From Halobacterium hubeiense (lineage in GTDB: Archaea; Halobacteriota; Halobacteria; Halobacteriales; Halobacteriaceae): a DNA stretch of 64,000 nt. Each line of letters starts with the position of its first letter. Position 1 is the stretch's first letter. This document shows positions 1 to 64,000 of the stretch, piece after piece. The stretch covers positions 124,001 to 188,000 of the forward strand of contig NZ_LN831303.1 of NCBI RefSeq assembly GCF_001488575.1, in the 5' to 3' direction. The notes under the pieces are model-generated. The model saw only the letters and a program-made list of their open reading frames with translations, made no database searches and had not been told where the DNA came from. The position numbers were made by a program, and so were the translations under genes.

Positions 1-16
1 CAAGGATTACTTCTCC

Positions 17-472
17 ATGACGGGAACACAGGGGCGAGCACTCAAACAGTATCCCGAACACTTCGTCACTGCTCTGGATTACCGGAAGGCAGTAAAAATG
101 CGCCAGCAAGGACTCCTCAAAGATGGAGAGTTCCGAAAAGCTCTGATTGGCACCCTATTATCGATGGTAGATAACGGGGGCAATGACGAGAGCATTCCCG
201 CAGGAGCAGTCCTCGGCTGTAACGGTAATCGTGGCTATCAAATCGAATCGTTGACTCACGAGTTTGGCACGTCTATCGAGGACTTTATCGTGAATCCCTC
301 ATCTGACCGGGCAGAGCAGTTTGTTGGACTTGGACGCGCGATATACTTGATATTTGAGACGGAATTTGGGGAAGATTACAAAGGCGACCCCAAGTTCGGC
401 TACAACCAACCCCTCAAAATAACGGGAACCCTAGCCGCTCCCGAACTGTACCATCGCCCAGAACAATGCTAA
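17..472 (+). CDS. Hypothetical protein, 5' end probably outside the window
   Basis: The frame is open from the left edge of the window, so the ATG at 17 may be internal and the true start may lie upstream. The visible 151 residues are mixed-charge and soluble-looking, with no membrane segment, signal peptide or motif that I recognise. The stop codon TAA at 470-472 falls on the CTAA target duplication of MITE copy A. Removing the MITE leaves the same TAA, so this is the natural end of the gene rather than a truncation. Function unknown. Confidence 0.5.
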   Translation: MTGTQGRALKQYPEHFVTALDYRKAVKMRQQGLLKDGEFRKALIGTLLSMVDNGGNDESIPAGAVLGCNGNRGYQIESLTHEFGTSIEDFIVNPSSDRAEQFVGLGRAIYLIFETEFGEDYKGDPKFGYNQPLKITGTLAAPELYHRPEQC

Positions 473-585
473 CAGTCGTTGCAAATTCGAGTTCTGTATT
501 CAGCGTGGACGACGCCAGCAGGCCGTTCCACGCCGACTTACTCGGTGATTCCTGATACCACGTCTGCGTTTTCAACTACTGCTAA
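469..585. mobile_element. MITE copy A (109 bp) with CTAA target duplication
   Basis: A 109-bp element (473-581) has imperfect terminal inverted repeats of about 33 bp. One end reads CAGTCGTTGCAAATTCG and the other, reverse-complemented, CAGTAGTTGAAAACGCAG. Both terminal repeats run inward to a (T)ATCAG/TATTCAG motif. The centre holds an inverted pair, GGCGTGGAACGGC facing a GCCGTCCACGCC-like sequence. The element is flanked by the direct repeat CTAA at 469-472 and 582-585. Related copies lie at about 2724-2833, 19366-19474 and 33638-34017, with a solo end at 36440. No transposase is encoded. Confidence 0.8.
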
Positions 586-705
586 ACGAAAGGCCTGACT
601 ATCAACACCTACCACGATTCCAATCCCACGGTGGAGTTTCTGCGCGTGCAACTCAGCGACACCCTCATACGAATCCTGAACCGAGTTGGTAGTGTCGTCG
701 GCCAC
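538..705 (-). pseudogene. Short ORF fragment fused to the MITE
   Basis: A GTG-initiated 55-codon frame runs leftward and ends at a TAA inside MITE copy A. Its last 16 or so residues are encoded by the element, so it is best read as the remnant of a gene whose 3' part was replaced by the MITE. The upstream part (ADDTTNSVQDSYEG and onward) has no motif I can name. The start region GTGGCCGACGACA recurs in degenerate form several times up to position 1110. Confidence 0.3.
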
Positions 706-1230
706 TGTCGGCCATCCACCCTGGCCGCCGAGGACTGCGTTGGTTCACAGGCACCTCACCTGGCCGACGACAGCCTCTGACAGGCATACACCATCCTCAG
801 TGGTGTTTCCCTGCATGAAACCCAGCACCGACACGACATACTCCCGAGTATGTAGTCGATGGGGTCGTCAATCCTCCAAACAGAGTCCATTCGGCCAACG
901 AAGAGTTAGGGAGTGGCGGAAATCTGTGGAGCAACCCCGACGTGGCCGGCGACACCCCCCGACCCAATTGCTCCGTGAGCCACCAATCAAACCACATAAG
1001 TTTGATTGGGCGAAAGCACTCCACTGTCGTCGGCCATGGCTGACTCGCCACACCAGCCTCTCCCGGTTTGAACCATCGCGCCAGCCCGCACCCAAGGGGA
1101 GTGGCCGACGACACCCTACCATCCTCACCACTCAGCAACCCTCCTCAGAATTGGCTGTACCAATATTCAATACGACAAGACTGAGTATCGAATCGTTAAA
1201 CATAGGACGGCATCGTGCTGTCTTCCACAC
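706..1230. other. Gene-free region with scattered copies of a GTGGCCGACGACA motif
   Basis: I see no credible gene here. The motif GTGGCCGACGACA or close variants occurs in both orientations near 692-705, 752-766, 943-955, 1024-1036 and 1092-1105, giving a loosely repetitive, GC-rich stretch. Long frames across it are low-complexity, Arg/Pro-rich shadows. The last 40 bp hold the promoter of the next gene: a TTAAACATA box lies about 27 bp before its ATG. Confidence 0.45.
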
Positions 1231-2265
1231 ATGAACTGGTCCCCTCCCTCCATCCGAACTATCGCAGTCCTCCTGTTAGTCGTCGTCGGCGTCGTCCTCA
1301 GTTTCTCGTTTCACGCCTCCATGGACAGTGCAAGCGTCACGTATACTGCAACTGCCGTCGATCCCGGAGAGAACTCGGACCTAGTCACACGCGCAGCAAG
1401 GAACATCACCAATCTCGACGACCAACTCGCAGGCACGGCGACACAACACCAGCGACCGATTGAGAGAGCTGCAGCGACCGGCTCCTATACCGGCCGTCTC
1501 GGCCCAGAACTCGATATCGTCATCGACGATATCGAATCACCATACGTCTGGTACAATGACCAATACTACACGTGGACAATCTCGACTCAATCCGAAACAA
1601 CGAATGCGACAATCCGCATGCAGCCGACCGACCCGCAAACAGTATTCGAGGATGTCGTTCGCCCGGTTGCTGATGCACCCCCAGTAGTCAAAACCGCACT
1701 CAAGGAAGGCACAGCGACTGGCTTAACCGTCGAATCCGGGATATACCAGCAGAACGGCGAGTATTACGCCGTCACACCCGAAAACGAGGGGGCAGTGTTC
1801 GCCCAACTTGCGAAAGTCTTCGCCGGGTTTGTCCTGACACCAGTCGGTCGAGCGTATGCTGCGGTCGGGATCGGCCTGCTCGGGTATCGGTTCCACGAAC
1901 CAACGCGTGATCGCCCGTTGACCGGACGACGAGCAATTGCGGTGTCCGCACTCGCGATCCCGGTCGCACTCCTTGGAACAATTCTGTTCGAGACTGGGTC
2001 ACCCAGTCGGTTCGTGACCGGTCCGATGAGTGCGTTTATCGTCGCAGTTGGAACTGCCGCGGGTGTCTTCGCCGCTCGCCGCCAGTGGCTCCGACTCGTC
2101 GGCGTCTCAATCGGAACCGCACTCGCAGCAATCACCGCGTTCGCCGCGACACTCGGAATCGCCGGCATTCTATTTGGACTGCTTCCTCTCGGAGTCGGCT
2201 TCACAGCCGGCATCGTGCCGTTTGGATACGGATACTGGTTCGCACAACCGCTCCACGAGGGATAA
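1231..2265 (+). CDS. Haloarchaeal multi-spanning membrane protein
   Basis: A 344-residue protein. A single membrane segment at residues 9-30 (IAVLLLVVVGVVLSF) is followed by an outside domain of about 160 residues with a conserved-looking YVWYNDQYYTW stretch. Four or five hydrophobic helices fill residues 195-335. The start is supported by a TATA-like TTAAACATA about 27 bp upstream, which fits a leaderless transcript. I do not recognise the family. The layout, an external sensor-like domain plus a membrane bundle, is common among haloarchaeal proteins of unknown function. It stands alone, with no obvious operon partner. Confidence 0.75.
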   Translation: MNWSPPSIRTIAVLLLVVVGVVLSFSFHASMDSASVTYTATAVDPGENSDLVTRAARNITNLDDQLAGTATQHQRPIERAAATGSYTGRLGPELDIVIDDIESPYVWYNDQYYTWTISTQSETTNATIRMQPTDPQTVFEDVVRPVADAPPVVKTALKEGTATGLTVESGIYQQNGEYYAVTPENEGAVFAQLAKVFAGFVLTPVGRAYAAVGIGLLGYRFHEPTRDRPLTGRRAIAVSALAIPVALLGTILFETGSPSRFVTGPMSAFIVAVGTAAGVFAARRQWLRLVGVSIGTALAAITAFAATLGIAGILFGLLPLGVGFTAGIVPFGYGYWFAQPLHEG

Positions 2266-2386
2266 TCACCATCTGGACCAGAGACAGCCAACAACTCCAC
2301 CGGAGAAAATCCACGCCCGCATCGGATAGGAGGCTGCCAACGACTGGTATGAGAAACAGATTTGGCTAGCGACGCGAAACAGGGGT

Positions 2387-2644
2387 GTGATGGGAGATCG
2401 CGAGCGCGATACCGAGGAGAGTGAGGCGTTGCCAGAGAGTGCGAGCGACTTGCTGGCGATAGCGACTGACGAGTCAGTGGACCCGTATCGCCGGGAGGCA
2501 GCGATCAAGCGTCTTGGTGAGGTCTCCGGGCCGGCCGAACGCTACTTAGAGGAGTTAGCTGGTGGAGATGCGCTCTCCCCGATCGAGAAGTCACTGGCCA
2601 CAACAGTGCTCGACGACCGATTGGGAGACCAAACAAGCCAGTAA
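2387..2644 (+). CDS. Small acidic hypothetical protein
   Basis: An 85-residue, strongly acidic protein with a GTG start immediately followed by ATG (either could be used). The middle (VDPYRREAAIKRLGEVSG) looks like a short helical, HEAT-like segment. No catalytic or metal-binding motif is visible. It lies 120 bp after the membrane protein on the same strand. Moderately confident it is expressed; function unknown. Confidence 0.5.
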   Translation: MMGDRERDTEESEALPESASDLLAIATDESVDPYRREAAIKRLGEVSGPAERYLEELAGGDALSPIEKSLATTVLDDRLGDQTSQ

Positions 2645-2719
2645 CTCTCGTTGTGAAAGCCGAATAGACAGGGTTGGCACGAGTGTACTGGCCACCGTCC
2701 CTGCTTCCCACCACCCTAC

Positions 2720-2837
2720 ATATCAGCAGGTAAAATAATAGACGTGTTGTTCAAGAATTACCGAGTGCGTAGGCGTGGAACGGCATGCTAGCGCCGTCCA
2801 CGCCGAATAAAGGGATCGTATTTGCAACAACTGTTAG
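2720..2837. mobile_element. MITE copy B (about 110 bp)
   Basis: Second member of the MITE family, at about 2724-2833. The right end reads, inverted, CAGTTGTTGCAAATACGATC and abuts TTAG (2834-2837), which contains the stop codon of the leftward histidine kinase gene. The centre is a strong hairpin: GGCGTGGAACGGC at 2772-2784 faces GCCGTCCACGCC at 2793-2804. The left flank is ATAT, so a clean target duplication is not visible for this copy; that end is more diverged. Confidence 0.7.
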
Positions 2838-3877
2838 AGCTGATTCGGGGTATCGTCTTGGAGACCAGTGATTTCGAATCTCGCGCCACCGTCGTCGCTC
2901 GCCGTTACAGAAAGCGTCCAGCCGTGGGCGTCCGCGATCTGTTTGACGATTGCGAGCCCGTAGCCGGTGCCAGCCTCACGCGTCGAATACCCATGCTCGA
3001 AGATCTCTCCGCGGATTTCGCTCGGAATCCCCGGACCGTCATCCGCAACATACAGGCCGTTTCCGTCGTCGAATCGACCGACACGGACCGTGACTGGGCC
3101 GTCCGTGTGTTCGATGGCGTTCCGGAACAAGTTCTCAAGTAACTCTTGGAATCGACTCTGGTCGGCGATAATCGAGCCTAGCTCTGAGGTGATCTGGAGG
3201 GTTGCTTGCGGGGTTTCGACGTGATGCCATGCTTGATTGACGCGCTCGATAACGGTGACCTGTTCGACTTCCCCGATTGCTTGGCCTGCCTTCGAGAGCG
3301 TTAACACGTCATCAACGAGTGTCTCAATCCGGTCGAGTGCATCCGTAACTTCTGCTAACGCCGGAATATCCTGTTCGTGTTGAGCAACCTCGGTGTAGCC
3401 CTGTGCGACTGAGAGGGGGTTGCGGATATCATGGGCGAGCAGTTCTGCGAAGTCGTCGAGGTGTTCGTTTTGCGTGTGAAGTTGTTGCTCTCGCTGTTGG
3501 CGGGTTGTGATGTCTCGAATGATCCCGGTAAAATATTGCTCGCCGTTGAGCTCGTGTTCGCGAAAGCTGATCAGCGTCGGGACTTCGTGGCCGTCTTTGT
3601 GGAGTGCGGGGAGTTCGACGCCGTTCCAGTCAATATGTTTCTCGCCGGTTTGAACGTATTTTTCGAGGGCGGCTGCATGGATTGGCCGCAGGCGCTCGGG
3701 GATGATCTTCATTTTCGAGCTGCCGATGAGTTCGCTTGGCTTGTATCCCAGAATCTTCTCAACGGCTGGGTTCGCGTAGACGATCTGGCTCTCGTCGTCG
3801 ATGGTTAGCATTCCCTCTGATGCGTGTTCGACGAGCGTTTGATAGAACGCCGGCGAATCAACAGCCGGTTTCTCCAT
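2834..3877 (-). CDS. PAS-domain sensor histidine kinase
   Basis: A membrane-free histidine kinase of about 347 residues, counted from the Met that begins MEKPAVDSP; an upstream in-frame Met at 3934 is possible but adds an unconserved leader. The N-terminal PAS domain (residues 10-130) includes ANPAVEKILGYKPSELIG and a PAC end, FTGIIRDITTRQQ. The phosphoacceptor box is AHDIRNPLS (His near residue 148). The catalytic ATPase domain shows the N box NLFRNAIEH, G1 DDGPGIP and G2 GTGYGLAIVK. Such kinases are abundant in haloarchaea and often act with response regulators encoded elsewhere; none is adjacent. The ligand is unknown. The stop codon lies exactly at the edge of MITE copy B. Confidence 0.92.
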   Translation of the reverse strand: MEKPAVDSPAFYQTLVEHASEGMLTIDDESQIVYANPAVEKILGYKPSELIGSSKMKIIPERLRPIHAAALEKYVQTGEKHIDWNGVELPALHKDGHEVPTLISFREHELNGEQYFTGIIRDITTRQQREQQLHTQNEHLDDFAELLAHDIRNPLSVAQGYTEVAQHEQDIPALAEVTDALDRIETLVDDVLTLSKAGQAIGEVEQVTVIERVNQAWHHVETPQATLQITSELGSIIADQSRFQELLENLFRNAIEHTDGPVTVRVGRFDDGNGLYVADDGPGIPSEIRGEIFEHGYSTREAGTGYGLAIVKQIADAHGWTLSVTASDDGGARFEITGLQDDTPNQL

Positions 3878-4004
3878 GTATGGTCTACTAATCGTGATGC
3901 ACGGGGAAGTCGTTACTGGAAGGATTGCTTTCAATTTTCGCGCTAGTTGGTGTCTGAAACCGGGGTTTAGGGGGTGAGCGTATTGTTCGAGTTTGGAAGA
4001 GGGA

Positions 4005-4302
4005 CCCCACTGCTTCCGCTGTTCTTTGGGGTGGAGATTGAGATTGTTTGGTTCCCTCCCACCCCACTGCTTCCGCTGTTCTTTGGATTGGTTGTGGATG
4101 CTTCTGGTAGGACAGCTATCTCTGGTTGGATTTGCTGTTACTCTTTTCTGGCTAGTGCTGTTTATGTCTCTTTCTAGAAGATACCTTTATAATAATGCGT
4201 ACGAAACTAGTCCGTACTCCATCTTTACTCGATAAATGATGGGGATGGTAAGACCATCCCCATCACTTCTTCACTAGAACAGCGGAAGCAGTGGGGTGGG
4301 GG
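4005..4302. other. Putative replication origin with ORB-like repeats
   Basis: Two direct copies of CCCCACTGCTTCCGCTGTTC (from 4005 and 4062) are followed by an AT-rich stretch (about 4110-4235, with TTTATAATAATG) and by an inverted copy at 4276-4302 that ends in a G-string, GTGGGGTGGGGG. A fourth copy lies beyond the orc1/cdc6 gene at 5632. Inverted ORB-type boxes with terminal G runs around an unwinding element, beside an orc1/cdc6 gene, are the standard design of haloarchaeal origins. The assignment is by architecture; the box sequence differs from the best-known chromosomal ORBs. Confidence 0.75.
4238..4264. terminator. Perfect 12-bp hairpin inside the origin region
   Basis: GATGGGGATGGT and its exact complement ACCATCCCCATC are separated by only AAG. 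It lies between the AT-rich stretch and the inverted ORB-like box, downstream of the 3' end of orc1/cdc6. It could act as a transcription terminator for the leftward gene or as part of the origin. The sequence alone does not decide. Confidence 0.5.
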
Positions 4303-4352
4303 TGTCCAAGACCTCTCTCAGAACATCCTCTCCTAAAACCGCAGCCAGTGGC

Positions 4353-5531
4353 TCAATCTTCAATGCTCGCTAATGCGGACCGCACCGTCTCAACCTCATA
4401 CACCAACTCGTGCTTGGCGAACTTCCCGCCACTCCGCCCCTTATTCACCTCGTTCCGAGACGTAATCCCGAGCTGGCTGAGGGCAGCAAGATTATCTCGA
4501 ATCGACCGCACGGACACCGGGTCCTTCCCTGTCTCCTCACAGATCTTTCGGTAAATCGGGATAATCTCCTGTGTCCGTGCCGGCGTCGCATTCTCGGTCG
4601 TCATATTCATCAACGTCCGAAGGAGCACCCGTGCGTGCTCGGAAAGATCCGAAATGCCCTCAGCGATAATCTCCTTCTCAATCTCTTCTTTCCCCCTATT
4701 GACGTGCTCCTCTCGAATCATCTCATCGTGGTTCTTTCTCGCAAGATCGCCCGCCATCAACAGCAGATCCAGTGCCCGTCGCGCATCACCGGACTCACGC
4801 GCGCCATGCGCAGCACACAGCGGAATCACATCCTCACTCAACGTATCATCGTAGAACGCCACTTCCTCGCGCTGTTTGAGGACTTGCCGCAGCTGTCGTG
4901 CATCGTAGGCAGAGAAACTAACCACGCGCTCACAGAGGGACGACCGGACTTTCGATGAAAGATTCTCACGGAACGTCAGGTCGTTCGAGATTCCGATGAT
5001 ACCGAGGTTGACATCCGAGATGTTGCCGTTGTCTCGCGCGCGAGTTAGCTGGTAGAGGATGGAGTCGTCGTTGAGATGGTCAACTTCGTCAAGGACGATG
5101 AGAACCGTGCCATCGCAGGCGTCTAGTTCTTCCCAGAGGTACTGGTAGACCTTTGATTGAGGGTAGCCGGTTGAAGCGATTTGGTCTTCATGTGGGCGGA
5201 GCTGGTTGACGATCTCGATGGCGGTCTGATAGCTGGTGTTGAGACCGTCGCAGTTCACTTCGACGACGGTGACGCTAACGCCGGTGACTTCTTGGACGTC
5301 GTCTTGGAGTTGGGTGAGTAGATAGCGTGTGGCGGCTGTTTTTCCGACGCCGCTTTTGCCGTAGAGGAAGATGTTGGAGGGGTTTTCGTCGTTGATGACT
5401 GGTTGGAGTGCTGCGTGGAATTCTTCCAGTTCGTCGTCGCGGCCGACGAGTGTGTTTGGGGTGTAGTCTTCCGTGAGGGCGTCCCGGTCCCGGAAGATTT
5501 GGGTGTCTTGTTCAAATGTGAAGTCGGCCAT
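4353..5531 (-). CDS. orc1/cdc6: Orc1/Cdc6-family replication initiator
   Basis: About 392 residues from the Met of MADFTFEQDTQIFRD. An in-frame Met 16 codons upstream is less likely, because a TTTATT box sits about 30 bp before the chosen ATG. The AAA+ domain has Walker A GKSGVGKTAATR (near residue 58), Walker B VLIVLDEVDHL (near 147) and sensor-like GIIGISNDL. The C-terminal winged helix would bind ORB repeats. The protein loads the replicative helicase at its cognate origin, and the ORB-like boxes on both sides of the gene support that pairing. The presence of its own initiator suggests this DNA is, or derives from, an independent replicon. Confidence 0.95.
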   Translation of the reverse strand: MADFTFEQDTQIFRDRDALTEDYTPNTLVGRDDELEEFHAALQPVINDENPSNIFLYGKSGVGKTAATRYLLTQLQDDVQEVTGVSVTVVEVNCDGLNTSYQTAIEIVNQLRPHEDQIASTGYPQSKVYQYLWEELDACDGTVLIVLDEVDHLNDDSILYQLTRARDNGNISDVNLGIIGISNDLTFRENLSSKVRSSLCERVVSFSAYDARQLRQVLKQREEVAFYDDTLSEDVIPLCAAHGARESGDARRALDLLLMAGDLARKNHDEMIREEHVNRGKEEIEKEIIAEGISDLSEHARVLLRTLMNMTTENATPARTQEIIPIYRKICEETGKDPVSVRSIRDNLAALSQLGITSRNEVNKGRSGGKFAKHELVYEVETVRSALASIED

Positions 5532-5631
5532 ATAGGCCCACATGGAACAGAGGGAACAATAAACCCACCGACCACCCACCTCCGTTGTTTCCTCTGAAAC
5601 TATGGCATATAAACAACTCTGATTTTAGCAA

Positions 5632-5656
5632 CCCCATCACTTCCGCTGTTCTCTAG
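5632..5656. promoter_or_regulatory. Fourth ORB-like box upstream of orc1/cdc6
   Basis: CCCCATCACTTCCGCTGTTC matches the boxes at 4005 and 4062 apart from a few changes and has the same orientation. It lies about 100 bp upstream of the initiator gene and 16 bp from the distal end of CRISPR array 1. It could serve origin function or autoregulation of orc1/cdc6. Confidence 0.6.
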
Positions 5657-5671
5657 GCTCCCCATATCTCT

Positions 5672-8600
5672 GCTTCAACCGCACTAGCGTTCTTCTGTAA
5701 CACGGCCAGGTCCCCGAGGGCACGCAGGATGCTCGTGCCTTCAACCGCACAAGGGTACGTCTGAAACAACAGCGTCGCGAGGATACTCTCCGTCAGCCCG
5801 CCGCTTCAATCCCACGAGGGTACGTCTGAAACCAGCTGAAAATCAACCAATAACGGACCAATATCGCCCGCTTCAATCCCACGAGGGTACGTCTGAAACT
5901 GCTATCGCCATCCTCCGGCAGGCCGCGCTCCAGGCTGCTTCAATCCCACGAGGGTACGTCTGAAACGTCTACTGTCTCGTGGTCCGGTCGACGACCTGGA
6001 AGCTTCAATCCCACGAGGGTACGTCTGAAACCCAGTTCAACGGCGGTGAGTTCGCCGACGCCCTGCTTCAATCCCACGAGGGTACGTCTGAAACACTCCG
6101 CAACCACGTCTTCGGATACGTCTACGCGGCTTCAATCCCACGAGGGTACGTCTGAAACGAGCAACCACTAATGGCGTGACTGCGGCTATCCAGCTTCAAT
6201 CCCACGAGGGTACGTCTGAAACCGTATATGCGGCATACGTAACGTTATTCTCTTGAAGCTTCAATCCCACGAGGGTACGTCTGAAACTGTTATATTCTCG
6301 GATCTTCGTTTGCCTGTTGTTATTGCTTCAATCCCACGAGGGTACGTCTGAAACTGTTGGATGGAATTGGTGTGAAGGTCGTTCACGTTACGCTTCAATC
6401 CCACGAGGGTACGTCTGAAACCGTAACTAGCCTGAACGACGCGCTAGAGTTCCCGCAGCTTCAATCCCACGAGGGTACGTCTGAAACTGTTGACGCGGTG
6501 GCGGGCAACCATGTTCACCATAAGCTTCAATCCCACGAGGGTACGTCTGAAACTCCGGCGAGTCGGACAACCCCGTTGAGGATGGTCGGCTTCAATCCCA
6601 CGAGGGTACGTCTGAAACCGGCGGTTCCGGCGCGTTCACGTACGCCGGCCCGAAGCTTCAATCCCACGAGGGTACGTCTGAAACGCTCGTCGGTCGGACC
6701 GAGGCAGGTCGGGCAACGCGCTTCAATCCCACGAGGGTACGTCTGAAACCGGACTGTTGTCGCTCCACAATACTTCGTTCTGGTCGCTTCAATCCCACGA
6801 GGGTACGTCTGAAACCCGAACGCCGTCCCATACAGTAGTTGTCTCTGACGCTTCAATCCCACGAGGGTACGTCTGAAACGGCGACCCCGACCGCTGCTGG
6901 ATAGACAACCACAAGCTTCAATCCCACGAGGGTACGTCTGAAACAAACCGGGAACGTGTACGTCTTACTCGGTTCGCTGCGCTTCAATCCCACGAGGGTA
7001 CGTCTGAAACCGGCGTTTCCCGACTCCTATCGAGATCGCCAACGTGGCTTCAATCCCACGAGGGTACGTCTGAAACTCGTCCTGGTTGTACTGCTGGCCG
7101 GCGTAGACGAAGCTTCAATCCCACGAGGGTACGTCTGAAACACTACCAGCACTGCCAGCACTGCCAAACCCTCAACGCTTCAATCCCACGAGGGTACGTC
7201 TGAAACCCACGCACCACCGACTCCTCTTCGAGATAATCCGGCTTCAATCCCACGAGGGTACGTCTGAAACCACTATGACCGACGACAACACCATCACGTG
7301 GCCGGCTTCAATCCCACGAGGGTACGTCTGAAACTCCCCGAGGTGCCGGCGTAGCCGTTCGCGCTCGTCGCTTCAATCCCACGAGGGTACGTCTGAAACG
7401 ATGATACTGAAGTCGCACCGCCGATGGTTCGGTCTGCTTCAATCCCACGAGGGTACGTCTGAAACAGCGTCTGCAACATCTGTCGCGCCGACCATCTCGC
7501 CGCTTCAATCCCACGAGGGTACGTCTGAAACTCTCTTCTTCAGGCACTGGCCTCACCTCCGGCATCAGCTTCAATCCCACGAGGGTACGTCTGAAACACG
7601 TCCTCGCTGTCGAGGTCCTGCGCCTCGAGGACGCTTCAATCCCACGAGGGTACGTCTGAAACCGACGTGTACTTCCCGGAAGAGGCGCAGGCGCAGGCTT
7701 CAATCCCACGAGGGTACGTCTGAAACACGGGTTTGGACTGCCGGGTTAACAGAGATATTGGCGCTTCAATCCCACGAGGGTACGTCTGAAACCTTGGGTG
7801 TGGTAGGTGCGTGCGCTTGAGTTTGACGTGCTTCAATCCCACGAGGGTACGTCTGAAACGAGGTTCTCGGCGACGTCGACACGCTTTGCGCCGAGCTTCA
7901 ATCCCACGAGGGTACGTCTGAAACCCGGCTCCGACCGCCCGAGGTGGACTTTCACAAGGAGCTTCAATCCCACGAGGGTACGTCTGAAACGTGCGTTAGC
8001 GCCGAAGCCGTCGGTATACCCAACGGCTTCAATCCCACGAGGGTACGTCTGAAACGAGCGCCAGCTACGCCAGCCACAACAGCCACGTCAGGCTTCAATC
8101 CCACGAGGGTACGTCTGAAACGAGGCATGACGGTCAACGTCTCAAGCGAGGAGACGCTTCAATCCCACGAGGGTACGTCTGAAACCCGAGCATGGTCCGC
8201 TCTACGAGGACGGCGACCCGCGCTTCAATCCCACGAGGGTACGTCTGAAACCGTGCGTTAGCGCCGAAGCCGTCGGTATACCCAACGGCTTCAATCCCAC
8301 GAGGGTACGTCTGAAACCGCCAGCAACACCGCCAGCAGCATCGGGTCGAGCGTGCTTCAATCCCACGAGGGTACGTCTGAAACGACGTGGTCGGGTTCGT
8401 CCGGGTGCGGCCAGCAGCGCTTCAATCCCACGAGGGTACGTCTGAAACAGGGTCGCTTTACCTGACTGGCTCGGTGCCGCAGGCTTCAATCCCACGAGGG
8501 TACGTCTGAAACTCCCTGTTCCTGTTGGTCGTGTCAGGCCGCCCAACCGCTTCAATCCCACGAGGGTACGTCTGAAACTACACCGTTGAGGGGTTCCCTG

Positions 8601-8972
8601 AACTCTCCCCGCAGCTTCAATCCCACGAGGGTACGTCTGAAACACTTCGCTATCTTCGGCGACCCCGGTCTGAACAAATGCTTCAATCCCACGAGGGTAC
8701 GTCTGAAACCGACTGGATGGCCTCCCAGAGCGCCATCAACGTGATGCTTCAATCCCACGAGGGTACGTCTGAAACGAGGAACTCGTCGCGCCCGTAGATG
8801 TACACGACGCGCTTCAATCCCACGAGGGTACGTCTGAAACATGACGCTCTGGGACGACAGATTGCTCGAATGGGCGGCTTCAATCCCACGAGGGTACGTC
8901 TGAAACCGGCACGAACTCGACGGTTCACGTCTTCTACATCCCGCTTCAATCCCACGAGGGTACGTCTGAAAC
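5672..8972 (-). CRISPR. CRISPR array 1: 51 repeats, about 50 spacers
   Basis: There are 49 identical 30-bp repeats (first at 5803, last at 8943). On the minus strand each begins GTTTCAGACGTACC and ends GGGATTGAAGC. A chimeric repeat (5738-5767) and an array 2-type repeat (5672-5701) sit at the left end. Spacers are about 34-40 bp. By comparison with Haloferax type I-B repeats, whose crRNA 5' handle is ATTGAAGC, transcription runs leftward. This fits a leader at 8973-9073 next to cas2 and degenerate repeats at the far left. One spacer occurs twice (7991-8025 and 8252-8287). Confidence 0.97.
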
Positions 8973-9073
8973 CATGGTGATTTTGCCCACCATATCACCT
9001 CTACCAGTGGTATACACTTCATCATTTCCGTCGACCCGCAATCCCCCCAAAACCCCCGGGGGGTCGACATCAG
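8973..9073 (-). promoter_or_regulatory. CRISPR array 1 leader
   Basis: This 101-bp segment between the cas2 stop and the first repeat reads, on the minus strand, GTCGACCCCCCGGGGG, then GGGTCGACGGAAATGATGAA, then a GTGTATACC box about 45 bp before the repeat. Its order of blocks matches the segment upstream of array 3 (19640-19739). That supports its identity as a leader carrying both the promoter and the integration signals read by Cas1-Cas2. Confidence 0.85.
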
Positions 9074-9334
9074 CTAGAGGAACCGACTATCCTCGGTCGG
9101 GTCGTCCCCGTACACGGTACGGTTCAATAGCCGGTCCGAAGAGAGTTCGTAGACCATGACTGATTCTCCCTTCTGAAGGAGATCTTCAATTTCCCCCTTC
9201 AGTGTCGCTAGATCTCCCTCCGAGATTTCCCCTTCCAGTACTGAGTTCTGGACGTGAACAAGGTATCGGCGACAGAGCTTCAGCATCAGGTGGGTCCTGT
9301 CAGCCTCCATGTCGTAGACGACGATGACGTACAT
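9074..9334 (-). CDS. cas2: CRISPR-associated endonuclease Cas2
   Basis: An 86-residue protein with the ferredoxin-like Cas2 opening MYVIVVYDMEADR, including the conserved Asp after beta-1, and the internal VQNSVLEGEIS stretch. Cas2 dimers bridge two Cas1 dimers in the spacer-integration complex. It is the last gene of the operon, 1 bp from cas1, and faces the array leader. Length and motif are normal for the family. Confidence 0.96.
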   Translation of the reverse strand: MYVIVVYDMEADRTHLMLKLCRRYLVHVQNSVLEGEISEGDLATLKGEIEDLLQKGESVMVYELSSDRLLNRTVYGDDPTEDSRFL

Positions 9335-10327
9335 CTACCACCACCGCTTGAACGAATCATAGGATTCGCCGGTTAACAAGTGCTTTTTGAGCTTGTATAC
9401 CTCCAAGCGAAGCAGATACTGATAGCTCACCTTCCGGTTCAGCGTCGGGTGCTCGACTGTTCGCTCGAGTGTCTCCTCAAACTCCTTCAGAAACGTCGTT
9501 CGCCCTTCCTCGTTAAGTAGACAGGAGCCAACCTCGTCTCGGAAATCGTCTCGGCTGATCTGCTTACGGTTGACCAGTCTAAACAGCAGCCGATCCGTTA
9601 ACACTGGTTTGAACAGGTCGGCAATATCCAGCGAAAGGGAGTAGCGCCGTTCTCCCGGCTCGTGGAGATAGCTGATGGTCGGGTCAAGTGCGGTAGCACG
9701 GATTGCGGAGACACAGTTTGCGTACACCATACTGTTCCCGAACGAAATGAGCGCGTTCACCGGATTCGGTGGTGGATTGTACTCTCGGCCGTCGAACGCG
9801 AACGAGTCGGGAAGAACCGCCTCGAACGTCTGGTAGTACGCTCTCCGGGCCGTCGCTTCCACACCCATGAGCTCGGAGATATCGCCAGCGTCGTCGATAC
9901 GCGCAGTCGCGTTGTCCAACTCCTCGATTACGCCCCCGAGCTCGTACTCCCGACTGTCGTAGTACGTGACGTTCGTCCGCATGTTGTGGATACTCCCACG
10001 GACGAACGAGGCAGCGAGAGACTGCCGTTGCTCGGGATCGTCGTACGCCCGGACCTGCTCGACGACAGTTCGACCGCTCGTCTGCCCGCGTTCGGGCATC
10101 AGTGACCCTGCATAGCGATCGTTCCAGCCGAAGACATGGATAGCAACGCCGTGGTCATTGAGAAACGACATCAGCCGCGTGTTGTAGTCGATCTGTCCGT
10201 GCAGATAGATCGCCTCAGCGTGTTCGACGGGGATATGTTTTTTCTCGCCATTATCGGTCTCCAGCCGAACTGTATCCTCGCTCCGTTCGATGCGGCCGTC
10301 CGAAAAGATGTGGTAGTTCTTGTCCAT
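9335..10327 (-). CDS. cas1: CRISPR-associated integrase Cas1 (type I-B)
   Basis: About 330 residues from MDKNYHIFSDGRIER. The N-terminal beta domain is followed by the helical catalytic domain, with the metal ligands Glu in GVEATARR (near 154), His in YLHEPGERR (near 221) and the acidic residue in SLDIADLFKP (near 235). Together with Cas2 it integrates spacers next to the leader. An upstream in-frame Met at 10360 would overlap cas4; the start at 10327, just after the cas4 stop, is favoured by spacing. Confidence 0.96.
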   Translation of the reverse strand: MDKNYHIFSDGRIERSEDTVRLETDNGEKKHIPVEHAEAIYLHGQIDYNTRLMSFLNDHGVAIHVFGWNDRYAGSLMPERGQTSGRTVVEQVRAYDDPEQRQSLAASFVRGSIHNMRTNVTYYDSREYELGGVIEELDNATARIDDAGDISELMGVEATARRAYYQTFEAVLPDSFAFDGREYNPPPNPVNALISFGNSMVYANCVSAIRATALDPTISYLHEPGERRYSLSLDIADLFKPVLTDRLLFRLVNRKQISRDDFRDEVGSCLLNEEGRTTFLKEFEETLERTVEHPTLNRKVSYQYLLRLEVYKLKKHLLTGESYDSFKRWW

Positions 10328-10329
10328 AA

Positions 10330-10875
10330 TCAGACCCAACAGAAGTCGTGATAGGCACACGACTCGCAGTACGGTTTCTCAGTGGCTTCCGGCGGACTGT
10401 CCGCGGTCACGATCGCGTGAATCCCTCGGATTGCCGACTCGACTTTGTCGCATCGGTCGTCGTCGAGGGAAACGCCCTCCCGTCGACGCTCAGTCGGGTG
10501 TGCCAACACGCCCTCACGTTCGACGCCTAATACCCGATCGAGGTACCAGAGGTAGTACGAGAGCTGCATTCGCGCTGGCTCTGTCAACGTCGATGAGGGT
10601 TTTACCTCCACCACTCGACCGTCTTCAAGTAGGTCGAGAGCGATCATCCCGAGTCGAAGGTTCTCCTGTGAACGTTCGCCGTAGGAGGACTCATCGACGC
10701 GGGTCCCTCGGGCAACGCTTGCGTTCTCCCGGTTGATCTCGATGTTCCGGCTCTCGAACCAGAGCTCGCGTTCACAGACGTAGTAGTACTGCATCATCAC
10801 GCCAGTGACGCGAAACGGGTTGTCGACGGCGTCGCCCTGTGCCGTGGCCACCAGCCGAGAGACGGGATCGCTCAC
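10330..10875 (-). CDS. cas4: CRISPR-associated exonuclease Cas4
   Basis: A 181-residue RecB-like nuclease. Cys34 (YYVCERELWF) and Cys170, Cys173, Cys179 (YCESCAYHDFC) form the iron-sulfur ligand set. The active-site motif VVEVKP follows an acidic residue after GMIALD. Cas4 trims prespacers and helps select those with a correct PAM. The start overlaps the cas3 stop by 4 bp (translational coupling). Confidence 0.95.
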   Translation of the reverse strand: MSDPVSRLVATAQGDAVDNPFRVTGVMMQYYYVCERELWFESRNIEINRENASVARGTRVDESSYGERSQENLRLGMIALDLLEDGRVVEVKPSSTLTEPARMQLSYYLWYLDRVLGVEREGVLAHPTERRREGVSLDDDRCDKVESAIRGIHAIVTADSPPEATEKPYCESCAYHDFCWV

Positions 10876-13556
10876 AGTAGACGTGCCTCCACGCTCGTGT
10901 CAGGGATGACGACGCCGTCGGTGGCGTCGAAGTAGCCGTCATGCCGTCCCGGGCGCCCGTCGAGCACCAGCCGGTCGGTGTCGGGGAACAGCGGCTCGCA
11001 TGCAGCGAGCTTCTCCATCGTGTCGTCGTCGCCGGGGTAGACGGGGACGGAGACCTGCCAGTCCGCGGTCGACTCGACGAGGTCGTCCAGGTCGTCCCAC
11101 CGGTACTCGCCGAACGCTCGCCGGATCTCTTCGACGGTCTCGCGCTCATCGGCCGTTCTCGTCACGATCACGTCGACGGCGGGCCGCTCGTCGATGAGCG
11201 AGAGTCGCCCGAGCTGTTCGGCTTCTGCCCGCTCGAGGTACTCCACGTACTCGTCGGCACCGATGTCACGCCTATCGAGCAGGTCGAAGTAGTGTTCGAC
11301 GGCGTTTCGAGTAACGTCTGGCTCGGGCATCGGGTCACCGTCGTAGACCGTTGCCAGCGCTTGGCCAGTCAATTTGGTGAGGCTCTCTCCTCGACCGTAG
11401 ACCGCGCTTGCGGGCGTTGTCTCGCGGTTCGGCGGCGGCGCGAGCTGCCAGACTGTCACGCGCCCACGGTTGCGGTCGTATGACCGGTTACATCGACCCG
11501 CAGCCTGCACGAGGCTGTCCATCGGCGCGAAATCACGGATGACCTCGTCGAAGCTCACGTCGACGCCCGCCTCGACCAGCTGGGTGGAGACGAACAACAC
11601 TGGTTCACCCGCTTCGGCGAGGTCGGACGCCACGTCGATGAGGTGGCGTCGGTCACACGGCCGGTGGCGTGTCGTGAGGTGGACCAACAGCGGCTGCCCC
11701 GGTCGTCGTCGACGGACTGCATCGGCAAGCGTCCGCTCGGAGCGTATCGATTTGGTCGATCGGTCCGCGGCGGTGAGCAGTTCGTCGTACACCTCGTTGA
11801 TGTCCAGCGGTGCCGTTCTGTCGTCCACCGACTCGGCGAGCTCGCGCGCGCTGTCGATTGTGTTGCAGATCGCCAACACCGATTTACGGTCGTCGGCCCG
11901 GTTCGCGACGAGTTCGCCGGCTCGATCGTAGGGGAGTGCTGCTGACTCCGCGTCGTCGTTCATCTCACCCCCTGTCTCGTTCTGCCCGGGAAGCATCGCG
12001 ATCGCGGACGGGTGAAGCACGAAGTCGAGCCGGTCCAGCTCGTCGTAGTACGGATCAGGATCCGCGACAAGGGAGAACGGCTCTTGGTCGCCCGCAGACA
12101 GGAGTTCGGGCTGGGTGGCCGTCATGGCGATCACCGATGCACCGTACTCCTCGGTCAACAGTTCGACCAGTCGGTCCACGAGCGGCCACCACTCGAGCGG
12201 CAGCGCCTGCGGTTCGTCGAGAACTATCACGCTCCCGTACAGCGAGGGGAGCTTCATCGAGCGTGCGTTTGTCGGCCCGGCCAGACTCTCGAACAGCTGG
12301 ACGAACGTCGTCACGACCATCCCCGACCGCCAGCTCTCGCCGAGGAGGGCGGCGACGTTCTCGACGGCGTCGTCGGCGACTGATTCGGGCTCGCCCGGCG
12401 GCGAGACGAGGGTATCCGCGAGGTGGTGGTCGACGGTGAGCCGTTCGCCTCTGTCGTCGGTCTCGAACAGTTCGCGGCTCTGCTCGGCCACCTGGTCGAT
12501 GATGGACGTGTACGGCAGCGCGTAGACGAGACGTCCCCCGTTCGGGTTCGACGCCATCTCACTCTCCTCGAGCACGGTTAAGGCGGCGTCCAGTCCAGTG
12601 AGGGTCTTCCCCATGCCCGTCGGGAGCGTCAGCGTCGCGACGTTCCGGTCGTCGTCGACGAACTCTTTGGCGCGAGTGTGAACTGCCTGTCGAGCGTCCT
12701 CGCGCCGCTCGTTCATCTGTTCCGTTCGGGGGTCCAGCTCTGTCTCAGCGTTCGCAGTCTGGAGTTCGTCGATGTAGTTGTCGATCGCCCGCCGCTCGGG
12801 GATCGGCGATCGGTAGGCCTCGCGGCCGATTTCGACACCAGTCGACAGGTACGTCGCGCTCGCCTTGTCGGCGAAGACGAGCGCGCTCCAGACCTGCAGC
12901 ACTGATTCGTAGAACCCTGACGGGAGCTTCTCCGGTGCCGGGCGAAGTCGCCGGCCACTACAGACGGCTTCCGCCACCCACGGGAGCTCGATAGCTGTAT
13001 CTGACTCGTCGAGCCGTTCGTGAAACGTTTCCCAGTCGCCACCGCTATTGGTCGCTTGGTCGACGAGTATCTCGGCAAGTTCAGGAACGGTCTCGTTAAG
13101 GTGTGCTGCCTGTTCGAGCGCATCAGATCGATAGAGCGTCTGGACCCGTCCTGACTGCTCGACGCTCGCCCGGTGCACGTAGTCGGCCGTATCGGGGAGG
13201 CGTCCGTGGTGTCTCGCGACGGCTAGAAAGCCGACGAGAGGATCGGCACCGTCGAACCCGCGTGCCTCCAGCGCGTAGTGAGCAAGCAGCGCCGAGATCG
13301 GCGCGTGATGTTTCGGTCCGTCCGGTTGTGCGTCGTCCGAGAGGAGGTGTTCGCGGAACCAAGAAGTCAGCTTCCCGAAATCGTGGACTTGCGCCACCAC
13401 TCCTGCCAACTCAGCAAGCGAGTTCCCCGCCGGCGTCTCGGCGTCGTCGGGGACGAGCCATCCGACCCGCTCGCGGATGTCGTCGAGATGCTTTTCGAGC
13501 GGGATCTGTTCCCCATTCGGTCCGATGTGTGACGGTCGGTCGGTAAACTCGGCCAT
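10872..13556 (-). CDS. cas3: Cas3 HD nuclease-helicase
   Basis: An 894-residue protein with the HD nuclease domain first (KHL near residue 23, VHDFGK at 57-62, HHAPISALLAHY), followed by a superfamily 2 helicase. Walker A is LPTGMGKT (near 312), the DEAD-like box is VLDEPQALP (near 445), motif III is MTATQPE and motif VI is QAAGRCNR. Cas3 is recruited by Cascade bound to a target and degrades the DNA. Fused HD-helicase order and length are normal for haloarchaeal I-B. Confidence 0.97.
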   Translation of the reverse strand: MAEFTDRPSHIGPNGEQIPLEKHLDDIRERVGWLVPDDAETPAGNSLAELAGVVAQVHDFGKLTSWFREHLLSDDAQPDGPKHHAPISALLAHYALEARGFDGADPLVGFLAVARHHGRLPDTADYVHRASVEQSGRVQTLYRSDALEQAAHLNETVPELAEILVDQATNSGGDWETFHERLDESDTAIELPWVAEAVCSGRRLRPAPEKLPSGFYESVLQVWSALVFADKASATYLSTGVEIGREAYRSPIPERRAIDNYIDELQTANAETELDPRTEQMNERREDARQAVHTRAKEFVDDDRNVATLTLPTGMGKTLTGLDAALTVLEESEMASNPNGGRLVYALPYTSIIDQVAEQSRELFETDDRGERLTVDHHLADTLVSPPGEPESVADDAVENVAALLGESWRSGMVVTTFVQLFESLAGPTNARSMKLPSLYGSVIVLDEPQALPLEWWPLVDRLVELLTEEYGASVIAMTATQPELLSAGDQEPFSLVADPDPYYDELDRLDFVLHPSAIAMLPGQNETGGEMNDDAESAALPYDRAGELVANRADDRKSVLAICNTIDSARELAESVDDRTAPLDINEVYDELLTAADRSTKSIRSERTLADAVRRRRPGQPLLVHLTTRHRPCDRRHLIDVASDLAEAGEPVLFVSTQLVEAGVDVSFDEVIRDFAPMDSLVQAAGRCNRSYDRNRGRVTVWQLAPPPNRETTPASAVYGRGESLTKLTGQALATVYDGDPMPEPDVTRNAVEHYFDLLDRRDIGADEYVEYLERAEAEQLGRLSLIDERPAVDVIVTRTADERETVEEIRRAFGEYRWDDLDDLVESTADWQVSVPVYPGDDDTMEKLAACEPLFPDTDRLVLDGRPGRHDGYFDATDGVVIPDTSVEARLL

Positions 13557-13575
13557 GGCTACGCCCCCTCGCGGC

Positions 13576-14370
13576 TCACGAGAACATCACCCGTCTGCCG
13601 TCGACCTCGTGGGTCTCGACGTCCTGCACCCGGAGTGGCTCCGCCCCGGTTGCGTACGCGACCGACTGGAACGCCGTCGTCGTCCGGCCCCCCTCGTCGG
13701 CCGCCATGAACGCCGGCGAGCGTTCGACTTTGACCTCCGTCTCAGGGGTGAGTTCGACGCTGTCGACTGCCTCGAGCACTGCCGAATCGACGTCGGTCGT
13801 CTCGCGCTCACGCGGCGTTACCTCGAACTCACCGAGATACGTGACTTCCGCGAGATGCTCCGAGAGGCCGAGACTCGGCGGGTAGTAGGACGTCCCGTCG
13901 CGGAGCCGGTCCTGTAGTCGATCCCGGAGATCGTCGTTCGCCAGCCGGAGATCCACGCGGTAGGCCGGCTCGACGAGCACCTCGTAGTTGTGTTGTTGGC
14001 GGAGCTCCGACGGATCAGGCATCGAGATCCGTGCATGCCCGCGGCTGGGCATCGTCATCATGTGTTCCTTGGCCGTCGAGAGCGTGTTCATCGGCATGTT
14101 GATCGTGCGGAGCTCGGCGATCGGCTCCACCGCGACCGCCGACACGTCCTGACCGAACGCTTCGTAGTAGCTGTCGCGGTCCAGCCCGAGCATCGCGGCG
14201 ACGAGGCCGGCGAGGGTCGTCCGGGGGATGATCCGATAGGTCTGTTTGACGATGTTCCCTTCGACCCGTCGGAAGTGACCCCACTCCCCGCGGAGTTCGA
14301 AGGAGAGACACGTCTCCGGGAGCTGGTCGTCCTCGTCGGTCCAGCTCTCGAGTGACTCTTGGGCCATCAC
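13576..14370 (-). CDS. cas5: Cascade subunit Cas5 (type I-B)
   Basis: A 264-residue RAMP protein. The N-terminal region has the Cas5 pattern SFELRGEWGHFRR, followed by TYRIIPRTTLAGLVAAMLGL. Cas5 caps the 5' handle of the crRNA and contacts Cas8b and Cas7. The gene overlaps the cas7 stop by a few bases and ends 19 bp before cas3. Two consecutive Met codons open the frame; the second would give nearly the same protein. Confidence 0.94.
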   Translation of the reverse strand: MMAQESLESWTDEDDQLPETCLSFELRGEWGHFRRVEGNIVKQTYRIIPRTTLAGLVAAMLGLDRDSYYEAFGQDVSAVAVEPIAELRTINMPMNTLSTAKEHMMTMPSRGHARISMPDPSELRQQHNYEVLVEPAYRVDLRLANDDLRDRLQDRLRDGTSYYPPSLGLSEHLAEVTYLGEFEVTPRERETTDVDSAVLEAVDSVELTPETEVKVERSPAFMAADEGGRTTTAFQSVAYATGAEPLRVQDVETHEVDGRRVMFS

Positions 14371-15485
14371 TCGGGCATCGTCGCAGCGGCTTCGTCGTAG
14401 ACGTCGACGACCTCGACCGCGTCGCCGACAGCCTCGCGGAGCGCGTCGTAGAAGCCGTGTTCGCCGGCCTCGTCGCCTGCCGTGTAGACCTCGTCGCCGA
14501 CGGTCACGTCGAGCACGTCGCTGGCGACGACACGAACGCGGGCGATACGGTCGGCGTGGCGGCCCAGCCGGGAGATGAGATCGCTCCCGTCGAGCGTGAA
14601 CTCCCGGACGTTCCGGAGTTCGTCGACAGGGGCCGAGCGCTCTTCGTCGATGTCGAGGTCACGGGTGAGGCCACCGAGATGGAAGCTCTCGTCTTCGTAC
14701 TCCACACGGAGGTAGAGTCGTGGCTCTTGGCCGACCTTGCTCCGGCTGATGGTCTGGTTCTTGATCGCGCGCCACGGGAGGGTGTCGAGGCGCTCCACGT
14801 CCGCCTCGGAGAGCTTCGTGTCGGCGGCACCGTTCTCGTCGACCAATCCGTGGAACGCGATGAAGCCGTACTGGATTCGGTGGTCGTCGAGGTCGAACCC
14901 ACCCTGCTCTTTCCCCTCACCAGTCGCGATGACGCTCGTGAGACTGTTGTACTCCTCGTTCTCCGTTACGGGATGGAGCGTCTTCGCGGGCGAGAACTGG
15001 ACCGGCCCGGTGAAGTGGTCCGGAAGGTAGTCTTCGAACCCCTCGTAGTTCCCCTTCATGTCGACACTCATCGTCGCACCGAAATACCGCACGTCGGCGC
15101 TTGCGTCGAGGAACGTGCCGAACACTTCCTCGCGGAGCTCGGCTGCCTCATCGTCGTCCAGATCGCTGAGGTCCCAGTCGTCCGGGTCTAGTTCACGCAT
15201 CCGGTCGGCGAGGAGGTCCTCCCGCGAGGACTGCTTGCCCGCCTCGTTTTTCACGTTCCGGACGTAGACCCCATGGCCGTCGTCGTCGAGCTGGTCGCGA
15301 AGGTAACGCTTCAGCCGGACGTCCGTCACGATTGCTTGTTGGGTTTCGGGATCGATTCGCGGGCGGTTCGCCCCACTCAGAGGGTTGCCGTTGGGGTTGG
15401 CGTCGACGGCGTCGTAGCAGAAGACGATCTCGGATCGGTTCGTCACGGGGTCGTAGCTGTCGTCAGCGTATGTGTCGTCAGTCAT
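14367..15485 (-). CDS. cas7: Cascade backbone Cas7 (Csh2)
   Basis: 372 residues. It begins with a strand typical of the Csh2 family (RSEIVFCYDAVDANPNGNP) and contains the characteristic RPRIDPETQQAIVTDVRLKR segment. Multiple copies polymerise along the crRNA spacer. It overlaps cas8b and cas5 by 4 bp each, so the operon is tightly coupled. The C-terminal tail is acidic, as expected for a halophile. Confidence 0.95.
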   Translation of the reverse strand: MTDDTYADDSYDPVTNRSEIVFCYDAVDANPNGNPLSGANRPRIDPETQQAIVTDVRLKRYLRDQLDDDGHGVYVRNVKNEAGKQSSREDLLADRMRELDPDDWDLSDLDDDEAAELREEVFGTFLDASADVRYFGATMSVDMKGNYEGFEDYLPDHFTGPVQFSPAKTLHPVTENEEYNSLTSVIATGEGKEQGGFDLDDHRIQYGFIAFHGLVDENGAADTKLSEADVERLDTLPWRAIKNQTISRSKVGQEPRLYLRVEYEDESFHLGGLTRDLDIDEERSAPVDELRNVREFTLDGSDLISRLGRHADRIARVRVVASDVLDVTVGDEVYTAGDEAGEHGFYDALREAVGDAVEVVDVYDEAAATMPE

Positions 15486-17629
15486 GCTTCTTCCTCCGCA
15501 GTTTCGGGCTGGTCGTCGGCCTGTTCGTCGTCGCTGCTCGCCCAGTTGTTCATTCCGTAGGCGACTCCGAGCGAGTAGTAGAATCGGAGATCGGTCGTGT
15601 CGAGCTCCCAGTCGCCGTCGATGTCGATCTGGGGGAGCGTCGTCACCAGCCGATCGACGACCTCGCGGTACATTGTCCCCGCCATGTTGTTCTCCCGGGA
15701 GTAGACGACGTTCTTATCGAGCACGTCGCTCGCGAGACGCTTTAGCTTCGACTCCGTGACGGCCTTGATCGGGTACTGGTCGATGAGCGTCGTCGAGCGT
15801 CCCTCGCTCACCTGCTGGTAGCCGGTCACTTGGCCGACCAGTACGCCGAGGAGGAAACTGCCACGCCGTTCGGGCTGATCCGCCGCGAGAGCGGGTGTCT
15901 GTTCAAGGAACTGTTCGAGCTTCGTCTCCCGGGCCGCGGCGACGTTCCCGCCGTCGGCTCGGGCTGGTGTGTCCTGTTGCATATCGTCTGTATGATCGTG
16001 TGTCAACTGCCGCGGCTCTGCGACCGGTTCGTACGCGTCGCGTCCGGTGAGAAGCCCCGCTTCGGCGAGCGCACAGAGCTGTGCGTACTGTGCGGAGACA
16101 CGGAAGCTCGGGAACTCCTCGCCCTCGTCCTCGAGCAATCGTTCCACGTACTCTGTGAGCACCTTCTCGACATCGAGCGGCTCGCTCGAGAGTACAGCCA
16201 CGAGCGCACGGATTCGGTAGTCGTCGGCGCTTGCGTCGTCGTCATCGGCCGGCGCGAACGTCTGTTCGAAGTACCAGCCAGTTGCAAGGATGCTCAGCAA
16301 TGCCGACTCCTCCGGAACGAAGATGTCCCAGTTGTCCGGTGTCGGGAACGCGGCTCGAAGCCCCGGATCGGGGTGGTCGACGTCACCTTCCGCGTCGTAC
16401 AGCCACGACCGAAGTACCCGCTGGTGGGCTCTGGTGAGCTCGACGGGTGAGAACAGCGTTCCGTCCATGCTGTCGCCGAACACGTCGAAGCGCTTCGTCT
16501 GGTGTTCCATCACCGCGGCGACGTAGAACCGGAAGCGTTCTCCCGCTTCCTGCAGTCGCGGGGTGTCCTGATAGCTTCGATAGGCGCTCTCGAGCGGACT
16601 CATCTCTCCGGCGTGTACCAGGTCGTAGAGAAGTCCGTAGAGGTCCCTCGCGTCTGCCGGATCGAGCCGCCCGAAGAAGTACGGAAGGTAGTAGATGTTC
16701 GCTCCCATCGTGTAGTAGTCGCAGGCGTCGACGAACGTACTCGCGTTCATCAGCGTCACTGCAACGTCTTCCGAGACTGGGTGCGTCCGCCATGCCTCGT
16801 CCGGATCGAACCCGGGGAATTTCTCGAGCTGCTTGCCGAGGAAGTAGTTCAGCGGATCTTCAGCCGTCCCGACGGTCGGGCCTCGGCTACCGGTCACGAG
16901 ATCGGTCGCCTCACCCACGGAGTTCGTGGCTTCACCCTTTGAGACGAGCTTCGATCGCTTGCGCGCCCGCATTGCTTCGTTGAACACCGAACTCGCCTCA
17001 CCCGGGAGGAGATACTCACCGTCAGAATCGAGTTTGACTGCGACAGTCGTGAGCGCCGTGGTCTTCCCGTCGAGCTGTTCGTCGACGGCCGTCTCGATGC
17101 GCTCTCTAAGCCCCTCACTCTCGCCGAGTGCAGCGAGTGCGTCGACGATCCACCTGTCTTCGTGATCGGCGGCAGCCTCTTGGATCACGTCGTCGGCAGC
17201 CCACGAAGTGAGTCGCTCGTGGAGATACTCCGCGACCTTTTCGGGCTCTTTGCTCTTGCCCGTTCGGTGGGTGACGCTATGGTCGAACCCACGCGCGGAG
17301 TCGTACCACGAGTGGGCAACCGCCTCGACTTTCCCCTTACCGTAGCTCTCGACGCCGACTGGCTGGTCAGGGTCCAAGCGGGGCTCGTTCCCACTCAGAT
17401 CGATGCGGAGATAGAGTAGGCTCTCCGGTTCATCGAACAGGTCCGTGGATTTCTCCGGCGTCAGGTAGGCCGCGTATTCGCCACCCCCCGCGGTCGCAAG
17501 CGTGTACAGACGGCCGTAGACGTACTGGAGGTCGCGGAGTGAGGTGATCGGCCGGTCCGGGAGTTCACTTGCCAGTTCCTCGTCGTCATAGTCATTCTCG
17601 AACGTCGACGGCTCCGGGAGCAGGCTCAT
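15482..17629 (-). CDS. cas8b: Cascade large subunit Cas8b (Csh1)
   Basis: A 715-residue protein in the fixed position between cas6 and cas7 of haloarchaeal I-B operons. Family-like features are the N-terminal LRDLQYVYGRLYTLATAGGGEYAAY block and a C-terminal YYSLGVAYGMNNWASS segment. Cas8b recognises the PAM and helps unwind the target. No zinc finger is obvious. Assignment rests on position, length and the overall pattern rather than on a catalytic motif. Confidence 0.92.
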   Translation of the reverse strand: MSLLPEPSTFENDYDDEELASELPDRPITSLRDLQYVYGRLYTLATAGGGEYAAYLTPEKSTDLFDEPESLLYLRIDLSGNEPRLDPDQPVGVESYGKGKVEAVAHSWYDSARGFDHSVTHRTGKSKEPEKVAEYLHERLTSWAADDVIQEAAADHEDRWIVDALAALGESEGLRERIETAVDEQLDGKTTALTTVAVKLDSDGEYLLPGEASSVFNEAMRARKRSKLVSKGEATNSVGEATDLVTGSRGPTVGTAEDPLNYFLGKQLEKFPGFDPDEAWRTHPVSEDVAVTLMNASTFVDACDYYTMGANIYYLPYFFGRLDPADARDLYGLLYDLVHAGEMSPLESAYRSYQDTPRLQEAGERFRFYVAAVMEHQTKRFDVFGDSMDGTLFSPVELTRAHQRVLRSWLYDAEGDVDHPDPGLRAAFPTPDNWDIFVPEESALLSILATGWYFEQTFAPADDDDASADDYRIRALVAVLSSEPLDVEKVLTEYVERLLEDEGEEFPSFRVSAQYAQLCALAEAGLLTGRDAYEPVAEPRQLTHDHTDDMQQDTPARADGGNVAAARETKLEQFLEQTPALAADQPERRGSFLLGVLVGQVTGYQQVSEGRSTTLIDQYPIKAVTESKLKRLASDVLDKNVVYSRENNMAGTMYREVVDRLVTTLPQIDIDGDWELDTTDLRFYYSLGVAYGMNNWASSDDEQADDQPETAEEEA

Positions 17630-18432
17630 CCATGGACCTCCGCCGCTGGTTTGCCGTACGGGTTGCGCTTTTCGACCAGGTTACAGAATCCCAGCCCCAG
17701 CGCGTTTCGTTCCCCGAGCCCGCAGTCCAGTGCGAGGTTGAGGTGGCGTCGATGGTCGTCGTCTCGGACGGTATAGTCGAACTGCCACTTCGAGAGTACG
17801 AAGGTCAGCTCCTGATCTGCGGTCACTTGGAGCGGGACGGCGAACGTCTTCAGTAGCTCGTACCCCTCGAAGAGATCACCCTCAGTGTCGCTTGGGCCCG
17901 GAAGGTAGTCCGGGCTGAATAGATCGTGTTTCTGGTCGAGATTCGCCTCGAGCTGCTCTCGCAGTGGCTCGATTGTATGTTCTGGCTGCCAATACACCGC
18001 CTCTTCGCCGGGGTTCTCAATTCCATAATCGTCACAACGCCATGGTGGGATGCGCACGAGGAGTCCAGTGCCAGTCTCGATCGTCCCGCTGCTCCCAGGT
18101 TCGCCGACATCCGGTGACAGTGACGTGAGTTCGTCGATATGGAACGGCATCTGGCCGATATTGAGCTCGCGATCGGCGGTCAGGTCTTCTGCAACATCGG
18201 CCAGTAATTGCTCTTGCGGGGCCGAAATCAGCAGAGTTCGCTCGTCTCCTTCCTGCATATCTCCCGGCGGGAAGGGGTTACTGTAATTGAATCCCGGTGG
18301 GCGGTTTTCGTCATGATACTGTTCGTACTCCGTGCCCTGCAACGCTTGCCAGATCCTACCTCGGAGCTTGGGGTGATACGCGTTGTCGTATGCGGTATCA
18401 GCCCGCGCGTGTAACCGTACTAGTAATCTCAC
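17626..18432 (-). CDS. cas6: crRNA-processing endoribonuclease Cas6
   Basis: 268 residues from a GTG start (MRLLVRLHARADTAYDNAYH). The C-terminal glycine-rich loop CGLGERNALGLGFCN is the RNA-binding signature of Cas6 RAMP proteins, and a His in the N-terminal third (near EYEQYHDEN) is a candidate catalytic residue by analogy with Haloferax Cas6. It should cut both repeat families to leave 8-nt handles. First gene of the operon; a TATA-like CCTAAATCG lies about 20 bp upstream of the start. Confidence 0.93.
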   Translation of the reverse strand: MRLLVRLHARADTAYDNAYHPKLRGRIWQALQGTEYEQYHDENRPPGFNYSNPFPPGDMQEGDERTLLISAPQEQLLADVAEDLTADRELNIGQMPFHIDELTSLSPDVGEPGSSGTIETGTGLLVRIPPWRCDDYGIENPGEEAVYWQPEHTIEPLREQLEANLDQKHDLFSPDYLPGPSDTEGDLFEGYELLKTFAVPLQVTADQELTFVLSKWQFDYTVRDDDHRRHLNLALDCGLGERNALGLGFCNLVEKRNPYGKPAAEVHG

Positions 18433-18502
18433 AGTGTTATGTCGATTTAGGTATCGATCCTATGGTAGTTATTCTTTTCCCCTGATGAGAAGTACATGCC
18501 AG

Positions 18503-18905
18503 CACCCACCTCACCGAAGTTCATCTGAAACTTGTGACGGTGTTGGCACCATACTGGTAACTTCAACCGCAGTTGCGTTCATCTGATACAGATTGGGTGC
18601 CTCGTCAAGCCACAACCATCATGAGTGCTGGGAGTATACTCACCTATCGCAGCAGTTTCCGTATGGTGCTTACATGCCTAGGGCCCGGAGTAGATACCAG
18701 GAATATCTACTCCCCTGAGGCAAGCATCATATTATTGGCTTCATCAACAGCCTATTTCCCCGCTGTCAACTTAGTTCTTTCTACCAATATGGCATAACTG
18801 CACACCCCTTCACCCTCACAAGGGCACGTCTGAAATGCGGTCTCGATCATTTCTCGCAGCTTGAGGAGGTCTCGTAGCTTCAACCACATGCCGGTGCGTC
18901 TGAAA
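18503..18905 (-). CRISPR. Decayed CRISPR remnant upstream of cas6
   Basis: Four degenerate repeat copies are visible at about 18503-18532 (ends TTCATCTGAAAC), 18561-18590 (CTTCAACCGCAGTTGCGTTC), 18806-18835 (CACAAGGGCACGTCTGAAAT) and 18876-18905 (ends GTGCGTCTGAAAC). Two are separated by spacer-sized gaps of 28 and 40 bp. The copies mix features of the array 1 and array 2 repeats. Orientation matches array 1. No leader is recognisable to the right, so it is probably silent. Confidence 0.65.
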
Positions 18906-19361
18906 CGTACCCGACGGGCGTTCGATTCGACAGCTGTCACGGGAAGTGGATTCTGTCAGTGTCTGTGTAGCGGTGACATAAACGTCAACGCCGGTTGGTA
19001 TCGACGTATTGAGACGGTGATCGGGGAGTATTAACCAATGGATTGGGGCACTGTTCAGATTAGAGTTGAAGGATGAGGCGGCCAAATTTCTGAGTTCTCT
19101 ATCCTCGAAATCAGCCGCCCAGCGGAGATAGCGACTGCTTCGAGCTAGAGTTTGTGGATCGAGAAGCGACATCGAACTGGGCGAGAGAACGGCTACGCAC
19201 TGCTCTGGCGTTCCATGATCAGGCTAGGGTTCCCGGCAGTAGAGTGAAAAAGGAGAGTCTAGGAACCTCCTCGGAGCCACGATCTGCTGCTCAGATACCA
19301 TCCGGAAATTCCCCTGTTGGTCGTCTTCTCTGACCGGTATCGGATCTCTATTTCCGCTCCC
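18906..19361. other. Gene-poor spacer between CRISPR remnant and MITE C
   Basis: No convincing gene. A minus-strand frame starting at 19172 opens with a plausible sequence (SLLDPQTLARSSRYLRWAAD) but runs into the decayed CRISPR repeats, so it is either a truncated remnant or chance. I see no promoter that clearly serves it. Confidence 0.4.
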
Positions 19362-19478
19362 CTAACAGTAGTTGAACGGACAGAATTTTATTCAGGAATT
19401 GCCCCGTAATTAGGAGTGTGAAGGGCATGTGACGCCGTCCACGCTGAATAAATCAATCGTATTTGCAACAACTGATAA
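19362..19478. mobile_element. MITE copy C (109 bp)
   Basis: The element at 19366-19474 has ends CAGTAGTTGAACGGACAG and, inverted, CAGTTGTTGCAAATACGATT, each leading inward to TATTCAG. It is exactly the length of copy A. The flanks are CTAA on the left and ATAA on the right, a near target duplication. The central arm GCCGTCCACG is kept on one side only, so the internal hairpin is weaker than in copy B. Confidence 0.75.
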
Positions 19479-19639
19479 TCAAACCCTCCTAACGGAGATT
19501 AGATTAGCCGCGGCATCAACACGAGCGCGAATGAACTCTCCGGCGAGGAGCACGAGTGATCAGCCTTGGAACTCCCATCGTACCGGCGTCCATACTGCTC
19601 GGGAGATCGTATACCCAACAACGACGATACGCGACGATT

Positions 19640-19739
19640 CTTCATCGACCCCTAGGGGGTTCAGGGTGAATTACGGGTTGACGAAAACACCGAAGTATGT
19701 ATGGCCTGTAGCACCGCTGAGTGCCCCGTATGGGGCATG
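19640..19739 (+). promoter_or_regulatory. Leader of CRISPR array 3
   Basis: Reading toward the array, this segment shows TCGACCCCTAGGGGGTT, then TTACGGGTTGACGAAAAC, then GAAGTATGTATGG, and ends GGGGCATG directly against the first repeat. The same blocks appear in the same order and spacing in the array 1 leader on the opposite strand. The array therefore retains a leader and could still be transcribed and adapted. Confidence 0.75.
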
Positions 19740-19970
19740 GTTACATCAGAACGCTAGTGCGGTTGAAGCGTCGGATTGGTCTCGACCTCGACCGCGAACG
19801 GCGGCTCGTTACATCAGAACGCTAGTGCGGTTGAAGCCAGATTGGCGACCCCGTGATGGACGCCGCGCAAGGCCGTTACATCAGAACGCTAGTGCGGTTG
19901 AAGCCCCCGCCAGCGCCATCGCCGCTCCCGTCTCCGGGTAGTTACATCAGAACGCTAGTGCGGTTGAAGT
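19740..19970 (+). CRISPR. CRISPR array 3: four repeats, three spacers
   Basis: Repeats lie at 19740-19769, 19808-19837, 19875-19904 and 19941-19970, and spacers are 38, 37 and 36 bp. The repeat begins GTTACATCAGAACGC and ends GCGGTTGAAGC. It differs from the array 2 repeat by one base (CATC for CAGC), and the last copy ends in T. Transcription is rightward, opposite to arrays 1 and 2. The cas operon therefore has an array on each side, as in several haloarchaea. Confidence 0.93.
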
Positions 19971-20334
19971 GCACAGTGTGTCGATGGGCGACGCTGGCTG
20001 GAGTGTGGACGCGCTACCTACTGCTATCGGATGTTGGAGTTGTCGCCAACCACGATTTGGGAGAGACAACGTGCTGAGGTGTCTGCGACGACGCACTCAA
20101 CAGGTCGTTTCGTGTGGTTGGCGATGGTCAAGATACTGCTTTGAGGTTACCTAAGGATTTTGATTCGGCAGACCTCTCGTCGGTATTGAATGTGCTCTTG
20201 TGCTTCTGCTATCGTGGCCGGTCTTCTAGTTCATCGCTGTCGACACCGGTTTTATAGTAGTCGTCTTCGATTCGGGAATCGCCTCAGAGTCAAGCTCTGA
20301 GGCGCTCGGCCTGCGACGCTGATGACTAGACCTT
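19971..20334. other. Gene-free segment after array 3, with an IS200/605-type hairpin
   Basis: No gene is apparent. The hairpin at 20281-20303, GCCTCAGAG-TCAAG-CTCTGAGGC, resembles the 3'-end hairpins of haloarchaeal TnpB elements that are seen more clearly at 54250 and 26485. It is likely a worn element end. Confidence 0.4.
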
Positions 20335-20382
20335 TTCTCAAATTTTAGAATGACGATGTGACGATACGCCAAAACAAATAAC
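20335..20382 (+). promoter_or_regulatory. Operator-like motif and TATA box for the transfer operon
   Basis: TTCTCAAATTTTAGAAT (20335-20351) is followed by AAACAAATAAC about 30 bp before the ATG at 20412. Similar near-palindromic boxes precede the genes at 29241 and 36733, which suggests shared regulation of the transfer genes. Confidence 0.55.
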
Positions 20383-20411
20383 GCACACACAATCCAGGGT
20401 TGATTCGTCCT

Positions 20412-20786
20412 ATGACAGACCCTAGTGAAGAACACGACAGTCAATCCAACACCGGCTACATCGAACGCTTCACCCACTCATTCGTATTCCTCTGGGTTGG
20501 CGCACTCACCGTCACTCTCTTTGTTGACCCAGTAGCCGCCCAAGAATCGTCCCAACCCATCATGACTACCGTCGAAAACGCCACCGCGTGGCTCACCGGC
20601 ATTGGACCTGCCGTCGGCACCCTCAACGCCGGGTTCAACATGATGAAAGCCTCCGGCACCAACAAATCCGGCAAAAAGAAAGAATACAAGGAGAACATCC
20701 GGAGTTCACTCATGTACGGCTGGGGGCTCGGCATGCTCATGGGCATCACGTCCCTCATTACCAGATGGACCGGCGTCGGAGCGTAA
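20412..20786 (+). CDS. Small secreted/membrane protein, VirB2-pilin-like
   Basis: About 124 residues from MTDPSEEHDSQSN. The first hydrophobic segment ends in VDPVAAQES, a likely signal-peptide cleavage site. Two further hydrophobic stretches (LTGIGPAVGTLNAGFNMM and MYGWGLGMLMGITSLI) are separated by a Lys-rich loop. Small size, signal plus two helices, and position at the head of an operon with a VirB4-like ATPase are what a VirB2/TrbC-type pilin would show. Sequence identity with known pilins is not evident, so this is inference from architecture and context. Confidence 0.6.
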   Translation: MTDPSEEHDSQSNTGYIERFTHSFVFLWVGALTVTLFVDPVAAQESSQPIMTTVENATAWLTGIGPAVGTLNAGFNMMKASGTNKSGKKKEYKENIRSSLMYGWGLGMLMGITSLITRWTGVGA

Positions 20787-20818
20787 TCACCTGTTAACCA
20801 CTACGTCCTCCTCCAATC

Positions 20819-21121
20819 ATGTCCGACTCCGAATCCGACCCCGATTACGTACACGTACAGTTCCACGACCCAGACCGTCTCGAAGCTATCCGTAACACGA
20901 AAAACCAGCACAACATGCGGTGGCGAGAAGTTCTCGAATACGGCGCTCGCTACCTCCAAGCCATCGACGACGTCATCGACGACAACCCCGAACTCCTTGC
21001 CCAACACCTCCTCAAACGCACTGACACAACACAACTCCTCGAATACGCCAATAGAGACGACCTGACGGACAGCGTCAGCACCCCGAAACGCGACCCGGAT
21101 ACCCCTGACTCACGGCCATGA
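20819..21121 (+). CDS. Small acidic hypothetical protein of the transfer operon
   Basis: 100 residues. The N-terminal half (YVHVQFHDPDRLEAIRN, then MRWREVLEYGARYL) has the length and strand-helix-helix pattern of a ribbon-helix-helix protein, which could make it an operon regulator or a relaxosome accessory factor. No motif proves this. Its stop overlaps the start of the next gene by 4 bp. Confidence 0.6.
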   Translation: MSDSESDPDYVHVQFHDPDRLEAIRNTKNQHNMRWREVLEYGARYLQAIDDVIDDNPELLAQHLLKRTDTTQLLEYANRDDLTDSVSTPKRDPDTPDSRP

Positions 21122-22227
21122 AGCGCGCTCAACGTCGTATCCCACAGCAAGCCGACGACTCGATGAACCTCATCCGGGGGTACACGCTTGACGACGCCTA
21201 TCTCGTCGGCCCCGGCATCGCAATCTGCATCCTCACACTCACCCTCGTCCCACCGGTCATCCGCCTCCAGGGCGTCCTCCTCGGCGTCCTCGCCTTCCTC
21301 CTCGGAGTAGTCGGGCTCGCTACCACGCCAGACTACTACAAGTCCACCGAATGGGTGAAACTCCACGCAGCCCACCTCGCCCGCCAATCCACATACGAAC
21401 ACCTCACCTTCCACCACGACCACGCCCAACGCACCCAGACAGACGAGGTAGAACAGACGACGACACAGGCCATCTTCGCTACCAACCAGCGCACACAGGA
21501 CGTTCTTGACGTCGAACGCGTCCAACCGGGCTCTGGTCAGCGTGGCGACACCGGCTACGTCGAACTCACTGACGGCACGCTCGTTGGCGCCGTCCAAATC
21601 GACCCGGCAAACCTCTCGCTATCAACAGCCGACGACTGGAGCCGCACTGTCACCCAACTGGGCTCCACAATCAACACGCTGGACTTCCCCACCCAAATCT
21701 ACCGCACCTCCCGAGACTTCGACACAGACGCATTCCTACAGCCCTACCACGACCGCCGCAGTGACGACGACGTTCGGAACGAACCCGTCCTCAAAACCCT
21801 CCTCAATGAATTCCTCGCATGGTACCCAGAAGAACTCGCCAGCCGCGGCACGCGCATTACGGAATTCTACGTCATCGTTCCCGTCCGCCCCGAAGAAGTC
21901 GAATCCTCGCGGCGGACAGCCGGATTCAAAGAACAACTCGCGGAGTGGCCGCTTCTCGGCCGGCTCATCAGTACGAATGACGAGGAAGACGCGCCAGAGG
22001 CAGTCTTGCGTGGTCGCCAGCGGGAGACGCTATACGACCGACTCGCGATGGTTCGCGGCCACTTCCGCGAAATCACGGACATCGACGCCACCCGCGTCGA
22101 CGCGGTCGAGCACGCGGAACTCATCGTCCGCGCTTACCAGCGCGAGGACGTCGACCAACAGGACCAGCTTGAGACGAACGGCATCACCACCCGCGACCAA
22201 CCCGCAGCCCGCTCGGAGGACTCCTAA
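21118..22227 (+). CDS. Transfer-operon membrane protein with PrgI/VirB3-like N-terminus
   Basis: 369 residues. Two adjacent membrane helices at residues 28-68 (GPGIAICILTLTLVPPVI and LLGVLAFLLGVVGLA) precede a large cytoplasmic domain. VirB3/PrgI proteins have the same short double-helix module next to the VirB4 gene, and the soluble part (GYVELTDGTLVGAVQIDP onward) resembles the N-terminal domain of VirB4 ATPases. It overlaps the VirB4-like gene by 1 bp. Its likely job is to anchor the ATPase at the membrane channel. Confidence 0.65.
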   Translation: MKRAQRRIPQQADDSMNLIRGYTLDDAYLVGPGIAICILTLTLVPPVIRLQGVLLGVLAFLLGVVGLATTPDYYKSTEWVKLHAAHLARQSTYEHLTFHHDHAQRTQTDEVEQTTTQAIFATNQRTQDVLDVERVQPGSGQRGDTGYVELTDGTLVGAVQIDPANLSLSTADDWSRTVTQLGSTINTLDFPTQIYRTSRDFDTDAFLQPYHDRRSDDDVRNEPVLKTLLNEFLAWYPEELASRGTRITEFYVIVPVRPEEVESSRRTAGFKEQLAEWPLLGRLISTNDEEDAPEAVLRGRQRETLYDRLAMVRGHFREITDIDATRVDAVEHAELIVRAYQREDVDQQDQLETNGITTRDQPAARSEDS

Positions 22228-24788
22228 TGCTCAGTCATACCGCCGTCACCACCGTTGCTGCCGTATCGCTCCCGGTCGTCGGCCCCACCAGCCCGATTCT
22301 CCTCGCAGGAGGCATCATCGCGGTCATCGCAATTCTGGGGGTGGTTGCAGCTATCGCGAGGAAAGCCGGCCTCGTTTCGTCCAACCAGACATTCGTCGAC
22401 GACCACAACACAGCCGCAGACGCAGCCACGGACCAAGAACCAGTCGAGCAAGCCACTGAGGAAACGCCGGCGCCGTCGACAGCCAACGAGCCGCCCAGCG
22501 AACGCACGAACGCCGATGCCTCGGTGGCCGAGGTCGAGACGCTGGACGACGAGATGCAGGTCCTCGATGACCGCGGGGAACGCCAACTCTCGGGCATGGC
22601 TCCACGCCACATCCGCGAAGATGAGGACTACTACGAACACCTCCGGATTGACGACCACTACACGCGCTCGTACTTCATCGACGGGTGGCCGGATAGTGTC
22701 TCAGACGGCCAGTTCCACGGCCTGTTCAGCCAGCCCGGCCTCGATTTCGATATCGCACTCCACATCGACCCGCTTGATTCCCCGCACGCGCTTGAGGACC
22801 TGAAAGAGCGGATTCGAGAATTGGAGTCCGAGTACGAACTGCTTGCCGACGACGGCCAGACTATCGAAGCCCGTGACGTCGAACGGAAGTTACAGGACTA
22901 CCAGTCGATGCGGGACGCCATCCGTGATACTAACGCGGAGTTCGTCGACGTTTCGATGTACGTCACCGTCGCCGCAGACAGCAAGGACGAATTAGACCGC
23001 GTTAGCGACCAATTCGAGGATACGCTTCAGGAGAACGGGCTACGGTCCATCCTGAAGACGAAAGACCAAGAGCGAACCCTACGGTCGACGTCGCCCATCG
23101 CGAAGGACGAGCTCGAGAAGAAGCACTCGATGATGGGCGGAGCGATTGGGGCGATGCTCCCGTTCAGCAGCGGCACGCTCATCCAAGACGAAGGCATTCC
23201 GATTGGGGTTCACGCGGAGAACTCCAGCCCGATTATCTACGACCGATTCACCCACGACCGTGGGTACAACATGCTCACCATCGGGAACATCGGCGCCGGG
23301 AAGTCGTTCTCCACGAAGCTGCATTTGCTCCGGCACAAACTCTACGACGACGACACGATTGTCATCATGCTGGACCCGCTCCGTGGATTCGCCGGCCTCA
23401 ATAGCGCGCTAGACGGCCAGCAGATCGTCGTCGGCGGCGACTTCGCACTCAACCCCTTGGAAATCAAGGAACCGCCGGAGAGCGTCAAGGAGAATCCACA
23501 GGTGAATCCGGGGACGGCGAAGATGAAGGACCTCAAGTCCTTCTTCGAGTCGTTCTTCGACATGCGCGGCGAGGAGCTGGGCGAGAAGTGGACCACCCTC
23601 CAGCGCGCACTCCGTACGGCCTACCACGAGCGCGGTATCGACCTTGACGACCCCGACACCCACGCCCGCCAGTCTCCGACGATCCGGGAGGACGTCATTC
23701 CGATTCTCTTGGAGATGGTGACGGACGTTGAGGAACACTCTATCATCCAAGATATTATCGACGACGAGACGACCATCGAGGAGGTCCTGAACGCCGCGCA
23801 GGAGGTGACTGAGGAAGAGCGAAAGCGGGCGGCAGAACTGTTGCTCGCGATGGAACCATTCCTTGAGGGTGGCGCACTTGCGAACCTCGGCGAATCCTCG
23901 GATTTCGATATCGGGAGCGAGGACGTGGTGTGGTTGGACCTCCAGCAGCAGGAGTCCCGCGGCGGCCTCGGCCTAATGATGAATCTCCTGTTCTCTGCGG
24001 TCTACGAGCGGGCGAAGCAGACGGACAAGGAGGTGATTTTCGCGATTGACGAGGCCCGGTACATCATGCGGGACAAAGCCGCCCTGGAATTCCTTGAGCA
24101 GGCGGTGCGGCACTCCCGTCACTACGACCTCAGTATTCAGTTTATCACGCAGACCGTCGACGAGTTCTTCCAGCACGAGGAAGCCGAGGCGATTGCCGAC
24201 CAGTGCGACCACAAGCTGTTCTTCCACACGGAAGGTCTAGATAATGAGGTTGCGTCGAAGGTCGGGATGAGTGAGACGGAAGCCCAGTTCGTGCGGACAG
24301 CTACACCCGGTGACGAGGAACGTGGATACTCGGAGGCGGCATTCGGGGTGGCGGACGAGGGCTGGTATCCCGTTCATATCAGCGCGAATCCGAAGGAAGC
24401 GGCTGTTGTTGACCTTGATCCGGACGAGGATATTCGAGCCGCACTCCCGGGGATGAACGACGACGAGGTAGTGCCTGAGGAGGTACAGGAGATTCGCGAA
24501 CAGCTCCTTGAGAAGTATAGTGACGAAGTGGAGGTTGAAGTGAAGCCGGAGAAGCTGGTGCCGGAGATTCGGGCGATTGGCGAGGATGGCGACGAGGTGA
24601 TTGTCGACCAAGACGAGATACGGCGGTCCGGCCCGAATCTCGATAAGATTGTCTCGGACGCCCTGGACCTCGCAGACGACGAAGGCGGTAACGAGGAAAG
24701 TAGCAGCGATGATTCGGATAGAGAGTCGCTGAATCGGTTGTTCGACCAGCTTGAGAACGGCGAATCTGACTCGGATGAGGACGAGTAG
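22227..24788 (+). CDS. VirB4/TraC-like conjugation ATPase
   Basis: 853 residues. Two N-terminal hydrophobic segments and an acidic linker lead into a VirB4-type core. Walker A is GNIGAGKSFSTKL (near residue 355), Walker B is VIFAIDEARYIM (near 606), and a late QFITQTVDEFF stretch follows in the usual place. VirB4 proteins energise pilus assembly and substrate transfer in type IV secretion systems. It lies between the VirB3-like gene and a secreted protein gene, which it overlaps by 14 bp. The acidic C-terminal tail is a halophilic feature. Confidence 0.88.
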   Translation: MLSHTAVTTVAAVSLPVVGPTSPILLAGGIIAVIAILGVVAAIARKAGLVSSNQTFVDDHNTAADAATDQEPVEQATEETPAPSTANEPPSERTNADASVAEVETLDDEMQVLDDRGERQLSGMAPRHIREDEDYYEHLRIDDHYTRSYFIDGWPDSVSDGQFHGLFSQPGLDFDIALHIDPLDSPHALEDLKERIRELESEYELLADDGQTIEARDVERKLQDYQSMRDAIRDTNAEFVDVSMYVTVAADSKDELDRVSDQFEDTLQENGLRSILKTKDQERTLRSTSPIAKDELEKKHSMMGGAIGAMLPFSSGTLIQDEGIPIGVHAENSSPIIYDRFTHDRGYNMLTIGNIGAGKSFSTKLHLLRHKLYDDDTIVIMLDPLRGFAGLNSALDGQQIVVGGDFALNPLEIKEPPESVKENPQVNPGTAKMKDLKSFFESFFDMRGEELGEKWTTLQRALRTAYHERGIDLDDPDTHARQSPTIREDVIPILLEMVTDVEEHSIIQDIIDDETTIEEVLNAAQEVTEEERKRAAELLLAMEPFLEGGALANLGESSDFDIGSEDVVWLDLQQQESRGGLGLMMNLLFSAVYERAKQTDKEVIFAIDEARYIMRDKAALEFLEQAVRHSRHYDLSIQFITQTVDEFFQHEEAEAIADQCDHKLFFHTEGLDNEVASKVGMSETEAQFVRTATPGDEERGYSEAAFGVADEGWYPVHISANPKEAAVVDLDPDEDIRAALPGMNDDEVVPEEVQEIREQLLEKYSDEVEVEVKPEKLVPEIRAIGEDGDEVIVDQDEIRRSGPNLDKIVSDALDLADDEGGNEESSSDDSDRESLNRLFDQLENGESDSDEDE

Positions 24789-26478
24789 TTATCGACGAGT
24801 CGCCAGCGCCGTTCTCGTTGTTCTCGTCGTCTGTGTGGGCGTCGGAGTTGGTGTGCATCCTGCCGCAGCGGACCCGCCTGAGGAGCCCGACCACGGGTTG
24901 AACGCCAGCGAGTTCTACCCACTCTGGTCGCACGACGTCGACGGGAATATCTCGTTGAACGAAACGGCGATTCGCACGCTCGCGAACGGCACCGATATTT
25001 CGTACTTAGAGCCCCCTGAGGAAGTCCAACGATGGAATCAACAGGACCTCAGAGAGTTCCCTGAGACGGGTACGAAGACATCCGTGTATCCAGAGGGGAC
25101 GGAGACGACGGCGAGTGACCGTGGTTGGATTACGGACGCCTACACGCGGTTGTTCGCAATCCAGCCGAGTACGCGAGCGTTCGTGAGTGGGAGCCGCCAG
25201 CCTCTATACGTACCGAGTAAGGGGTCGATTCTCGCCACAACCGACTACCGCGTCGACCTTCCCGAAGACGACACGACCGGGAGCGTTCGCGTCTTCTACG
25301 ACCTGAATAGCGCGAGCATCGAGTCAGTTCGAGCGGTTTCGGGAGCGCGGACTATCGGGACTACGGCGCCGAGTCAGACGGTGCAAATCAACTACAGTGA
25401 CCTCCAGTCCGGCCCGCACTCGGTTGGTGTCGAAGCCCGAATCCAGATTGATGTCACGAAGACCACGAAGACGAAGGTCTGTAGCGATGACGGACGCTGC
25501 CACTGGGAGACTGAAACCGAAGAAATCGACGAGTCGATAACGGTCGAGGACACCCGGCTGGTCGAACAGTACAGTCTCCTGTCGACAGGATACGTAACCC
25601 AGTATCCAGACGGCGATATGGGTGTTGTCACGAAGCAAAACCACCCGTGGGCGGGCCTCTCGCTCCCTGAGAATGATACTGCAAACGGTGTATGGCGGTT
25701 CTACAGTGGGCGTGAGACGGATTGGGATTCGTTGACGAAGACGAATCCGGACGGGACGGAGACGGTGTCCTCGCCGGCGCAGCCACTACAAGTGTACGCG
25801 TATCCATCGACGAGTCAGGCAGAGCTCGCGACAACCGAGAGTGGGTTCAGCCAGCCGGAGGGAGAACTGTTGCAGACGCAGGGCGAGCAGCGTCCCGTCC
25901 CGGAACTGCCGGCGTCAGTGAACGTCGACGTGGCGAACGAATCGTATAATGTGTCCTCGCAGCTTGCGGTCCGCCACGCGGAGTACGAACCCAAGACGGT
26001 GGAAGTTCGTGGGTTAGTGGCGGGGACGTCGCGAGAGTTGAGTCCATCGTTCTATACGACCGTGAAAACACGGGCGACGTCGCTAGACGTGGAGGTCATT
26101 AATGCAACGTCGTCGACGCTCCGTGTACGGGTTGAGTTATCCGACGAGCAGGGCCGGCCAGTGATGACGGCGGGCTACGATGGCCGCGTGGTCGTCGAGG
26201 GAACGCCGGTGGAGACGAATGCGGCAGGAACAGCGATTGTGACGATTGAACGGGCGGAGAAGGGGATGACAGCCGTGTATGAGCCGGCGTCGTTCTGGAA
26301 GCGGAATCCCGCGTATACGTCGTCGTCAGCGTCGTTCACTGGGCCGTCGTCGTTTGGTGGAAATTTGTGGATGCTGTTTCGGTTGGTGTTGGCGGCGCTA
26401 CTGCTCTGGCTACCCGTGTATATGTTCGACCGGATGCTGGATTTAGATATCTGGCCGCCGTGGGAGGGACTCTGGTAA
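24775..26478 (+). CDS. Large secreted, membrane-anchored transfer protein
   Basis: About 567 residues from MRTSSYRRVASAV; an alternative Met 8 codons upstream is buried deeper in virB4. A signal peptide (VASAVLVVLVVCVGVGVGV) ends at HPAAADPP. The long Thr/Ser/Glu-rich beta exodomain holds N-glycosylation sequons, a CSDDGRCHW loop with a possible disulfide, and an immunoglobulin-like VVEGTPVETNAAGTAIVTI segment. A C-terminal helix (LVLAALLLWLPVYMF) anchors it. It probably forms part of the external mating or channel structure of the VirB4 operon. Confidence 0.75.
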   Translation: MRTSSYRRVASAVLVVLVVCVGVGVGVHPAAADPPEEPDHGLNASEFYPLWSHDVDGNISLNETAIRTLANGTDISYLEPPEEVQRWNQQDLREFPETGTKTSVYPEGTETTASDRGWITDAYTRLFAIQPSTRAFVSGSRQPLYVPSKGSILATTDYRVDLPEDDTTGSVRVFYDLNSASIESVRAVSGARTIGTTAPSQTVQINYSDLQSGPHSVGVEARIQIDVTKTTKTKVCSDDGRCHWETETEEIDESITVEDTRLVEQYSLLSTGYVTQYPDGDMGVVTKQNHPWAGLSLPENDTANGVWRFYSGRETDWDSLTKTNPDGTETVSSPAQPLQVYAYPSTSQAELATTESGFSQPEGELLQTQGEQRPVPELPASVNVDVANESYNVSSQLAVRHAEYEPKTVEVRGLVAGTSRELSPSFYTTVKTRATSLDVEVINATSSTLRVRVELSDEQGRPVMTAGYDGRVVVEGTPVETNAAGTAIVTIERAEKGMTAVYEPASFWKRNPAYTSSSASFTGPSSFGGNLWMLFRLVLAALLLWLPVYMFDRMLDLDIWPPWEGLW

Positions 26479-26482
26479 ATGG

Positions 26483-26520
26483 CCTAGGGTCAAGCTCCGA
26501 GGCTCCCGGTAGGTTAGTTT
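26483..26520 (+). repeat. Degenerate IS200/605 (TnpB) right-end hairpin
   Basis: CCTAGGGTCAAGCTCCGAGG and the following CTCCCGGTAGGTTAGT match, with several changes, the element end at 54250 (CCTCGGGGTCAAGCCCCGAGG region). No tnpA or tnpB is nearby. It lies between converging genes and may now act as a terminator. Confidence 0.55.
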
Positions 26521-26906
26521 TGGGAGGCTCGCTTGTAGAAGGCGATTACCGCACCGAGGAGCGTGAGGTTCTGAAGGAACGATGTTAATTCGTCGCCGCG
26601 ATCTTCTTCGTCAACGGCCCAGAAGTTGTGAATTGTGGGGGTGACACCGATGAAGAACGCGGCGATACTACTAGCGGACAGTTTCGGGAGCTTCCAGAGA
26701 CTAATACCGAGGCTGCCACCTAGCAGGAGGCCGCTCGATACTGGGACAAGTTGGTCCGCGAATGGAACGCCTTTGGCGTCGGCGTACGCGATTCGTCCGT
26801 CTAGGTTTGTGAGGTTGCGAACTGCGAGAATTGCGAGGCCGCCAGCAAAGAGAAGGCGGCCGAGGAGTGGTGGGGCATTGTTGTTGGATGAATCAGTATC
26901 AGACAT
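26514..26906 (-). CDS. DoxX-family membrane protein
   Basis: 130 residues with four hydrophobic helices. The haloarchaeal DoxX pattern is clear: LLFAGGLAILAVRNLTNLDG, AYADAKGVPFADQLVP, SSGLLLGGSLGISLW, VGTPTIHNFWAVD-like (GVTPTIHNFW) and a final FLQNLTLLGAVIAF. These proteins are linked to redox or membrane stress functions but their reaction is not settled. It is transcribed against the transfer operon and is probably independent of it. Confidence 0.88.
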   Translation of the reverse strand: MSDTDSSNNNAPPLLGRLLFAGGLAILAVRNLTNLDGRIAYADAKGVPFADQLVPVSSGLLLGGSLGISLWKLPKLSASSIAAFFIGVTPTIHNFWAVDEEDRGDELTSFLQNLTLLGAVIAFYKRASQN

Positions 26907-27054
26907 CTTCTGGGATGAGAACTGTTACGGGATTAATTCCTACGGAAGTCGAGAGTGTATCCGAAATATCGGTTCCATTTTCTGGGAGGTTGACTGGCCT
27001 ATGTTGTGTGGTCCATAGGACCATGTGTATGGAGGTAATAACATACGGTGACGG

Positions 27055-27359
27055 ATGGCGTCCTACACCACCATCGAAGACTGGCGAGATGTCAAAGACG
27101 GCTACGTCATCGATGTCACCATCCGACAAACGGAGGACAACAAGTACCCGAGCGGATGGGACTACGGCCTACACCTCGGGGAAGTCGGGGCGACACCATC
27201 CTCCGCTACGACAACGCTCACAAACGGACGAAAGGCCACGAACGCCACACCACGGATACCGTCGAAATAATCGACTTCCCCGGGATGCTGGCACTCTACG
27301 ACCGCTTCAAGCGTGAGACCGAGAAGCTATCGCCTGTCTCGTGGAACTGGCCGGAGTAG
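27055..27359 (+). pseudogene. TumE-like toxin gene with a frameshift
   Basis: The first 45 codons (ASYTTIEDWRDVKDGYVIDV and on) are in one frame. The conserved remainder (GDTILRYDNAH, then VEIIDFPGMLALYDRFKRE) lies in another, joined near 27190 in GGGAAGTCGGGGCG. The RYDNAH signature is shared with the fragment at 44717. TumE-like toxins are encoded just upstream of a winged-helix antitoxin, as here. The gene is probably inactive unless the shift is a sequencing error or is bypassed. Confidence 0.7.
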
Positions 27360-27382
27360 GACGCATTCAGGAGGTGCATACC

Positions 27383-27787
27383 ATGCCCACACTCAAAGTT
27401 ACCGTCGGCAAACGCGACCGTCTCGACCAGCATACGCGGAGCCGCATCAAGGCTGCTCAAGAAGGCGAAGACCTCGACGACGCCCAGCCCGTACTGAATT
27501 TCGAGTCGTATGCGGAACTCAGTCGACTTCTCAGCCCGAAGAACCTAGAGCTGTTGGAGACAATCTCCGAGCACGACCCAGAAAGCATCAGCGAAGCCAC
27601 CGAACTGGTGGACCGAGACTACAAACAAGTCCATCAGAACCTCTCTGAACTCGAAGATATCGGCGTCATCACGTTCGAACACAGTGACACAGGCCAAGCG
27701 AACCAACCAAAGCTGGCCTATGATGGTCTCGAAATTGACCTTCCCTTTGCGGGGTCAAACGGGAGCGTCAGTACAGCAGCTCCGTGA
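27383..27787 (+). CDS. TumA-like winged-helix antitoxin
   Basis: 134 residues from the Met of MPTLKVTVGKRDRL. The central segment FESYAELSRLLSPKNLELLE followed by a recognition-helix-like RDYKQVHQNLSELEDIGVI is typical of the haloarchaeal HTH partner of TumE toxins. The 3' part (LAYDGLEIDLPF) matches the tail of the paralogue at 44907 in style. It appears intact although its toxin partner is broken. Confidence 0.82.
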   Translation: MPTLKVTVGKRDRLDQHTRSRIKAAQEGEDLDDAQPVLNFESYAELSRLLSPKNLELLETISEHDPESISEATELVDRDYKQVHQNLSELEDIGVITFEHSDTGQANQPKLAYDGLEIDLPFAGSNGSVSTAAP

Positions 27788-27900
27788 GGAGATTCGATTA
27801 ATACAGGTAGTATTGTCTTGAAATTTTCTATGGCAGTGATTGGGTTATTTTCTCCCTTAGTACTTGCATTGAATAAAAACCCGGGTTTATAACAATAATA

Positions 27901-28176
27901 TTATTCGTTGTTGTTGATTTCTTTGCGGAGTTCGTCAACTTCGCGTTCGAGTCGTGCGAGGCGGCGTTCTTGGTCGCCACAGACACGGTCATAGAGGTCG
28001 GCTGCGAGCTCTGGTTCGTGCTTGTCGAGGAGGTCGATATCCGTTTCGAGTTGGTCGAGTCGTTTCTTGAGTCGACTGCGGATTTTACTCCGGTACTCTT
28101 TGGGGTTTTTAACGTCGGTTGCGTCGCCGCGGAGGACTTCACGTTCGCGGTCGGTGAGTAACGCCCGCCGGTCCAT
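27901..28176 (-). CDS. Small coiled-coil haloarchaeal protein
   Basis: 91 residues from MDRRALLTDREREVLRG. An upstream Met gives a longer frame, but a TATATG box about 30 bp before this ATG argues for the shorter protein. The sequence DREREVLRGDATDVKNPKEYRSKIRSR-like block (shown here only in part) is common in small haloarchaeal proteins. The last third is a Glu/Arg heptad coiled coil (RRLARLEREVDELRKE). Likely a DNA-binding or accessory protein; function unknown. Confidence 0.7.
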   Translation of the reverse strand: MDRRALLTDREREVLRGDATDVKNPKEYRSKIRSRLKKRLDQLETDIDLLDKHEPELAADLYDRVCGDQERRLARLEREVDELRKEINNNE

Positions 28177-28308
28177 GTGTCCGCTCGGTTCGCTGTGGAT
28201 GCCCATATACTGTCCGATGTTTCCCGTATGAAAGAATTTTCCCGCTATATCGACCGGTATTTCCATCATGCCGGAAATTATATACCTTTAGCGACGAGAT
28301 ATTGACAT

Positions 28309-28707
28309 ATGGCAACCGACGCCAAAACCACCCCCCATCCTGAAACGCCCGTCCGACTAACCACTCACCGCGAAGGCCCCCAAAACGTCGTCTACGAATT
28401 GAACATCCACAATGAGACGCGCCAACAGGTCCTCGATGCCTACGACGCCGACAACGTCGACGACCTCGCCAGCCAACACACCAAACCCGGCCGAGAAGTT
28501 GTCGACGTCCGCCTCGGCGTCATCGCCGGTCGTGGCGACGACGCAACCTTCCACACCGACCACGACCTCCTCAAGCGCGTCGACGGCGTGACCGACACGC
28601 TCGCAGCGGCATTCGTCAACGAGTACGGCGACCTCGAACAGTTCGAACACCGGTTGAAAGCCGCCGACGTCTGGATTGAGCCGGACGCCACACCGAATAG
28701 CCGGTAA
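28309..28707 (+). CDS. Hypothetical protein with C-terminal helix-hairpin-helix-like segment
   Basis: 132 residues. A TTATATACC box about 30 bp upstream supports the ATG. The C-terminal LLKRVDGVTDTLAAAFVNEY is reminiscent of a helix-hairpin-helix DNA-binding motif. The N-terminal part has no recognisable fold. It lies next to regulator genes in the transfer region and could be a DNA-binding accessory protein. Confidence 0.65.
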   Translation: MATDAKTTPHPETPVRLTTHREGPQNVVYELNIHNETRQQVLDAYDADNVDDLASQHTKPGREVVDVRLGVIAGRGDDATFHTDHDLLKRVDGVTDTLAAAFVNEYGDLEQFEHRLKAADVWIEPDATPNSR

Positions 28708-28722
28708 CGCGGGTGATTCTAC

Positions 28723-29112
28723 ATGTCCTCAGAAAGTTTACGCCATCACCGTGGGTCGATACAAGTGTCGGGAGAGACGCAGTCGTACCCAGAACTGCCC
28801 GTCAGTCCGCGGGCTGTCCTTCCAGCGTTCCAGATGCTTTCCGCGCCCCAACGCGACACGTTCGTTGCGGTCCTCCAGCTCGTCGATGACGGGACGCCAC
28901 CATCCGGGATGAGGGTGGTTAGTCGGGTCGAGCGGTTGGGCCAGCCGTCGAGCCAGCAGACGATTTACCGCGCGCTCAGCGAACTCCAGGAGTACGGGTA
29001 TCTGCGGCAGTTCGACGGTGAGGGAAGAGCCCAGCAGTACGTGCCGACGAGGAATGGGGTCGCAGCGTTCTGGTCCGCTCGCGAGATGGAAGCGCGCGCT
29101 GTCTTGTCTTAA
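28723..29112 (+). CDS. Winged-helix transcriptional regulator
   Basis: 129 residues. A winged-helix domain spans about residues 35-115: FQMLSAPQRDTFVAVLQLV, a recognition helix SSQQTIYRALSELQEYGYL, and a wing GRAQQYVPTRNG. It starts 16 bp after the preceding gene and probably shares its transcript. Its position just before the operon at 29241 makes it a candidate regulator of that operator-like box. Confidence 0.75.
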   Translation: MSSESLRHHRGSIQVSGETQSYPELPVSPRAVLPAFQMLSAPQRDTFVAVLQLVDDGTPPSGMRVVSRVERLGQPSSQQTIYRALSELQEYGYLRQFDGEGRAQQYVPTRNGVAAFWSAREMEARAVLS

Positions 29113-29151
29113 CCAACAGTCCGAGTGTAGAGTCGTCTTGTGTTGGTTAAG
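29108..29151. repeat. TTAACCAACA inverted motif, copy 1
   Basis: CTTAACCAACA and its exact complement TGTTGGTTAAG are separated by 22 nt. The same geometry recurs at 40355, 45662 and 61016. It overlaps the stop of the regulator gene and could be a terminator or a protein-binding site. Confidence 0.75.
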
Positions 29152-29173
29152 TCAGCGGGCGCAACACGTCTTA

Positions 29174-29220
29174 TTCTCAAATCTGGGAAAAGGTCAGTCA
29201 TCCGATAACACATAAATACA
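29174..29220 (+). promoter_or_regulatory. Operator-like motif and TATA box before the coupling-protein operon
   Basis: TTCTCAAATCTGGGAA (29174-29189) is followed by ATAACACATAAATACA, with CATAAATA about 26 bp before the ATG at 29241. The same pair of blocks occurs upstream of the gene at 36733, and a related box at 20335. Confidence 0.65.
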
Positions 29221-29240
29221 ATGCGACCCACTCATACCGC

Positions 29241-30404
29241 ATGAAATTCCCCTTCCGGGATAACTCACGGGAAGCCAAACAATACGACACCTACCCCCTC
29301 CAGACCACGTACAACGTCCCCCTCGAAAGCATCCCCGGTCAACTCCTCGAAATCCACCCCTACCAAGACAACGACGGCATCGACGCCGGCGCAAACCTCC
29401 TTCAGGCTCTTCACGACGTCCGTATCCGTGACGGCGAAAACGCCAGCCCCGCTCACGCCTTCGAACTCTGGTTCGACCGCGGCGAGTTCAAATTCCGGCT
29501 CTACGCCGCCAACGAACGTGCCAGTGATCGCTTCCAACGCCGCACCACCAACACCTACACCAACTCCGAAGTGACCCCCCGTACGTCCGGCCGGGCCTTC
29601 CCCGAGCTACGGCCCAACGACCATGTCGCAGGCGCTCGCCTCTCCGAAGAACGCCACACCTTCCTCCCCATTCGCCACCACAACGCCGAGGGCTTCGAAC
29701 ACGGCGACCCCTACAGCGACATCATGGGCGAAATGCTCACTCTTGACGATTCTCTCGCGGTCGTCCAAGTCATCTTCAAGCCCGCTCCGAAGGATTGGAC
29801 GGAGAACGGCCCGAACGGCGAATCAGTTGGAGACGTCGCCACCGGCCTTCGGTCCGGGAGCGTCACTGGGTTCAAAGACCCGCTGTTCTGGCTGGGGATT
29901 CGCGAGCTCGAGGAACGCGACAGTAGTAGCAAGGACAAGGAGGCCGCGAAAATCGTTGAGCAGCAGCGTGGTGAACAGGGCTTCCACGTCAACGTTCGCG
30001 TGCTTGCAGCGTCGCCACAGCCGCGTGAGGCGCGCGAGCGAGCGCGTGGTATCGCATCTATGTTCGCGAAATACTACAACGCCACCTCCGAGCAGGGGTT
30101 AGACCACCACCCGGTTGAGGCGTCTGACGAGGAGATGCAGCGGCTGCTCGCGCAGATGTTCGAGCGGAAATGGCAGGACCGCGGGATGATTCTTAGCATC
30201 GACGAGGTCGCCGGCCTCGCCCACATCCCGAACCGAGAGATTGAGGTCCCCCAGATTCCGTGGAAATCCACGCAGTCCGGCTCCCAGATTGCCGCCGAAG
30301 CCACCAAGGACGAAGCCAACACGAGCGGTGTCGAAGCCGGACAGGACGCCAGCAGTGACGCCGGCTGGGCGGGTGACGCGGCTGCTGATGATGGAGGTAT
30401 CTGA
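29241..30404 (+). CDS. Transfer protein encoded with the coupling ATPase
   Basis: 387 residues, no membrane segment, acidic C-terminal tail rich in Asp/Ala. The central part (ALHDVRIRDGENASPAHAFELW and later GFHVNVRVLAASPQPREARERA) resembles the N-terminal, membrane-proximal region that precedes the motor in archaeal VirD4/TraD-type proteins. It ends 2 bp before the ATPase start, so the two are probably one split functional unit. No catalytic motif. Confidence 0.7.
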   Translation: MKFPFRDNSREAKQYDTYPLQTTYNVPLESIPGQLLEIHPYQDNDGIDAGANLLQALHDVRIRDGENASPAHAFELWFDRGEFKFRLYAANERASDRFQRRTTNTYTNSEVTPRTSGRAFPELRPNDHVAGARLSEERHTFLPIRHHNAEGFEHGDPYSDIMGEMLTLDDSLAVVQVIFKPAPKDWTENGPNGESVGDVATGLRSGSVTGFKDPLFWLGIRELEERDSSSKDKEAAKIVEQQRGEQGFHVNVRVLAASPQPREARERARGIASMFAKYYNATSEQGLDHHPVEASDEEMQRLLAQMFERKWQDRGMILSIDEVAGLAHIPNREIEVPQIPWKSTQSGSQIAAEATKDEANTSGVEAGQDASSDAGWAGDAAADDGGI

Positions 30405-30406
30405 CC

Positions 30407-33400
30407 ATGTTTGGATTCGGCAGCGATGATGACGGTGAGTCGAAGTTCGTCGACCAGCCCGACGAAGACGAGAGTGGTGACGCCAGCCAGTACGAGGCCG
30501 AGGAACAGGAAGCGTCGGCCGGCCCGGACCCCGAGCAGGAGTCGTTGACCGGCGACCAGTACGCAGTCACCATCGAGGACGTTGAGCGCGCCGGCCAGTA
30601 CGAAGTCGTCGCGAACACTCGCGGAGAGGGACCGGTCGCCGGGAAGAAGGCTCGCCGGATGTTCGAGCGCGCCGCTAAGGAACCGGAACGGCCGCTCTGG
30701 ATTGGTTACGACGACACCGCCCGCAACGGCTTCCGTGAAGCCCCCGTCCGGTTCCCAGCACTCCGCCGCCACCTCTGGGTCAGCGGCACCACCGGCGCCG
30801 GGAAAACCACCCAGCTACAGAACAAGGCCGTCCAGCACGCCTACGCCGGCCACGGCTTCTGCAACATCGACCCGAAAGCCAGCGGCGACACGATTGAACT
30901 CCTCCAACAGCTCCCCGAACACCGCCTCGATGACGTCATCCTCCTCGAACCCGGCTCCCCGGAGTTCGAGAAGACCATCGGCATCAATATGCTCGATGTA
31001 CCCGCTATCGAGGACGAAACCCGCCGCGAGAAGGAAATTGAGAGTCGGTTGGAGAACTTGGTCGCGATCTTCGACAACGACGAATACTGGGGCGTGAACA
31101 TGCAGGCGGTCACGGAGTCGATGGGCCGCGCGATGCTCCGCCGCAACGCTGAAATTTCGCTTGACCCTGACGGTGACCCCTCCGCGAAGTACAGCGTTAT
31201 CGATATGTATTTCGTGCTGTTGAACGCTGAGCGCCGCGCTAACTTCGCGATGGAGGTTGACGACCCCTACCTCAGAGAGTTCCTGATGGAGATTGCGGAG
31301 ATGGACGACGACGACCTCCGTCCACTCACGAAACGCATCAAGGCGTGGGTGGAGAACGCGATCGTTCGGAAAATCATCGCCCGGCGGGAGTCGACGATAG
31401 ACTGGGACGAGATCGTCGACGACGACCTGATTCTTCTCGTCAGGATTCCGGTTGACAGCGAGGACATCCACCAGATGATATCGCTATCTGTCCTCCGGAA
31501 TCTGTGGAGCGCGAAGAAACGCCAAGACCGCAACCCCGAACGCGAGACGAAGCCGTACTTCCTGCAGGTCGACGAGTTCGAGAAGGTCGCCAACGACAAC
31601 CTCGCTATCGAGGATATGCTGGTGCGGGCGCGCTCCATGTGGCTGTCCGTCACGCTCGGGACGCAGTATCCAGGGCAGATTGAGCAAGACCACGAGGGCG
31701 TGATGCGGGCGATGGAGAACAACTGCAACACACTACTCGCGATGCGGACGCCCGGCGGCGATGATGCTGGGATTCTGATGCGGCGCTTCGACGGCTACAG
31801 CGCCAGCGACCTGATGGACACGAACTACTACCGGACGTGGACGAAAATCCCCCTAGAGGGCGGCCGCGAGTCCGAACCGGTGAACCTCAAGAATTTCGCT
31901 CCCTACCCACCACTCCGGTCAGAAGAAGACGTCCGCGACGTGATTCGCGACTCACTGGACCAGTGGGGAGCGGACCCACTGTCGGACGCGGAGATTCAGC
32001 GCGAGCTCAAGTACGGCGACTACAACGAGGCCGTCGACCCTACCGCAGCGCCGGCCGCCGATATGAACCCGGACGCGGCTGCCCTCGATGGCGACGGCGT
32101 CGACGTCGACGACCTCCCGGAAGACACGATTCTGGAGGGCGTGTACGCCGCCCAAGTCCAGCACGAAGACGAGGAGACGCTGGTCGAGGCGTCACTCGCG
32201 ACGGAGGAAGTCGAGAAACGGCTGGGGGATACCGGCTACCAGTCGCAGTTGAGCAACGTCTACGAGGAATTAGCGACTGTGAAGCGCGGGCGGCGGTCCG
32301 GCGAGGTCGTGGTTGGCCTCACGCCCGAGGGTCGAACACGCGTGTTTAGCGCGGACACAGGGTCGTCAGCCTCCGGCGGGGGCGACGACCATCGGTACAT
32401 CCTGCAGGAGTCGTTCCGCGCGTTCACACGGCTCGGTGCACTCACACACCTGCCGACGCAGGAAGGCGAGGAGTTACCGGACGGGGTTGCGGACCTCCCC
32501 ATCGACCCACTCGCAGACGCCGAGACAGTCGAGGACGTCCACGAGCTTGAAGCCGAACTGGAACGCGAGTATCCGGAGCTGTACGAGCTCGCGGGAGCGC
32601 GTGATATCGCCATCGAGGCGGAGACGTCGACGATTAAGAAGCCGATGCAGACGCTCACGAACCTGCGGAAGGCCATCGAGGGTGACCGCCTCTGCGTGTT
32701 CACCTGTAAGGACGCCACGGCCTCCGGCCACGAGATCACGTACTGGCCGCGGCGTGGGGAGCAGATTATTTTCGATGTTGAAGGGGGAGAGATTGATTAC
32801 GGGACGATAAACTGTGTCAACCCAGAGGGTCCGAAAGGGGGACGAGAATTCTATAATAAAACAAGTAAGTATAGATTAGGAGAAGAGCAATTCGCGGTAC
32901 AGCCTGCGACTGAAGAGCGAACTGAGCTAGATTGGCTTGAACAAGACGGGGAAGTCATCGCAAGGGTGTCAAATGGGTATGAAGCAGCGCGGTTTGATAG
33001 TCTGGATGCGGTTACAAATCCATCGCCATCCGACGTAAATGCATATCGAGCGAAGACGGATGAAGGCGAATGGTTTGTTCAGGAAGGAAGTGAGCGTCAC
33101 GGCCCGTATCCATCTCTAAGCGAACTTCGGGAAGATTGGGATGACCTCTACGCGCCGTTCATTCCGGAGCACGAATTCCCACGTGAGCCGACGCCCGAGG
33201 ATTTCGTGTTCGTGGTGTTCCCCGACGACGACAACGACGAATACAGCGAGCCGATGCTGTACGAGCAAGGCGAGCTTCGGCCGTTGTTCTCCGAGGACCG
33301 TGACGCACCCGAGTCGTCGACGATGGACGTCGAGCAGGAGACGTCGGACGAGGATACGGGAGAGGTGGAAGACGTCGAGGCCGAGGCGTCGATGGAGGAC

Positions 33401-33637
33401 CGGGAGCAGGGAGCCAGTGGGGCTGGCGACAGTGAGCGCGCCAAGAGCCGGCCAGAAAGCGACGATAGACAGCCACGACCGAACCCGCCGACGAGTGAGA
33501 AAATCGAGCAGGCAACCAAGCAGGCCGCCGTAGACCCCGACGCAAACACAACGGCCGAACACTCACACAGCGAGAGCGATAGTGGGGAGGATAGTGGGGA
33601 TGGCGAGGACAGCGGTGGGTTGTTTGACCGGCTTTAG
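30407..33637 (+). CDS. VirD4/TraD-like coupling ATPase with long C-terminal extension
   Basis: 1076 residues. The motor domain shows Walker A VSGTTGAGKTTQ (near residue 126) and Walker B YFLQVDEFEKVA (near 386), with late TraM-recognition-like VTLGTQYPGQIEQ. Coupling proteins pump the relaxed DNA-protein substrate into the secretion channel. The C-terminal half has a winged-helix-like region, then a segment (about codons 790-910) of clearly lower GC with different codon use, then an acidic Ser/Asp/Glu-rich tail. The TAG stop lies in the TTAG target of MITE copy D; removal of the MITE restores the same stop. Confidence 0.88.
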   Translation: MFGFGSDDDGESKFVDQPDEDESGDASQYEAEEQEASAGPDPEQESLTGDQYAVTIEDVERAGQYEVVANTRGEGPVAGKKARRMFERAAKEPERPLWIGYDDTARNGFREAPVRFPALRRHLWVSGTTGAGKTTQLQNKAVQHAYAGHGFCNIDPKASGDTIELLQQLPEHRLDDVILLEPGSPEFEKTIGINMLDVPAIEDETRREKEIESRLENLVAIFDNDEYWGVNMQAVTESMGRAMLRRNAEISLDPDGDPSAKYSVIDMYFVLLNAERRANFAMEVDDPYLREFLMEIAEMDDDDLRPLTKRIKAWVENAIVRKIIARRESTIDWDEIVDDDLILLVRIPVDSEDIHQMISLSVLRNLWSAKKRQDRNPERETKPYFLQVDEFEKVANDNLAIEDMLVRARSMWLSVTLGTQYPGQIEQDHEGVMRAMENNCNTLLAMRTPGGDDAGILMRRFDGYSASDLMDTNYYRTWTKIPLEGGRESEPVNLKNFAPYPPLRSEEDVRDVIRDSLDQWGADPLSDAEIQRELKYGDYNEAVDPTAAPAADMNPDAAALDGDGVDVDDLPEDTILEGVYAAQVQHEDEETLVEASLATEEVEKRLGDTGYQSQLSNVYEELATVKRGRRSGEVVVGLTPEGRTRVFSADTGSSASGGGDDHRYILQESFRAFTRLGALTHLPTQEGEELPDGVADLPIDPLADAETVEDVHELEAELEREYPELYELAGARDIAIEAETSTIKKPMQTLTNLRKAIEGDRLCVFTCKDATASGHEITYWPRRGEQIIFDVEGGEIDYGTINCVNPEGPKGGREFYNKTSKYRLGEEQFAVQPATEERTELDWLEQDGEVIARVSNGYEAARFDSLDAVTNPSPSDVNAYRAKTDEGEWFVQEGSERHGPYPSLSELREDWDDLYAPFIPEHEFPREPTPEDFVFVVFPDDDNDEYSEPMLYEQGELRPLFSEDRDAPESSTMDVEQETSDEDTGEVEDVEAEASMEDREQGASGAGDSERAKSRPESDDRQPRPNPPTSEKIEQATKQAAVDPDANTTAEHSHSESDSGEDSGDGEDSGGLFDRL

Positions 33638-34021
33638 CAGTAGTTGCCAATACGGTTTCTTTATTCAGAGTGAGAGCTGAAACAGCCGATTAGTACAGCG
33701 ATAGAGTTTAAGAATAGTGGTGAGATGAAGGTCATAAGATGGTTGTTGGAACAATTGTCGGTATCGGCTTTATTCTAGGGATATTGCTAACCCCTTTTGT
33801 ACTGTACATGGCTATTGAAACCGGCAAAAACGAGAAGAGAATGAGTGAGGAGAAGGATTACGACGATTGGGAATGACAATGGCTCTCTCGATCTGCCCGT
33901 CACTACGCTTCACAAATCTGTCCCCAATCCGTGATACATTCGCATTCCCACTTACCGATTCAGCCGCCTCAGTTTTAGAACCCGTTCTGAATAAAGAAAC
34001 CGCGCTAGCAACTACTGTTAG
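33634..34021. mobile_element. MITE copy D (380 bp) with perfect TTAG duplication
   Basis: The element at 33638-34017 has ends CAGTAGTTGCCAATACGG and, inverted, CAGTAGTTGCTAGCGCGG, both continuing TTTCTTTATTCAG. TTAG flanks both sides. It shares terminal repeats with the 109-bp copies but has a larger core carrying a 45-codon membrane-protein ORF. It inserted exactly where the stop codons of two converging genes overlapped. Confidence 0.88.
33739..33876 (+). CDS. Small single-helix membrane protein inside the MITE
   Basis: 45 residues. One hydrophobic helix (IVGIGFILGILLTPFVLY) is followed by a charged tail ending DYDDWE. The ORF occupies the middle of MITE copy D and is its only coding capacity. 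A short membrane protein is not a transposase, so it is either a passenger or a captured host gene. A GATGAAGGTCATAAG stretch lies just upstream, but no strong promoter is visible. Confidence 0.5.
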   Translation: MVVGTIVGIGFILGILLTPFVLYMAIETGKNEKRMSEEKDYDDWE

Positions 34022-34677
34022 CGGTCTGCGAGCCGGTCGAGGTCTTCGAGGTACTGGTCAGTTAACTGTTGGAGGCGCTGTTCTGTGTCGTCACCGTGTT
34101 CCTCGATGAGGAAGGCAAGGACTGCGAGCAGGCCCGCCCGTGTAGAGTCGATATCCGCGCGGATCGGCTCCTCGAAGACTGCATCCTCTTTTAAATCCTC
34201 TACCTGCATCGCAAGCGATCCGATCTGCTCTTGAAGTCCATCAAGCTCGTCGGCCAGATCACCAGCCACTTCGATATTACCGTCCGTCGAGGCTTCCGCG
34301 TCGAGGTCCTGAACAGTCGACTGGAGCGCATCCATCTGTTCTTCAAGCCGACTGAGGCGGTCACCAAGCCCAGCGTCTCCAGATTGGGATTCGAGGTCCG
34401 CTACGAGGTCACGGCCCGCCTCAGTCAACCAGAGTTCCTTCGGCGGAACCTTCCCCGGATTCTCCCCCGCTGGCTGGTGGGTGTCGACGAGGCCGAAGGG
34501 CTGCAAATACTCGTTGAGTCGATAGTGAATCTGCGGGCGGTCGATGCCCGTCGCCTCAATGAGGTCCGGCGTGGTGATAGTTGAGGTCTCTGCGTCGAGG
34601 TCTGCAAGCGCACTGAGGATATCCCGTGATTTCAGGTCGAGTTTTTCGAGGATTTCACTGGGTGGTTGGTCTGCCAT
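34018..34677 (-). CDS. Winged-helix regulator with coiled-coil tail
   Basis: About 219 residues from MADQPPSEILEKLDL. The N-terminal winged helix (ILSALADLDAETSTI, recognition helix DRPQIHYRLNEYLQPFGLV, wing KELWLTEAGRDLV) is followed by a long heptad coiled coil (RLSRLEEQMDALQSTVQDLD). This layout is typical of plasmid partition or copy-control regulators in haloarchaea. A TATA-like GTAAAAAG lies about 27 bp upstream, and inverted motifs at 34716-34795 are candidate autoregulatory operators. Its TAA stop is in the TTAG target of MITE D. Confidence 0.78.
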   Translation of the reverse strand: MADQPPSEILEKLDLKSRDILSALADLDAETSTITTPDLIEATGIDRPQIHYRLNEYLQPFGLVDTHQPAGENPGKVPPKELWLTEAGRDLVADLESQSGDAGLGDRLSRLEEQMDALQSTVQDLDAEASTDGNIEVAGDLADELDGLQEQIGSLAMQVEDLKEDAVFEEPIRADIDSTRAGLLAVLAFLIEEHGDDTEQRLQQLTDQYLEDLDRLADR

Positions 34678-34715
34678 TGGAACTATCATCTACCCGTACC
34701 GTAAAAAGAGTTAAC

Positions 34716-34795
34716 GACAATTGACCGTCTATAATCTAGCCGTAGATAGAATAACGGCTAAATTTGATGGTTGAATTTGACGGCAATTGACGGCC
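34716..34795. promoter_or_regulatory. Cluster of short inverted/direct motifs upstream of the regulator
   Basis: GACAATTGACCG (34716-34727), TAGCCGT facing ACGGCTA (34737-34760) and the tandem TTGACGGCAATTGACGGC (34777-34794) lie in an AT-rich stretch directly upstream of the winged-helix gene. They look like operator or iteron sites for a plasmid regulator. Confidence 0.5.
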
Positions 34796-36274
34796 ACTAC
34801 CGCGCCGCGTCAGTAACAGCCTGATTTGACCCCCAGTTCAGGTGTAGAGTGTGGATACCCGAGTGAGCGAGTGAGGATTGAGTTAGAGGTTTCTCAGGCT
34901 AGTGAGGGGTTCCAGTAGAGCGAGGAGTATTGAGGGAGTCCAGGTGTGGCTCCGAGGAGAGGTGTCCAGCAGCGCCGTGAACAGGTTAGAATAGAGCGAC
35001 GAAGTCTGGGGTGTCCACTGGGAGAAACCTCGAGGAGTAACTGGTGAGAGCGAGATGAAGCTAGCAGCGCCGGGAAGATATAGACAGGAACAGGAAGGCG
35101 AGTGCCAGACAGAAGATGAGGATGAGGATGAGGATGAGGATGAGTGAGGCTGGCAGCAGCGGCGTCGACGATCTCCGAGGAGGAGTCCCCGGACTAGGAG
35201 TGGCTTCTGAGAAGCGAGGTCACTACAGCGATACACCAGAGGGTCTGCGTGGAGGCCGACAGCGGCGGCCTGGTCTCGACGACCAGTCCGGGGGTCCAGT
35301 CCAGCACTAGCTTCTCTGCGGCGGCCACTACAGCACTCTCACTGGAGCCAACAGCACAGCGTGGTCCCGGGGGGTCCAGTTCAGTACCAGCGTCCCGAGG
35401 GAGGACAGCGTCGGCTCCCCAGCTCTAGGAGGGCAACAGCAGCGTCCAGTCCCCGGGGGGTCCAGTTCTCTCCCGAATCTCGACGTCCATCACGAACTCC
35501 CCACTCCGGGTATCCAGCCAGTAACAGCACCACTGGGGGTCGAATCCAGCACTCAGACAACTGAAATCCGACCGAAGCGACCGACAGCACCGTCCCGACA
35601 GCACAACACAGCACAGCACCGCACCGCTCTTCCTCGACGACCCACACAGCATTACACCGCTCTTCTTCGACACCCCACCACCCATCTTCCTCTCCACCGC
35701 ACCGGACAGCCTGCCCGGTCCCCACCGCCCACCGGACACCCAGCCCGGCCGATACACCCCGGATTTCCCCAGTTCCCACACCACCGAACCCCCAGCCCAC
35801 AGACTCACCCCCGGAACCCCAGCAGTCACCAGCCACCTGGACCCCCAGTCATCGCGACAACACTCCCTGCCTCCCCAGCATTACTGCCAGCATCGACCCC
35901 TCAGTTTCAACACGAACCCCCGCCCGGCCAAACGCGGCCAGCAGGACGTCGCCGCCGAACGCGGCCACCACCCGCCCCCGAACGCGGTCGCCGGCCGCGG
36001 CCGCGAACGCTCGTCGTGACGGTGGCGGAACGCGAGTGGAGAAACCCCTCGGGGGTAGGGCGTCGGTCGAGGCCGTCCGCGCGACCCTCCAAACGCTGGC
36101 GCTTGAACGCGCTGGCCAGAAAACCATCACTTTCCCTGCAGACGAGTAACAGGGGATTGGGCCCGCCGGTGACGTCGACGAGGAAACGCGGGGAGTTCTG
36201 GTTTGGCCCCGAGTATGTGAGTGTTCCGCACAGAAGCGGTAAAGCACTTATCGAATATTCTACGATAAATACAT
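34796..36274. other. Long gene-free, repeat-bearing, strand-asymmetric region
   Basis: About 1.5 kb with no credible gene. The plus strand is purine-rich from about 34850 to 35260, including five tandem GATGAG units (35115-35144), and pyrimidine-rich from about 35560 to 35900. CCGGGGGTCCAGT-type boxes recur at 35288, 35367 and 35452 (79 and 85 bp apart), with an inverted CTGGACCCCCAG at 35837. Long frames here are low-complexity. Candidates: a second origin, an oriT or partition site, or a structured RNA. Confidence 0.5.
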
Positions 36275-36439
36275 ATGTTTGATATTATAGGATTCCAGCG
36301 CGATTTGCTGTTCGTCATCGCCGGCCTCGATACGCCACACGGCACGACAATTAGTGACGAGCTCGATGAGGCGCATGGTCCAGACATCAATCCGGGACAG
36401 CTCTATCCGAATCTGGACAAGCTCGCGGACGAAGGATAC
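36275..36439 (+). pseudogene. Truncated PadR-family regulator
   Basis: The first 55 residues are a recognisable haloarchaeal PadR start: DIIGFQRDLLFVIAGLD, then ISDELDEAHGPDINPGQLYP and NLDKLADEGY. The frame then enters a MITE end (CAGTTGTTGCAAATACG), and the wing and C-terminal dimer helix are missing. The promoter side looks intact (TACGATAAATACAT before the ATG), so the stub may still be transcribed. Confidence 0.8.
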
Positions 36440-36470
36440 CAGTTGTTGCAAATACGATTTCTTTATTCAG
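36440..36470 (+). repeat. Solo MITE end
   Basis: CAGTTGTTGCAAATACGATT followed by TCTTTATTCAG matches the terminal repeat of the MITE family. No partner end is recognisable within the next few hundred bases, so this is a deletion product or one-ended remnant. It truncates the PadR gene. Confidence 0.75.
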
Positions 36471-36667
36471 CCTGCGGCGCGATTTTTTCGTGCCGATTCT
36501 CCCGTCACACATGAGTTATCTCACCCGGCGACCTTCGTCTTTTCCTCTGAGTCCTGACACTGGTCCGACCGGGGTTCGACGGGCTTCACTCGCAGCTCTC
36601 CGAAGCCGTACTTCGAGTGACTGCTGACCTGAAGGACGCCGCTCTTCGCTGTCGCTACTTGAGGTTT

Positions 36668-36714
36668 TTCTCAAATTTGGGAATTAGTTGACGGCATAAC
36701 ACATATGCAATAAT
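36668..36714 (+). promoter_or_regulatory. Operator-like motif and TATA region before the giant surface protein
   Basis: TTCTCAAATTTGGGAA (36668-36683) is followed by ATAACACATATGCAATAATA, about 25-35 bp before the ATG at 36733. It is nearly identical to the block at 29174-29214. Apart from this, 36515-36732 holds nothing I can identify. Confidence 0.65.
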
Positions 36715-36732
36715 AGAAGAATACTCCTGCTC

Positions 36733-39700
36733 ATGCCCACCTCCTACACCAACCGGAACGCCCGCTCCCGCGCCGAACTCATCTGCCCCTCCTGCCACAC
36801 CGAAGGCCTCGATCGCTTCGACGCCTTCGCAGAACGCCACGACAACCCCCGCCAGAAACTCATCCATGGCACGCGCTGTCCGAACTGCGACCAACGCGTC
36901 CCACCCGACAAAGTCGAAGCACAACTCGCACCCCCAGAATGGTCGTTCGCCGGCCTCTCGCTCACCATCCCCTCAATCATCCGGGACCCACCCACGAAGG
37001 CTATCGCGTACGCTACGGGCATTCTCGCCGTCATTCTCATGTTCGTCATCATCCCCACGATGCTCGGCCCCATCCTCGGCGGTGGCACCGCCCAAACCGA
37101 CGCCCCACGTGGCGGCACCGAAGTCTACTCCGATGGTGGCTGGACCATCTACGAGACAAGCGACGGCAACTACTACATCTACGACGGCACCCAGTATCTC
37201 ACGCCCACCGGCCCCTCCACCACTCCCTACTACTATAACACTGAGGGCGTCGCTCGTGATGTCCTTGATTCCTATCTCGCGTACGACCCGGCCGGCTCAA
37301 CCAGCTTCGAATTCGGCGGTTCGAACAACACCACGTCGGGAATGCCCGGCTGGTCGCCTACTAATAATACGTCGACATCGACGAACGGGACCACCGGGCC
37401 GTCGTGGACGTACAACGGCACGAACGACGGGAGCGGCGGCAGCGGCAGTGGTGGAAGTGGCGGCGACATCTACGACAACCCTACTGACGGAGGGGGAACC
37501 AACGACTGGGAGTACCAGACGCCCACTGGCGGAGACAACACGAACGATGGCGGCGGGTATCAGACACCAAGCGGTGGCGATGGACCGAGCGGCCCCATCT
37601 ACGACGACCCGAATAGTGGAACGAATCAGCCTGACGATGGCTACACCGTCCCGACCGACAAAGACCCCCTGCATGGGGCCGTCCGAGACTCACAAGGCCA
37701 GCCTATCGAGGGCGTCACCGTCACCATCACCAGCACCGGCCAAGAGGTGACAACCGGCGCCGACGGCACTTACACCTTCGACGAACACCTTCCGGCTGGC
37801 ACGCACACGCTGCACGCCTCACAGCAGGGCCTGTCCACTCCGCCAATCACGCTCTCTGCAGAGTCCAACGGCGACATTACCGTGGATGGGTCACCCGACC
37901 ACGCGGTCTACGTCGAGGGCAGTGATGGCACGGTCGCCCAGAATAAACTCAGTATCGTGATGCCGGACAGTGGCGCTGCCAACCCCATCACACTCTCCGG
38001 TACTGGGTCGGACATGACCGGCACGGTTCGCTTCCAGAGTCGCGGGAACGCGAACTCGACGAGCATCACTCTCTCCGGTGTGCAGTCCAGCGACCACCAG
38101 CAGGTGTCCGTCTCACCTAATACGCCCCGAGTCGTCCAGATTAACGGCAACACTGCCCCTAACGCCGAAATCAACCTGTCGAGTACGCCGGTCTCCGAGA
38201 CGGTTACCGAGCAGGGCGAAACGTCGTCGACAACCAGCTTCGAACTCCGGGGGAACCTGCCGACCACGCCCACGATTACGCTCAATCCCGCCAGCGAATC
38301 CACACGCCAGACGGCGAGTGGGCGTCTCTCCGGCCAGCAGTCCAGCACTCCAGTCACCATCACTAATCGGGGGAACGTCCAGACGCCCGTCGACGTCACG
38401 CTCCGCGGTAAGTCGTGGACGCGGGACCGCCAGCAAACCGGGACCACTGAGACCGGGTTCAGCACGGAGATTGATGGCTACCAGCAGCCCGACGGCCAAC
38501 AGGGGTCACTCCCAGAATTGTCGGTGACAGCAACCGAACACGAGGCTGTCGAATCCTACTCCGGTGGTGGCCCAGAGTTTGGGTACTACGATAGTGGCTA
38601 CATGGCGACATCCGTGTTTACCGCGCCTGAATCCGGAATGTACCGCGTCGACTGGCACGTCCACCAATCCCTCTATAACAGCCAAGGGTATTCACTCAGT
38701 CAATCGGATTCCGCTGAGTCTGGCATTATGGTCGGTGAAGCGGGTGAAGATCCCGATATTGATGGATACTATCCGGATGGCGTTGCGACGGACCACCTTC
38801 TTGATGAGGATGCCTACGTGAGTGTGTCTACACAAACGCATTCCGAGGGCGAGGACGACCGTGATTCAGCGAGTGATTCCGGCACAACCACAGTCTATCT
38901 AGACGAGGGTGAATCAATCTACGCTGGCGGAACTGAAGAAACCCATCACGCTGGTGGACTCACCAGCTCTGAGACGAACACTCGCGTTGAGAGTGTTGAA
39001 CGCCTGGAATCCGCTGGGAATGTCACCGTCTCTGCGGGTGGCGTCGAGAAGACAGTCCAGGATCTGCAGAAGGGCGATTCGTCGACCGTTGCCTTGCCAC
39101 TCACGACGGGGCGGAACGATATTGATGTGTCGACGTCCGGCCCGGTTGGCGTTGACTACGAGCTCGAGTGGACTGAATACCACCGTACTGCTGGAGCATC
39201 GATTCAAGCGAATGGGGAGACGGTCGCGAGCATCGACGAGGGCTTTACGGGTACGCGGACGCTCGAAATTCCGGCGTCGGCAGTGCCGCCCGGTGAGAGA
39301 GAGTTCGTGTTTACGAGTGCGCAGCGGGCCGACCGCTACGACGTCGCGCTCGAATGGATGTCGAAGACGGTGACGAAGCAGCCGGAGGTCACGACTAGCA
39401 GCGGTCGTGTGTTGTTCTCGGAGTCGGGGCGGCTGGAGTCCAAACAGACGGTTGCGGTCGAGGAGCCGATCTCGGCCGGGGAGACGGTCGAGGTTGCGAG
39501 TGGGGATGGCCCGCTTGAGTACGAGATTTCGTATCCTGCGCGGGTTGTAGCGGATTCGCCGGCGGTTTCGGTGAACGACGAGACGTACGCGTATCCGAGC
39601 GCGTTCAACGCCACTGGGAGTCGCCTCACCGAATCGGTGTTGCTGAATTCGAGCGCCTTAGAGTTGGGGCAGAACCAGCTGAGTGTGAGTGCCGACGCCG

Positions 39701-39999
39701 TAGATGGGATTGAGCCGAGCGTGACAGCGACAGTCGAGTATAAGGGGAGTCTGGTCATTTCGAACGAGCCGACGGTGACGGTGACGAACGGGGATGGCGA
39801 GTCCCATACCGCCGAGGTGCCGGCCTCACAGCTACAGAATGGCCGCCTCACTGGGAATTCGTCGTTGAACTTGCCGGGTGAGTGGTTTACGACCGGCGAG
39901 AACACCGTGCGCGTCCAGACGGCTGATGGCTCCGTCGTTGAGGCGAAGCTGACGGCGCGTGGTATCTACCAGCAGGAACGCGAGTTTACGGAGGACTAA
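36733..39999 (+). CDS. Giant zinc-ribbon, membrane-anchored surface protein
   Basis: 1088 residues. An N-terminal zinc ribbon (CPSCHTEG with a second CPNCDQ) is followed by one membrane helix (AIAYATGILAVILMFVII). The exodomain starts with a Gly/Ser/Thr/Asn-rich linker carrying many N-glycosylation sequons and a GSGGSGSGGSGG run. A carboxypeptidase-regulatory-like beta domain (GAVRDSQGQPIEGVTVTI) and several beta-sandwich blocks rich in Ser/Thr follow. The cytoplasmic Zn ribbon and long stalk suggest an adhesin or mating-contact protein. It shares its upstream box with the coupling operon. Unusually, the short N-terminal domain is predicted inside and the rest outside. Confidence 0.75.
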   Translation: MPTSYTNRNARSRAELICPSCHTEGLDRFDAFAERHDNPRQKLIHGTRCPNCDQRVPPDKVEAQLAPPEWSFAGLSLTIPSIIRDPPTKAIAYATGILAVILMFVIIPTMLGPILGGGTAQTDAPRGGTEVYSDGGWTIYETSDGNYYIYDGTQYLTPTGPSTTPYYYNTEGVARDVLDSYLAYDPAGSTSFEFGGSNNTTSGMPGWSPTNNTSTSTNGTTGPSWTYNGTNDGSGGSGSGGSGGDIYDNPTDGGGTNDWEYQTPTGGDNTNDGGGYQTPSGGDGPSGPIYDDPNSGTNQPDDGYTVPTDKDPLHGAVRDSQGQPIEGVTVTITSTGQEVTTGADGTYTFDEHLPAGTHTLHASQQGLSTPPITLSAESNGDITVDGSPDHAVYVEGSDGTVAQNKLSIVMPDSGAANPITLSGTGSDMTGTVRFQSRGNANSTSITLSGVQSSDHQQVSVSPNTPRVVQINGNTAPNAEINLSSTPVSETVTEQGETSSTTSFELRGNLPTTPTITLNPASESTRQTASGRLSGQQSSTPVTITNRGNVQTPVDVTLRGKSWTRDRQQTGTTETGFSTEIDGYQQPDGQQGSLPELSVTATEHEAVESYSGGGPEFGYYDSGYMATSVFTAPESGMYRVDWHVHQSLYNSQGYSLSQSDSAESGIMVGEAGEDPDIDGYYPDGVATDHLLDEDAYVSVSTQTHSEGEDDRDSASDSGTTTVYLDEGESIYAGGTEETHHAGGLTSSETNTRVESVERLESAGNVTVSAGGVEKTVQDLQKGDSSTVALPLTTGRNDIDVSTSGPVGVDYELEWTEYHRTAGASIQANGETVASIDEGFTGTRTLEIPASAVPPGEREFVFTSAQRADRYDVALEWMSKTVTKQPEVTTSSGRVLFSESGRLESKQTVAVEEPISAGETVEVASGDGPLEYEISYPARVVADSPAVSVNDETYAYPSAFNATGSRLTESVLLNSSALELGQNQLSVSADAVDGIEPSVTATVEYKGSLVISNEPTVTVTNGDGESHTAEVPASQLQNGRLTGNSSLNLPGEWFTTGENTVRVQTADGSVVEAKLTARGIYQQEREFTED

Positions 40000-40000
40000 C

Positions 40001-40216
40001 ATGGCGGGAGACTCCCAACGGTCGGTTTCGTCGACGGTCGGTGTGGACGTTGATTTGGATGCGGACGTCGACGAGTTGGTTGAGGAGTACCAGCGGCTTG
40101 CCGATGAACTGCGGCGGCCAGGGCAGACGGCCGTCGACGTCGAGGACCTGGACGCGATCCGCAACGAGGTTGAGGACCGCGTCGGGACTTCAGAGGCGGT
40201 GAAGCTGCTGCTGTGA
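40001..40216 (+). CDS. Small acidic protein downstream of the surface protein
   Basis: 71 residues, starting 1 bp after the preceding stop, so co-translated. It is almost wholly helical and acidic (VDELVEEYQRLADELRRPG), a likely coiled-coil partner. No known family recognised. Confidence 0.65.
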   Translation: MAGDSQRSVSSTVGVDVDLDADVDELVEEYQRLADELRRPGQTAVDVEDLDAIRNEVEDRVGTSEAVKLLL

Positions 40217-40236
40217 CGTTCCCGGATAGTCGTTGG

Positions 40237-40460
40237 TCGTGTAGTCTCCCCATCCGGCTGTCCCGACGATAGTAGCGGCTTTCTGGCACCGGCTGTGGTA
40301 TCAGGCGTCCACCGGAGAAATCGTACTAAGCGGGCGCTGGCCGGACTTACTCGGCTTAACCAACACTCGCTGGCAGAAAGGTCGGTTGTTGGTTAGCGAA
40401 AGCACTCGAACAGAACGTGGAGCGTGTGGCTAAGGCCACCAATCCAAAACACGCCGCACA
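40237..40460 (+). repeat. Direct repeat, left copy, flanking the McrBC module
   Basis: About 222 bp recur at 45544-45765 with moderate divergence. Shared blocks are GATAGTAGCGG-CTTTCTGG, the TTAACCAACACTCGCTGGCA motif, GTTGTTGGTTAGC, GCACTCGAACAG and GTGTGGCTAAGGCCAC. The two copies enclose the McrBC-like pair, a TumE/TumA remnant and a zinc-finger gene. No coding frame is evident in the repeat. Confidence 0.85.
40355..40396. repeat. TTAACCAACA inverted motif, copy 2
   Basis: CTTAACCAACA and TGTTGGTTAG are separated by 21 nt, inside the left direct repeat. Same geometry as at 29108, 45662 and 61016. Confidence 0.75.
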
Positions 40461-40632
40461 CCTCAGCACAGCGTAGTCGAGATTCTTCGACAGGGATACC
40501 AACCAGCCGGTCAACCCACTCTGTAGTAGCCAGATCTCCTCGCTAATCGATAGACTGCGGGCCGTCTGTGACGTTCCCAAGCCAACGTAACCAAATTACT
40601 ATAAGATGTGGAGGTTTCGACGAAAAGAGATG

Positions 40633-43233
40633 GTCCGGCATACGCAGACCTGGATGTTCAACATCACGCCAGAGAACTGGGAACAGTGCGTGAGTGGTCC
40701 TGAAGATCCAGAAATCCACGGCGAGGAGCACGTTGGCGTACCCGTTCAGGGAGTGCGAAGTGATGCACCAGCGCCCACAGAGGACATCCAAGAAGGAGAT
40801 TTAGTCCTTGCTCGGAAGAAGAGTCACGGTGTTGGAGGGCTCTGGGAAGTTGAATCGGTTGTCGATATCGGGGACGACCAAGCACGGAGCCTGTGGGACG
40901 ATGCAGACTATTCGGAGATAATCTACTGTCGTCCGATTCAACTAGAAATCAATCCTCTGTATGAGGAAGACTGGTCCTCATTCGAGGAAGAACTTGGCGA
41001 ATCAGTCCAGACGGTGACAGCCAATATTATGGGCGCTGTCCACAATCTGAAGCCGGAATATAAACGTCAATATCTCACTGAGCTCAGCAATCATTCTGGG
41101 GTCGATGCAACGGCAAAAAGCCGAATCGACCAAGAACTCTCGAGTGATGAACAACCGGTGAGACGGACACTTCCTGATGGAGTGGAAGCATGGTTCATGA
41201 ATCCAGATGACCAGTGGGATGTTGCAACCAAATACGACATCACCGTCACTGGTTGGGAAGCTGTAAACGACGTTGACTTGGCCGATGAGAGTGAGTCAGA
41301 TATTCGCAGTCACTTCGAGGATGGGCAAACTACCCCACGAACGCTCCTTGATTTCCGGGATAACCTTCCGACAGGTTCGATACTTGTTGCTACGAGTGGA
41401 GTGAACAAGGTGTACGGCTTAGGTGTTGTAACGGGGCCGTATCAGCGAAGGGAACTTCCCGAACTTCGGTCGAGCGATAACTACCACACGCGACCCGTCC
41501 GATGGCTTGTCGACATCCATGCTGAACATGGTTCGGCATTCGAATTAGATACCGAAGGTAGCGACCATCTTTCCGAGCGTCATTTCGGAATCGACACGGG
41601 TGTGAGATCGCTAGACGTGGAGGCATACACAGAAATCGCTGGACAGGTAATCGATAGCTATCCCTCGCTTGAGGCTGATTTTGACCGAGTTGAAGCTGCC
41701 GCAGAAGCGGTCACGATGCGGGAGTCTGACGAATTCGATACGTCATATTTCTGGGTGAATCAGTCGAAGCAGGATGAAATCGACGGTGAATATCTTGAAG
41801 CTCCCTATCCGAAGGACAGTTGGCAGCAAGACCTTGCCCGAATCTCTAAGGGCGATGTGATTATCCATAGGTCGAGCGAAGGGGAAGACGGTGAGATCGT
41901 CGGCTTATCGACCGCTCTTGGAGAGCGAGAGATTACCGATGAGGGAGACCACCAGCGGGTTTCAGTACTATTCGAGCCGTTTGATGAACCAATCCCGGCA
42001 GAGCCGGTCATCGATTACCTCAAAGATGATGATTTCATCGAGAACACATCTCATTACTTGATTAACAGGAACCACGAGCGAATGGCCGGCTATCTATTCA
42101 ATCTCCCTACAGAGGCTGCGAACGAAATATTGAGTGGTGACTTCACACGAGACACGTATGGAGACTACGGCGATTCCTTAGCAGTCCCAGAGTCAGATTA
42201 TACGGTTGAAAAGGGGCACCTCCACTACCCAGAGGAGGTTTGGGACAATATTCAAGATCGAATCCTCCAGGCTCTCGCGAATAACAACCATATTCTACTG
42301 TTCGGGCCACCGGGCACGGGAAAGACTAAGCTAGCTCGACAAATCTGTGAAGCAACCATCGGAGAGAACGGTTATAATCTCGTAACCGCTTCGGCGGATT
42401 GGTCGACATTCGATACTGTCGGTGGATATCAGACAACGATAGACAAGGGACTCGAATTCGAGCCTGGCGTCGTACTCGATCGCTTCCAGTCAGACGAGGA
42501 CGAAACCCCTACGAATGAATGGCTGATAATTGATGAACTCAACCGAGCAGACATCGACAAAGCCTTTGGATCATTATTCTCGGCGTTAACCGGTGAGAGC
42601 GTAACGCTACCTTTTGATGATTCTAATGGAGATTCTATTGAGATTCTCAGCGCAGATCGTGCTGATGAAGACATCGCTGAAAACCGATTCTACATACATG
42701 AGGACTGGCGGATGTTTGCGACGATGAACACCCTTGACAAGACGTCGTTATACGAGATGAGCTATGCGTTCATGCGACGTTGGGCATTTATCCCAGTCGG
42801 TGTCCCCGACCTTCCTGAACCAAATGACGAGGATTCCAGCACTAGTGAACTCGCTGATCGGGTCCAGTCATACGTCGAAGGATGGGCTAATCACGAAGAG
42901 TCGGAGTTGCCAGAAGCAGAACAGCACTACCGGCCGGTTGGTCGCATTTGGCGTGCAGTCAACGAGCAACGAACTATCGGGCCAGCCATCGTCGAAGATA
43001 TCTATAGATATGTGGCGGGCCAGTCATCTCCCCAGGCGTCAGACTACGTGTCACCGGTCATCATGTACGTATATCCCCAGCTCGAGGGACTACGTGGAGA
43101 CGCGCTCCAGGAAGTCATAGCATCTATCGAGACTGTAATCGAGGATATTGACGGGAATACGGATGAGCTGTGGACGGTCGCACGAGACTTCTTCCAGAAA
43201 CCCGAACTCCAGCGACCTGAGGACGAGGGGTGA
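40633..43233 (+). CDS. McrB-like AAA+ GTPase with multiple EVE-like reader domains
   Basis: About 866 residues from MVRHTQTWMFNITPENW. A CTATAAGA box about 30 bp upstream supports this ATG over one 9 codons earlier. Three PUA/EVE-like modules occupy residues 1-540: one opening WMFNITPENWEQC, one around AWFMNPDDQWD-LPTGSILVATSG, one around YFWVNQSKQDEI-GDVIIHRSS. The AAA+ motor has Walker A LLFGPPGTGKTKLA (near 557), Walker B WLIIDELNRADIDKAFG (near 632) and an MFATMNTLD sensor. McrB recognises modified bases and translocates DNA for its McrC nuclease, encoded 6 bp downstream. Three readers in one McrB is unusual. Confidence 0.85.
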   Translation, partial: VRHTQTWMFNITPENWEQCVSGPEDPEIHGEEHVGVPVQGVRSDAPAPTEDIQEGDLVLARKKSHGVGGLWEVESVVDIGDDQARSLWDDADYSEIIYCRPIQLEINPLYEEDWSSFEEELGESVQTVTANIMGAVHNLKPEYKRQYLTELSNHSGVDATAKSRIDQELSSDEQPVRRTLPDGVEAWFMNPDDQWDVATKYDITVTGWEAVNDVDLADESESDIRSHFEDGQTTPRTLLDFRDNLPTGSILVATSGVNKVYGLGVVTGPYQRRELPELRSSDNYHTRPVRWLVDIHAEHGSAFELDTEGSDHLSERHFGIDTGVRSLDVEAYTEIAGQVIDSYPSLEADFDRVEAAAEAVTMRESDEFDTSYFWVNQSKQDEIDGEYLEAPYPKDSWQQDLARISKGDVIIHRSSEGEDGEIVGLSTALGEREITDEGDHQRVSVLFEPFDEPIPAEPVIDYLKDDDFIENTSHYLINRNHERMAGYLFNLPTEAANEILSGDFTRDTYGDYGDSLAVPESDYTVEKGHLHYPEEVWDNIQDRILQALANNNHILLFGPPGTGKTKLARQICEATIGENGYNLVTASADWSTFDTVGGYQTTIDKGLEFEPGVVLDRFQSDEDETPTNEWLIIDELNRADIDKAFGSLFSALTGESVTLPFDDSNGDSIEILSADRADEDIAENRFYIHEDWRMFATMNTLDKTSLYEMSYAFMRRWAFIPVGVPDLPEPNDEDSSTSELADRVQSYVEGWANHEESELPEAEQHYRPVGRIWRAVNEQRTIGPAIVEDIYRYVAGQSSPQASDYVSPVIMYVYPQLEGLRGDALQEVIASIETVIEDIDGNTDELWTVARDFFQKPELQRPEDEG

Positions 43234-43239
43234 ATTCTG

Positions 43240-44625
43240 GTGCCGAAGGCTGACGAGGTGGAACTCCTCGAGGCTATCTCGGAGAACTTCCACACGTACC
43301 TACGGAAGGGCGTTCGATTCGACCGCGTTATCGGGTCAGCTCATCCCGAACTCGATATTGATGATATCGAGGCACTACTCCGAATCCACTTCGTACTCAC
43401 CGACTCGAGGGGCGACCCCGGAAACGTCGGTGTGATTGATTTCATGGAGACGTTGGAAGATCGTATCCGACGGATGAAGACTACGACGACCAGGGAATCT
43501 ACCGAACTGCGAGGAGAAATCCGGGGACACATAGACTGGCAGCAGACGACGAAGAGACGAGCCAGAAGTGGGCGTCTCGAAGAACCTATCTTCGTATGTA
43601 ATCAGCCAGAAGAGAACTACGATATCGACGAGAATCTCGTTTTGAAGCGGTTACTGGGCGTTATCTATGAGATTGTTTTCGAAGACCTAGAGCCGGTCAT
43701 CGAAAATCCGTCAGAATACGAGTGGATTGATACATGGACGAAAGCAGATGCCGATGGAGCAAGGCATGATACGGAATCTGCCCTCAGTCTACTTCGGCGA
43801 ATCTATGAACGGAATATCTACCTCCAGCAAATCGACGTCGATGATGTCGAGCTGACTCATCGGACTATTGAATCAGTCAAGCAATCCCGGTCAGAATTCT
43901 ATCGCGAAGCCGCGGATTTACTTGACCAGTTCCGTCAACTGATGAATCAGCAGTTGGATAGCGAGGAGGCGCGTTCTATCCTCGATAATACGATTATTTC
44001 CCCAGAGAAGACCGAGGTTCTATTCGAATTATACTGGATTTTTCGCATTCTTCAAGCGTATGAGAACGTCGAATACCAGGTACTCTCAGACTGGAGCGAA
44101 TCACCTTCCACGATTGCTACCTGGGAGAGCGATGACGCACGTTTCGTGCTTTCCCACGACAGTACTGGTGAAGGTCTTGCATTCAATGAAACTCCCGACG
44201 GTGAGACCATAGAACAAGACGGGTATCTCTACCGCATGAACGCCGTGTTGGACCAGTATCAAGATTTGTCACAACCGCTCCTCGGGCGTAACGCTCAGAA
44301 TTCATTATGGGGTGGCCAGCCAGACATCGTATTGGAAAAGTACTCATCTGACGAAACGGGTGAGCGAAAGCTCGATCAGGTGTTCGTTGGTGAGGTGAAG
44401 TACTCACGTGATATGGATTACATTGCTACGGGACTGAGAGAATTGTTGGAGTACATGGCCTTCGTTAGGTCTGAGTCAGGGGATTATGTTGAAGAAACAG
44501 AGGATGTACTCAACTCAGTCTCAGTAAAAGGCCTGTTGTTCGTTGACTCGCTGAACCAGGAGACATCGTCTACGGGAGATATCGATATCCTACAGTATGG
44601 CGAGAAAGTTCGCAAAGTACTGTGA
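43240..44625 (+). CDS. McrC-like PD-(D/E)XK nuclease subunit
   Basis: 461 residues from a GTG start 6 bp after the McrB-like gene. The C-terminal third shows the nuclease signature GGQPDIVLEKY (near 360) and VFVGEVKYSRDMDY (near 384), that is PD...ExK. The N-terminal part is helical and acidic, with QIDVDDVELTHRTIESVK. Position, partner and motif make it the cutting subunit of the McrBC-type system. N-terminal similarity to classical McrC is weak, so it may belong to a divergent branch. Confidence 0.82.
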   Translation: MPKADEVELLEAISENFHTYLRKGVRFDRVIGSAHPELDIDDIEALLRIHFVLTDSRGDPGNVGVIDFMETLEDRIRRMKTTTTRESTELRGEIRGHIDWQQTTKRRARSGRLEEPIFVCNQPEENYDIDENLVLKRLLGVIYEIVFEDLEPVIENPSEYEWIDTWTKADADGARHDTESALSLLRRIYERNIYLQQIDVDDVELTHRTIESVKQSRSEFYREAADLLDQFRQLMNQQLDSEEARSILDNTIISPEKTEVLFELYWIFRILQAYENVEYQVLSDWSESPSTIATWESDDARFVLSHDSTGEGLAFNETPDGETIEQDGYLYRMNAVLDQYQDLSQPLLGRNAQNSLWGGQPDIVLEKYSSDETGERKLDQVFVGEVKYSRDMDYIATGLRELLEYMAFVRSESGDYVEETEDVLNSVSVKGLLFVDSLNQETSSTGDIDILQYGEKVRKVL

Positions 44626-44716
44626 ACCGCCTCGGGGTCGTCCGAAACGGCTATGCCGTTTCGTGATGACGAGAGATCGGAGATCTCTCGAACCACTTGA
44701 CCCTGAGGCGGTTCAC
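44622..44716. repeat. Cloverleaf-like palindromic element after mcrC
   Basis: An outer stem, GTGAACCGCCTCGGGGTC (44622-44639) pairing with GACCCTGAGGCGGTTCAC (44699-44716, one mismatch), encloses two perfect hairpins: CGAAACGGC-TAT-GCCGTTTCG (44643-44663) and GAGAGATC-GGA-GATCTCTC (44671-44689). The outer stem matches the GAACCGCCTCGGGGTC end of haloarchaeal IS200/605 elements (compare 54242). It overlaps the mcrC stop and replaces the 5' part of a TumE-like gene. Probably a non-autonomous palindromic element that now also acts as a terminator. Confidence 0.85.
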
Positions 44717-44914
44717 CGGTTCCAATACTACCATTCAGAGCAAGGCGAACTGCTCCGCTACGACAACGCCCACGACGACGATACACTCGGCTGGCACCAC
44801 CGACACATCACACCCGGCGACGACACCGAAATCACGTTCCATTCGCTGACCACCCACATCGCTCGCTTCCTCACCGAAGTCGAGCACTACCCCACCAACG
44901 AAACCCATGACTGA
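44717..44914 (+). pseudogene. 5'-truncated TumE-like toxin fragment
   Basis: About 65 codons remain, including the family signature LLRYDNAHDDDTLGWHH and a C-terminal TEITFHSLTTHIARFLTEVE. The N-terminal part of the toxin is missing where the palindromic element ends. It overlaps the antitoxin start, as in intact pairs. Confidence 0.75.
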
Positions 44915-45365
44915 CACGCCTGACGACGGCTGGCCCGAGAAGTACCGCGACCCCCGCGACCGCCCTCACCCTGACGTTCTTCGCGTCACCGTCGAGGGTT
45001 TTGACCACACACGCGAGCAGACGCTTGCCGCTGCTGATGCAGTCAGCGATGGCGATGAGCAGCCGGCAGTCGTCTCGTTCGCGACGGTCGGCGAACTCCG
45101 GAAAGTCCTCACGAGCCGGCGTCTCGAACTCTTGAGTGTGCTTGTGGGGGCCGAGGGTGCCGCAGAGAGTATCTCCGCGCTCGCGGAGACGCTTGACCGC
45201 GACTACCGGACCGTCCACGACGACGTCACTCGGCTTGCAGACTACGGGCTGTTGTTCATCGTCGACGACGGACAGGCCAAACGGCCCTACGTTCCCTACG
45301 AACGAATCCACTTGGATGTTGAGTTGGTCGGGGCCGAATCCAGCGATGAACCCGCACCTGCCTGA
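44907..45365 (+). CDS. TumA-like winged-helix antitoxin
   Basis: 152 residues. The core VSFATVGELRKVLTSRRLEL, the recognition helix DRDYRTVHDDVTRLADYGLL and the tail YVPYERIHLDVEL match the haloarchaeal HTH family paired with TumE, and it is a clear paralogue of the protein at 27383. It starts within the end of the toxin fragment, so the pair was translationally coupled. The antitoxin survives while the toxin is truncated. Confidence 0.85.
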   Translation: MTDTPDDGWPEKYRDPRDRPHPDVLRVTVEGFDHTREQTLAAADAVSDGDEQPAVVSFATVGELRKVLTSRRLELLSVLVGAEGAAESISALAETLDRDYRTVHDDVTRLADYGLLFIVDDGQAKRPYVPYERIHLDVELVGAESSDEPAPA

Positions 45366-45373
45366 TCAAACGG

Positions 45374-45520
45374 ATGCCTGAGTGCCAGAATTGCGGCGGG
45401 CACGTGACCTCGGAGTATGTTCGCGTGTTCACACCAGATGGCGTCGCGGAACCGCGTGCCTGCCCGAATTGTGAGGATAAAGTTCGTGGTCGCGATGGCG
45501 TGCGTGACTCGCGGAGCTGA
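45374..45520 (+). CDS. Small zinc-finger protein, DUF7563-like
   Basis: 48 residues: PECQNCGGHVTSEYVRVF opens the protein, and a second pair CPNC completes a four-cysteine zinc ribbon. The FTPDGVAEPRACPNCED pattern is typical of a small haloarchaeal zinc-finger family I know as DUF7563. It starts 8 bp after the antitoxin stop and is probably co-transcribed. Role unknown; nucleic-acid binding is likely. Confidence 0.8.
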   Translation: MPECQNCGGHVTSEYVRVFTPDGVAEPRACPNCEDKVRGRDGVRDSRS

Positions 45521-45543
45521 ACCGAGAGTTGTGCGGGATGCAG

Positions 45544-45765
45544 GTCGTGTAGCATCTATCGGGCCGTTCTGATGATAGTAGCGGGCTTTCTGGGTGGCGG
45601 TTGTATTATTGGGCGTCCGCTGGGGAATCGTAGTGAGTGGCTGTTGGTCGGCCCTGTTCGCCTTAACCAACACTCGCTGGCAGGAAGACCGGTTGTTGGT
45701 TAGCAAAAGCACTCGAACAGCACGTAGAAAGTGTGGCTAAGGCCACACCCAAAACACTCCGCACC
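45544..45765 (+). repeat. Direct repeat, right copy, flanking the McrBC module
   Basis: Partner of the segment at 40237-40460, same orientation, with the same ordered blocks. The pair brackets about 5.1 kb of defence and toxin-antitoxin genes and could allow excision or exchange by homologous recombination. Confidence 0.85.
45662..45703. repeat. TTAACCAACA inverted motif, copy 3
   Basis: CTTAACCAACA and TGTTGGTTAG with a 21-nt gap, within the right direct repeat. Confidence 0.75.
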
Positions 45766-45778
45766 GCCGCTCGGATAT

Positions 45779-45892
45779 TCAGGAATTGGCAGAATCGCCG
45801 ACGACTCGCTTGTCCTCGGTAAACGGCTCGGAATCTAACCTGAGCACGGCCTCGCTCGGGTCTCCGTCGCCTGCGATTTCTTCTCCCGGCAT
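45779..45892 (-). CDS. Possible 37-residue small protein with a textbook leaderless promoter
   Basis: ATG at 45892; the protein begins MPGEEIAGDGDPSEAVLRLD and ends VVGDSANS. A CTATAAGG box lies about 27 bp upstream of the ATG, the standard distance for a haloarchaeal leaderless transcript. Composition is acidic, as in real halophile proteins. No homologue is known to me. Confidence 0.45.
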   Translation of the reverse strand: MPGEEIAGDGDPSEAVLRLDSEPFTEDKRVVGDSANS

Positions 45893-45969
45893 AACACGTA
45901 CCGACTCGTCACGTCCTTATAGTAGAGCACGCAGTTGATCACTACACTTCCTAGGCCAGTGTCTTCCGA

Positions 45970-46227
45970 CTACGAGAGGGGTTGCAAGTCCCGGGATTCG
46001 AATTCAGTTTCAATCGCATCGTAGGATTTCACCCATTCTTTTGGGCCAAAATTGAAGCTGACATCTGCCGGCGGATCAGCTCCTAGTTTACCATCTATTT
46101 CTACGTAATAGACGCGAACCTCTTCTTCAGATTCGTCATTAATATAATAGTAGTCCCGATCTATGACTTTCCTATCGCCTTCTTCTTTGAGCCATCTTGC
46201 AACGCGGATTTGTCGGTCGGGAATCAT
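45970..46227 (-). CDS. Small acidic hypothetical protein
   Basis: About 85 residues from MIPDRQIRVARW. A longer frame to 46317 exists, but its extra N-terminus runs antisense to the region upstream of the next gene and looks non-coding. The sequence DRDYYYINDESEEEVRVYYVEIDG suggests a small beta-rich fold. No family recognised. It is divergent from the DUF4145-like gene. Confidence 0.55.
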   Translation of the reverse strand: MIPDRQIRVARWLKEEGDRKVIDRDYYYINDESEEEVRVYYVEIDGKLGADPPADVSFNFGPKEWVKSYDAIETEFESRDLQPLS

Positions 46228-46340
46228 ACACATCCACCTCAAGTTCGTGGTTATTGAATTTATTGGACCTATATTCGCCGAAGGAAAGTTCGAGACCATC
46301 TCCGGAAAAACTACCAAAGATAAATCAACAAAGTCTAAGC

Positions 46341-46964
46341 ATGGAATCAGAATATGTTCCCCCAGAGTTCAATGAAAATGCATTCAATTGCCCACATTGT
46401 GGAGCATATGCTAAACAAACATGGAGTAAAGCAACACATAACAACGTTATAACTGGATTTGTTACCTCAAGATGTGCAAAATGCGGCTCATACTCAATTT
46501 GGGCTGAGCAGAAACTACGATATCCAATTTCCTCGACAGCACCACGACCACATAACGAGATGCCTGAAGAGGTGGCGCGTGACTTCAACGAAGCACGTGA
46601 AATCGTCGACTCATCCCCACGTGCTGCGGCGGCCTTACTACGATTAGGTATCCAACGCCTCTTAGAGAATCATCTTGAGACACCAGGAAACGGCATAAAC
46701 AACGATATCGCACATTTGGTTGAAGACGGAAAAATAGGGAACCGAACTAAGAAGATGCTAGATGGCGTACGGATTACGGGGAATAATTCGGTTCATCCAG
46801 GAAGAATGGAAATGGATGATAATAGTGAGATGGCACATGCTCTTTTTAAGCTAACTAACTACATTGTAGATCAAACATTAGGGCGAGATAAGGAAGTCGA
46901 GGAGTTCTGGGAGTCACTACCGGAAGAAGACCGAGAAGGAGTTAGGAATCGAGACAGCAACTAG
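46341..46964 (+). CDS. Zinc-ribbon DUF4145-like protein
   Basis: 207 residues from MESEYVPPEFNENA. A zinc ribbon (CPHCGAYAKQ and CAKCGSYSIW) precedes a helical domain with the DUF4145 pattern: EVARDFNEAREIVDSSPRAA, then LLRLGIQRLLENH and a final NNSVHPGRMEM. This domain is often found in or beside restriction and defence genes, but its reaction is unknown. GC is lower than in neighbours and TATA-type boxes are weak. Confidence 0.78.
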   Translation: MESEYVPPEFNENAFNCPHCGAYAKQTWSKATHNNVITGFVTSRCAKCGSYSIWAEQKLRYPISSTAPRPHNEMPEEVARDFNEAREIVDSSPRAAAALLRLGIQRLLENHLETPGNGINNDIAHLVEDGKIGNRTKKMLDGVRITGNNSVHPGRMEMDDNSEMAHALFKLTNYIVDQTLGRDKEVEEFWESLPEEDREGVRNRDSN

Positions 46965-46998
46965 GTCAGTTCACAATAATTTCCCCACACAACCACCC

Positions 46999-47060
46999 GG
47001 TTGCACGCTAAGAGGGCTGATTTCCGAGATATGCACGCGAGATTGGGATCCTGTGTGAAC
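46999..47060 (+). repeat. 60-bp repeat, left copy, bounding the right-hand accessory island
   Basis: GGTTGCACGCTAAGAG at the start and GATCCTGTGTGAAC at the end recur in the same order and direction at 60830-60888, with similar spacing between them. No coding potential is evident. Confidence 0.7.
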
Positions 47061-47241
47061 AAAGTGTTGAGTTGAAGTTGGTTTGGAGAGATGGCAAATA
47101 TTCAAGTATTCTAATCGTACCGAACATTTACATTGAAATAGTCTATTATTTATATGATATTGGATGTCAGACAGTGTTTAAGTCACTTGTCTCAGACCAG
47201 CTTCTGATTTTTCACCAGACTGCTACCAGAAACGGGAACAT

Positions 47242-48324
47242 ATGCTCGGGAATGCAATTGTATTGCCGCCAAGCATGTTTAAGGAGATGAATGTAGACCC
47301 GTACTGTTACATCCGAGCAAGATATGAGAATGGCGAGAGCGGAAAAATTCTCTATGCAATCCCCTTCTCAAGTGATTACAAGGGAGATTCAAAAGTTGTT
47401 GCAATAAGTACGAATTTGATGAAAGGGATTAATCCAGACCTTGAGGTTAAAGATAAGATCAAAATTGAACCAATAGATACACCCTGTTCAGACTCTCTCA
47501 CAGTCTATCGGCCATATTCAGATCCTTATCAGGGTGTTTGCTATTTGGATCCAGACGTGCTTTCTAAGATGAATATAGAAAAGGGGAACGAAGTTGAAGT
47601 ATACAATACGCAAACAGGCGGTCGAGTAAAACTCATCGCAGATACCTTGTTTGAGAGCGATCAGAATCCGGAGAAAGTTCGTATAGATCTCCATTCAAGA
47701 GATATACTTGATATAGACTTTGGAGAAACTGTGAGGGTACGGCCCGTAGTGGATGCTGATGATGAAAATAAAAGCACACTCATTCCTGGAGTTTTTGGTA
47801 AATTTCATGATAAGCTGCTAGAGTTCTTCGTTGGTTCCCGCCAGGTACTGCTAAGAGTGAAACAAGGGAATGATCAGGACGAATACAGGGGGATCATTAG
47901 AGTCAATGAATCTACTATGGGTTACCTAGGAGTAGAGGAGAACGACCGCCTGACAATTGAATGGAAAGGCAAAAAGGAATCCGTACAGTGTCTTCCCACA
48001 TCAGACGACGACACGGAACCACTCACAGTGCAGGTCCCCAGCACAATCCGTGACAACATTGAAGTAAGCAACTTTGATGGAGTTAATGTGCGGCGGGATA
48101 GATGGTATATTTTCCAAAAACAAATCTCAGTTTCACTCTTGGGGATTCTTGGTGTTGTATTTGGGACGTTCCAAATTGCCACGGTTACATCAATCTCTGG
48201 TATTCTTTTAGAAAAAGTAGGAATTATCGGGAACCTCTTGCTTTTGTTGGGTGTGTCTGCAGTGCTTTCCATCCCAGTTATTTGGTCCCTTCTTCTTCCA
48301 GTCCGAAGTGAGGTAAATAACTGA
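47242..48324 (+). CDS. Membrane-anchored protein with Cdc48-N/AbrB-like barrel repeats
   Basis: 360 residues, clearly lower GC than most neighbours. The soluble part holds about three related blocks, each with the pattern strand, short helix ending in a M-N-V/I-x-x-G-like turn, then an ExV strand: LPPSMFKEMNVDPYCYI, LDPDVLSKMNIEKGNEVEV and VNESTMGYLGVEENDRLTI. The second block continues VRIDLHSRDILDIDFGETVRVRP, very like the double-psi barrel of Cdc48/VAT N-domains. Two helices at the C-terminus (LLGILGVVFGTFQIATV and NLLLLLGVSAVLSIPVIW) place it in the membrane. No ATPase domain is present. Function unknown. Confidence 0.7.
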   Translation: MLGNAIVLPPSMFKEMNVDPYCYIRARYENGESGKILYAIPFSSDYKGDSKVVAISTNLMKGINPDLEVKDKIKIEPIDTPCSDSLTVYRPYSDPYQGVCYLDPDVLSKMNIEKGNEVEVYNTQTGGRVKLIADTLFESDQNPEKVRIDLHSRDILDIDFGETVRVRPVVDADDENKSTLIPGVFGKFHDKLLEFFVGSRQVLLRVKQGNDQDEYRGIIRVNESTMGYLGVEENDRLTIEWKGKKESVQCLPTSDDDTEPLTVQVPSTIRDNIEVSNFDGVNVRRDRWYIFQKQISVSLLGILGVVFGTFQIATVTSISGILLEKVGIIGNLLLLLGVSAVLSIPVIWSLLLPVRSEVNN

Positions 48325-48441
48325 GATATAGGTGCTCAGTTGTGGGATACGCGCATTCCACTTGCATACCAGCATGAAATCTCCAGTTCGGTGGCAAGCG
48401 CAACTAGGGCTACGGTGAGGTCGAGCCGAAGGGATACGCAG

Positions 48442-48749
48442 ATGGTTGACCTTGATGAACTGGATTACTCGCGGCTTGAAAGTGCGGAGACTATCCGTCT
48501 TTAGCTAAACGTATAATCACAAGACGGTATCGGGGTCGACGTGGGGGCCAATTTGCCGGGTGTTGAGATTGATTTGGGAGACTAAGCGGTTCTCGTGAGG
48601 ATTCATTGATCTGCCAGAACGGCGTTCACTCGGCTCTGTCGGCTTAGCTAAAGACGAATGGTGCGGAGACGTACCTCATCAAGTTGGTGACGCCGTTCGT
48701 GTTGAACGGTTTGCCTGCAAGGTTCAACCGCACTAGCGTTCTACTGTAA
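48442..48749 (+). pseudogene. Gene fragment split by a MITE and ended by a CRISPR repeat
   Basis: The reading frame VDLDELDYSRLESAET is interrupted at 48491 and resumes after 48670 as YLIKLVTPFVLNGLPA. It then runs directly into a CRISPR repeat of the array 2 family, whose final TAA closes the frame. Removing the 169-bp insertion plus one copy of the 10-bp duplication restores one frame. The protein is not recognisable from this fragment. Confidence 0.6.
48492..48660. mobile_element. 169-bp MITE with 10-bp target duplication
   Basis: Terminal inverted repeats CGTCTTTAGCTAA (13 bp perfect, about 17 bp with mismatches) bound the element. The direct repeat GTGCGGAGAC flanks it at 48482-48491 and 48661-48670. 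It is unrelated to the CAGTNGTTG family. The 10-bp duplication points to a different transposase, not present in this window. Confidence 0.85.
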
Positions 48750-48750
48750 C
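48721..48750 (-). CRISPR. Solitary CRISPR repeat of the array 2 family
   Basis: 29 of 30 positions match the repeat variant seen at 54494-54655 (with GTTCTACTGTAAC). There is no second repeat at spacer distance and no leader. It sits at the junction between a gene fragment and the 48856 gene. Confidence 0.85.
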
Positions 48751-48855
48751 AGTTGCGGCGAGGACTTCCACGTATAGCTGTTCCCCGACATAATCGACGG
48801 GAAGAGGAAGTGCGAATGACGAATTATTATCCGAGGTGGAAGAGGACTGCACACT

Positions 48856-50106
48856 ATGGACTATAGAACGATACCAGAATTAGAGGATTATTTTGATGGT
48901 GGAATTGAGACACCAAGGAGCGAGAAGCTGAAAGTTCTCGTGAACTATCTACGCGAGGTCTCTGAACTGATTGAAAACAGTCGTCTGTCAACAACTGACC
49001 CTGAATACATTGGTTATCTCAATAGGTACTGTTCGCAATCAAAGCACGTATCGCGGATTCACAGAAACGACCTACTAGAATTGTTAATTCCTGAGAGTGC
49101 AACTTCGTCGCCAATGGATTTGGGCGACTCTCCAATGGGACCTTTCCGCAGAGAGGTCATCTTTGGCGCGTTCTATATGTTAATCCGGGTTTCACTAGAT
49201 GGTACGGCTGACTTCTTCACCCTCAGACAAGATCTAACTGAGTTCGAACGAGAATTCTCTGATCGGCCGATTTATCAGTATCTACGTTCGGAAGTCTATC
49301 TTCGTGGGTTCAAGACCGACCACTACCGAACGGCGATCTCCTCTATTGACAGCATTATCGACGACTCTTGCACCAATCCACGATTCTACTCTAACTTTGC
49401 ACAGGGAGTGGCAGACTTCTACTACAGTGGTCCAACCGAATCCTTGAACATCAACACTCTACCAGAGGAACGTAGCGAAGTGCTATCTGTTGCCAAGGAA
49501 TATTCGCAGAAGGCTGTTACTCTCTCCCCTGACGATTCGGAGTTCCACGCAATCCGAAGTGAGATTTTAGAATTGATGGACGACTTTGAGACCGCAGAGA
49601 AGGAAATCAACAGGGCACTGGAATTGCACCCAGAGGAGGAGGATTCCGACGCTGGTGATGCGTACAACTACTATAAACAGTTGAACAGTCTGAGGGAGAC
49701 ACGACGAAACGCCGAACGTGCAGACAGGGCTCTTGAAGAAGCGAAGAGTGAATTAGAGGATTTCAAGAGTTCAACTGAAGAACTCGAGAACGAACTCAAG
49801 GAGCGAATGGAACGATTCCGAAATCAGACACTCCGCTCGATCGGCTTCTTCGCGGGCCTCATTGCAGTAGTAGTTACATCGGCACAGGCAATCCTGAGTA
49901 CGCTATCTGTCGCGGACGCAAGCCGGGTGTCTCTTGTATTGACTGGAGGATTAGTGGTCGCGTTTTCGGGACTCGGTGTTGTGTTATCGGAGGAAAGTAA
50001 CGACTGGGTGCGACTACTCGTCGTCGCTATTCTAGGCGTCTTACTCATCGGCGTGGGGCTTCTTACACCCCAGTTGGTTGACGGGACGGTTTCTATTCTG
50101 GGTTAA
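48856..50106 (+). CDS. TPR-like/coiled-coil protein with C-terminal membrane helices
   Basis: 416 residues. Residues 150-270 resemble tetratricopeptide repeats (YSQKAVTLSPDDSEFHAIRS, DFETAEKEINRALELHPEE). They are followed by a coiled coil (RALEEAKSELEDFKSSTEEL) and three hydrophobic helices (SIGFFAGLIAVVVTSAQAIL, VSLVLTGGLVVAFSGLGVVL, LLVVAILGVLLIGVGLLT). Large soluble-plus-membrane proteins of this sort are common in haloarchaeal accessory islands. It could be the effector or sensor of an undescribed defence function. No catalytic motif. Confidence 0.75.
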   Translation: MDYRTIPELEDYFDGGIETPRSEKLKVLVNYLREVSELIENSRLSTTDPEYIGYLNRYCSQSKHVSRIHRNDLLELLIPESATSSPMDLGDSPMGPFRREVIFGAFYMLIRVSLDGTADFFTLRQDLTEFEREFSDRPIYQYLRSEVYLRGFKTDHYRTAISSIDSIIDDSCTNPRFYSNFAQGVADFYYSGPTESLNINTLPEERSEVLSVAKEYSQKAVTLSPDDSEFHAIRSEILELMDDFETAEKEINRALELHPEEEDSDAGDAYNYYKQLNSLRETRRNAERADRALEEAKSELEDFKSSTEELENELKERMERFRNQTLRSIGFFAGLIAVVVTSAQAILSTLSVADASRVSLVLTGGLVVAFSGLGVVLSEESNDWVRLLVVAILGVLLIGVGLLTPQLVDGTVSILG

Positions 50107-50420
50107 CATCGAACGGTCTCGGCTCAATTACGGAATAAGCGAAGTCTATAGAGCCGCTAAACATATTCACTATGGATAGGTTGTGAGTCGTGAGTGCTTA
50201 TCCCCCCTCAATCACTGCTTTAACCAACACCCCAGAGAATTCGTTTCCGAATACGCACACAAGCCCGTACTCGCTCGTGTGCATATCCACCGTCGATCAT
50301 CCTCGAACTACAACCGAAGCAACTCTAACTGGACCAGATTCCCTGAAATCACCCCGATATAGCAGTTCCAGTAACCCAAATTTAGCCCGTGAAACGGACT
50401 CGTGTGTACGAGCCCGCCCG
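50107..50420. other. Gene-free spacer
   Basis: No gene found. A half-copy of the TTAACCAACA motif lies at about 50219. Nothing else recognisable. Confidence 0.4.
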
Positions 50421-51476
50421 CTACTCTCCCGTCCAGATGAGCATCTGATCGTCACCGCGGCCCTCTCTGCGGACCTCGTCGGTCGTCCGCCACAGAACGC
50501 GTAGGTCGGCATCAAAGCTCCCCGAAATGTTCACATCGAGCTGCTCACGCAGGATGTCTTTCAGCTCGCCCTTCCGGATTCGGCCTTCCTCCCGGATGAT
50601 TCGCCGCATGAAGTTGACCTGGTTGTCGTTCTCGCTAATCAGCTGCTTGTAGTAGTCCCGGTCAGTCTTCGTCGGGAACGTCCTAACCGGGGGAATGTCC
50701 GGCATCTCCTCTCGCTCCAACTGGTATTCGTCCAGCGACTCTAACTTGTGCGTCCCTTCACTCGATTCCTCGCTCGGAGTAGATCTTCCCGAAGACCCGG
50801 AGGAAGACAGAGATGGAGCACTCTGTCTCGGCACGTCCGCCTTATACGAGGGGGAGCCTTCCCCAGACGCGCCCTCAGTCGAATTCGACTCGGCAGCGCG
50901 TTGCTGACGTTGTTCCGCCTCAGTATTGACTTTCCCATCGTCGACTAAGTCGCTGATGAGGTCGTCAGAGAGGGTGTTCCCATGACGCTCGATCTGTTCG
51001 AGGTACTGTTCGAGGTCGGCGACTGCGTCGGCGTTCTTGTCGACCTCAGCTAAGAAGGCGGCCTCATAATTGGTGTACAACCCATCTTGCGTCAGATTTC
51101 CGGACCCGACGAGCACGCGTACTCGCTCAGGTCCATCGAAGTAGAACAGCTTGGGGTGGTACGTGCTGCCGGCGTGATAGATGAAGCCGCTCAGGCCCGA
51201 CTCCAGAATTCCCTCAAGTGCGTCTTTCGTGGTGACTTTCTCGTCGACTCCGACGTAGACTTCCACGTCGTCGACGCTTCCAGACTGGACCATCGCTTTG
51301 AGGTGCTGGACACCTTTCTCGGTCGCAAATGCGACGGCAGCGACTGCTCGATTGAACCGTGAGTCAGCCAGCGACGCTTCGACGGCGTCCCCGATCGAGG
51401 AAATCTCCGGGTCGTCGAGAAGCTGGCCCGCGGATTCGCTGTCTGTGCTGAATCCTTGCCCGATGAACGCGTCCAT
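50421..51476 (-). CDS. Phospholipase D-like nuclease with C-terminal helical domain
   Basis: 351 residues. The N-terminal domain contains a PLD-type motif, YHPKLFYFDGPERVRVLVGS followed by GNLTQDGLY (HxK near residue 107, GSxN after it), with only one visible HKD copy, so it would act as a dimer. A long Ser/Glu-rich linker leads to a C-terminal helical domain (YYKQLISENDNQVNFMRRII). PLD nucleases of this plan occur as stand-alone or helicase-linked restriction enzymes. No helicase or methylase is adjacent. Confidence 0.82.
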   Translation of the reverse strand: MDAFIGQGFSTDSESAGQLLDDPEISSIGDAVEASLADSRFNRAVAAVAFATEKGVQHLKAMVQSGSVDDVEVYVGVDEKVTTKDALEGILESGLSGFIYHAGSTYHPKLFYFDGPERVRVLVGSGNLTQDGLYTNYEAAFLAEVDKNADAVADLEQYLEQIERHGNTLSDDLISDLVDDGKVNTEAEQRQQRAAESNSTEGASGEGSPSYKADVPRQSAPSLSSSGSSGRSTPSEESSEGTHKLESLDEYQLEREEMPDIPPVRTFPTKTDRDYYKQLISENDNQVNFMRRIIREEGRIRKGELKDILREQLDVNISGSFDADLRVLWRTTDEVRREGRGDDQMLIWTGE

Positions 51477-52090
51477 TAGGTGATAGTTCGCGGCTTGCCG
51501 GTTTAGTAGTTAGCCACCACAGACCCACTCAAGGGAGTCGGGCGTCTCGTGGAAAGTGGGCCGAGGGGTGGCGAATCAGATTCGATTTGAGGCATCCCAG
51601 ACCGCAATCGGAGTTCCCGCGGACACGTCGAAACGGATGTCAACTACTCCATCGGGTAGCGGTCCAGATGTGATTTGGATTGGTCACTGTGTGGTGTTCT
51701 ATGTATACTGTACTATATCGCGTAGTAACTTTCACGCACTCTATACAGTGATTCGCGTGCCTTCGTACGGTTCGTAAACGCGCGAGTGTGAATACGTGCC
51801 CGACGCGGGCGTACCGGGGGTGCGCACCCGCGTTCACATCCACACCCCGTGGACGAGCGCACCGGCGCGGTACCGCGCCGGACGCGCCGCCGCTCGCGCG
51901 CTCTCGCGGCCGTTCGCGCATCTACGAGCGCCCGCGTTCGTACTGGTACGTACGGGCGAGCAAACGACCGCGAGCGCTCCCGTACTCGCGACACACGCGA
52001 GATTCACGTCCGCGTCAGGAGCGCCGAAAGCGAACTCCCAGAGGGTGTCTCCGATAGACACTTTGCACGACGGAAAACAGGTTCGACGAG
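51477..52090. other. Gene-free, palindrome-rich region
   Basis: No credible gene. From 51780 to 52020 the DNA is extremely CpG-rich and palindromic. It includes a perfect 20-bp palindrome at 51862-51881 (half-site CCGGCGCGGT) and GGGTGCGCACCC at 51818-51829. Frames through it encode Arg/Ala runs in every reading and look like shadows. Confidence 0.5.
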
Positions 52091-52777
52091 ATGGACGAGG
52101 ACTCCGTGACGAAACGCGAGGTGTGGGACGACTGGGTCTCGAAGTACGTCGACACTGGCGACCCAGTGCCGCTGTTCGAGACTGACGAGGAGGGCGTCGT
52201 CCAAGTGAAGGCCCACGGGCAGGACGACCGACCGATCCTCGAGCGCAGTCAGGAGATGGAGGAGTTGCTCGCGACGGAAGGGCGGAAGGTCGTCGAGGAC
52301 TGGCAGCACGATGACGACACCTACGAGGGCGTCATCTACCTCATGTACACGCTTGACGGCGACACCGTCGTCCCGCGGTACGTGGGGAAAGCGGGCAAGT
52401 ACGGGCGCGACGACGAGCGGCTGAGCGCGAACCTGAAGAACGTCCGGACGAACCGGTCGAAGTTCGCGCGCTGGGGCGACGGCTACGCCTACCACCTCGG
52501 GGAGCTGAGCGCCGCCCTCCTTGACCACCACGACGACTCTAGTGTCAACCGCGACGACGATCCGCGGGGGAAGTATCAGGCGTGGGCGGACGCGCTCTTC
52601 GAGGGCGATTCGCGGACGCTACGCGAGCCGGTGTACTTCTGGGTGCGAGCGTGGCGCGAAGACGACACCGGGCCGTTCTACGGCTTCGAAACTTCGCTGG
52701 AAGCACTCGAGTACTACCTCATCGACCTCGCCTCCGACCTCTACCCCGAGCACGTGCTGAATACCGAGGGCGTCTGA
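52091..52777 (+). CDS. GIY-YIG-like nuclease
   Basis: 228 residues. The motif VIYLMYTLDGDTVVPRYVGK (residues 81-100, GIY-YIG equivalents VIY and YVG) is followed by AGKYGRDDERL and an Arg/His-rich catalytic-helix region. A Glu-containing C-terminal segment (SLEALEYYLIDLASDLYPE) fits the fifth active-site element. Haloarchaeal GIY-YIG proteins of this size are often solitary accessory nucleases. It precedes an EVE-HNH gene by 100 bp on the same strand. Confidence 0.75.
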   Translation: MDEDSVTKREVWDDWVSKYVDTGDPVPLFETDEEGVVQVKAHGQDDRPILERSQEMEELLATEGRKVVEDWQHDDDTYEGVIYLMYTLDGDTVVPRYVGKAGKYGRDDERLSANLKNVRTNRSKFARWGDGYAYHLGELSAALLDHHDDSSVNRDDDPRGKYQAWADALFEGDSRTLREPVYFWVRAWREDDTGPFYGFETSLEALEYYLIDLASDLYPEHVLNTEGV

Positions 52778-52879
52778 GTCCGGTTCATACTTGCCCGAAC
52801 CGGCGACATCATCGAGGATGTAGTGTGGACAGAATGTGTGGCGGAGTAAGTTTTAATAGCTATCCGCATTGACTACAGT

Positions 52880-54106
52880 ATGCGTCCACAAATGAGTGAG
52901 AAAGACATCACCGACCGAGTCGAGGAACTGCACGAGAAGACTGCCCTCAGCGAACAGGAAGCGCGCGTTCAGGCCCTCCGCGAACGCGGCCTCGAACGAC
53001 AGGAGATTGCCGCCGAGCTGGACATCGCGAAGAGCACCGTCCGCGAGTACGTCAAACGGGTCGACAACAAGCGGCGCGAAGCGAAATCCACGGCCAGCGC
53101 CCTCGAAGGCGACAGCGAAGACGAAGGCTCCGACGAGGGGCGCTACCCGCGGCTCTTCCTCGCGCCGTGCAGCAACGAACACGCGCAAGAGCACTTCGAG
53201 AACACCGTCCTGACTGGCGTCTCCGTCGCGGACTACGAGGACGAGATCCCCGAGCAACTTCAAGACAGCGAGCGCATCCCCATCTGGGGAACTGGCGAAG
53301 GGAACGCCACCGCCGCGGAAGCCATCGAGCCCGGCGACATCATCGCCTTCTACGTCGGAGACAAGACCTACTCGCACATCGCGACCGTCCGCTCGACCGA
53401 GGTCAACGAAGACCTCGCGCGCAGCATCTGGCGGGACAAGGAAGGCGACACCTGGCCGTACGTCATCTACCTCGACGACCCCGTCGAGGTCGACCTCGAC
53501 AGCGTCGCGTTCCACGACGACATCGGCTACGACATCGCCTACCCGCTCGGCTTCACGCGCGTCGACGAACAGCGCGTCGACGAACTCCGCCTCCAGCACG
53601 GCTCCCTCGAGGACTACTTCGAGAGCGCCCGTGCGCGCCACGCGTTCGAAGAAGGCGAGCAGCTCTCCATCGACATGTACGTCGGCGGCGAGGGCGAGAC
53701 CATCGACTCCGTCAACGCGGACGAAGACGACGAGCCGTCACTGGCGGAACTCCGCGAAATCGCCGAGAAGGACGGCTCCGAGACGACCACGACTACGACG
53801 ACCACGACGACTCGGTACGACCGCTCGGCCGCCGTCAAGGCGTACGCACGCGCACGAGCCGACGGCGTCTGCGAGGGCTGCGGGAAGGACGCGCCGTTCA
53901 CGAGCCGCACCGGCGACCCGTACCTGGAAGTCCACCACGTCTTCGAAGTCAGCGACGAGGGACCCGACAAGCCCGACGCCGTCATCGCGCTCTGCCCCAC
54001 CTGCCACCGCCGCGTCCACAACGGCGAGGACGGCAACGAGTACAACCGCGAACTCATCGAGACGCTCGACGACATCGAGTCCGACCTCGACCTCGAGACG
54101 GCGTAG
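52880..54106 (+). CDS. HTH-EVE-HNH modification-dependent endonuclease
   Basis: 408 residues; a TTTTAATA box about 25 bp upstream supports the ATG at 52880. An N-terminal helix-turn-helix (ALRERGLERQEIAAELDIAK) is followed by a PUA/EVE-like reader (GDIIAFYVGDKTYSHIATV, DTWPYVIYLDDPVEVDL). A ten-residue poly-Thr linker leads to a C-terminal HNH nuclease: CEGCGKDAPF, LEVHHVFEVSD (near residue 350), ALCPTCHRRVHNGEDGNEYN. Reader plus HNH predicts cutting of DNA with modified cytosine. The HNH domain is very close to that of the SRA-HNH protein at 57255. Confidence 0.85.
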   Translation: MRPQMSEKDITDRVEELHEKTALSEQEARVQALRERGLERQEIAAELDIAKSTVREYVKRVDNKRREAKSTASALEGDSEDEGSDEGRYPRLFLAPCSNEHAQEHFENTVLTGVSVADYEDEIPEQLQDSERIPIWGTGEGNATAAEAIEPGDIIAFYVGDKTYSHIATVRSTEVNEDLARSIWRDKEGDTWPYVIYLDDPVEVDLDSVAFHDDIGYDIAYPLGFTRVDEQRVDELRLQHGSLEDYFESARARHAFEEGEQLSIDMYVGGEGETIDSVNADEDDEPSLAELREIAEKDGSETTTTTTTTTTRYDRSAAVKAYARARADGVCEGCGKDAPFTSRTGDPYLEVHHVFEVSDEGPDKPDAVIALCPTCHRRVHNGEDGNEYNRELIETLDDIESDLDLETA

Positions 54107-54232
54107 TCAGCGCTGATACGACTGCAACTGCTCGGTGATCTCTTCGGCGGCCTCCTCGTCGAATCGCTGCTCGTTGGCAGCTAGCTTCTCCTCGACAGCC
54201 TGCTCAAGGTCGATGTCGAGCGTCGACGCCAT
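54107..54232 (-). CDS. Small acidic helical protein
   Basis: 41 residues from MASTLDIDLEQAVEEKLAAN, converging with the HNH gene with no gap. A longer frame upstream crosses the element end at 54242 and is not credible. It may be the C-terminal stub of a larger gene cut by that element or an intact small protein. No motif. Confidence 0.4.
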   Translation of the reverse strand: MASTLDIDLEQAVEEKLAANEQRFDEEAAEEITEQLQSYQR

Positions 54233-54241
54233 CCCCAGACA

Positions 54242-54295
54242 GTGAACCGCCTCGGGGTCAAGCCCCGAGGCTTCCCGTGGGTTAGTCGGACACTC
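54242..54295 (+). mobile_element. Right end / omega-RNA scar of an IS200/605 (TnpB) element
   Basis: GAACCGCCTCGGGGTC-AAG-CCCCGAGGCTTCCCG followed by GGGTTAGTCGGAC is the typical 3' end of haloarchaeal TnpB elements, where it forms the 3' part of the guide RNA. No tnpB or tnpA remains nearby, so this is a solo scar. The hairpin could still terminate transcription. Confidence 0.7.
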
Positions 54296-54427
54296 CCATC
54301 CGACCATCGGCCTGATAGCCTCGAACGGTCGATTGGGTCACGGTCGGGGCGTCCACGGCCCCCGATGCCCGCCGTCGCACCTTCCGCACGGTGGGAAGGA
54401 CGCGGCGACGTTCCAACGGGACGCGTC

Positions 54428-54655
54428 GCTTCAACCGCACTAGCGTTCTGCTGTAACCCGCCGCGTGAAGTCCACCAGCCATGCCCACTCACCACTTCAA
54501 CCGCACTAGCGTTCTACTGTAACGACGGCGGCCTGAAACGACGACGCCCACGAGACGCGCTTCAACCGCACTAGCGTTCTACTGTAACGCCGCCTACAAG
54601 CTACCCATTCGGAACAGCCACGCAGGCTTCAACCGCACTAGCGTTCTACTGTAAC
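54428..54655 (-). CRISPR. Orphan mini-array: four array 2-type repeats, three spacers
   Basis: Repeats lie at 54428-54457, 54494-54523, 54559-54588 and 54626-54655. Three carry GTTCTACTGTAAC and the leftmost GTTCTGCTGTAAC. Spacers are about 35-37 bp. Orientation is that of array 2. No sequence resembling the leaders at 8973 or 19640 lies on the right, where an unrelated gene begins at 54681, so the array is probably a displaced distal fragment that cannot acquire spacers. Confidence 0.92.
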
Positions 54656-54680
54656 TCTCTTAGGCCCCTTCTACTCTCAG

Positions 54681-55574
54681 TTACAGGTCATCGCGGTTGC
54701 GTAGTTCTTCAGCCCACGACGGAACATCGTCAAAACGAGCGCTGCCTATCGCTGGGGCGAAGTTTGAATTGTGTAGACTGGTATTTTCAAATACAGGGGT
54801 TTCTGGAGCGTCATCATCCTCATAATATGATATTATCTCGCAGAGGATGTCTATATGACGCTCAACAGAAACGCTCGCAAACGGCCCGACTTTTTTAGTC
54901 TCTTTCTCCACGTGTTCTGGTTCGCTCCTTTCTTTCATATCCTGTATATTTTGGCCCATATCCAGAATAGTACCATACAACGGAGAGTTTTCTAATTTTT
55001 GAAAAGAGTGAGTCATATCAGAATCCATTGAATACCTATATTTCGTAGATATTCCATTAACGTTTTCTTTGAATTCTTGGGTCTCGTCCATACTGTAAGT
55101 AAGCCAATTTTGCTCTTTAACAGCAGGAGCAGAGGCACTAAAGTCCATATTCTCAATTATCTCTGGGAAGTCACTTTGAAGAAATTCTTTCCACGAAGAT
55201 GGCATCTCTTCTGGCCTTTCAGACCGGCTTGCCGTGTACCACTTGGCGAGAAGATGGAGGTGTGAGGCTAAAGGAGAACGGAACTCCTGTAATGCTATGT
55301 TCTTAATTCTCTCTTTCTCTTTTTGCTCTTGGTCCCTGAATGATTTATCGACTACTATTGCTGTTAGATATGAACCTAAAGTCGCCGCAGTTAGTCTACT
55401 GAACCAAGTTCCCAGATGTTGATTATCCAGCAACACTAAAGAAACCACATGCATTATAAAACCTGTCGCTGATATAGCGAGTAGCACAACATATGGCCAC
55501 TGAAAGAAGGTAGATATTCCATTAAGATTTTTATCTGGCATATAATCATACTCCGGCGTTTCTTCAAACGCCAA
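54681..55574 (-). CDS. Two-helix membrane protein, low GC, unknown
   Basis: 297 residues. Two hydrophobic helices lie near the N-terminus (WPYVVLLAISATGFIMHVV and LTAATLGSYLTAIVVD), followed by a large soluble domain with acidic and Lys-rich segments. Codon use is AT-richer than in neighbouring nucleases, suggesting separate transfer. The end is 25 bp from the orphan CRISPR. Function not recognised; a defence role is possible from context only. Confidence 0.7.
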   Translation of the reverse strand: MAFEETPEYDYMPDKNLNGISTFFQWPYVVLLAISATGFIMHVVSLVLLDNQHLGTWFSRLTAATLGSYLTAIVVDKSFRDQEQKEKERIKNIALQEFRSPLASHLHLLAKWYTASRSERPEEMPSSWKEFLQSDFPEIIENMDFSASAPAVKEQNWLTYSMDETQEFKENVNGISTKYRYSMDSDMTHSFQKLENSPLYGTILDMGQNIQDMKERSEPEHVEKETKKVGPFASVSVERHIDILCEIISYYEDDDAPETPVFENTSLHNSNFAPAIGSARFDDVPSWAEELRNRDDL

Positions 55575-55641
55575 TCCGCTGCTACCTGTCCTATAGAAAT
55601 TATTCCTCTCTTATCAATCTTCATTACCGCAACGAAGACAA

Positions 55642-56178
55642 TCAGATATGACCAGAAGATGCCTGTGTGTAGGTGCCAGCCTCACACGAGTCAGAGTCTC
55701 GACCGTGTAGGCACTCCTTCCCATAAGCACAGAGACGGGAAACAGCATACACCATCTCCCGAATCTTCGACCTGTGCATCCGTCCGTACTGAGTCGTGAA
55801 GAGGGGTTCCCGTCCGTGGTGGTCGGTCACCTCGTCACGGGGCACATTGATGTAGTCTTCCAGCACTTCACACACCTCTTCGGAGAGGGCACAGATACGC
55901 TCTCCAGCCTGCTTGTTCTTCAGGTGCGTTCCAGTGTCAGGCCGATGCCGGATTTTCAGTGCTTGACTCTCCCGGTAGAAGTCGGAAACATCCATAGAGT
56001 GGGCAGCACCCATCCGACAGCCGGTATGCCACAAGACCGCAAAGAGCGTGTGGCGCTTCGAGGCGTGTTCGCACTTGCTGAGGTAGCGAAGAATGTGTTT
56101 AGCCCGTTCTGCCCCAGGCATACTGTTACTGACCGCCTCTTCGTCTTCGACCGATTCTTGAAGGAGGAAAATTTCCAC
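55642..56178 (-). pseudogene. Tyrosine recombinase/integrase fragment
   Basis: The catalytic-domain start is clear: LLFAVLWHTGCRMGAAHSMD-like (LWHTGCRMGAAHSMDVSDF, with the first catalytic Arg). It is followed by IRHRPDTGTHLKNKQAGERI and the haloarchaeal CAYGKECLHGRDSDSCEA segment. The frame then ends before the HxxR and Tyr motifs, and the N-terminal core-binding domain is also missing. It is therefore a fragment of a XerC/D-like integrase, a trace of an integrated element. Confidence 0.82.
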
Positions 56179-56181
56179 CTT

Positions 56182-56805
56182 TCACTCCCAAGCCGTTTTA
56201 CAATACTCACGGGGATGATAATAAATATCGCCGTCATGTTCCCGCTTCTGTAATGCATCTATTCGAAGGAACTTCGAAACAGCCTGCTCAATATCAGATT
56301 CATCGAGAGCAATTTCCAAGTTGACCTCATCAACTTCCTCATCGATAAATTCTGGGAGAGTGGCAGCAGGGGTCCAGCCGTCCTCATCTTGATGTTTCCA
56401 AATTATCCAGTATACGAATGCTTCCTCTGTGGTAATATCTATCGAGAACCCTCGCCAAACTGAGGCCCAGAGAACTATCGCCGCAGCTGGTGCGAGTACG
56501 GGCATTCCAACAGCAGAGCCGACAGTTAAAGATCCAGAAGCAGCTATCTCAAGGATCTTAGTCGGATGGTACCTGATATTACCGGGCTTCGTGCTTTTGC
56601 CTCCTGTCTTCGTGGAAACCATCAGTTTGATACTCGTATCTTCTTCTGGGCCTTTGACCTGAACTGAATCCTCAACAATCTTATCCGCGAACTCCTCTAA
56701 TTCTTCTTCCCCAAGGTCGACATCTAACTCAGAAAGCTCCTCAACCAAGTCATTCTGAATAGTTTCCTCTTTTTCTTTGGCTCGTTCGGTATCACGGTAG
56801 GTCAT
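56182..56805 (-). CDS. Membrane-associated protein with C-terminal winged-helix-like region
   Basis: About 207 residues from MTYRDTERAKEKEET. A charged N-terminal helix pair is followed by one or two hydrophobic helices (SAVGMPVLAPAAAIVLWASV) and a C-terminal segment (DITTEEAFVYWIIWKH, DIEQAVSKFLRIDALQKRE) that looks like a winged helix. Low GC. It lies 3 bp from the integrase fragment. No family recognised. Confidence 0.65.
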   Translation of the reverse strand: MTYRDTERAKEKEETIQNDLVEELSELDVDLGEEELEEFADKIVEDSVQVKGPEEDTSIKLMVSTKTGGKSTKPGNIRYHPTKILEIAASGSLTVGSAVGMPVLAPAAAIVLWASVWRGFSIDITTEEAFVYWIIWKHQDEDGWTPAATLPEFIDEEVDEVNLEIALDESDIEQAVSKFLRIDALQKREHDGDIYYHPREYCKTAWE

Positions 56806-56829
56806 ATGAGATAGTGGTATTGACATCAC

Positions 56830-57244
56830 AAAATATCTTGTCTGCTACAAGGGCCGGTATCCCACTGCCAAACATTCTTTCAACCAGCGCGCATCACGTA
56901 TAAATATATGTGGAAGATGTCGCGAACACCGGTTCGGAGACCGCTAAAATTCTCAACAGACGAATAGTCGGAACTGTGTTCAGGTGTCACCGGGGGTAAC
57001 TACTTATCTGTTCCATTTTCTCCTCCTCGGTCAGTTGGAAGTAGTGTTTTCGAGCGTTTCGGGAAGGAGTTCACACGGTCAGATGCCTCCTACTTAGGCC
57101 ATCATTTCGAAGGAGGTATGTGATAGACTCTCTCCGAATATCGTCGGGAGAGACACTTGCTTGCCTGCATGTAGGTCGCTGCCTCGCAAGAGTCTGTCTA
57201 CTGTCCCCAAGACCTCCATATTCCGCTTCTCACCGCGTTTCGCA
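56830..57244. other. Gene-free spacer with a possible HTH-protein remnant
   Basis: No intact gene. On the minus strand near 57000-57050 a short frame reads RKHYFQLTEEEKMEQIS, which may be a decayed fragment, but it has no start and ends quickly. A TATAAATATATG box at about 56898 serves nothing obvious. Confidence 0.35.
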
Positions 57245-57261
57245 TTTAACCGCACTAGCGT
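57245..57261 (-). repeat. Partial CRISPR repeat at the end of the SRA-HNH gene
   Basis: 16 of 17 bases of TTTAACCGCACTAGCGT match the first half of the array 2 repeat. The gene's stop codon (TAG, reading leftward) lies within it. The other half of the repeat is absent. Confidence 0.65.
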
Positions 57262-58118
57262 GATAGAATCCGGCGGTTCCGCTTTTCGGCCTTCTCGATG
57301 AGTTCCTGGTTGAACTCGTCGCCGTTCTTGCCCCCGTGACGGCGGCGGTGGCAGTTCGGACATAGCGCGATGACGTTCTCGGGGTCGTCGAGACCGCCAT
57401 CACTCAGCCGGTAGAGGTGATGGACTTCCAGATATGGTCGACCAGCGGGAGTCTCGAACGGCGCCTTCTCACCGCAGCCCTGACAGACGCCGTCGGCGTC
57501 GGCGAGCGCAAACTGGCGAACGGGTTCGGATCGACTTCGGCTGCTGTCGCTCGAACTTCGCGTCGAGGCCGTGGTAGTATCAGGCTGCGAAGCGGACTGC
57601 TTTGCGGCGTGGAACAGCTCCTCCGGAGAGCCGCCTTCGTCGACTTCGACCGTCGTTTGGGTTCCACCGACGGGTACGAGTTCGAACTGGAACGCGCGGC
57701 GGTACTCGTCGTTCTCGTCTTTCAGTTCGCGTGGCTCGACGTTCTCGACCTCGTACTCGCCGACGTAAGAGACGACGGAAACCGGGTTCTCGCGAACCTC
57801 CTCGAAAACGTGGACCGCGTCGCCGTACTCGCGGTGGTTCTTCAGCCGCTTGTTCATCCCCGCCATCTCTTGGTCGCCCGTGCGCCCGACGCCCGTGTAG
57901 ACGAGCGTGCCGTCCTGGCGGAACTCGTCTTCGTAGCCGAACTCTTCGCCCGGGTCGCCAGTGAACACGAAGACTATCGGGTGGTCCGCCGGCGACGAGA
58001 TGCCCTTCTGTCGGTTCCCTTTGTACGCGTCGTGGAGCCCGCCACGCCGGTACCACTGCCCGACCGTGAACTCGTACGACTCCGGATTCTCCGGCACGTC
58101 GACGACATCAGTCTTCAT
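57255..58118 (-). CDS. SRA-HNH modification-dependent endonuclease
   Basis: 287 residues. The N-terminal SRA/YDG-like domain shows VGQWYRRGGLHDAYKGNRQK, GISSP, IVFVFTGDPGEEFGYEDEF and TLVYTGVGRTGDQ, matching the R...H...QxGI...YTGxG pattern of 5-methylcytosine-flipping domains. After a Ser/Thr-rich linker comes an HNH nuclease: CQGCGEKAPFETPAG, YLEVHHLYRLSDGG (near residue 231), ALCPNCHRRRHGGKNGDEFN. This is the plan of type IV McrA-like enzymes such as ScoMcrA. The last codons read into a partial CRISPR repeat, so the native C-terminus may be altered. Confidence 0.87.
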   Translation of the reverse strand: MKTDVVDVPENPESYEFTVGQWYRRGGLHDAYKGNRQKGISSPADHPIVFVFTGDPGEEFGYEDEFRQDGTLVYTGVGRTGDQEMAGMNKRLKNHREYGDAVHVFEEVRENPVSVVSYVGEYEVENVEPRELKDENDEYRRAFQFELVPVGGTQTTVEVDEGGSPEELFHAAKQSASQPDTTTASTRSSSDSSRSRSEPVRQFALADADGVCQGCGEKAPFETPAGRPYLEVHHLYRLSDGGLDDPENVIALCPNCHRRRHGGKNGDEFNQELIEKAEKRNRRILSR

Positions 58119-58306
58119 TGGTAGAACCGTCTCAAGTCCGCGGGATGTACCTTCCGCAGCGTTCCAATGCAGCGTATCTACGGTTGGCAGGGTTCATTTC
58201 TGAATCCCATTACGGGCGAAGATATAATATAGGTGAAGGTTGACACATAGTAGGTTGTGAGTAAGTGGCCAAACTAATCAGGGGCCTTCAATAACTACCC
58301 AGCAAT

Positions 58307-59455
58307 ATGAACATCGAGCCATCAGACATCCGGAACTCCGATACCAGAGACGTAGTGTTGGACCTCATCAGCGAGGTGACGAAGTCTGGTGAGGATATGG
58401 AGGAGAAGGAAACGAGAGGCGACAAGACGACCGATTTGAAGCTATACATCGTCGATTCTTCTGAAGATCTGCAGGGACGCTTCTCGGAGGCGGGTCTCGA
58501 CGTTGCTGAGGATGAAAACACGAAGAAGGCGGCGAGGGACTTCTTCCAGCACGTCGTCATTGAAGAGGAATCGGTGAACGAGGACATTACCTTCCTCAAG
58601 GTCACGACCCCTCGCTACGAGCGGACAGACGAAGCTATTGTCATCGACCGTGGTGACGCACTCTGGTTCCTGACGACCGAGCTGAAGGAGTGGCTCGAAG
58701 ACACGATCGAGAATGTCATCAAATATCTCCCGCAGCTGGAGCGCGTATATCTCCCCTCCAAGGATTTGGAGGATTCGATGCGGGGCATCGTGGACTCCGA
58801 AATTGCAGGGTTCACGGCAGAATACCACTCCCAGCACAAAGACCGCGATGCGACCCTCCAGTTCCACGGCGCGGAGACAGGTGACCTGAATACGGCTGAG
58901 GAAGCGTTCTCCGCGACGCCAACCCGTATCGAATTCAACCAGAAGAACAGCCCTACGACGGCGATTCAAGGGTCTGGATCGAATGATGGATTCGCCAAGT
59001 TAGAAAGCGTTCGCGAGGGGTCTGAAGGGAAAGCAGCAGATACCCTGCTCAACATCTCGAATGAGTTCGTAAAGCGGGGTACTGAGCAATTCGCGGTGAA
59101 TGCGGACACGAGTTGGACGCTTCTCGAACCGGGGTTCGTCGTAGACGAATTCACGAGCATCGAGCTACATAGTCCAGAGCGTGATGAGGCGGAGTTCCTC
59201 GACGAGGAGCTTGAGGAGGAGGTTCTCTCGAAGAATCGCTATCAGTACGGCCGATGGGGCGAGGACACGTTCTTCGTTTACGACAAGGAACACGAGGAAG
59301 TCTTCGAGTTAGGCATCGAGTCGACAGAATTGGTGCTCCACGCCCGTGAGTCGACGACTGCGCTGAGCCTCCGTTCGTTCTGTAGAACCGTTCTCGACAC
59401 GTTCGACTCCACGTACTCGGTCAGCAAAGAGGAAACCCGGGTGAAAGCGCAGTGA
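58307..59455 (+). CDS. Unknown protein of a two-gene nuclease module
   Basis: 382 residues, strongly acidic, no membrane segment. A possible central motif is TRIEFNQKNSP, and the region DDFSIELHSPERDEAEF-like (FTSIELHSPERDEAEF) is followed by the aromatic-rich YQYGRWGEDTFFVYDKEHEE. I recognise no known domain. Its last codons overlap the next gene by 4 bp, so the two are translated together. From size, conserved pairing and context it could be the recognition or regulatory partner of the nuclease. Confidence 0.75.
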   Translation: MNIEPSDIRNSDTRDVVLDLISEVTKSGEDMEEKETRGDKTTDLKLYIVDSSEDLQGRFSEAGLDVAEDENTKKAARDFFQHVVIEEESVNEDITFLKVTTPRYERTDEAIVIDRGDALWFLTTELKEWLEDTIENVIKYLPQLERVYLPSKDLEDSMRGIVDSEIAGFTAEYHSQHKDRDATLQFHGAETGDLNTAEEAFSATPTRIEFNQKNSPTTAIQGSGSNDGFAKLESVREGSEGKAADTLLNISNEFVKRGTEQFAVNADTSWTLLEPGFVVDEFTSIELHSPERDEAEFLDEELEEEVLSKNRYQYGRWGEDTFFVYDKEHEEVFELGIESTELVLHARESTTALSLRSFCRTVLDTFDSTYSVSKEETRVKAQ

Positions 59456-60354
59456 GCGGCGGGAAAAGTTGGTCCCGCCAGCGAGGCGAAATTGACGCCT
59501 ATAACGCCTTCCTGAGCGCGTATCCGGCCCGGAACAGCGACCGTGGCTTCTTGGACGAAGGCTACCGACTCACGAACTTCTTTCCGACGATCGACAACAG
59601 CTTCACCGAGACTGCAGTTGAGCCTGACTTCTCCCTATACGACGGAGAGACGCTCATTCTGGCCGAAGTGAAACAGGGAAACAACATCGAGCCGCGGGAC
59701 GTTAAGCAGGCGAAGCGACTGGACTCAGTCTCCATCGATGCTGCGGAGGAGTACATCGACAAGATAGACGTTGACGGCCGGTTTGGCTTCTCAGGAGACG
59801 TATTCTCTACGGAGCCGTTGATCTACTACGACGAGTTGGACAGCGAGTACGTAGATGACTGCCGGAACAAGTGGGAGGATTGTCGAGAGCAATTAGAGGA
59901 ACTGGAGGAATACTGCCCTGTTCTTGGGCGAGAAGGCCAGCAGACGCTGCAGGTGCTCGCGGGAGAGTTCGGCTCAAACTACCTGCAGGAGTGGTTATCG
60001 GCCGGGATTGAGATGGCTGAAACGCCGCGAGTGACGGTGACGATGACAGACGGGCTGGAGATCGAGAGCATCGCAGTTACCATCTGTCGCGTGTGGGGCG
60101 AACGGGCTGTATCCGAGCCGGTTACAGTCGGAGTGAGCGAGCTGCGGACGCACTTCAACTATCGAGATCTCGAACCCGGGCGCGTGAAATCAGCATTCGA
60201 CCTGCTCGACGACCTCGGCGCATGTGATCGCGTAGAGAACCGCGAAATCGAGTTCACACCCGGCCACATGCCAGCGATTCTGGACATCGAGTCGCTAATT
60301 ACCGACCAGAGTGGCGGCGACGAAGATCAAGGAAGCCTCGACGAATTCTTCTAA
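59452..60354 (+). CDS. PD-(D/E)XK nuclease of a two-gene module
   Basis: 300 residues from a GTG start inside the end of the upstream gene. The nuclease signature is VEPDFSLYDGETLILAEVKQ (Asp near 57; E-x-K near 72), preceded by NAFLSAYPARNSDRGFLDEG, where a Glu helix is expected. Later regions include acidic coiled segments and a C-terminal winged-helix-like part (VGVSELRTHFNYRDLEPGRV, SAFDLLDDLGACDRVEN). The combination of nuclease core and DNA-binding tail, coupled to an unknown partner, suggests a restriction-like system not obviously of a known type. Confidence 0.8.
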   Translation: MSGGKSWSRQRGEIDAYNAFLSAYPARNSDRGFLDEGYRLTNFFPTIDNSFTETAVEPDFSLYDGETLILAEVKQGNNIEPRDVKQAKRLDSVSIDAAEEYIDKIDVDGRFGFSGDVFSTEPLIYYDELDSEYVDDCRNKWEDCREQLEELEEYCPVLGREGQQTLQVLAGEFGSNYLQEWLSAGIEMAETPRVTVTMTDGLEIESIAVTICRVWGERAVSEPVTVGVSELRTHFNYRDLEPGRVKSAFDLLDDLGACDRVENREIEFTPGHMPAILDIESLITDQSGGDEDQGSLDEFF

Positions 60355-60369
60355 ATATTGGGTGGCGTC

Positions 60370-60524
60370 TTGTCCAGCACTGGCTCACGTCTGGTGCTGG
60401 ACGGGCCGACTGTCAGGTGGCCCTGAAGTCAGGGACGCTGAACGCGAATGGCGAGTTCACGCCTGCCACGGTTCGTGGCCAGAGCGGGAGTCCACTGACA
60501 AGCCCACCCCTTTAGGGGTCGGTT
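60370..60524 (+). pseudogene. TnpB C-terminal remnant with element end
   Basis: The frame DCQVALKSGTLNANGEFTPA, then TVRGQSGSPLTSPPL and a TAG at 60513-60515, matches the characteristic C-terminal tail of haloarchaeal IS200/605 TnpB proteins. A hairpin ACCCC-TTTA-GGGGT and GGTTCCTGAC follow, as at intact element ends. All of the catalytic RuvC part is gone. Confidence 0.75.
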
Positions 60525-60613
60525 CCTGACTTCGGACGCAGTACAAATGGGGCAAGCCAATCGTCTCAAGCGTCACTTCTATACGAAACGCCGCTGTCGG
60601 TTACGGTAGGATA

Positions 60614-60748
60614 ATGGGCAATCGCTACAACCACGAAAATTCCGGGGAGCGCTTAGACCGCGACGAATCCGGAAAATTCGTCGAAGGAAGTCGCGGACCG
60701 TTGGGTAGCGCATACGAAGCCCTACGTAGTCGATTCTCCAACCTTTAG
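60614..60748 (+). CDS. Possible 44-residue protein
   Basis: The frame GNRYNHENSGERLDRDESGK continues to RSRFSNL and a stop. It is acidic and polar, but there is no strong promoter and it lies among element remnants. It may be the N-terminal stub of a degraded gene. Confidence 0.3.
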   Translation: MGNRYNHENSGERLDRDESGKFVEGSRGPLGSAYEALRSRFSNL

Positions 60749-60829
60749 CGTTCACACCTAATTTTTCTCTCCTGTGTGGCTTCGGTTCTTTAAGCGAAAC
60801 TGTTAGCCCACGCTCCACAAATCACGGGG

Positions 60830-60888
60830 GGTTGCACGCTAAGAGACCGAGTTTCCCTAATGTCACACGAGACCGATCCTGTGTGAAC
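60830..60888 (+). repeat. 60-bp repeat, right copy, bounding the accessory island
   Basis: GGTTGCACGCTAAGAG and GATCCTGTGTGAAC occur in the same order as at 46999-47060. Just after it, a 35-codon frame (GTG at 60883) ends with DTCPQCVLFKRLEKLK, which might be a tiny zinc-binding protein. Confidence in that frame is low. Confidence 0.7.
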
Positions 60889-61015
60889 GAGCCGTTGGAA
60901 AGATTGGAGGGGGAATTCGTTCAAACGTTGATTCGTGGAGACACGTGTCCTCAGTGTGTCTTGTTCAAACGACTGGAGAAGCTCAAATAGCTCGCAGTCA
61001 CTCCGCTAACACGGA

Positions 61016-61057
61016 CTTAACCAACATCTACCGCAATATTCGGCTAGTGTTGGTTAA
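61016..61057. repeat. TTAACCAACA inverted motif, copy 4
   Basis: CTTAACCAACA and TGTTGGTTAA are separated by 21 nt, about 100 bp from the distal end of CRISPR array 2. Confidence 0.75.
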
Positions 61058-61155
61058 TACTGGGGGCGAAAATGGATAGCACCGACCCAAGCAAAACCAG
61101 TCCGCTACGCGTTTGCTGCGTCTCGCTCGGCCCCCGTCGACAGCAGTATCCTGAA

Positions 61156-64000
61156 TCTGCAACCGCTCTAGCGTTCTGCTGTAACCCAGCAACCGCCGCC
61201 CCCCAGCCCGTCACAGCATCCGCTTCAACCGCACTAGCGTTCTGCTGTAACGGTGCTGGAAGTGGGCGAGCGTGCGGACCTCGGGCTTCAACCGCACTAG
61301 CGTTCTGCTGTAACTGCCGCCGGCCGCTCAGGCCGCGAATACGGGTTCGGGCTTCAACCGCACTAGCGTTCTGCTGTAACGTGACTCCCCATGCGAGTTC
61401 TGCGCGCGAACGCGGCTTCAACCGCACTAGCGTTCTGCTGTAACACAGTTGCCTGCTTGTCGGCGCTGTCCCACCCGCGGCTTCAACCGCACTAGCGTTC
61501 TGCTGTAACGGTCGCGGTCGCCCGCAGCCTCGAAGTTCGGGGCGCTTCAACCGCACTAGCGTTCTGCTGTAACAACTGCTGGATGTGCTGCCTATCATCC
61601 CCGAATATGCTTCAACCGCACTAGCGTTCTGCTGTAACTGCCAGCGGGCGCCGTTGCGGCTTTCGAGGTCCGCTCTTCAACCGCACTAGCGTTCTGCTGT
61701 AACTAACGCGAATCATAACCCGCGTAGGGTCATAATCGCTTCAACCGCACTAGCGTTCTGCTGTAACTCGATCTGGTGTGCTTCGCCGTCGACGAGCTGA
61801 TAGCTTCAACCGCACTAGCGTTCTGCTGTAACCGCGCCGGAGAGATCTGCCACAGCTCCGAATCCTGGGTGCTTCAACCGCACTAGCGTTCTGCTGTAAC
61901 ACGTCGTTCTCGTTCCGCGAGCTGGACGCGGCTGCAGCTTCAACCGCACTAGCGTTCTGCTGTAACGCGGCGAACTCCGGCAGCTCCGTAGACTCACTCT
62001 CGCTTCAACCGCACTAGCGTTCTGCTGTAACGCTCCTCGAGTTCATTCAATGCGCGGTAAAGGGTAGCTTCAACCGCACTAGCGTTCTGCTGTAACGCCA
62101 CGACCGAGCCCCTTAGTCCTACCTTCGGAGAAGCTTCAACCGCACTAGCGTTCTGCTGTAACACGCCGATGGTTTCCGGCTTCGCAGGCAGGTACTTGCT
62201 TCAACCGCACTAGCGTTCTGCTGTAACGGCTGATTATAGCCGGATGTTTTTAGTCGGTACAGGCTTCAACCGCACTAGCGTTCTGCTGTAACTGCGGTTC
62301 TCCTGGGCGTCGCTCGACCGTAGCCATGCTTCAACCGCACTAGCGTTCTGCTGTAACCTTCGATTTCGTTTTCCCCATCGTCTGCCGTAACGCGCTTCAA
62401 CCGCACTAGCGTTCTGCTGTAACACGCGCCGGACTGAGGACGGCGCGCATCATCGCGGCGCTTCAACCGCACTAGCGTTCTGCTGTAACACCGCCATCGA
62501 GCCTGCCCTTGAGCGCGTATACCTCGCTTCAACCGCACTAGCGTTCTGCTGTAACGAGGCGAGGCAGTGGTTCTCGGACTTCAACCTCATCCCGCTTCAA
62601 CCGCACTAGCGTTCTGCTGTAACCGCCGGACGTCCAGATCGCGCCGGATGGCGTCCTCCCGCTTCAACCGCACTAGCGTTCTGCTGTAACGCGATGGCCT
62701 TCGAGACGGTCGGCCCCGACCTCCCGCTTCAACCGCACTAGCGTTCTGCTGTAACCGCGGACACGCCGCAATATACCTCCGACGTCATCGCTTCAACCGC
62801 ACTAGCGTTCTGCTGTAACTCGACGCGCCCCAGCTCCGCGCGTCGGGCGAGGGCTACGCTTCAACCGCACTAGCGTTCTGCTGTAACAAGGGGTGTCCGC
62901 GTATACGGTTAGGTAGAGGTTGCTTCAACCGCACTAGCGTTCTGCTGTAACGAGTTGCTGGTACTCCGATTTCACCTGTTGCTTCCGGCTTCAACCGCAC
63001 TAGCGTTCTGCTGTAACTACAGTCCGTTTCACCGATACCATTCACGTTCGACCGCTTCAACCGCACTAGCGTTCTGCTGTAACGACGTCGAGCAGCGCAT
63101 GAGCCAGCTCGGCGACGCGCTTCAACCGCACTAGCGTTCTGCTGTAACTGATTTGGGAACTCCAATACTCTGAGAGCGTTGGGTTGCTTCAACCGCACTA
63201 GCGTTCTGCTGTAACCTCTGGTAGAGCGCCGAGTGGATATTCGAGGAGTCGCTTCAACCGCACTAGCGTTCTGCTGTAACGCCCACGGAACTCAACACGC
63301 GTCCCACGCATCTCCTGCTTCAACCGCACTAGCGTTCTGCTGTAACAGGGGCCGCTGCGCGTGTCCAGCGGGCAGGTCCTGCTTCAACCGCACTAGCGTT
63401 CTGCTGTAACGAGTCTCCCTCCCACGCCTCGCGAGCCGCCCGGAGCGTCCCCGGGCCGCTTCAACCGCACTAGCGTTCTGCTGTAACCTCGCGGTCGACA
63501 TCGAGGACGGCGTGATTCCCGCTTCAACCGCACTAGCGTTCTGCTGTAACTACCCTCGTCAGTGTCCACAACACCCGACCAGCCGTTGCTTCAACCGCAC
63601 TAGCGTTCTGCTGTAACGTGGGCACGGTGACGTCGACGTCGCCCCGGCCGAACCGCTTCAACCGCACTAGCGTTCTGCTGTAACTTCGCCGCGACCCATT
63701 CGGCTTGTAGTAGGTCGCGGCTTCAACCGCACTAGCGTTCTGCTGTAACCGGGCGTCGTCTCCTACGCGCTCAGTCACACGGGCTTCAACCGCACTAGCG
63801 TTCTGCTGTAACAGTTCAAGCGACGGTTGCCCGGAGTCGTTCGGTTCCGTGCTTCAACCGCACTAGCGTTCTGCTGTAACGAGACGGTCTTCGTCACCGC
63901 GTCACCGCCCGCGCGCTGCTTCAACCGCACTAGCGTTCTGCTGTAACCACAACGACTCCCTCACGAACGCCAGCCTCGGATAGGCTTCAACCGCACTAGC
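61156..64000 (-). CRISPR. CRISPR array 2: 44 repeats visible, continues beyond the window
   Basis: 30-bp repeats (on the minus strand GTTACAGCAGAACGC...GCGGTTGAAGC) run from 61156 to the window edge; the last is cut at 64000. The leftmost repeat (61156-61185) is degenerate, and the copy at 61674 has one changed base, which marks the left side as the old, leader-distal end. The handle GTTGAAGC implies leftward transcription from a leader beyond 64000. Spacers are about 34-38 bp. The repeat differs from array 1 but is close to array 3, so one Cas6 probably handles all. Confidence 0.97.

Follow-up and report, generated by a model that had tools for sequence, protein, structure and literature searches.

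Organization of array 1 and its leader-distal end

The question raised by this locus of Halobacterium hubeiense is how a CRISPR array whose body consists of identical repeats came to end in a repeat of another family. The window analysed here is a stretch of 64,000 nucleotides of contig C2 (349,522 bases), and array 1 occupies positions 5672–8972 on its minus strand. The array comprises 51 repeats, 49 of which (from R3 onward) are exact copies of the canonical A1 repeat, GTTTCAGACGTACCCTCGTGGGATTGAAGC as transcribed; the two remaining ones, R2 and R1, are aberrant and stand at the leader-distal end. Transcription starts from the leader at about 8973 and, as the leader is on this side, position 5672 is the oldest end of the array. 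The coordinates and the order of the repeats at this end, as given in a preliminary description of the window, were correct on re-examination. The features considered are collected in Table 1.

Table 1. Features of array 1, its cas operon and the B-type repeats of the window.
Feature	Position	Strand	Basis or remark
ORB-like repeat of orc1/cdc6 origin, adjoining the distal end of array 1	5631..5661	.	homology to other Halobacterium origins ends at ~5655
R1, terminal (oldest) repeat, B family	5672..5701	-	GTTACAGAAGAACGCTAGTGCGGTTGAAGC; 1 mismatch to B, 7 to A1; 0/2000 simulations
Spacer R1-R2, 36 nt	5702..5737	-	normal length for array 1 (33-37); present in 1/391 class genomes, its own
R2, aberrant A1-type repeat	5738..5767	-	GTTTCAGACGTACCCTTGTGCGGTTGAAGG; repeat comparison
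Spacer R2-R3 (R3, first canonical repeat), 35 nt	5768..5802	-	array parsing
Canonical A1 repeats (n=49) and spacers	5803..8972	-	exact repeat matches
A1-type leader, far end approximate	8973..9075	-	homology; common to Halorubrum and other A1-type loci
Type I-B cas operon, A1 type: cas1, cas4, cas3, cas5, cas7, cas8b, cas6	9335..18432	-	PADLOC
Orphan B-type array, 4 repeats, variant GTTACATCAG... (TCA at 7-9), B-type leader upstream	19740..19970	+	repeat and leader comparison
Solitary B-type repeat	48721..48750	-	repeat comparison
Orphan B-type mini-array, 4 repeats	54428..54655	-	repeat comparison
Large orphan B-type array, 58 repeats, extending past the window end to ~C2:188927	61156..64000	-	repeat comparison

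The cas2 gene was placed between cas1 and the leader on the basis of position. The spacing of the distal end is that of a true array, the 36 nt that separate R1 from R2 being the commonest spacer length in array 1 (21/50). Beyond R1 the flank enters a plasmid origin and, compared by eye, has no likeness to the trailers of the other B-type arrays shown. Three other Halobacterium genomes have this origin in common up to about 5655, with no CRISPR there. A motif, GTTTCAGAGGAAAC, near 5588–5601 was considered as a further repeat and rejected, since it lies about 100 nt out, within the origin segment common to other Halobacterium. The spacer between R1 and R2 had no match in any other of the 391 genomes of the class, neither of the two distal spacers had a second copy in the compared stretches, and the stretch containing both gave no match in 50,697 phage records. 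In the body of the array, the spacers at 7991–8025 and 8252–8287 are near-duplicates offset by one base, which suggests either that one site was sampled twice or that part of the array was duplicated internally.

The terminal repeat is of the B family

The B consensus is GTTACAGCAGAACGCTAGTGCGGTTGAAGC, and a distance of one or two letters from it was taken to place R1 in the B family. R1 matches it at 29/30 letters and differs from A1 at seven, three of them within the first 12. When random versions of A1 with seven substitutions were generated, 0/2000 came as near as R1 to any other known canonical repeat, and the candidate explanation of R1 as a decayed A1 repeat was rejected on this basis. 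By repeat comparison, then, R1 is of B type and foreign to the A1 array. It had been described as a pure array 2-type repeat; the type was confirmed and the purity was not, because R1 is one letter off the B consensus and the 61156 array, and two of 30 letters off the 19740 array. In addition, R1, array 2 and array 3 differ from each other at nucleotides 7–9, so that R1 is not a fresh copy of either array.

The same replicon carries B-type arrays of four repeats at 19740, four at 54428 and 58 from 61156, together with a lone repeat at 48721, and 67 near-B pattern matches were obtained in the whole genome, R1 and 66 others. These arrays persist in the absence of B-type cas1 and cas3: a genome search for the two genes detected one copy of each, in both cases of A1 type, the cas3 being 45% identical to its B-type counterpart. 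As the sole cas1 and cas3 are A1-type, the B arrays are orphans here, no cognate B-type operon being found in this genome-wide search for the two genes. The 61156 array has a B-type leader, related to yet distinct from that of A1, and its crRNAs, if made, would rely on the A1-type Cas6.

Near-B repeats were identified in only 4/391 genomes of the class: that of H. hubeiense, those of two further Halobacterium (G011, and G003 with one hit), and a more distant one (G130), in which a variant occurs. R1 therefore bears the mark of a lineage. Genome G011, whose name we infer to be Halobacterium noricense, contains a complete I-B cas operon of B type, flanked by two B arrays, with Cas proteins 42–70% identical to those of our genome and a repeat one mismatch from R1. 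Whereas G011 has its own B-type operon, only orphan arrays and R1 are found here.

The A1 module is common to several genera

Membership of the A1 module was defined by a repeat near GTTTCAGACGTACCCT[C/T]GTGGGGTTGAAGC, the common leader and adjacent I-B cas genes; R3–R51 and their locus belong to it and R1 does not. Eight loci (L032 and L093–L099) were retrieved together with the flank upstream; their DNA is 87–92% identical to that of the module over about 9.5–9.8 kb, from the leader side up to a point between 18479 and 18850. In L100 and L101 the identity is about 80%. The Cas1 proteins of Halorubrum sp. Atlit-26R and H. amylolyticum are 99% identical to the one encoded here. Judged by these alignments, the module is mobile and common to several genera. 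With a mobile module on one side and a terminal repeat local to Halobacterium on the other, the joining of the module onto a resident array is favoured.

In its cas operon type, leader, repeat and creTA-like arrangement upstream of cas6, the locus is like the Halorubrum/Halobonum-type I-B locus with CreTA of H. hubeiense that is treated in the available text of PMC8501985. In contrast to array 1, no compared relative has a B repeat at its end, and no repeat within four letters of B was present in eleven relative stretches (L032 and L093–L102). The transition between the two families was found neither in the A1-type relatives compared nor in the three other Halobacterium, which have no CRISPR at the origin.

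Upstream of cas6 there is a CreTA-like module consisting of psiR1 (18560–18589), a psi-spacer (18532–18559) and psiR2 (18502–18531). A target at 18779–18792, flanked by TTC, matches nucleotides 1–5 and 7–11 of the psi-spacer, the only mismatch being at nucleotide 6. According to the available text of PMC8501985, which already includes the creTA of H. hubeiense, CreTA (a type VIII toxin-antitoxin) has two degenerate repeats around a psi-spacer whose nucleotides 1–5 and 7–11 match a TTC-flanked promoter site; the elements at 18502–18589 and 18779–18792 agree with this in sequence and are predicted to form a toxin-antitoxin. The CreTA-like module is kept in several A1-type relatives. Two decayed repeats farther upstream (18807–18836 and 18877–18906) are probably what is left of an array still intact at this site in Halobonum (L032, 51–273). 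A remnant at 18950–19010 is reminiscent, by eye, of the end of a TnpB-type transposon protein that carries the zinc finger.

The penultimate repeat

R2 had been presented as a chimera of a B-like left half and an A1-like right half. It differs from A1 at four letters and from B at seven. Of the four changes, G23 occurs in the canonical repeat of 12/12 A1-type arrays of other genomes (L029–L034, L047, L057, L058, L106, L108 and L109) and T17 in 4/12, so these two are ordinary A1-type letters. C21 is the B letter, the sole B-diagnostic one with respect to the ancestral A1 form, GTTTCAGACGTACCCTTGTGGGGTTGAAGC, and G30 is private; thus one or two of the four changes count as B-diagnostic, according to which A1 ancestor is assumed. 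If the ancestral form is given two random changes, one or more of them yields a B letter with P=0.15, and the corresponding value against the present A1 is P=0.039, both values assuming equal substitution odds and being uncorrected over 59 tests. A left/right chimera was therefore not demonstrated. The best reading of R2 is an old repeat of A1 type that has undergone two private substitutions, G21C and C30G. Origin by point mutation from one family, which the preliminary description had named as its own refutation, is for these reasons as likely as a chimera, or likelier, in the case of R2, but R1 cannot be explained in this way.

It is possible that R2 is chimeric nevertheless, and we hold this for a sharper form of the array join rather than for an exclusive alternative, although on balance we doubt it. 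An A1/B crossover would have occurred between nucleotides 17 and 21 of R2, leaving A1 sequence on the leader side and B sequence on the distal side, with a later change at position 30. The geometry fits, as the B-like side faces R1, with one B letter on the distal side and A1 letters on the other. Furthermore, nucleotides 14 and 21 form a matching pair in 60/61 canonical repeats, and R2 has a mismatched version of it, combining C14, from A1, with C21, from B. However, this is a single diagnostic letter, and the one exception among the 61, the standard repeat of G110 (GTTTCAGACGAACCCTTGTGCGGTTGAAG, 39 copies), has the same C14/C21 core, which indicates that such a state arises without an A1/B junction; an R2-like core pattern was matched in 5/391 genomes of the class, our own included. 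In addition, no parental arrays with the spacers that flank R2, as a crossover-chimeric repeat calls for, were found in the compared stretches. A crossover between nucleotides 17 and 21 is not needed to account for R2. In the array of G110 (L102) that lies upstream of cas6, the distal repeats alternate between C21/G21 and C14/G14 forms.

Survey of haloarchaeal array ends

The survey comprised 88 downstream stretches and 13 hand-picked loci, some of which had been chosen for their odd ends (L029, L034, L039 and L069). Arrays with fewer than 8 repeats, with weak likeness to A1 or B, or running off the stretch were dropped; 95 arrays were kept and 87 used, 86 after removal of one duplicate. Among 4008 interior repeat-to-repeat steps, 3928 were unchanged and 9 had at least four changes, some interior steps of 10–12 changes looking like register errors. 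Steps with at least four changes were 4/84 at the second-last position, and 26/85 last steps had at least six, a count that is inflated because some arrays finish in a unit that is not a true repeat. Terminal repeats decay often, and landing on another family is rare.

A loose filter for a terminal repeat of another family was passed by 6/86 arrays: array 1, G376 (L191) and G214 (L181) make convincing cases, L034 a fair one, and L127 and L189 match poorly. In the three convincing cases the terminal repeat is of another natural family at normal spacing, as expected for an array overwritten by a second family. The array of G376 ends in GTTTCAGAAGTACCAAGCTGGTGTTGAAGC, the sole copy there and exactly the standard repeat of its congeners G413 and G418; the repeat next to it is slightly changed and has no foreign letters. 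In G214, 13 nt of one repeat (GTTCGAGACGCAC) are fused to 29 nt of another (TTCCAGCCGGACCGTAGACGGGTTGAAGC), followed by a second foreign repeat, and these were the only two detected at the sensitivity used. The fused repeat (near 5058–5100 of L181, on the reversed strand) is out of register and is an evident array junction. Both cases are like array 1 in that a long array of one family carries one or two terminal repeats of another; they differ from it in the families and genera involved, in the out-of-register fusion of G214 and in the undamaged foreign repeat of G376. Degenerate leader-distal repeats, as described in the available text of PMC4869251, also involve change at the oldest end, and R2 could be one of them; R1, in contrast, shows no decay and is an almost perfect repeat of a different family. 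Word searches of the open-access literature for chimeric, hybrid or mosaic arrays returned nothing on point.

Origin of the hybrid array

Taken together, array 1 is rather probably a composite, in which a mobile A1-type I-B module was joined to the distal remnant of a resident B-type array of Halobacterium. The incoming module (cas6-8b-7-5-3-4-1-2, leader and leader-proximal array) would have arrived and recombined in or beside a CRISPR repeat, and R1, perhaps with the spacer beside it, would be what is left of the older array. Later growth would have copied the A1 repeat only, at the leader end, which would explain why the foreign R1 sits at the very bottom. What we infer here is the join, its direction and a crossover point near R2. 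The nearness of R1 to B, the narrow distribution of near-B repeats, the full B-type operon of G011 set beside the A1-only cas1 and cas3 of our genome, the wide distribution of the A1 module, whose relatives have no near-B repeat, and the parallels in G376 and G214 all favour it. Against it, the pre-join state was seen in no strain, the R1-R2 spacer is absent from the other genomes of the 391 and from the rest of the compared stretches, the flank past R1 is unlike the other B-array trailers shown, R1 is no fresh copy of array 2 or 3, and in G376 the neighbour of the foreign repeat lacks foreign letters.

The preliminary description had left open whether the array end was a fossil of recombination or of gradual replacement. 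That two families meet here was borne out, the join being the best explanation. In gradual replacement, which we consider improbable, a B-type array would have had its leader-proximal repeat mutated stepwise to A1 and copied, the intermediates being deleted later. Stepwise series do exist in other arrays (L039, L191 and L138) and R2 is intermediate in distance, but here 49 identical repeats are followed by steps of four and then six changes, of a size seldom seen in the interior of arrays. Moreover, the A1 repeat, leader and cas genes are common to several genera, so A1 did not originate inside array 1. An accidental neighbour, that is, a lone B repeat beside an A1 array, or two arrays wrongly joined in assembly, would have a precedent in the lone B repeat of the same replicon; both are quite unlikely, given the ordinary spacer between R1 and R2 and a contig of 349 kb that is continuous into the conserved origin. 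Least of all do we believe that R1 and R2 are both mutated A1 repeats. Terminal decay is frequent in general and R2 alone fits it well, but the agreement of R1 with B was reproduced in no simulation, which refutes decay for this repeat.

Array 1 should be regarded as an evolutionary scar rather than as a working device. It is a genuine and fairly uncommon fossil of CRISPR succession, for which the claim of a hybrid array is stronger than that of a chimeric repeat.

Processing and significance

In the available text of PMC9458426, haloarchaeal Cas6 binds repeat nucleotides 1–12, the last eight form the crRNA handle, nucleotides 11–15 and 18–22 anchor spacer insertion, and the authors surmise that repeat hairpins are of no importance. 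Compared with these positions, R2 retains the A1 Cas6 site and has its second insertion anchor altered, while the three changes of R1 among the first 12 letters lie within the stretch that Cas6 binds.

More speculatively, a resident array may offer a landing pad to a rival CRISPR-Cas module. The arriving locus would recombine within a repeat or next to it and gain control through its own leader and cas genes, and one or two repeats of the losing array would stay at the trailer end as a stratigraphic trace, R2 being the crossover repeat itself. It is customary to trim trailer ends as decay. Intact older repeats, if preserved there, would be a record of the prior CRISPR-Cas occupant of a site and of system replacement between genera, which three examples in 86 arrays make testable on public genomes. 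The presence of two repeat families under one Cas6 would also be a natural test of Cas6 tolerance.

Follow-up and report, generated by a model that had tools for sequence, protein, structure and literature searches.

The double-psi beta-barrels that make up the N-terminal domain of Cdc48 and VAT (Pfam PF02359) are usually discussed as components of ATPase machines, in which known p97 adaptors use the cleft between the two halves of the N-domain. Tandem Cdc48-type N-domains within one protein are known from Pex1/Pex6 (PMC5070193). The membrane protein described herein, encoded in a 64,000-nucleotide stretch of Halobacterium hubeiense DNA (hereafter the window), possesses two barrels (barrels 2 and 3) belonging to the same sequence family as the Cdc48/VAT domain, and resembles Pex1/Pex6 in carrying such N-domains in tandem in a single protein. 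It differs from Cdc48/VAT in having neither the AAA modules nor the Nc half, with tandem barrels and a membrane anchor instead, and from Pex1/Pex6, whose N-domains stay on AAA ATPases and are associated with no such membrane helices or enzyme partner. The other relevant group is the gamma-glutamylcyclotransferase (GGCT)/ChaC/AIG2-like superfamily, with which the product of a gene recurring beside the barrel genes shares a YGSL motif, a conserved Glu and Tyr, and matches to NCBIfam ChaC and to the structure 2jqv, although this product is highly divergent and is paired or fused with the membrane barrel protein. Botch/ChaC1, a GGCT whose reported target is the membrane protein Notch (Chi et al., 2014, cited in PMC11554486), offers, by analogy only, a precedent for such an enzyme acting on the gamma-glutamyl modification of a membrane protein; the enzyme in that account is eukaryotic, and Notch is unrelated to the barrel protein.

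The features of the window gene are listed below by position in the window.

47168..47197, forward strand: QTVFKSLVSD, which may be left over from the original N-terminus, in a different frame
47176..47241, forward strand: in-frame stretch 5' of the ATG, matching the family N-terminus (SDFSPDCYQKREH), with a TAA at 47179-47181
47242..48324, forward strand: coding sequence of the barrel membrane protein, 360 aa from the ATG
47242..47478, forward strand: block 1 (residues 1-79), divergent, a tentative double-psi-barrel unit
47479..47751, forward strand: barrel 2 (residues 80-170), Cdc48-N type
47827..48111, forward strand: barrel 3 (residues 196-290), Cdc48-N type, carrying Cys250
48124..48180, forward strand: hydrophobic membrane helix 1 (approximately residues 295-313)
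48235..48291, forward strand: hydrophobic membrane helix 2 (approximately residues 332-350), after which the protein ends in PVRSEVNN

The Pfam model CDC48_N (PF02359) matched the window protein over two stretches with E = 8e-19 and 68.1 bits (curated cut-off, 35.1); taken as separate matches in a search of the protein's own genome, barrel 3 scored 41.1 bits, above the cut-off, and barrel 2 scored 30.8 bits, below it. Profile-profile comparison with genuine archaeal Cdc48 N-domains gave E = 1.3e-17 for barrel 3 and E = 2.9e-9 for barrel 2, whereas block 1, which is a feature of the three-block haloarchaeal subtype and is without its first strand when the window protein is read from the ATG, aligned in register but weakly (E = 0.027). 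The three double-psi barrel blocks proposed in the preliminary description are thus better counted as two firm barrels and one tentative unit. The two C-terminal membrane helices of that description were found in the window protein and in nearly all of its relatives, the low GC content was borne out (42.6% for the gene versus 57.2% for the whole window), and no AAA family appeared among the Pfam matches over the 360 aa, in agreement with the claimed absence of an ATPase. The Nc half (CDC48_2) was not among the Pfam matches of the window protein either, and since barrel 3 leads directly into the membrane helix (at approximately residue 295), there is no space for it. The proposed likeness to AbrB had to be given up: no specific similarity was detected, and kinship was discarded on the score of MazE/AbrB (PF04014; E = 0.0099, 16.3 bits versus a cut-off of 24.7). 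An AF2 model of the barrel protein built from a 3-sequence alignment (mean pLDDT 48.9) was too poor to use. As judged from its sequence, the description of the window protein as tandem Cdc48-N-type barrels with a membrane tether and without an ATPase appears largely right.

Relatives of the window protein were sought in several collections. Screening 392 genomes of the order with the protein yielded 10 relatives with 28-37% identity across the matched stretch. More members, three of them outside the haloarchaea, came from a profile search at class and phylum level, and a plasmid search gave one relative, from Haloarcula marina, annotated as a hypothetical protein. Viral contigs and phages yielded no relative, and a viral origin was discarded on that account. 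In total, 20 members beyond the window protein were found and 21 loci were examined, among which L016/L017, L019/L043/L044 and L014/L045 come from close species and are not independent. The family occurs sparsely among haloarchaea and still more rarely elsewhere in the Halobacteriota, and comprises two subtypes, the three-block type of the window and a two-barrel type (L024, L047, L048, L081, L082 and L100). No such family was described in the papers searched, and the barrel membrane proteins probably form an undescribed family. In the genome of the window copy, the CDC48_N search returned two Cdc48 ATPases of the ordinary type elsewhere (744- and 841-aa frames), the window protein twice, and a 305-aa paralogue (L024). 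One own-genome match, L002, was rejected as a member of the family as it sits at the N-domain of a true Cdc48 ATPase gene.

Among the three-block members, Cys250 of barrel 3 is kept in 14 of 15 and a C-terminal Cys, within an R-x-x-C motif after helix 2, in 13 of 15, against a background Cys frequency of 0.71%; such conserved cysteines would be compatible with a thiol link without proving one. The genes neighbouring the homologues, called by a home-made ORF picker from which small genes may escape, include Suf, DeoC, acyl-CoA dehydrogenase, geranylgeranyl-reductase-type and similar genes. The two-barrel member at L047 (7591-13750) lies near genes for Hsp70, a vWA-like protein, an M55 D-aminopeptidase and a cyclase-like protein, and the barrel gene at L018 starts at the end of a diaminopimelate epimerase gene.

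One neighbour recurs. A GGCT-like gene, encoding a small protein with the YGSL motif at its start, adjoins the barrel gene in 11 of the 21 loci, a fusion at L046 being counted. The two genes lie on the same strand and overlap by 19-22 bp at L015, L016, L017, L019, L043 and L044, overlap by 8 bp at L048, and are 1 bp apart at L081, outside the haloarchaea; at L021 and L023 they are convergent. At L046, a single open frame of 653 aa consists of an N-terminal GGCT-like part (approximately residues 1-225) followed by the barrels and membrane helices. That the two act jointly is strongly supported by this natural fusion and by the gene overlaps that recur in several lineages. Among 391 genomes, the barrel family was present in 16, the YGSL family in 15, and both in 9, where about 0.6 would be expected (Fisher p = 9.7e-11, in a test that takes genomes as independent, some being close relatives). 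The six remaining YGSL-family genes (L060-L065) represent a more distant haloarchaeal branch with no adjoining barrel gene, and nine of the 21 loci, including that of the window, have no recognisable GGCT-like neighbour. In the tree of the family, partner enzymes occur on both sides, so that the pairing may be old. Just upstream of the two-barrel member at L082, a gene at 478-1296 carries an AYGSN motif and aligned weakly with the GGCT-like profile in one hhalign comparison (E = 0.0018); it was left out of the GGCT-like counts for this reason and would possibly represent another GGCT subtype, distantly related, that fills the same role.

As for the identity of the partner, the GGCT-like family profile searched against the whole PDB found the AIG2-like protein 2jqv as its top match (E = 8.7e-4), and yeast glutathione-specific GGCT was weakly matched over the YGS region in the same search. 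The enzyme at L081, which matched the GGCT-like family profile with E = 5e-48, also matched NCBIfam GGCT/ChaC with E = 1.7e-7, under the curated cut-off of that model, and comparison of the GGCT-like profile with that of haloarchaeal GGACT (PF06094) gave E = 4e-4 at a probability of 34%. The GSL loop, a Glu (E111) and a Tyr (Y114), which are the residues expected in a functioning GGCT, were invariant among 12 aligned members. Since a Pfam search returned no family above cut-off for these proteins, the assignment rests on the NCBIfam, PDB profile and motif evidence, and the term GGCT-like is used as a superfamily assignment for a putative cyclotransferase. The AF2 model of the GGCT-like protein, computed from single-sequence input (mean pLDDT 30.3), was too poor to use.

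With a probability of about 0.5, we propose that the barrel proteins constitute an undescribed family of membrane-anchored tandem barrels having a GGCT-like enzyme as their usual partner and holding this enzyme at the membrane. The barrels would serve as a membrane-bound docking or substrate-presenting platform, anchored by the two C-terminal helices and keeping the enzyme on the cytosolic face of the membrane, the site at which a gamma-glutamyl group would be cyclised. We infer that the partners, when encoded separately, bind each other, and that the enzyme is active. Because the GGCT-like enzyme has no obvious export signal, the barrels are expected on the cytosolic side, the helices serving as anchors. 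Candidate substrates are gamma-glutamylcysteine and a gamma-glutamyl group carried by a protein at the membrane; gamma-glutamylcysteine, the main thiol of haloarchaea, in which it reaches approximately 4 mM (PMC7278568), is the obvious candidate. We also put forward, as a tentative and rather doubtful proposal, a new membrane-bound enzyme system of Halobacteriota in which a Cdc48-N-type platform with conserved cysteines positions a gamma-glutamylcyclotransferase at the membrane; there, gamma-glutamyl or gamma-glutamylcysteine groups might be removed from proteins in thiol-dependent signalling or repair. On the docking-platform reading, Cdc48-N barrels act in archaea as free-standing membrane platforms, tied by gene context and natural fusion to a GGCT-like enzyme. 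If this is true, the barrels gain a role outside protein unfolding, and a partner-bound gamma-glutamyl-processing enzyme would operate in organisms that rely on gamma-glutamylcysteine as their main thiol. Thanks to the fusion and the overlapping gene pairs, the reading is testable in laboratory haloarchaea.

The preliminary description had suggested that the window protein decoys or recruits the Cdc48/proteasome machinery, with the barrels binding Cdc48 substrates or adaptors at the membrane and thereby recruiting or titrating the host Cdc48/proteasome. Although barrel 3 is closest to archaeal Cdc48 N-domains and the genome has two Cdc48 ATPases, the adaptor cleft cannot form without the Nc half, for which there is no room, and the family showed no genomic association with genes for Cdc48, the proteasome or SAMP; the survey of homologues' neighbours called for in that description brought up the GGCT-like enzyme as the recurrent partner instead. 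These observations point away from a Cdc48 decoy, for which no evidence was seen beyond the kinship of the barrels and which we regard as highly improbable, and suggest instead a membrane-bound enzyme pair that is as yet undescribed. It is also conceivable that the barrel proteins are a membrane scaffold for interchangeable small enzymes, GGCT-like or GNAT depending on the lineage, that modify small molecules or protein termini at the membrane. GNAT genes of one family are found at L018, L020 and L022, immediately convergent with the barrel gene, and at L047, 2.7 kb away, and a different GNAT gene, divergently oriented, at L014 and L045, all six loci being without a GGCT-like gene. However, GNAT genes are so common that chance adjacency is not negligible, the three convergent cases form one clade, and no GNAT fusion was seen, which makes such a scaffold improbable; the GNAT genes beside partner-less members may represent a further type of partner or a chance association.

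The possibility of a defence function was considered from the surroundings of the window gene, whose nearest neighbours are the following.

46197..46964, forward strand: neighbour directly upstream, zinc ribbon plus DUF4145 (HEPN-clan), matched by PADLOC PD-T7-4 with E = 5.4e-74; not assigned to the barrel system
48856..50106, forward strand: downstream neighbour with weak TPR, a coiled coil and C-terminal hydrophobic segments; not assigned to the system

DUF4145 falls in the HEPN superfamily (PMC3710099), and genes for a PLD nuclease and an HNH endonuclease are also found around the window gene. The defence island of the preliminary description therefore stood as far as the window is concerned, with its neighbours of defence type (PD-T7-4, AAA/McrB-like, PLD and HNH), but did not extend to the homologues, which are mostly in metabolic surroundings, indicating that defence is not a trait of the family. 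A defence or toxin-antitoxin-like module, in which the GGCT-like enzyme would deplete an infected cell of its gamma-glutamylcysteine, with the membrane barrel protein as a sensor of this enzyme or a brake on it, could draw on the patchy distribution, on the position of the window copy amid defence-type genes, on the same-genome paralogue near apparent restriction-modification genes (as read by eye) and on the OLD-like nuclease gene adjoining L100. Nevertheless, with housekeeping neighbours at most loci, no PADLOC model matching the window barrel protein, and a cis fusion of enzyme and barrels that suits cooperation better than inhibition, we consider such a module unlikely, if marginally less so than the GNAT scaffold.

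The window copy itself departs from the family pattern. Searches for a GGCT-like gene came out empty both in its genome (at E <= 1e-5) and within the window, and the R-x-x-C motif is absent from its C-terminus. The family tree places it (support 74) with L014/L045, a Halobellus pair that is likewise partner-less. Family homology already starts 5' of the ATG, the family profile match running from 47176 and crossing the single TAA at 47179, and the QTVFKSLVSD remnant, which scored 5.62 against a shuffle 95th percentile of 5.38, hints at a 5' frameshift by lying in another frame. From these matches, the 5' end of the window copy is probably truncated or frameshifted; otherwise, a sequencing error or a true downstream start would account for it. 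The missing GGCT partner, the lost C-terminal Cys and the damaged or shortened N-terminus together indicate that the window copy is probably an orphan or decaying member. That it is a decaying pseudogene with no present function, as the 5' stop, likely frameshift, lost cysteine and partner-less genome might suggest, is a serious possibility that we nonetheless do not favour, because 360 codons are still open, neither the two firm barrels nor the membrane helices are disrupted, and a sequencing error or real downstream start may explain the 5' end; such decay would be compatible with any family-level explanation. Decay may be common among family members: at L021 (9141-10586) the frame stops within the last membrane helix and the profile match goes on beyond the TAG, and the Haloarcula marina plasmid copy (L022, 9526-10389) is without the first block.

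Elsewhere in the window, an AAA_5 ATPase gene (875 aa) and an adjoining gene of 461 aa, the latter without a clear Pfam match, form an McrBC-like arrangement at 40606-44625. CRISPR features are located at 5738-9000, 9335-18432, 19724-19970 and 61157-62490. They comprise a large array, in which a GCTTCAATCCCACGAGGGTACGTCTGAAAC-type repeat occurs 50 times or more, and downstream of it an apparent cas gene set (as read by eye). Additional arrays, at approximately 19.7 kb and 61-62.5 kb, are built on another repeat (GCTTCAACCGCACTAGCGTTCTGCTGTAAC).
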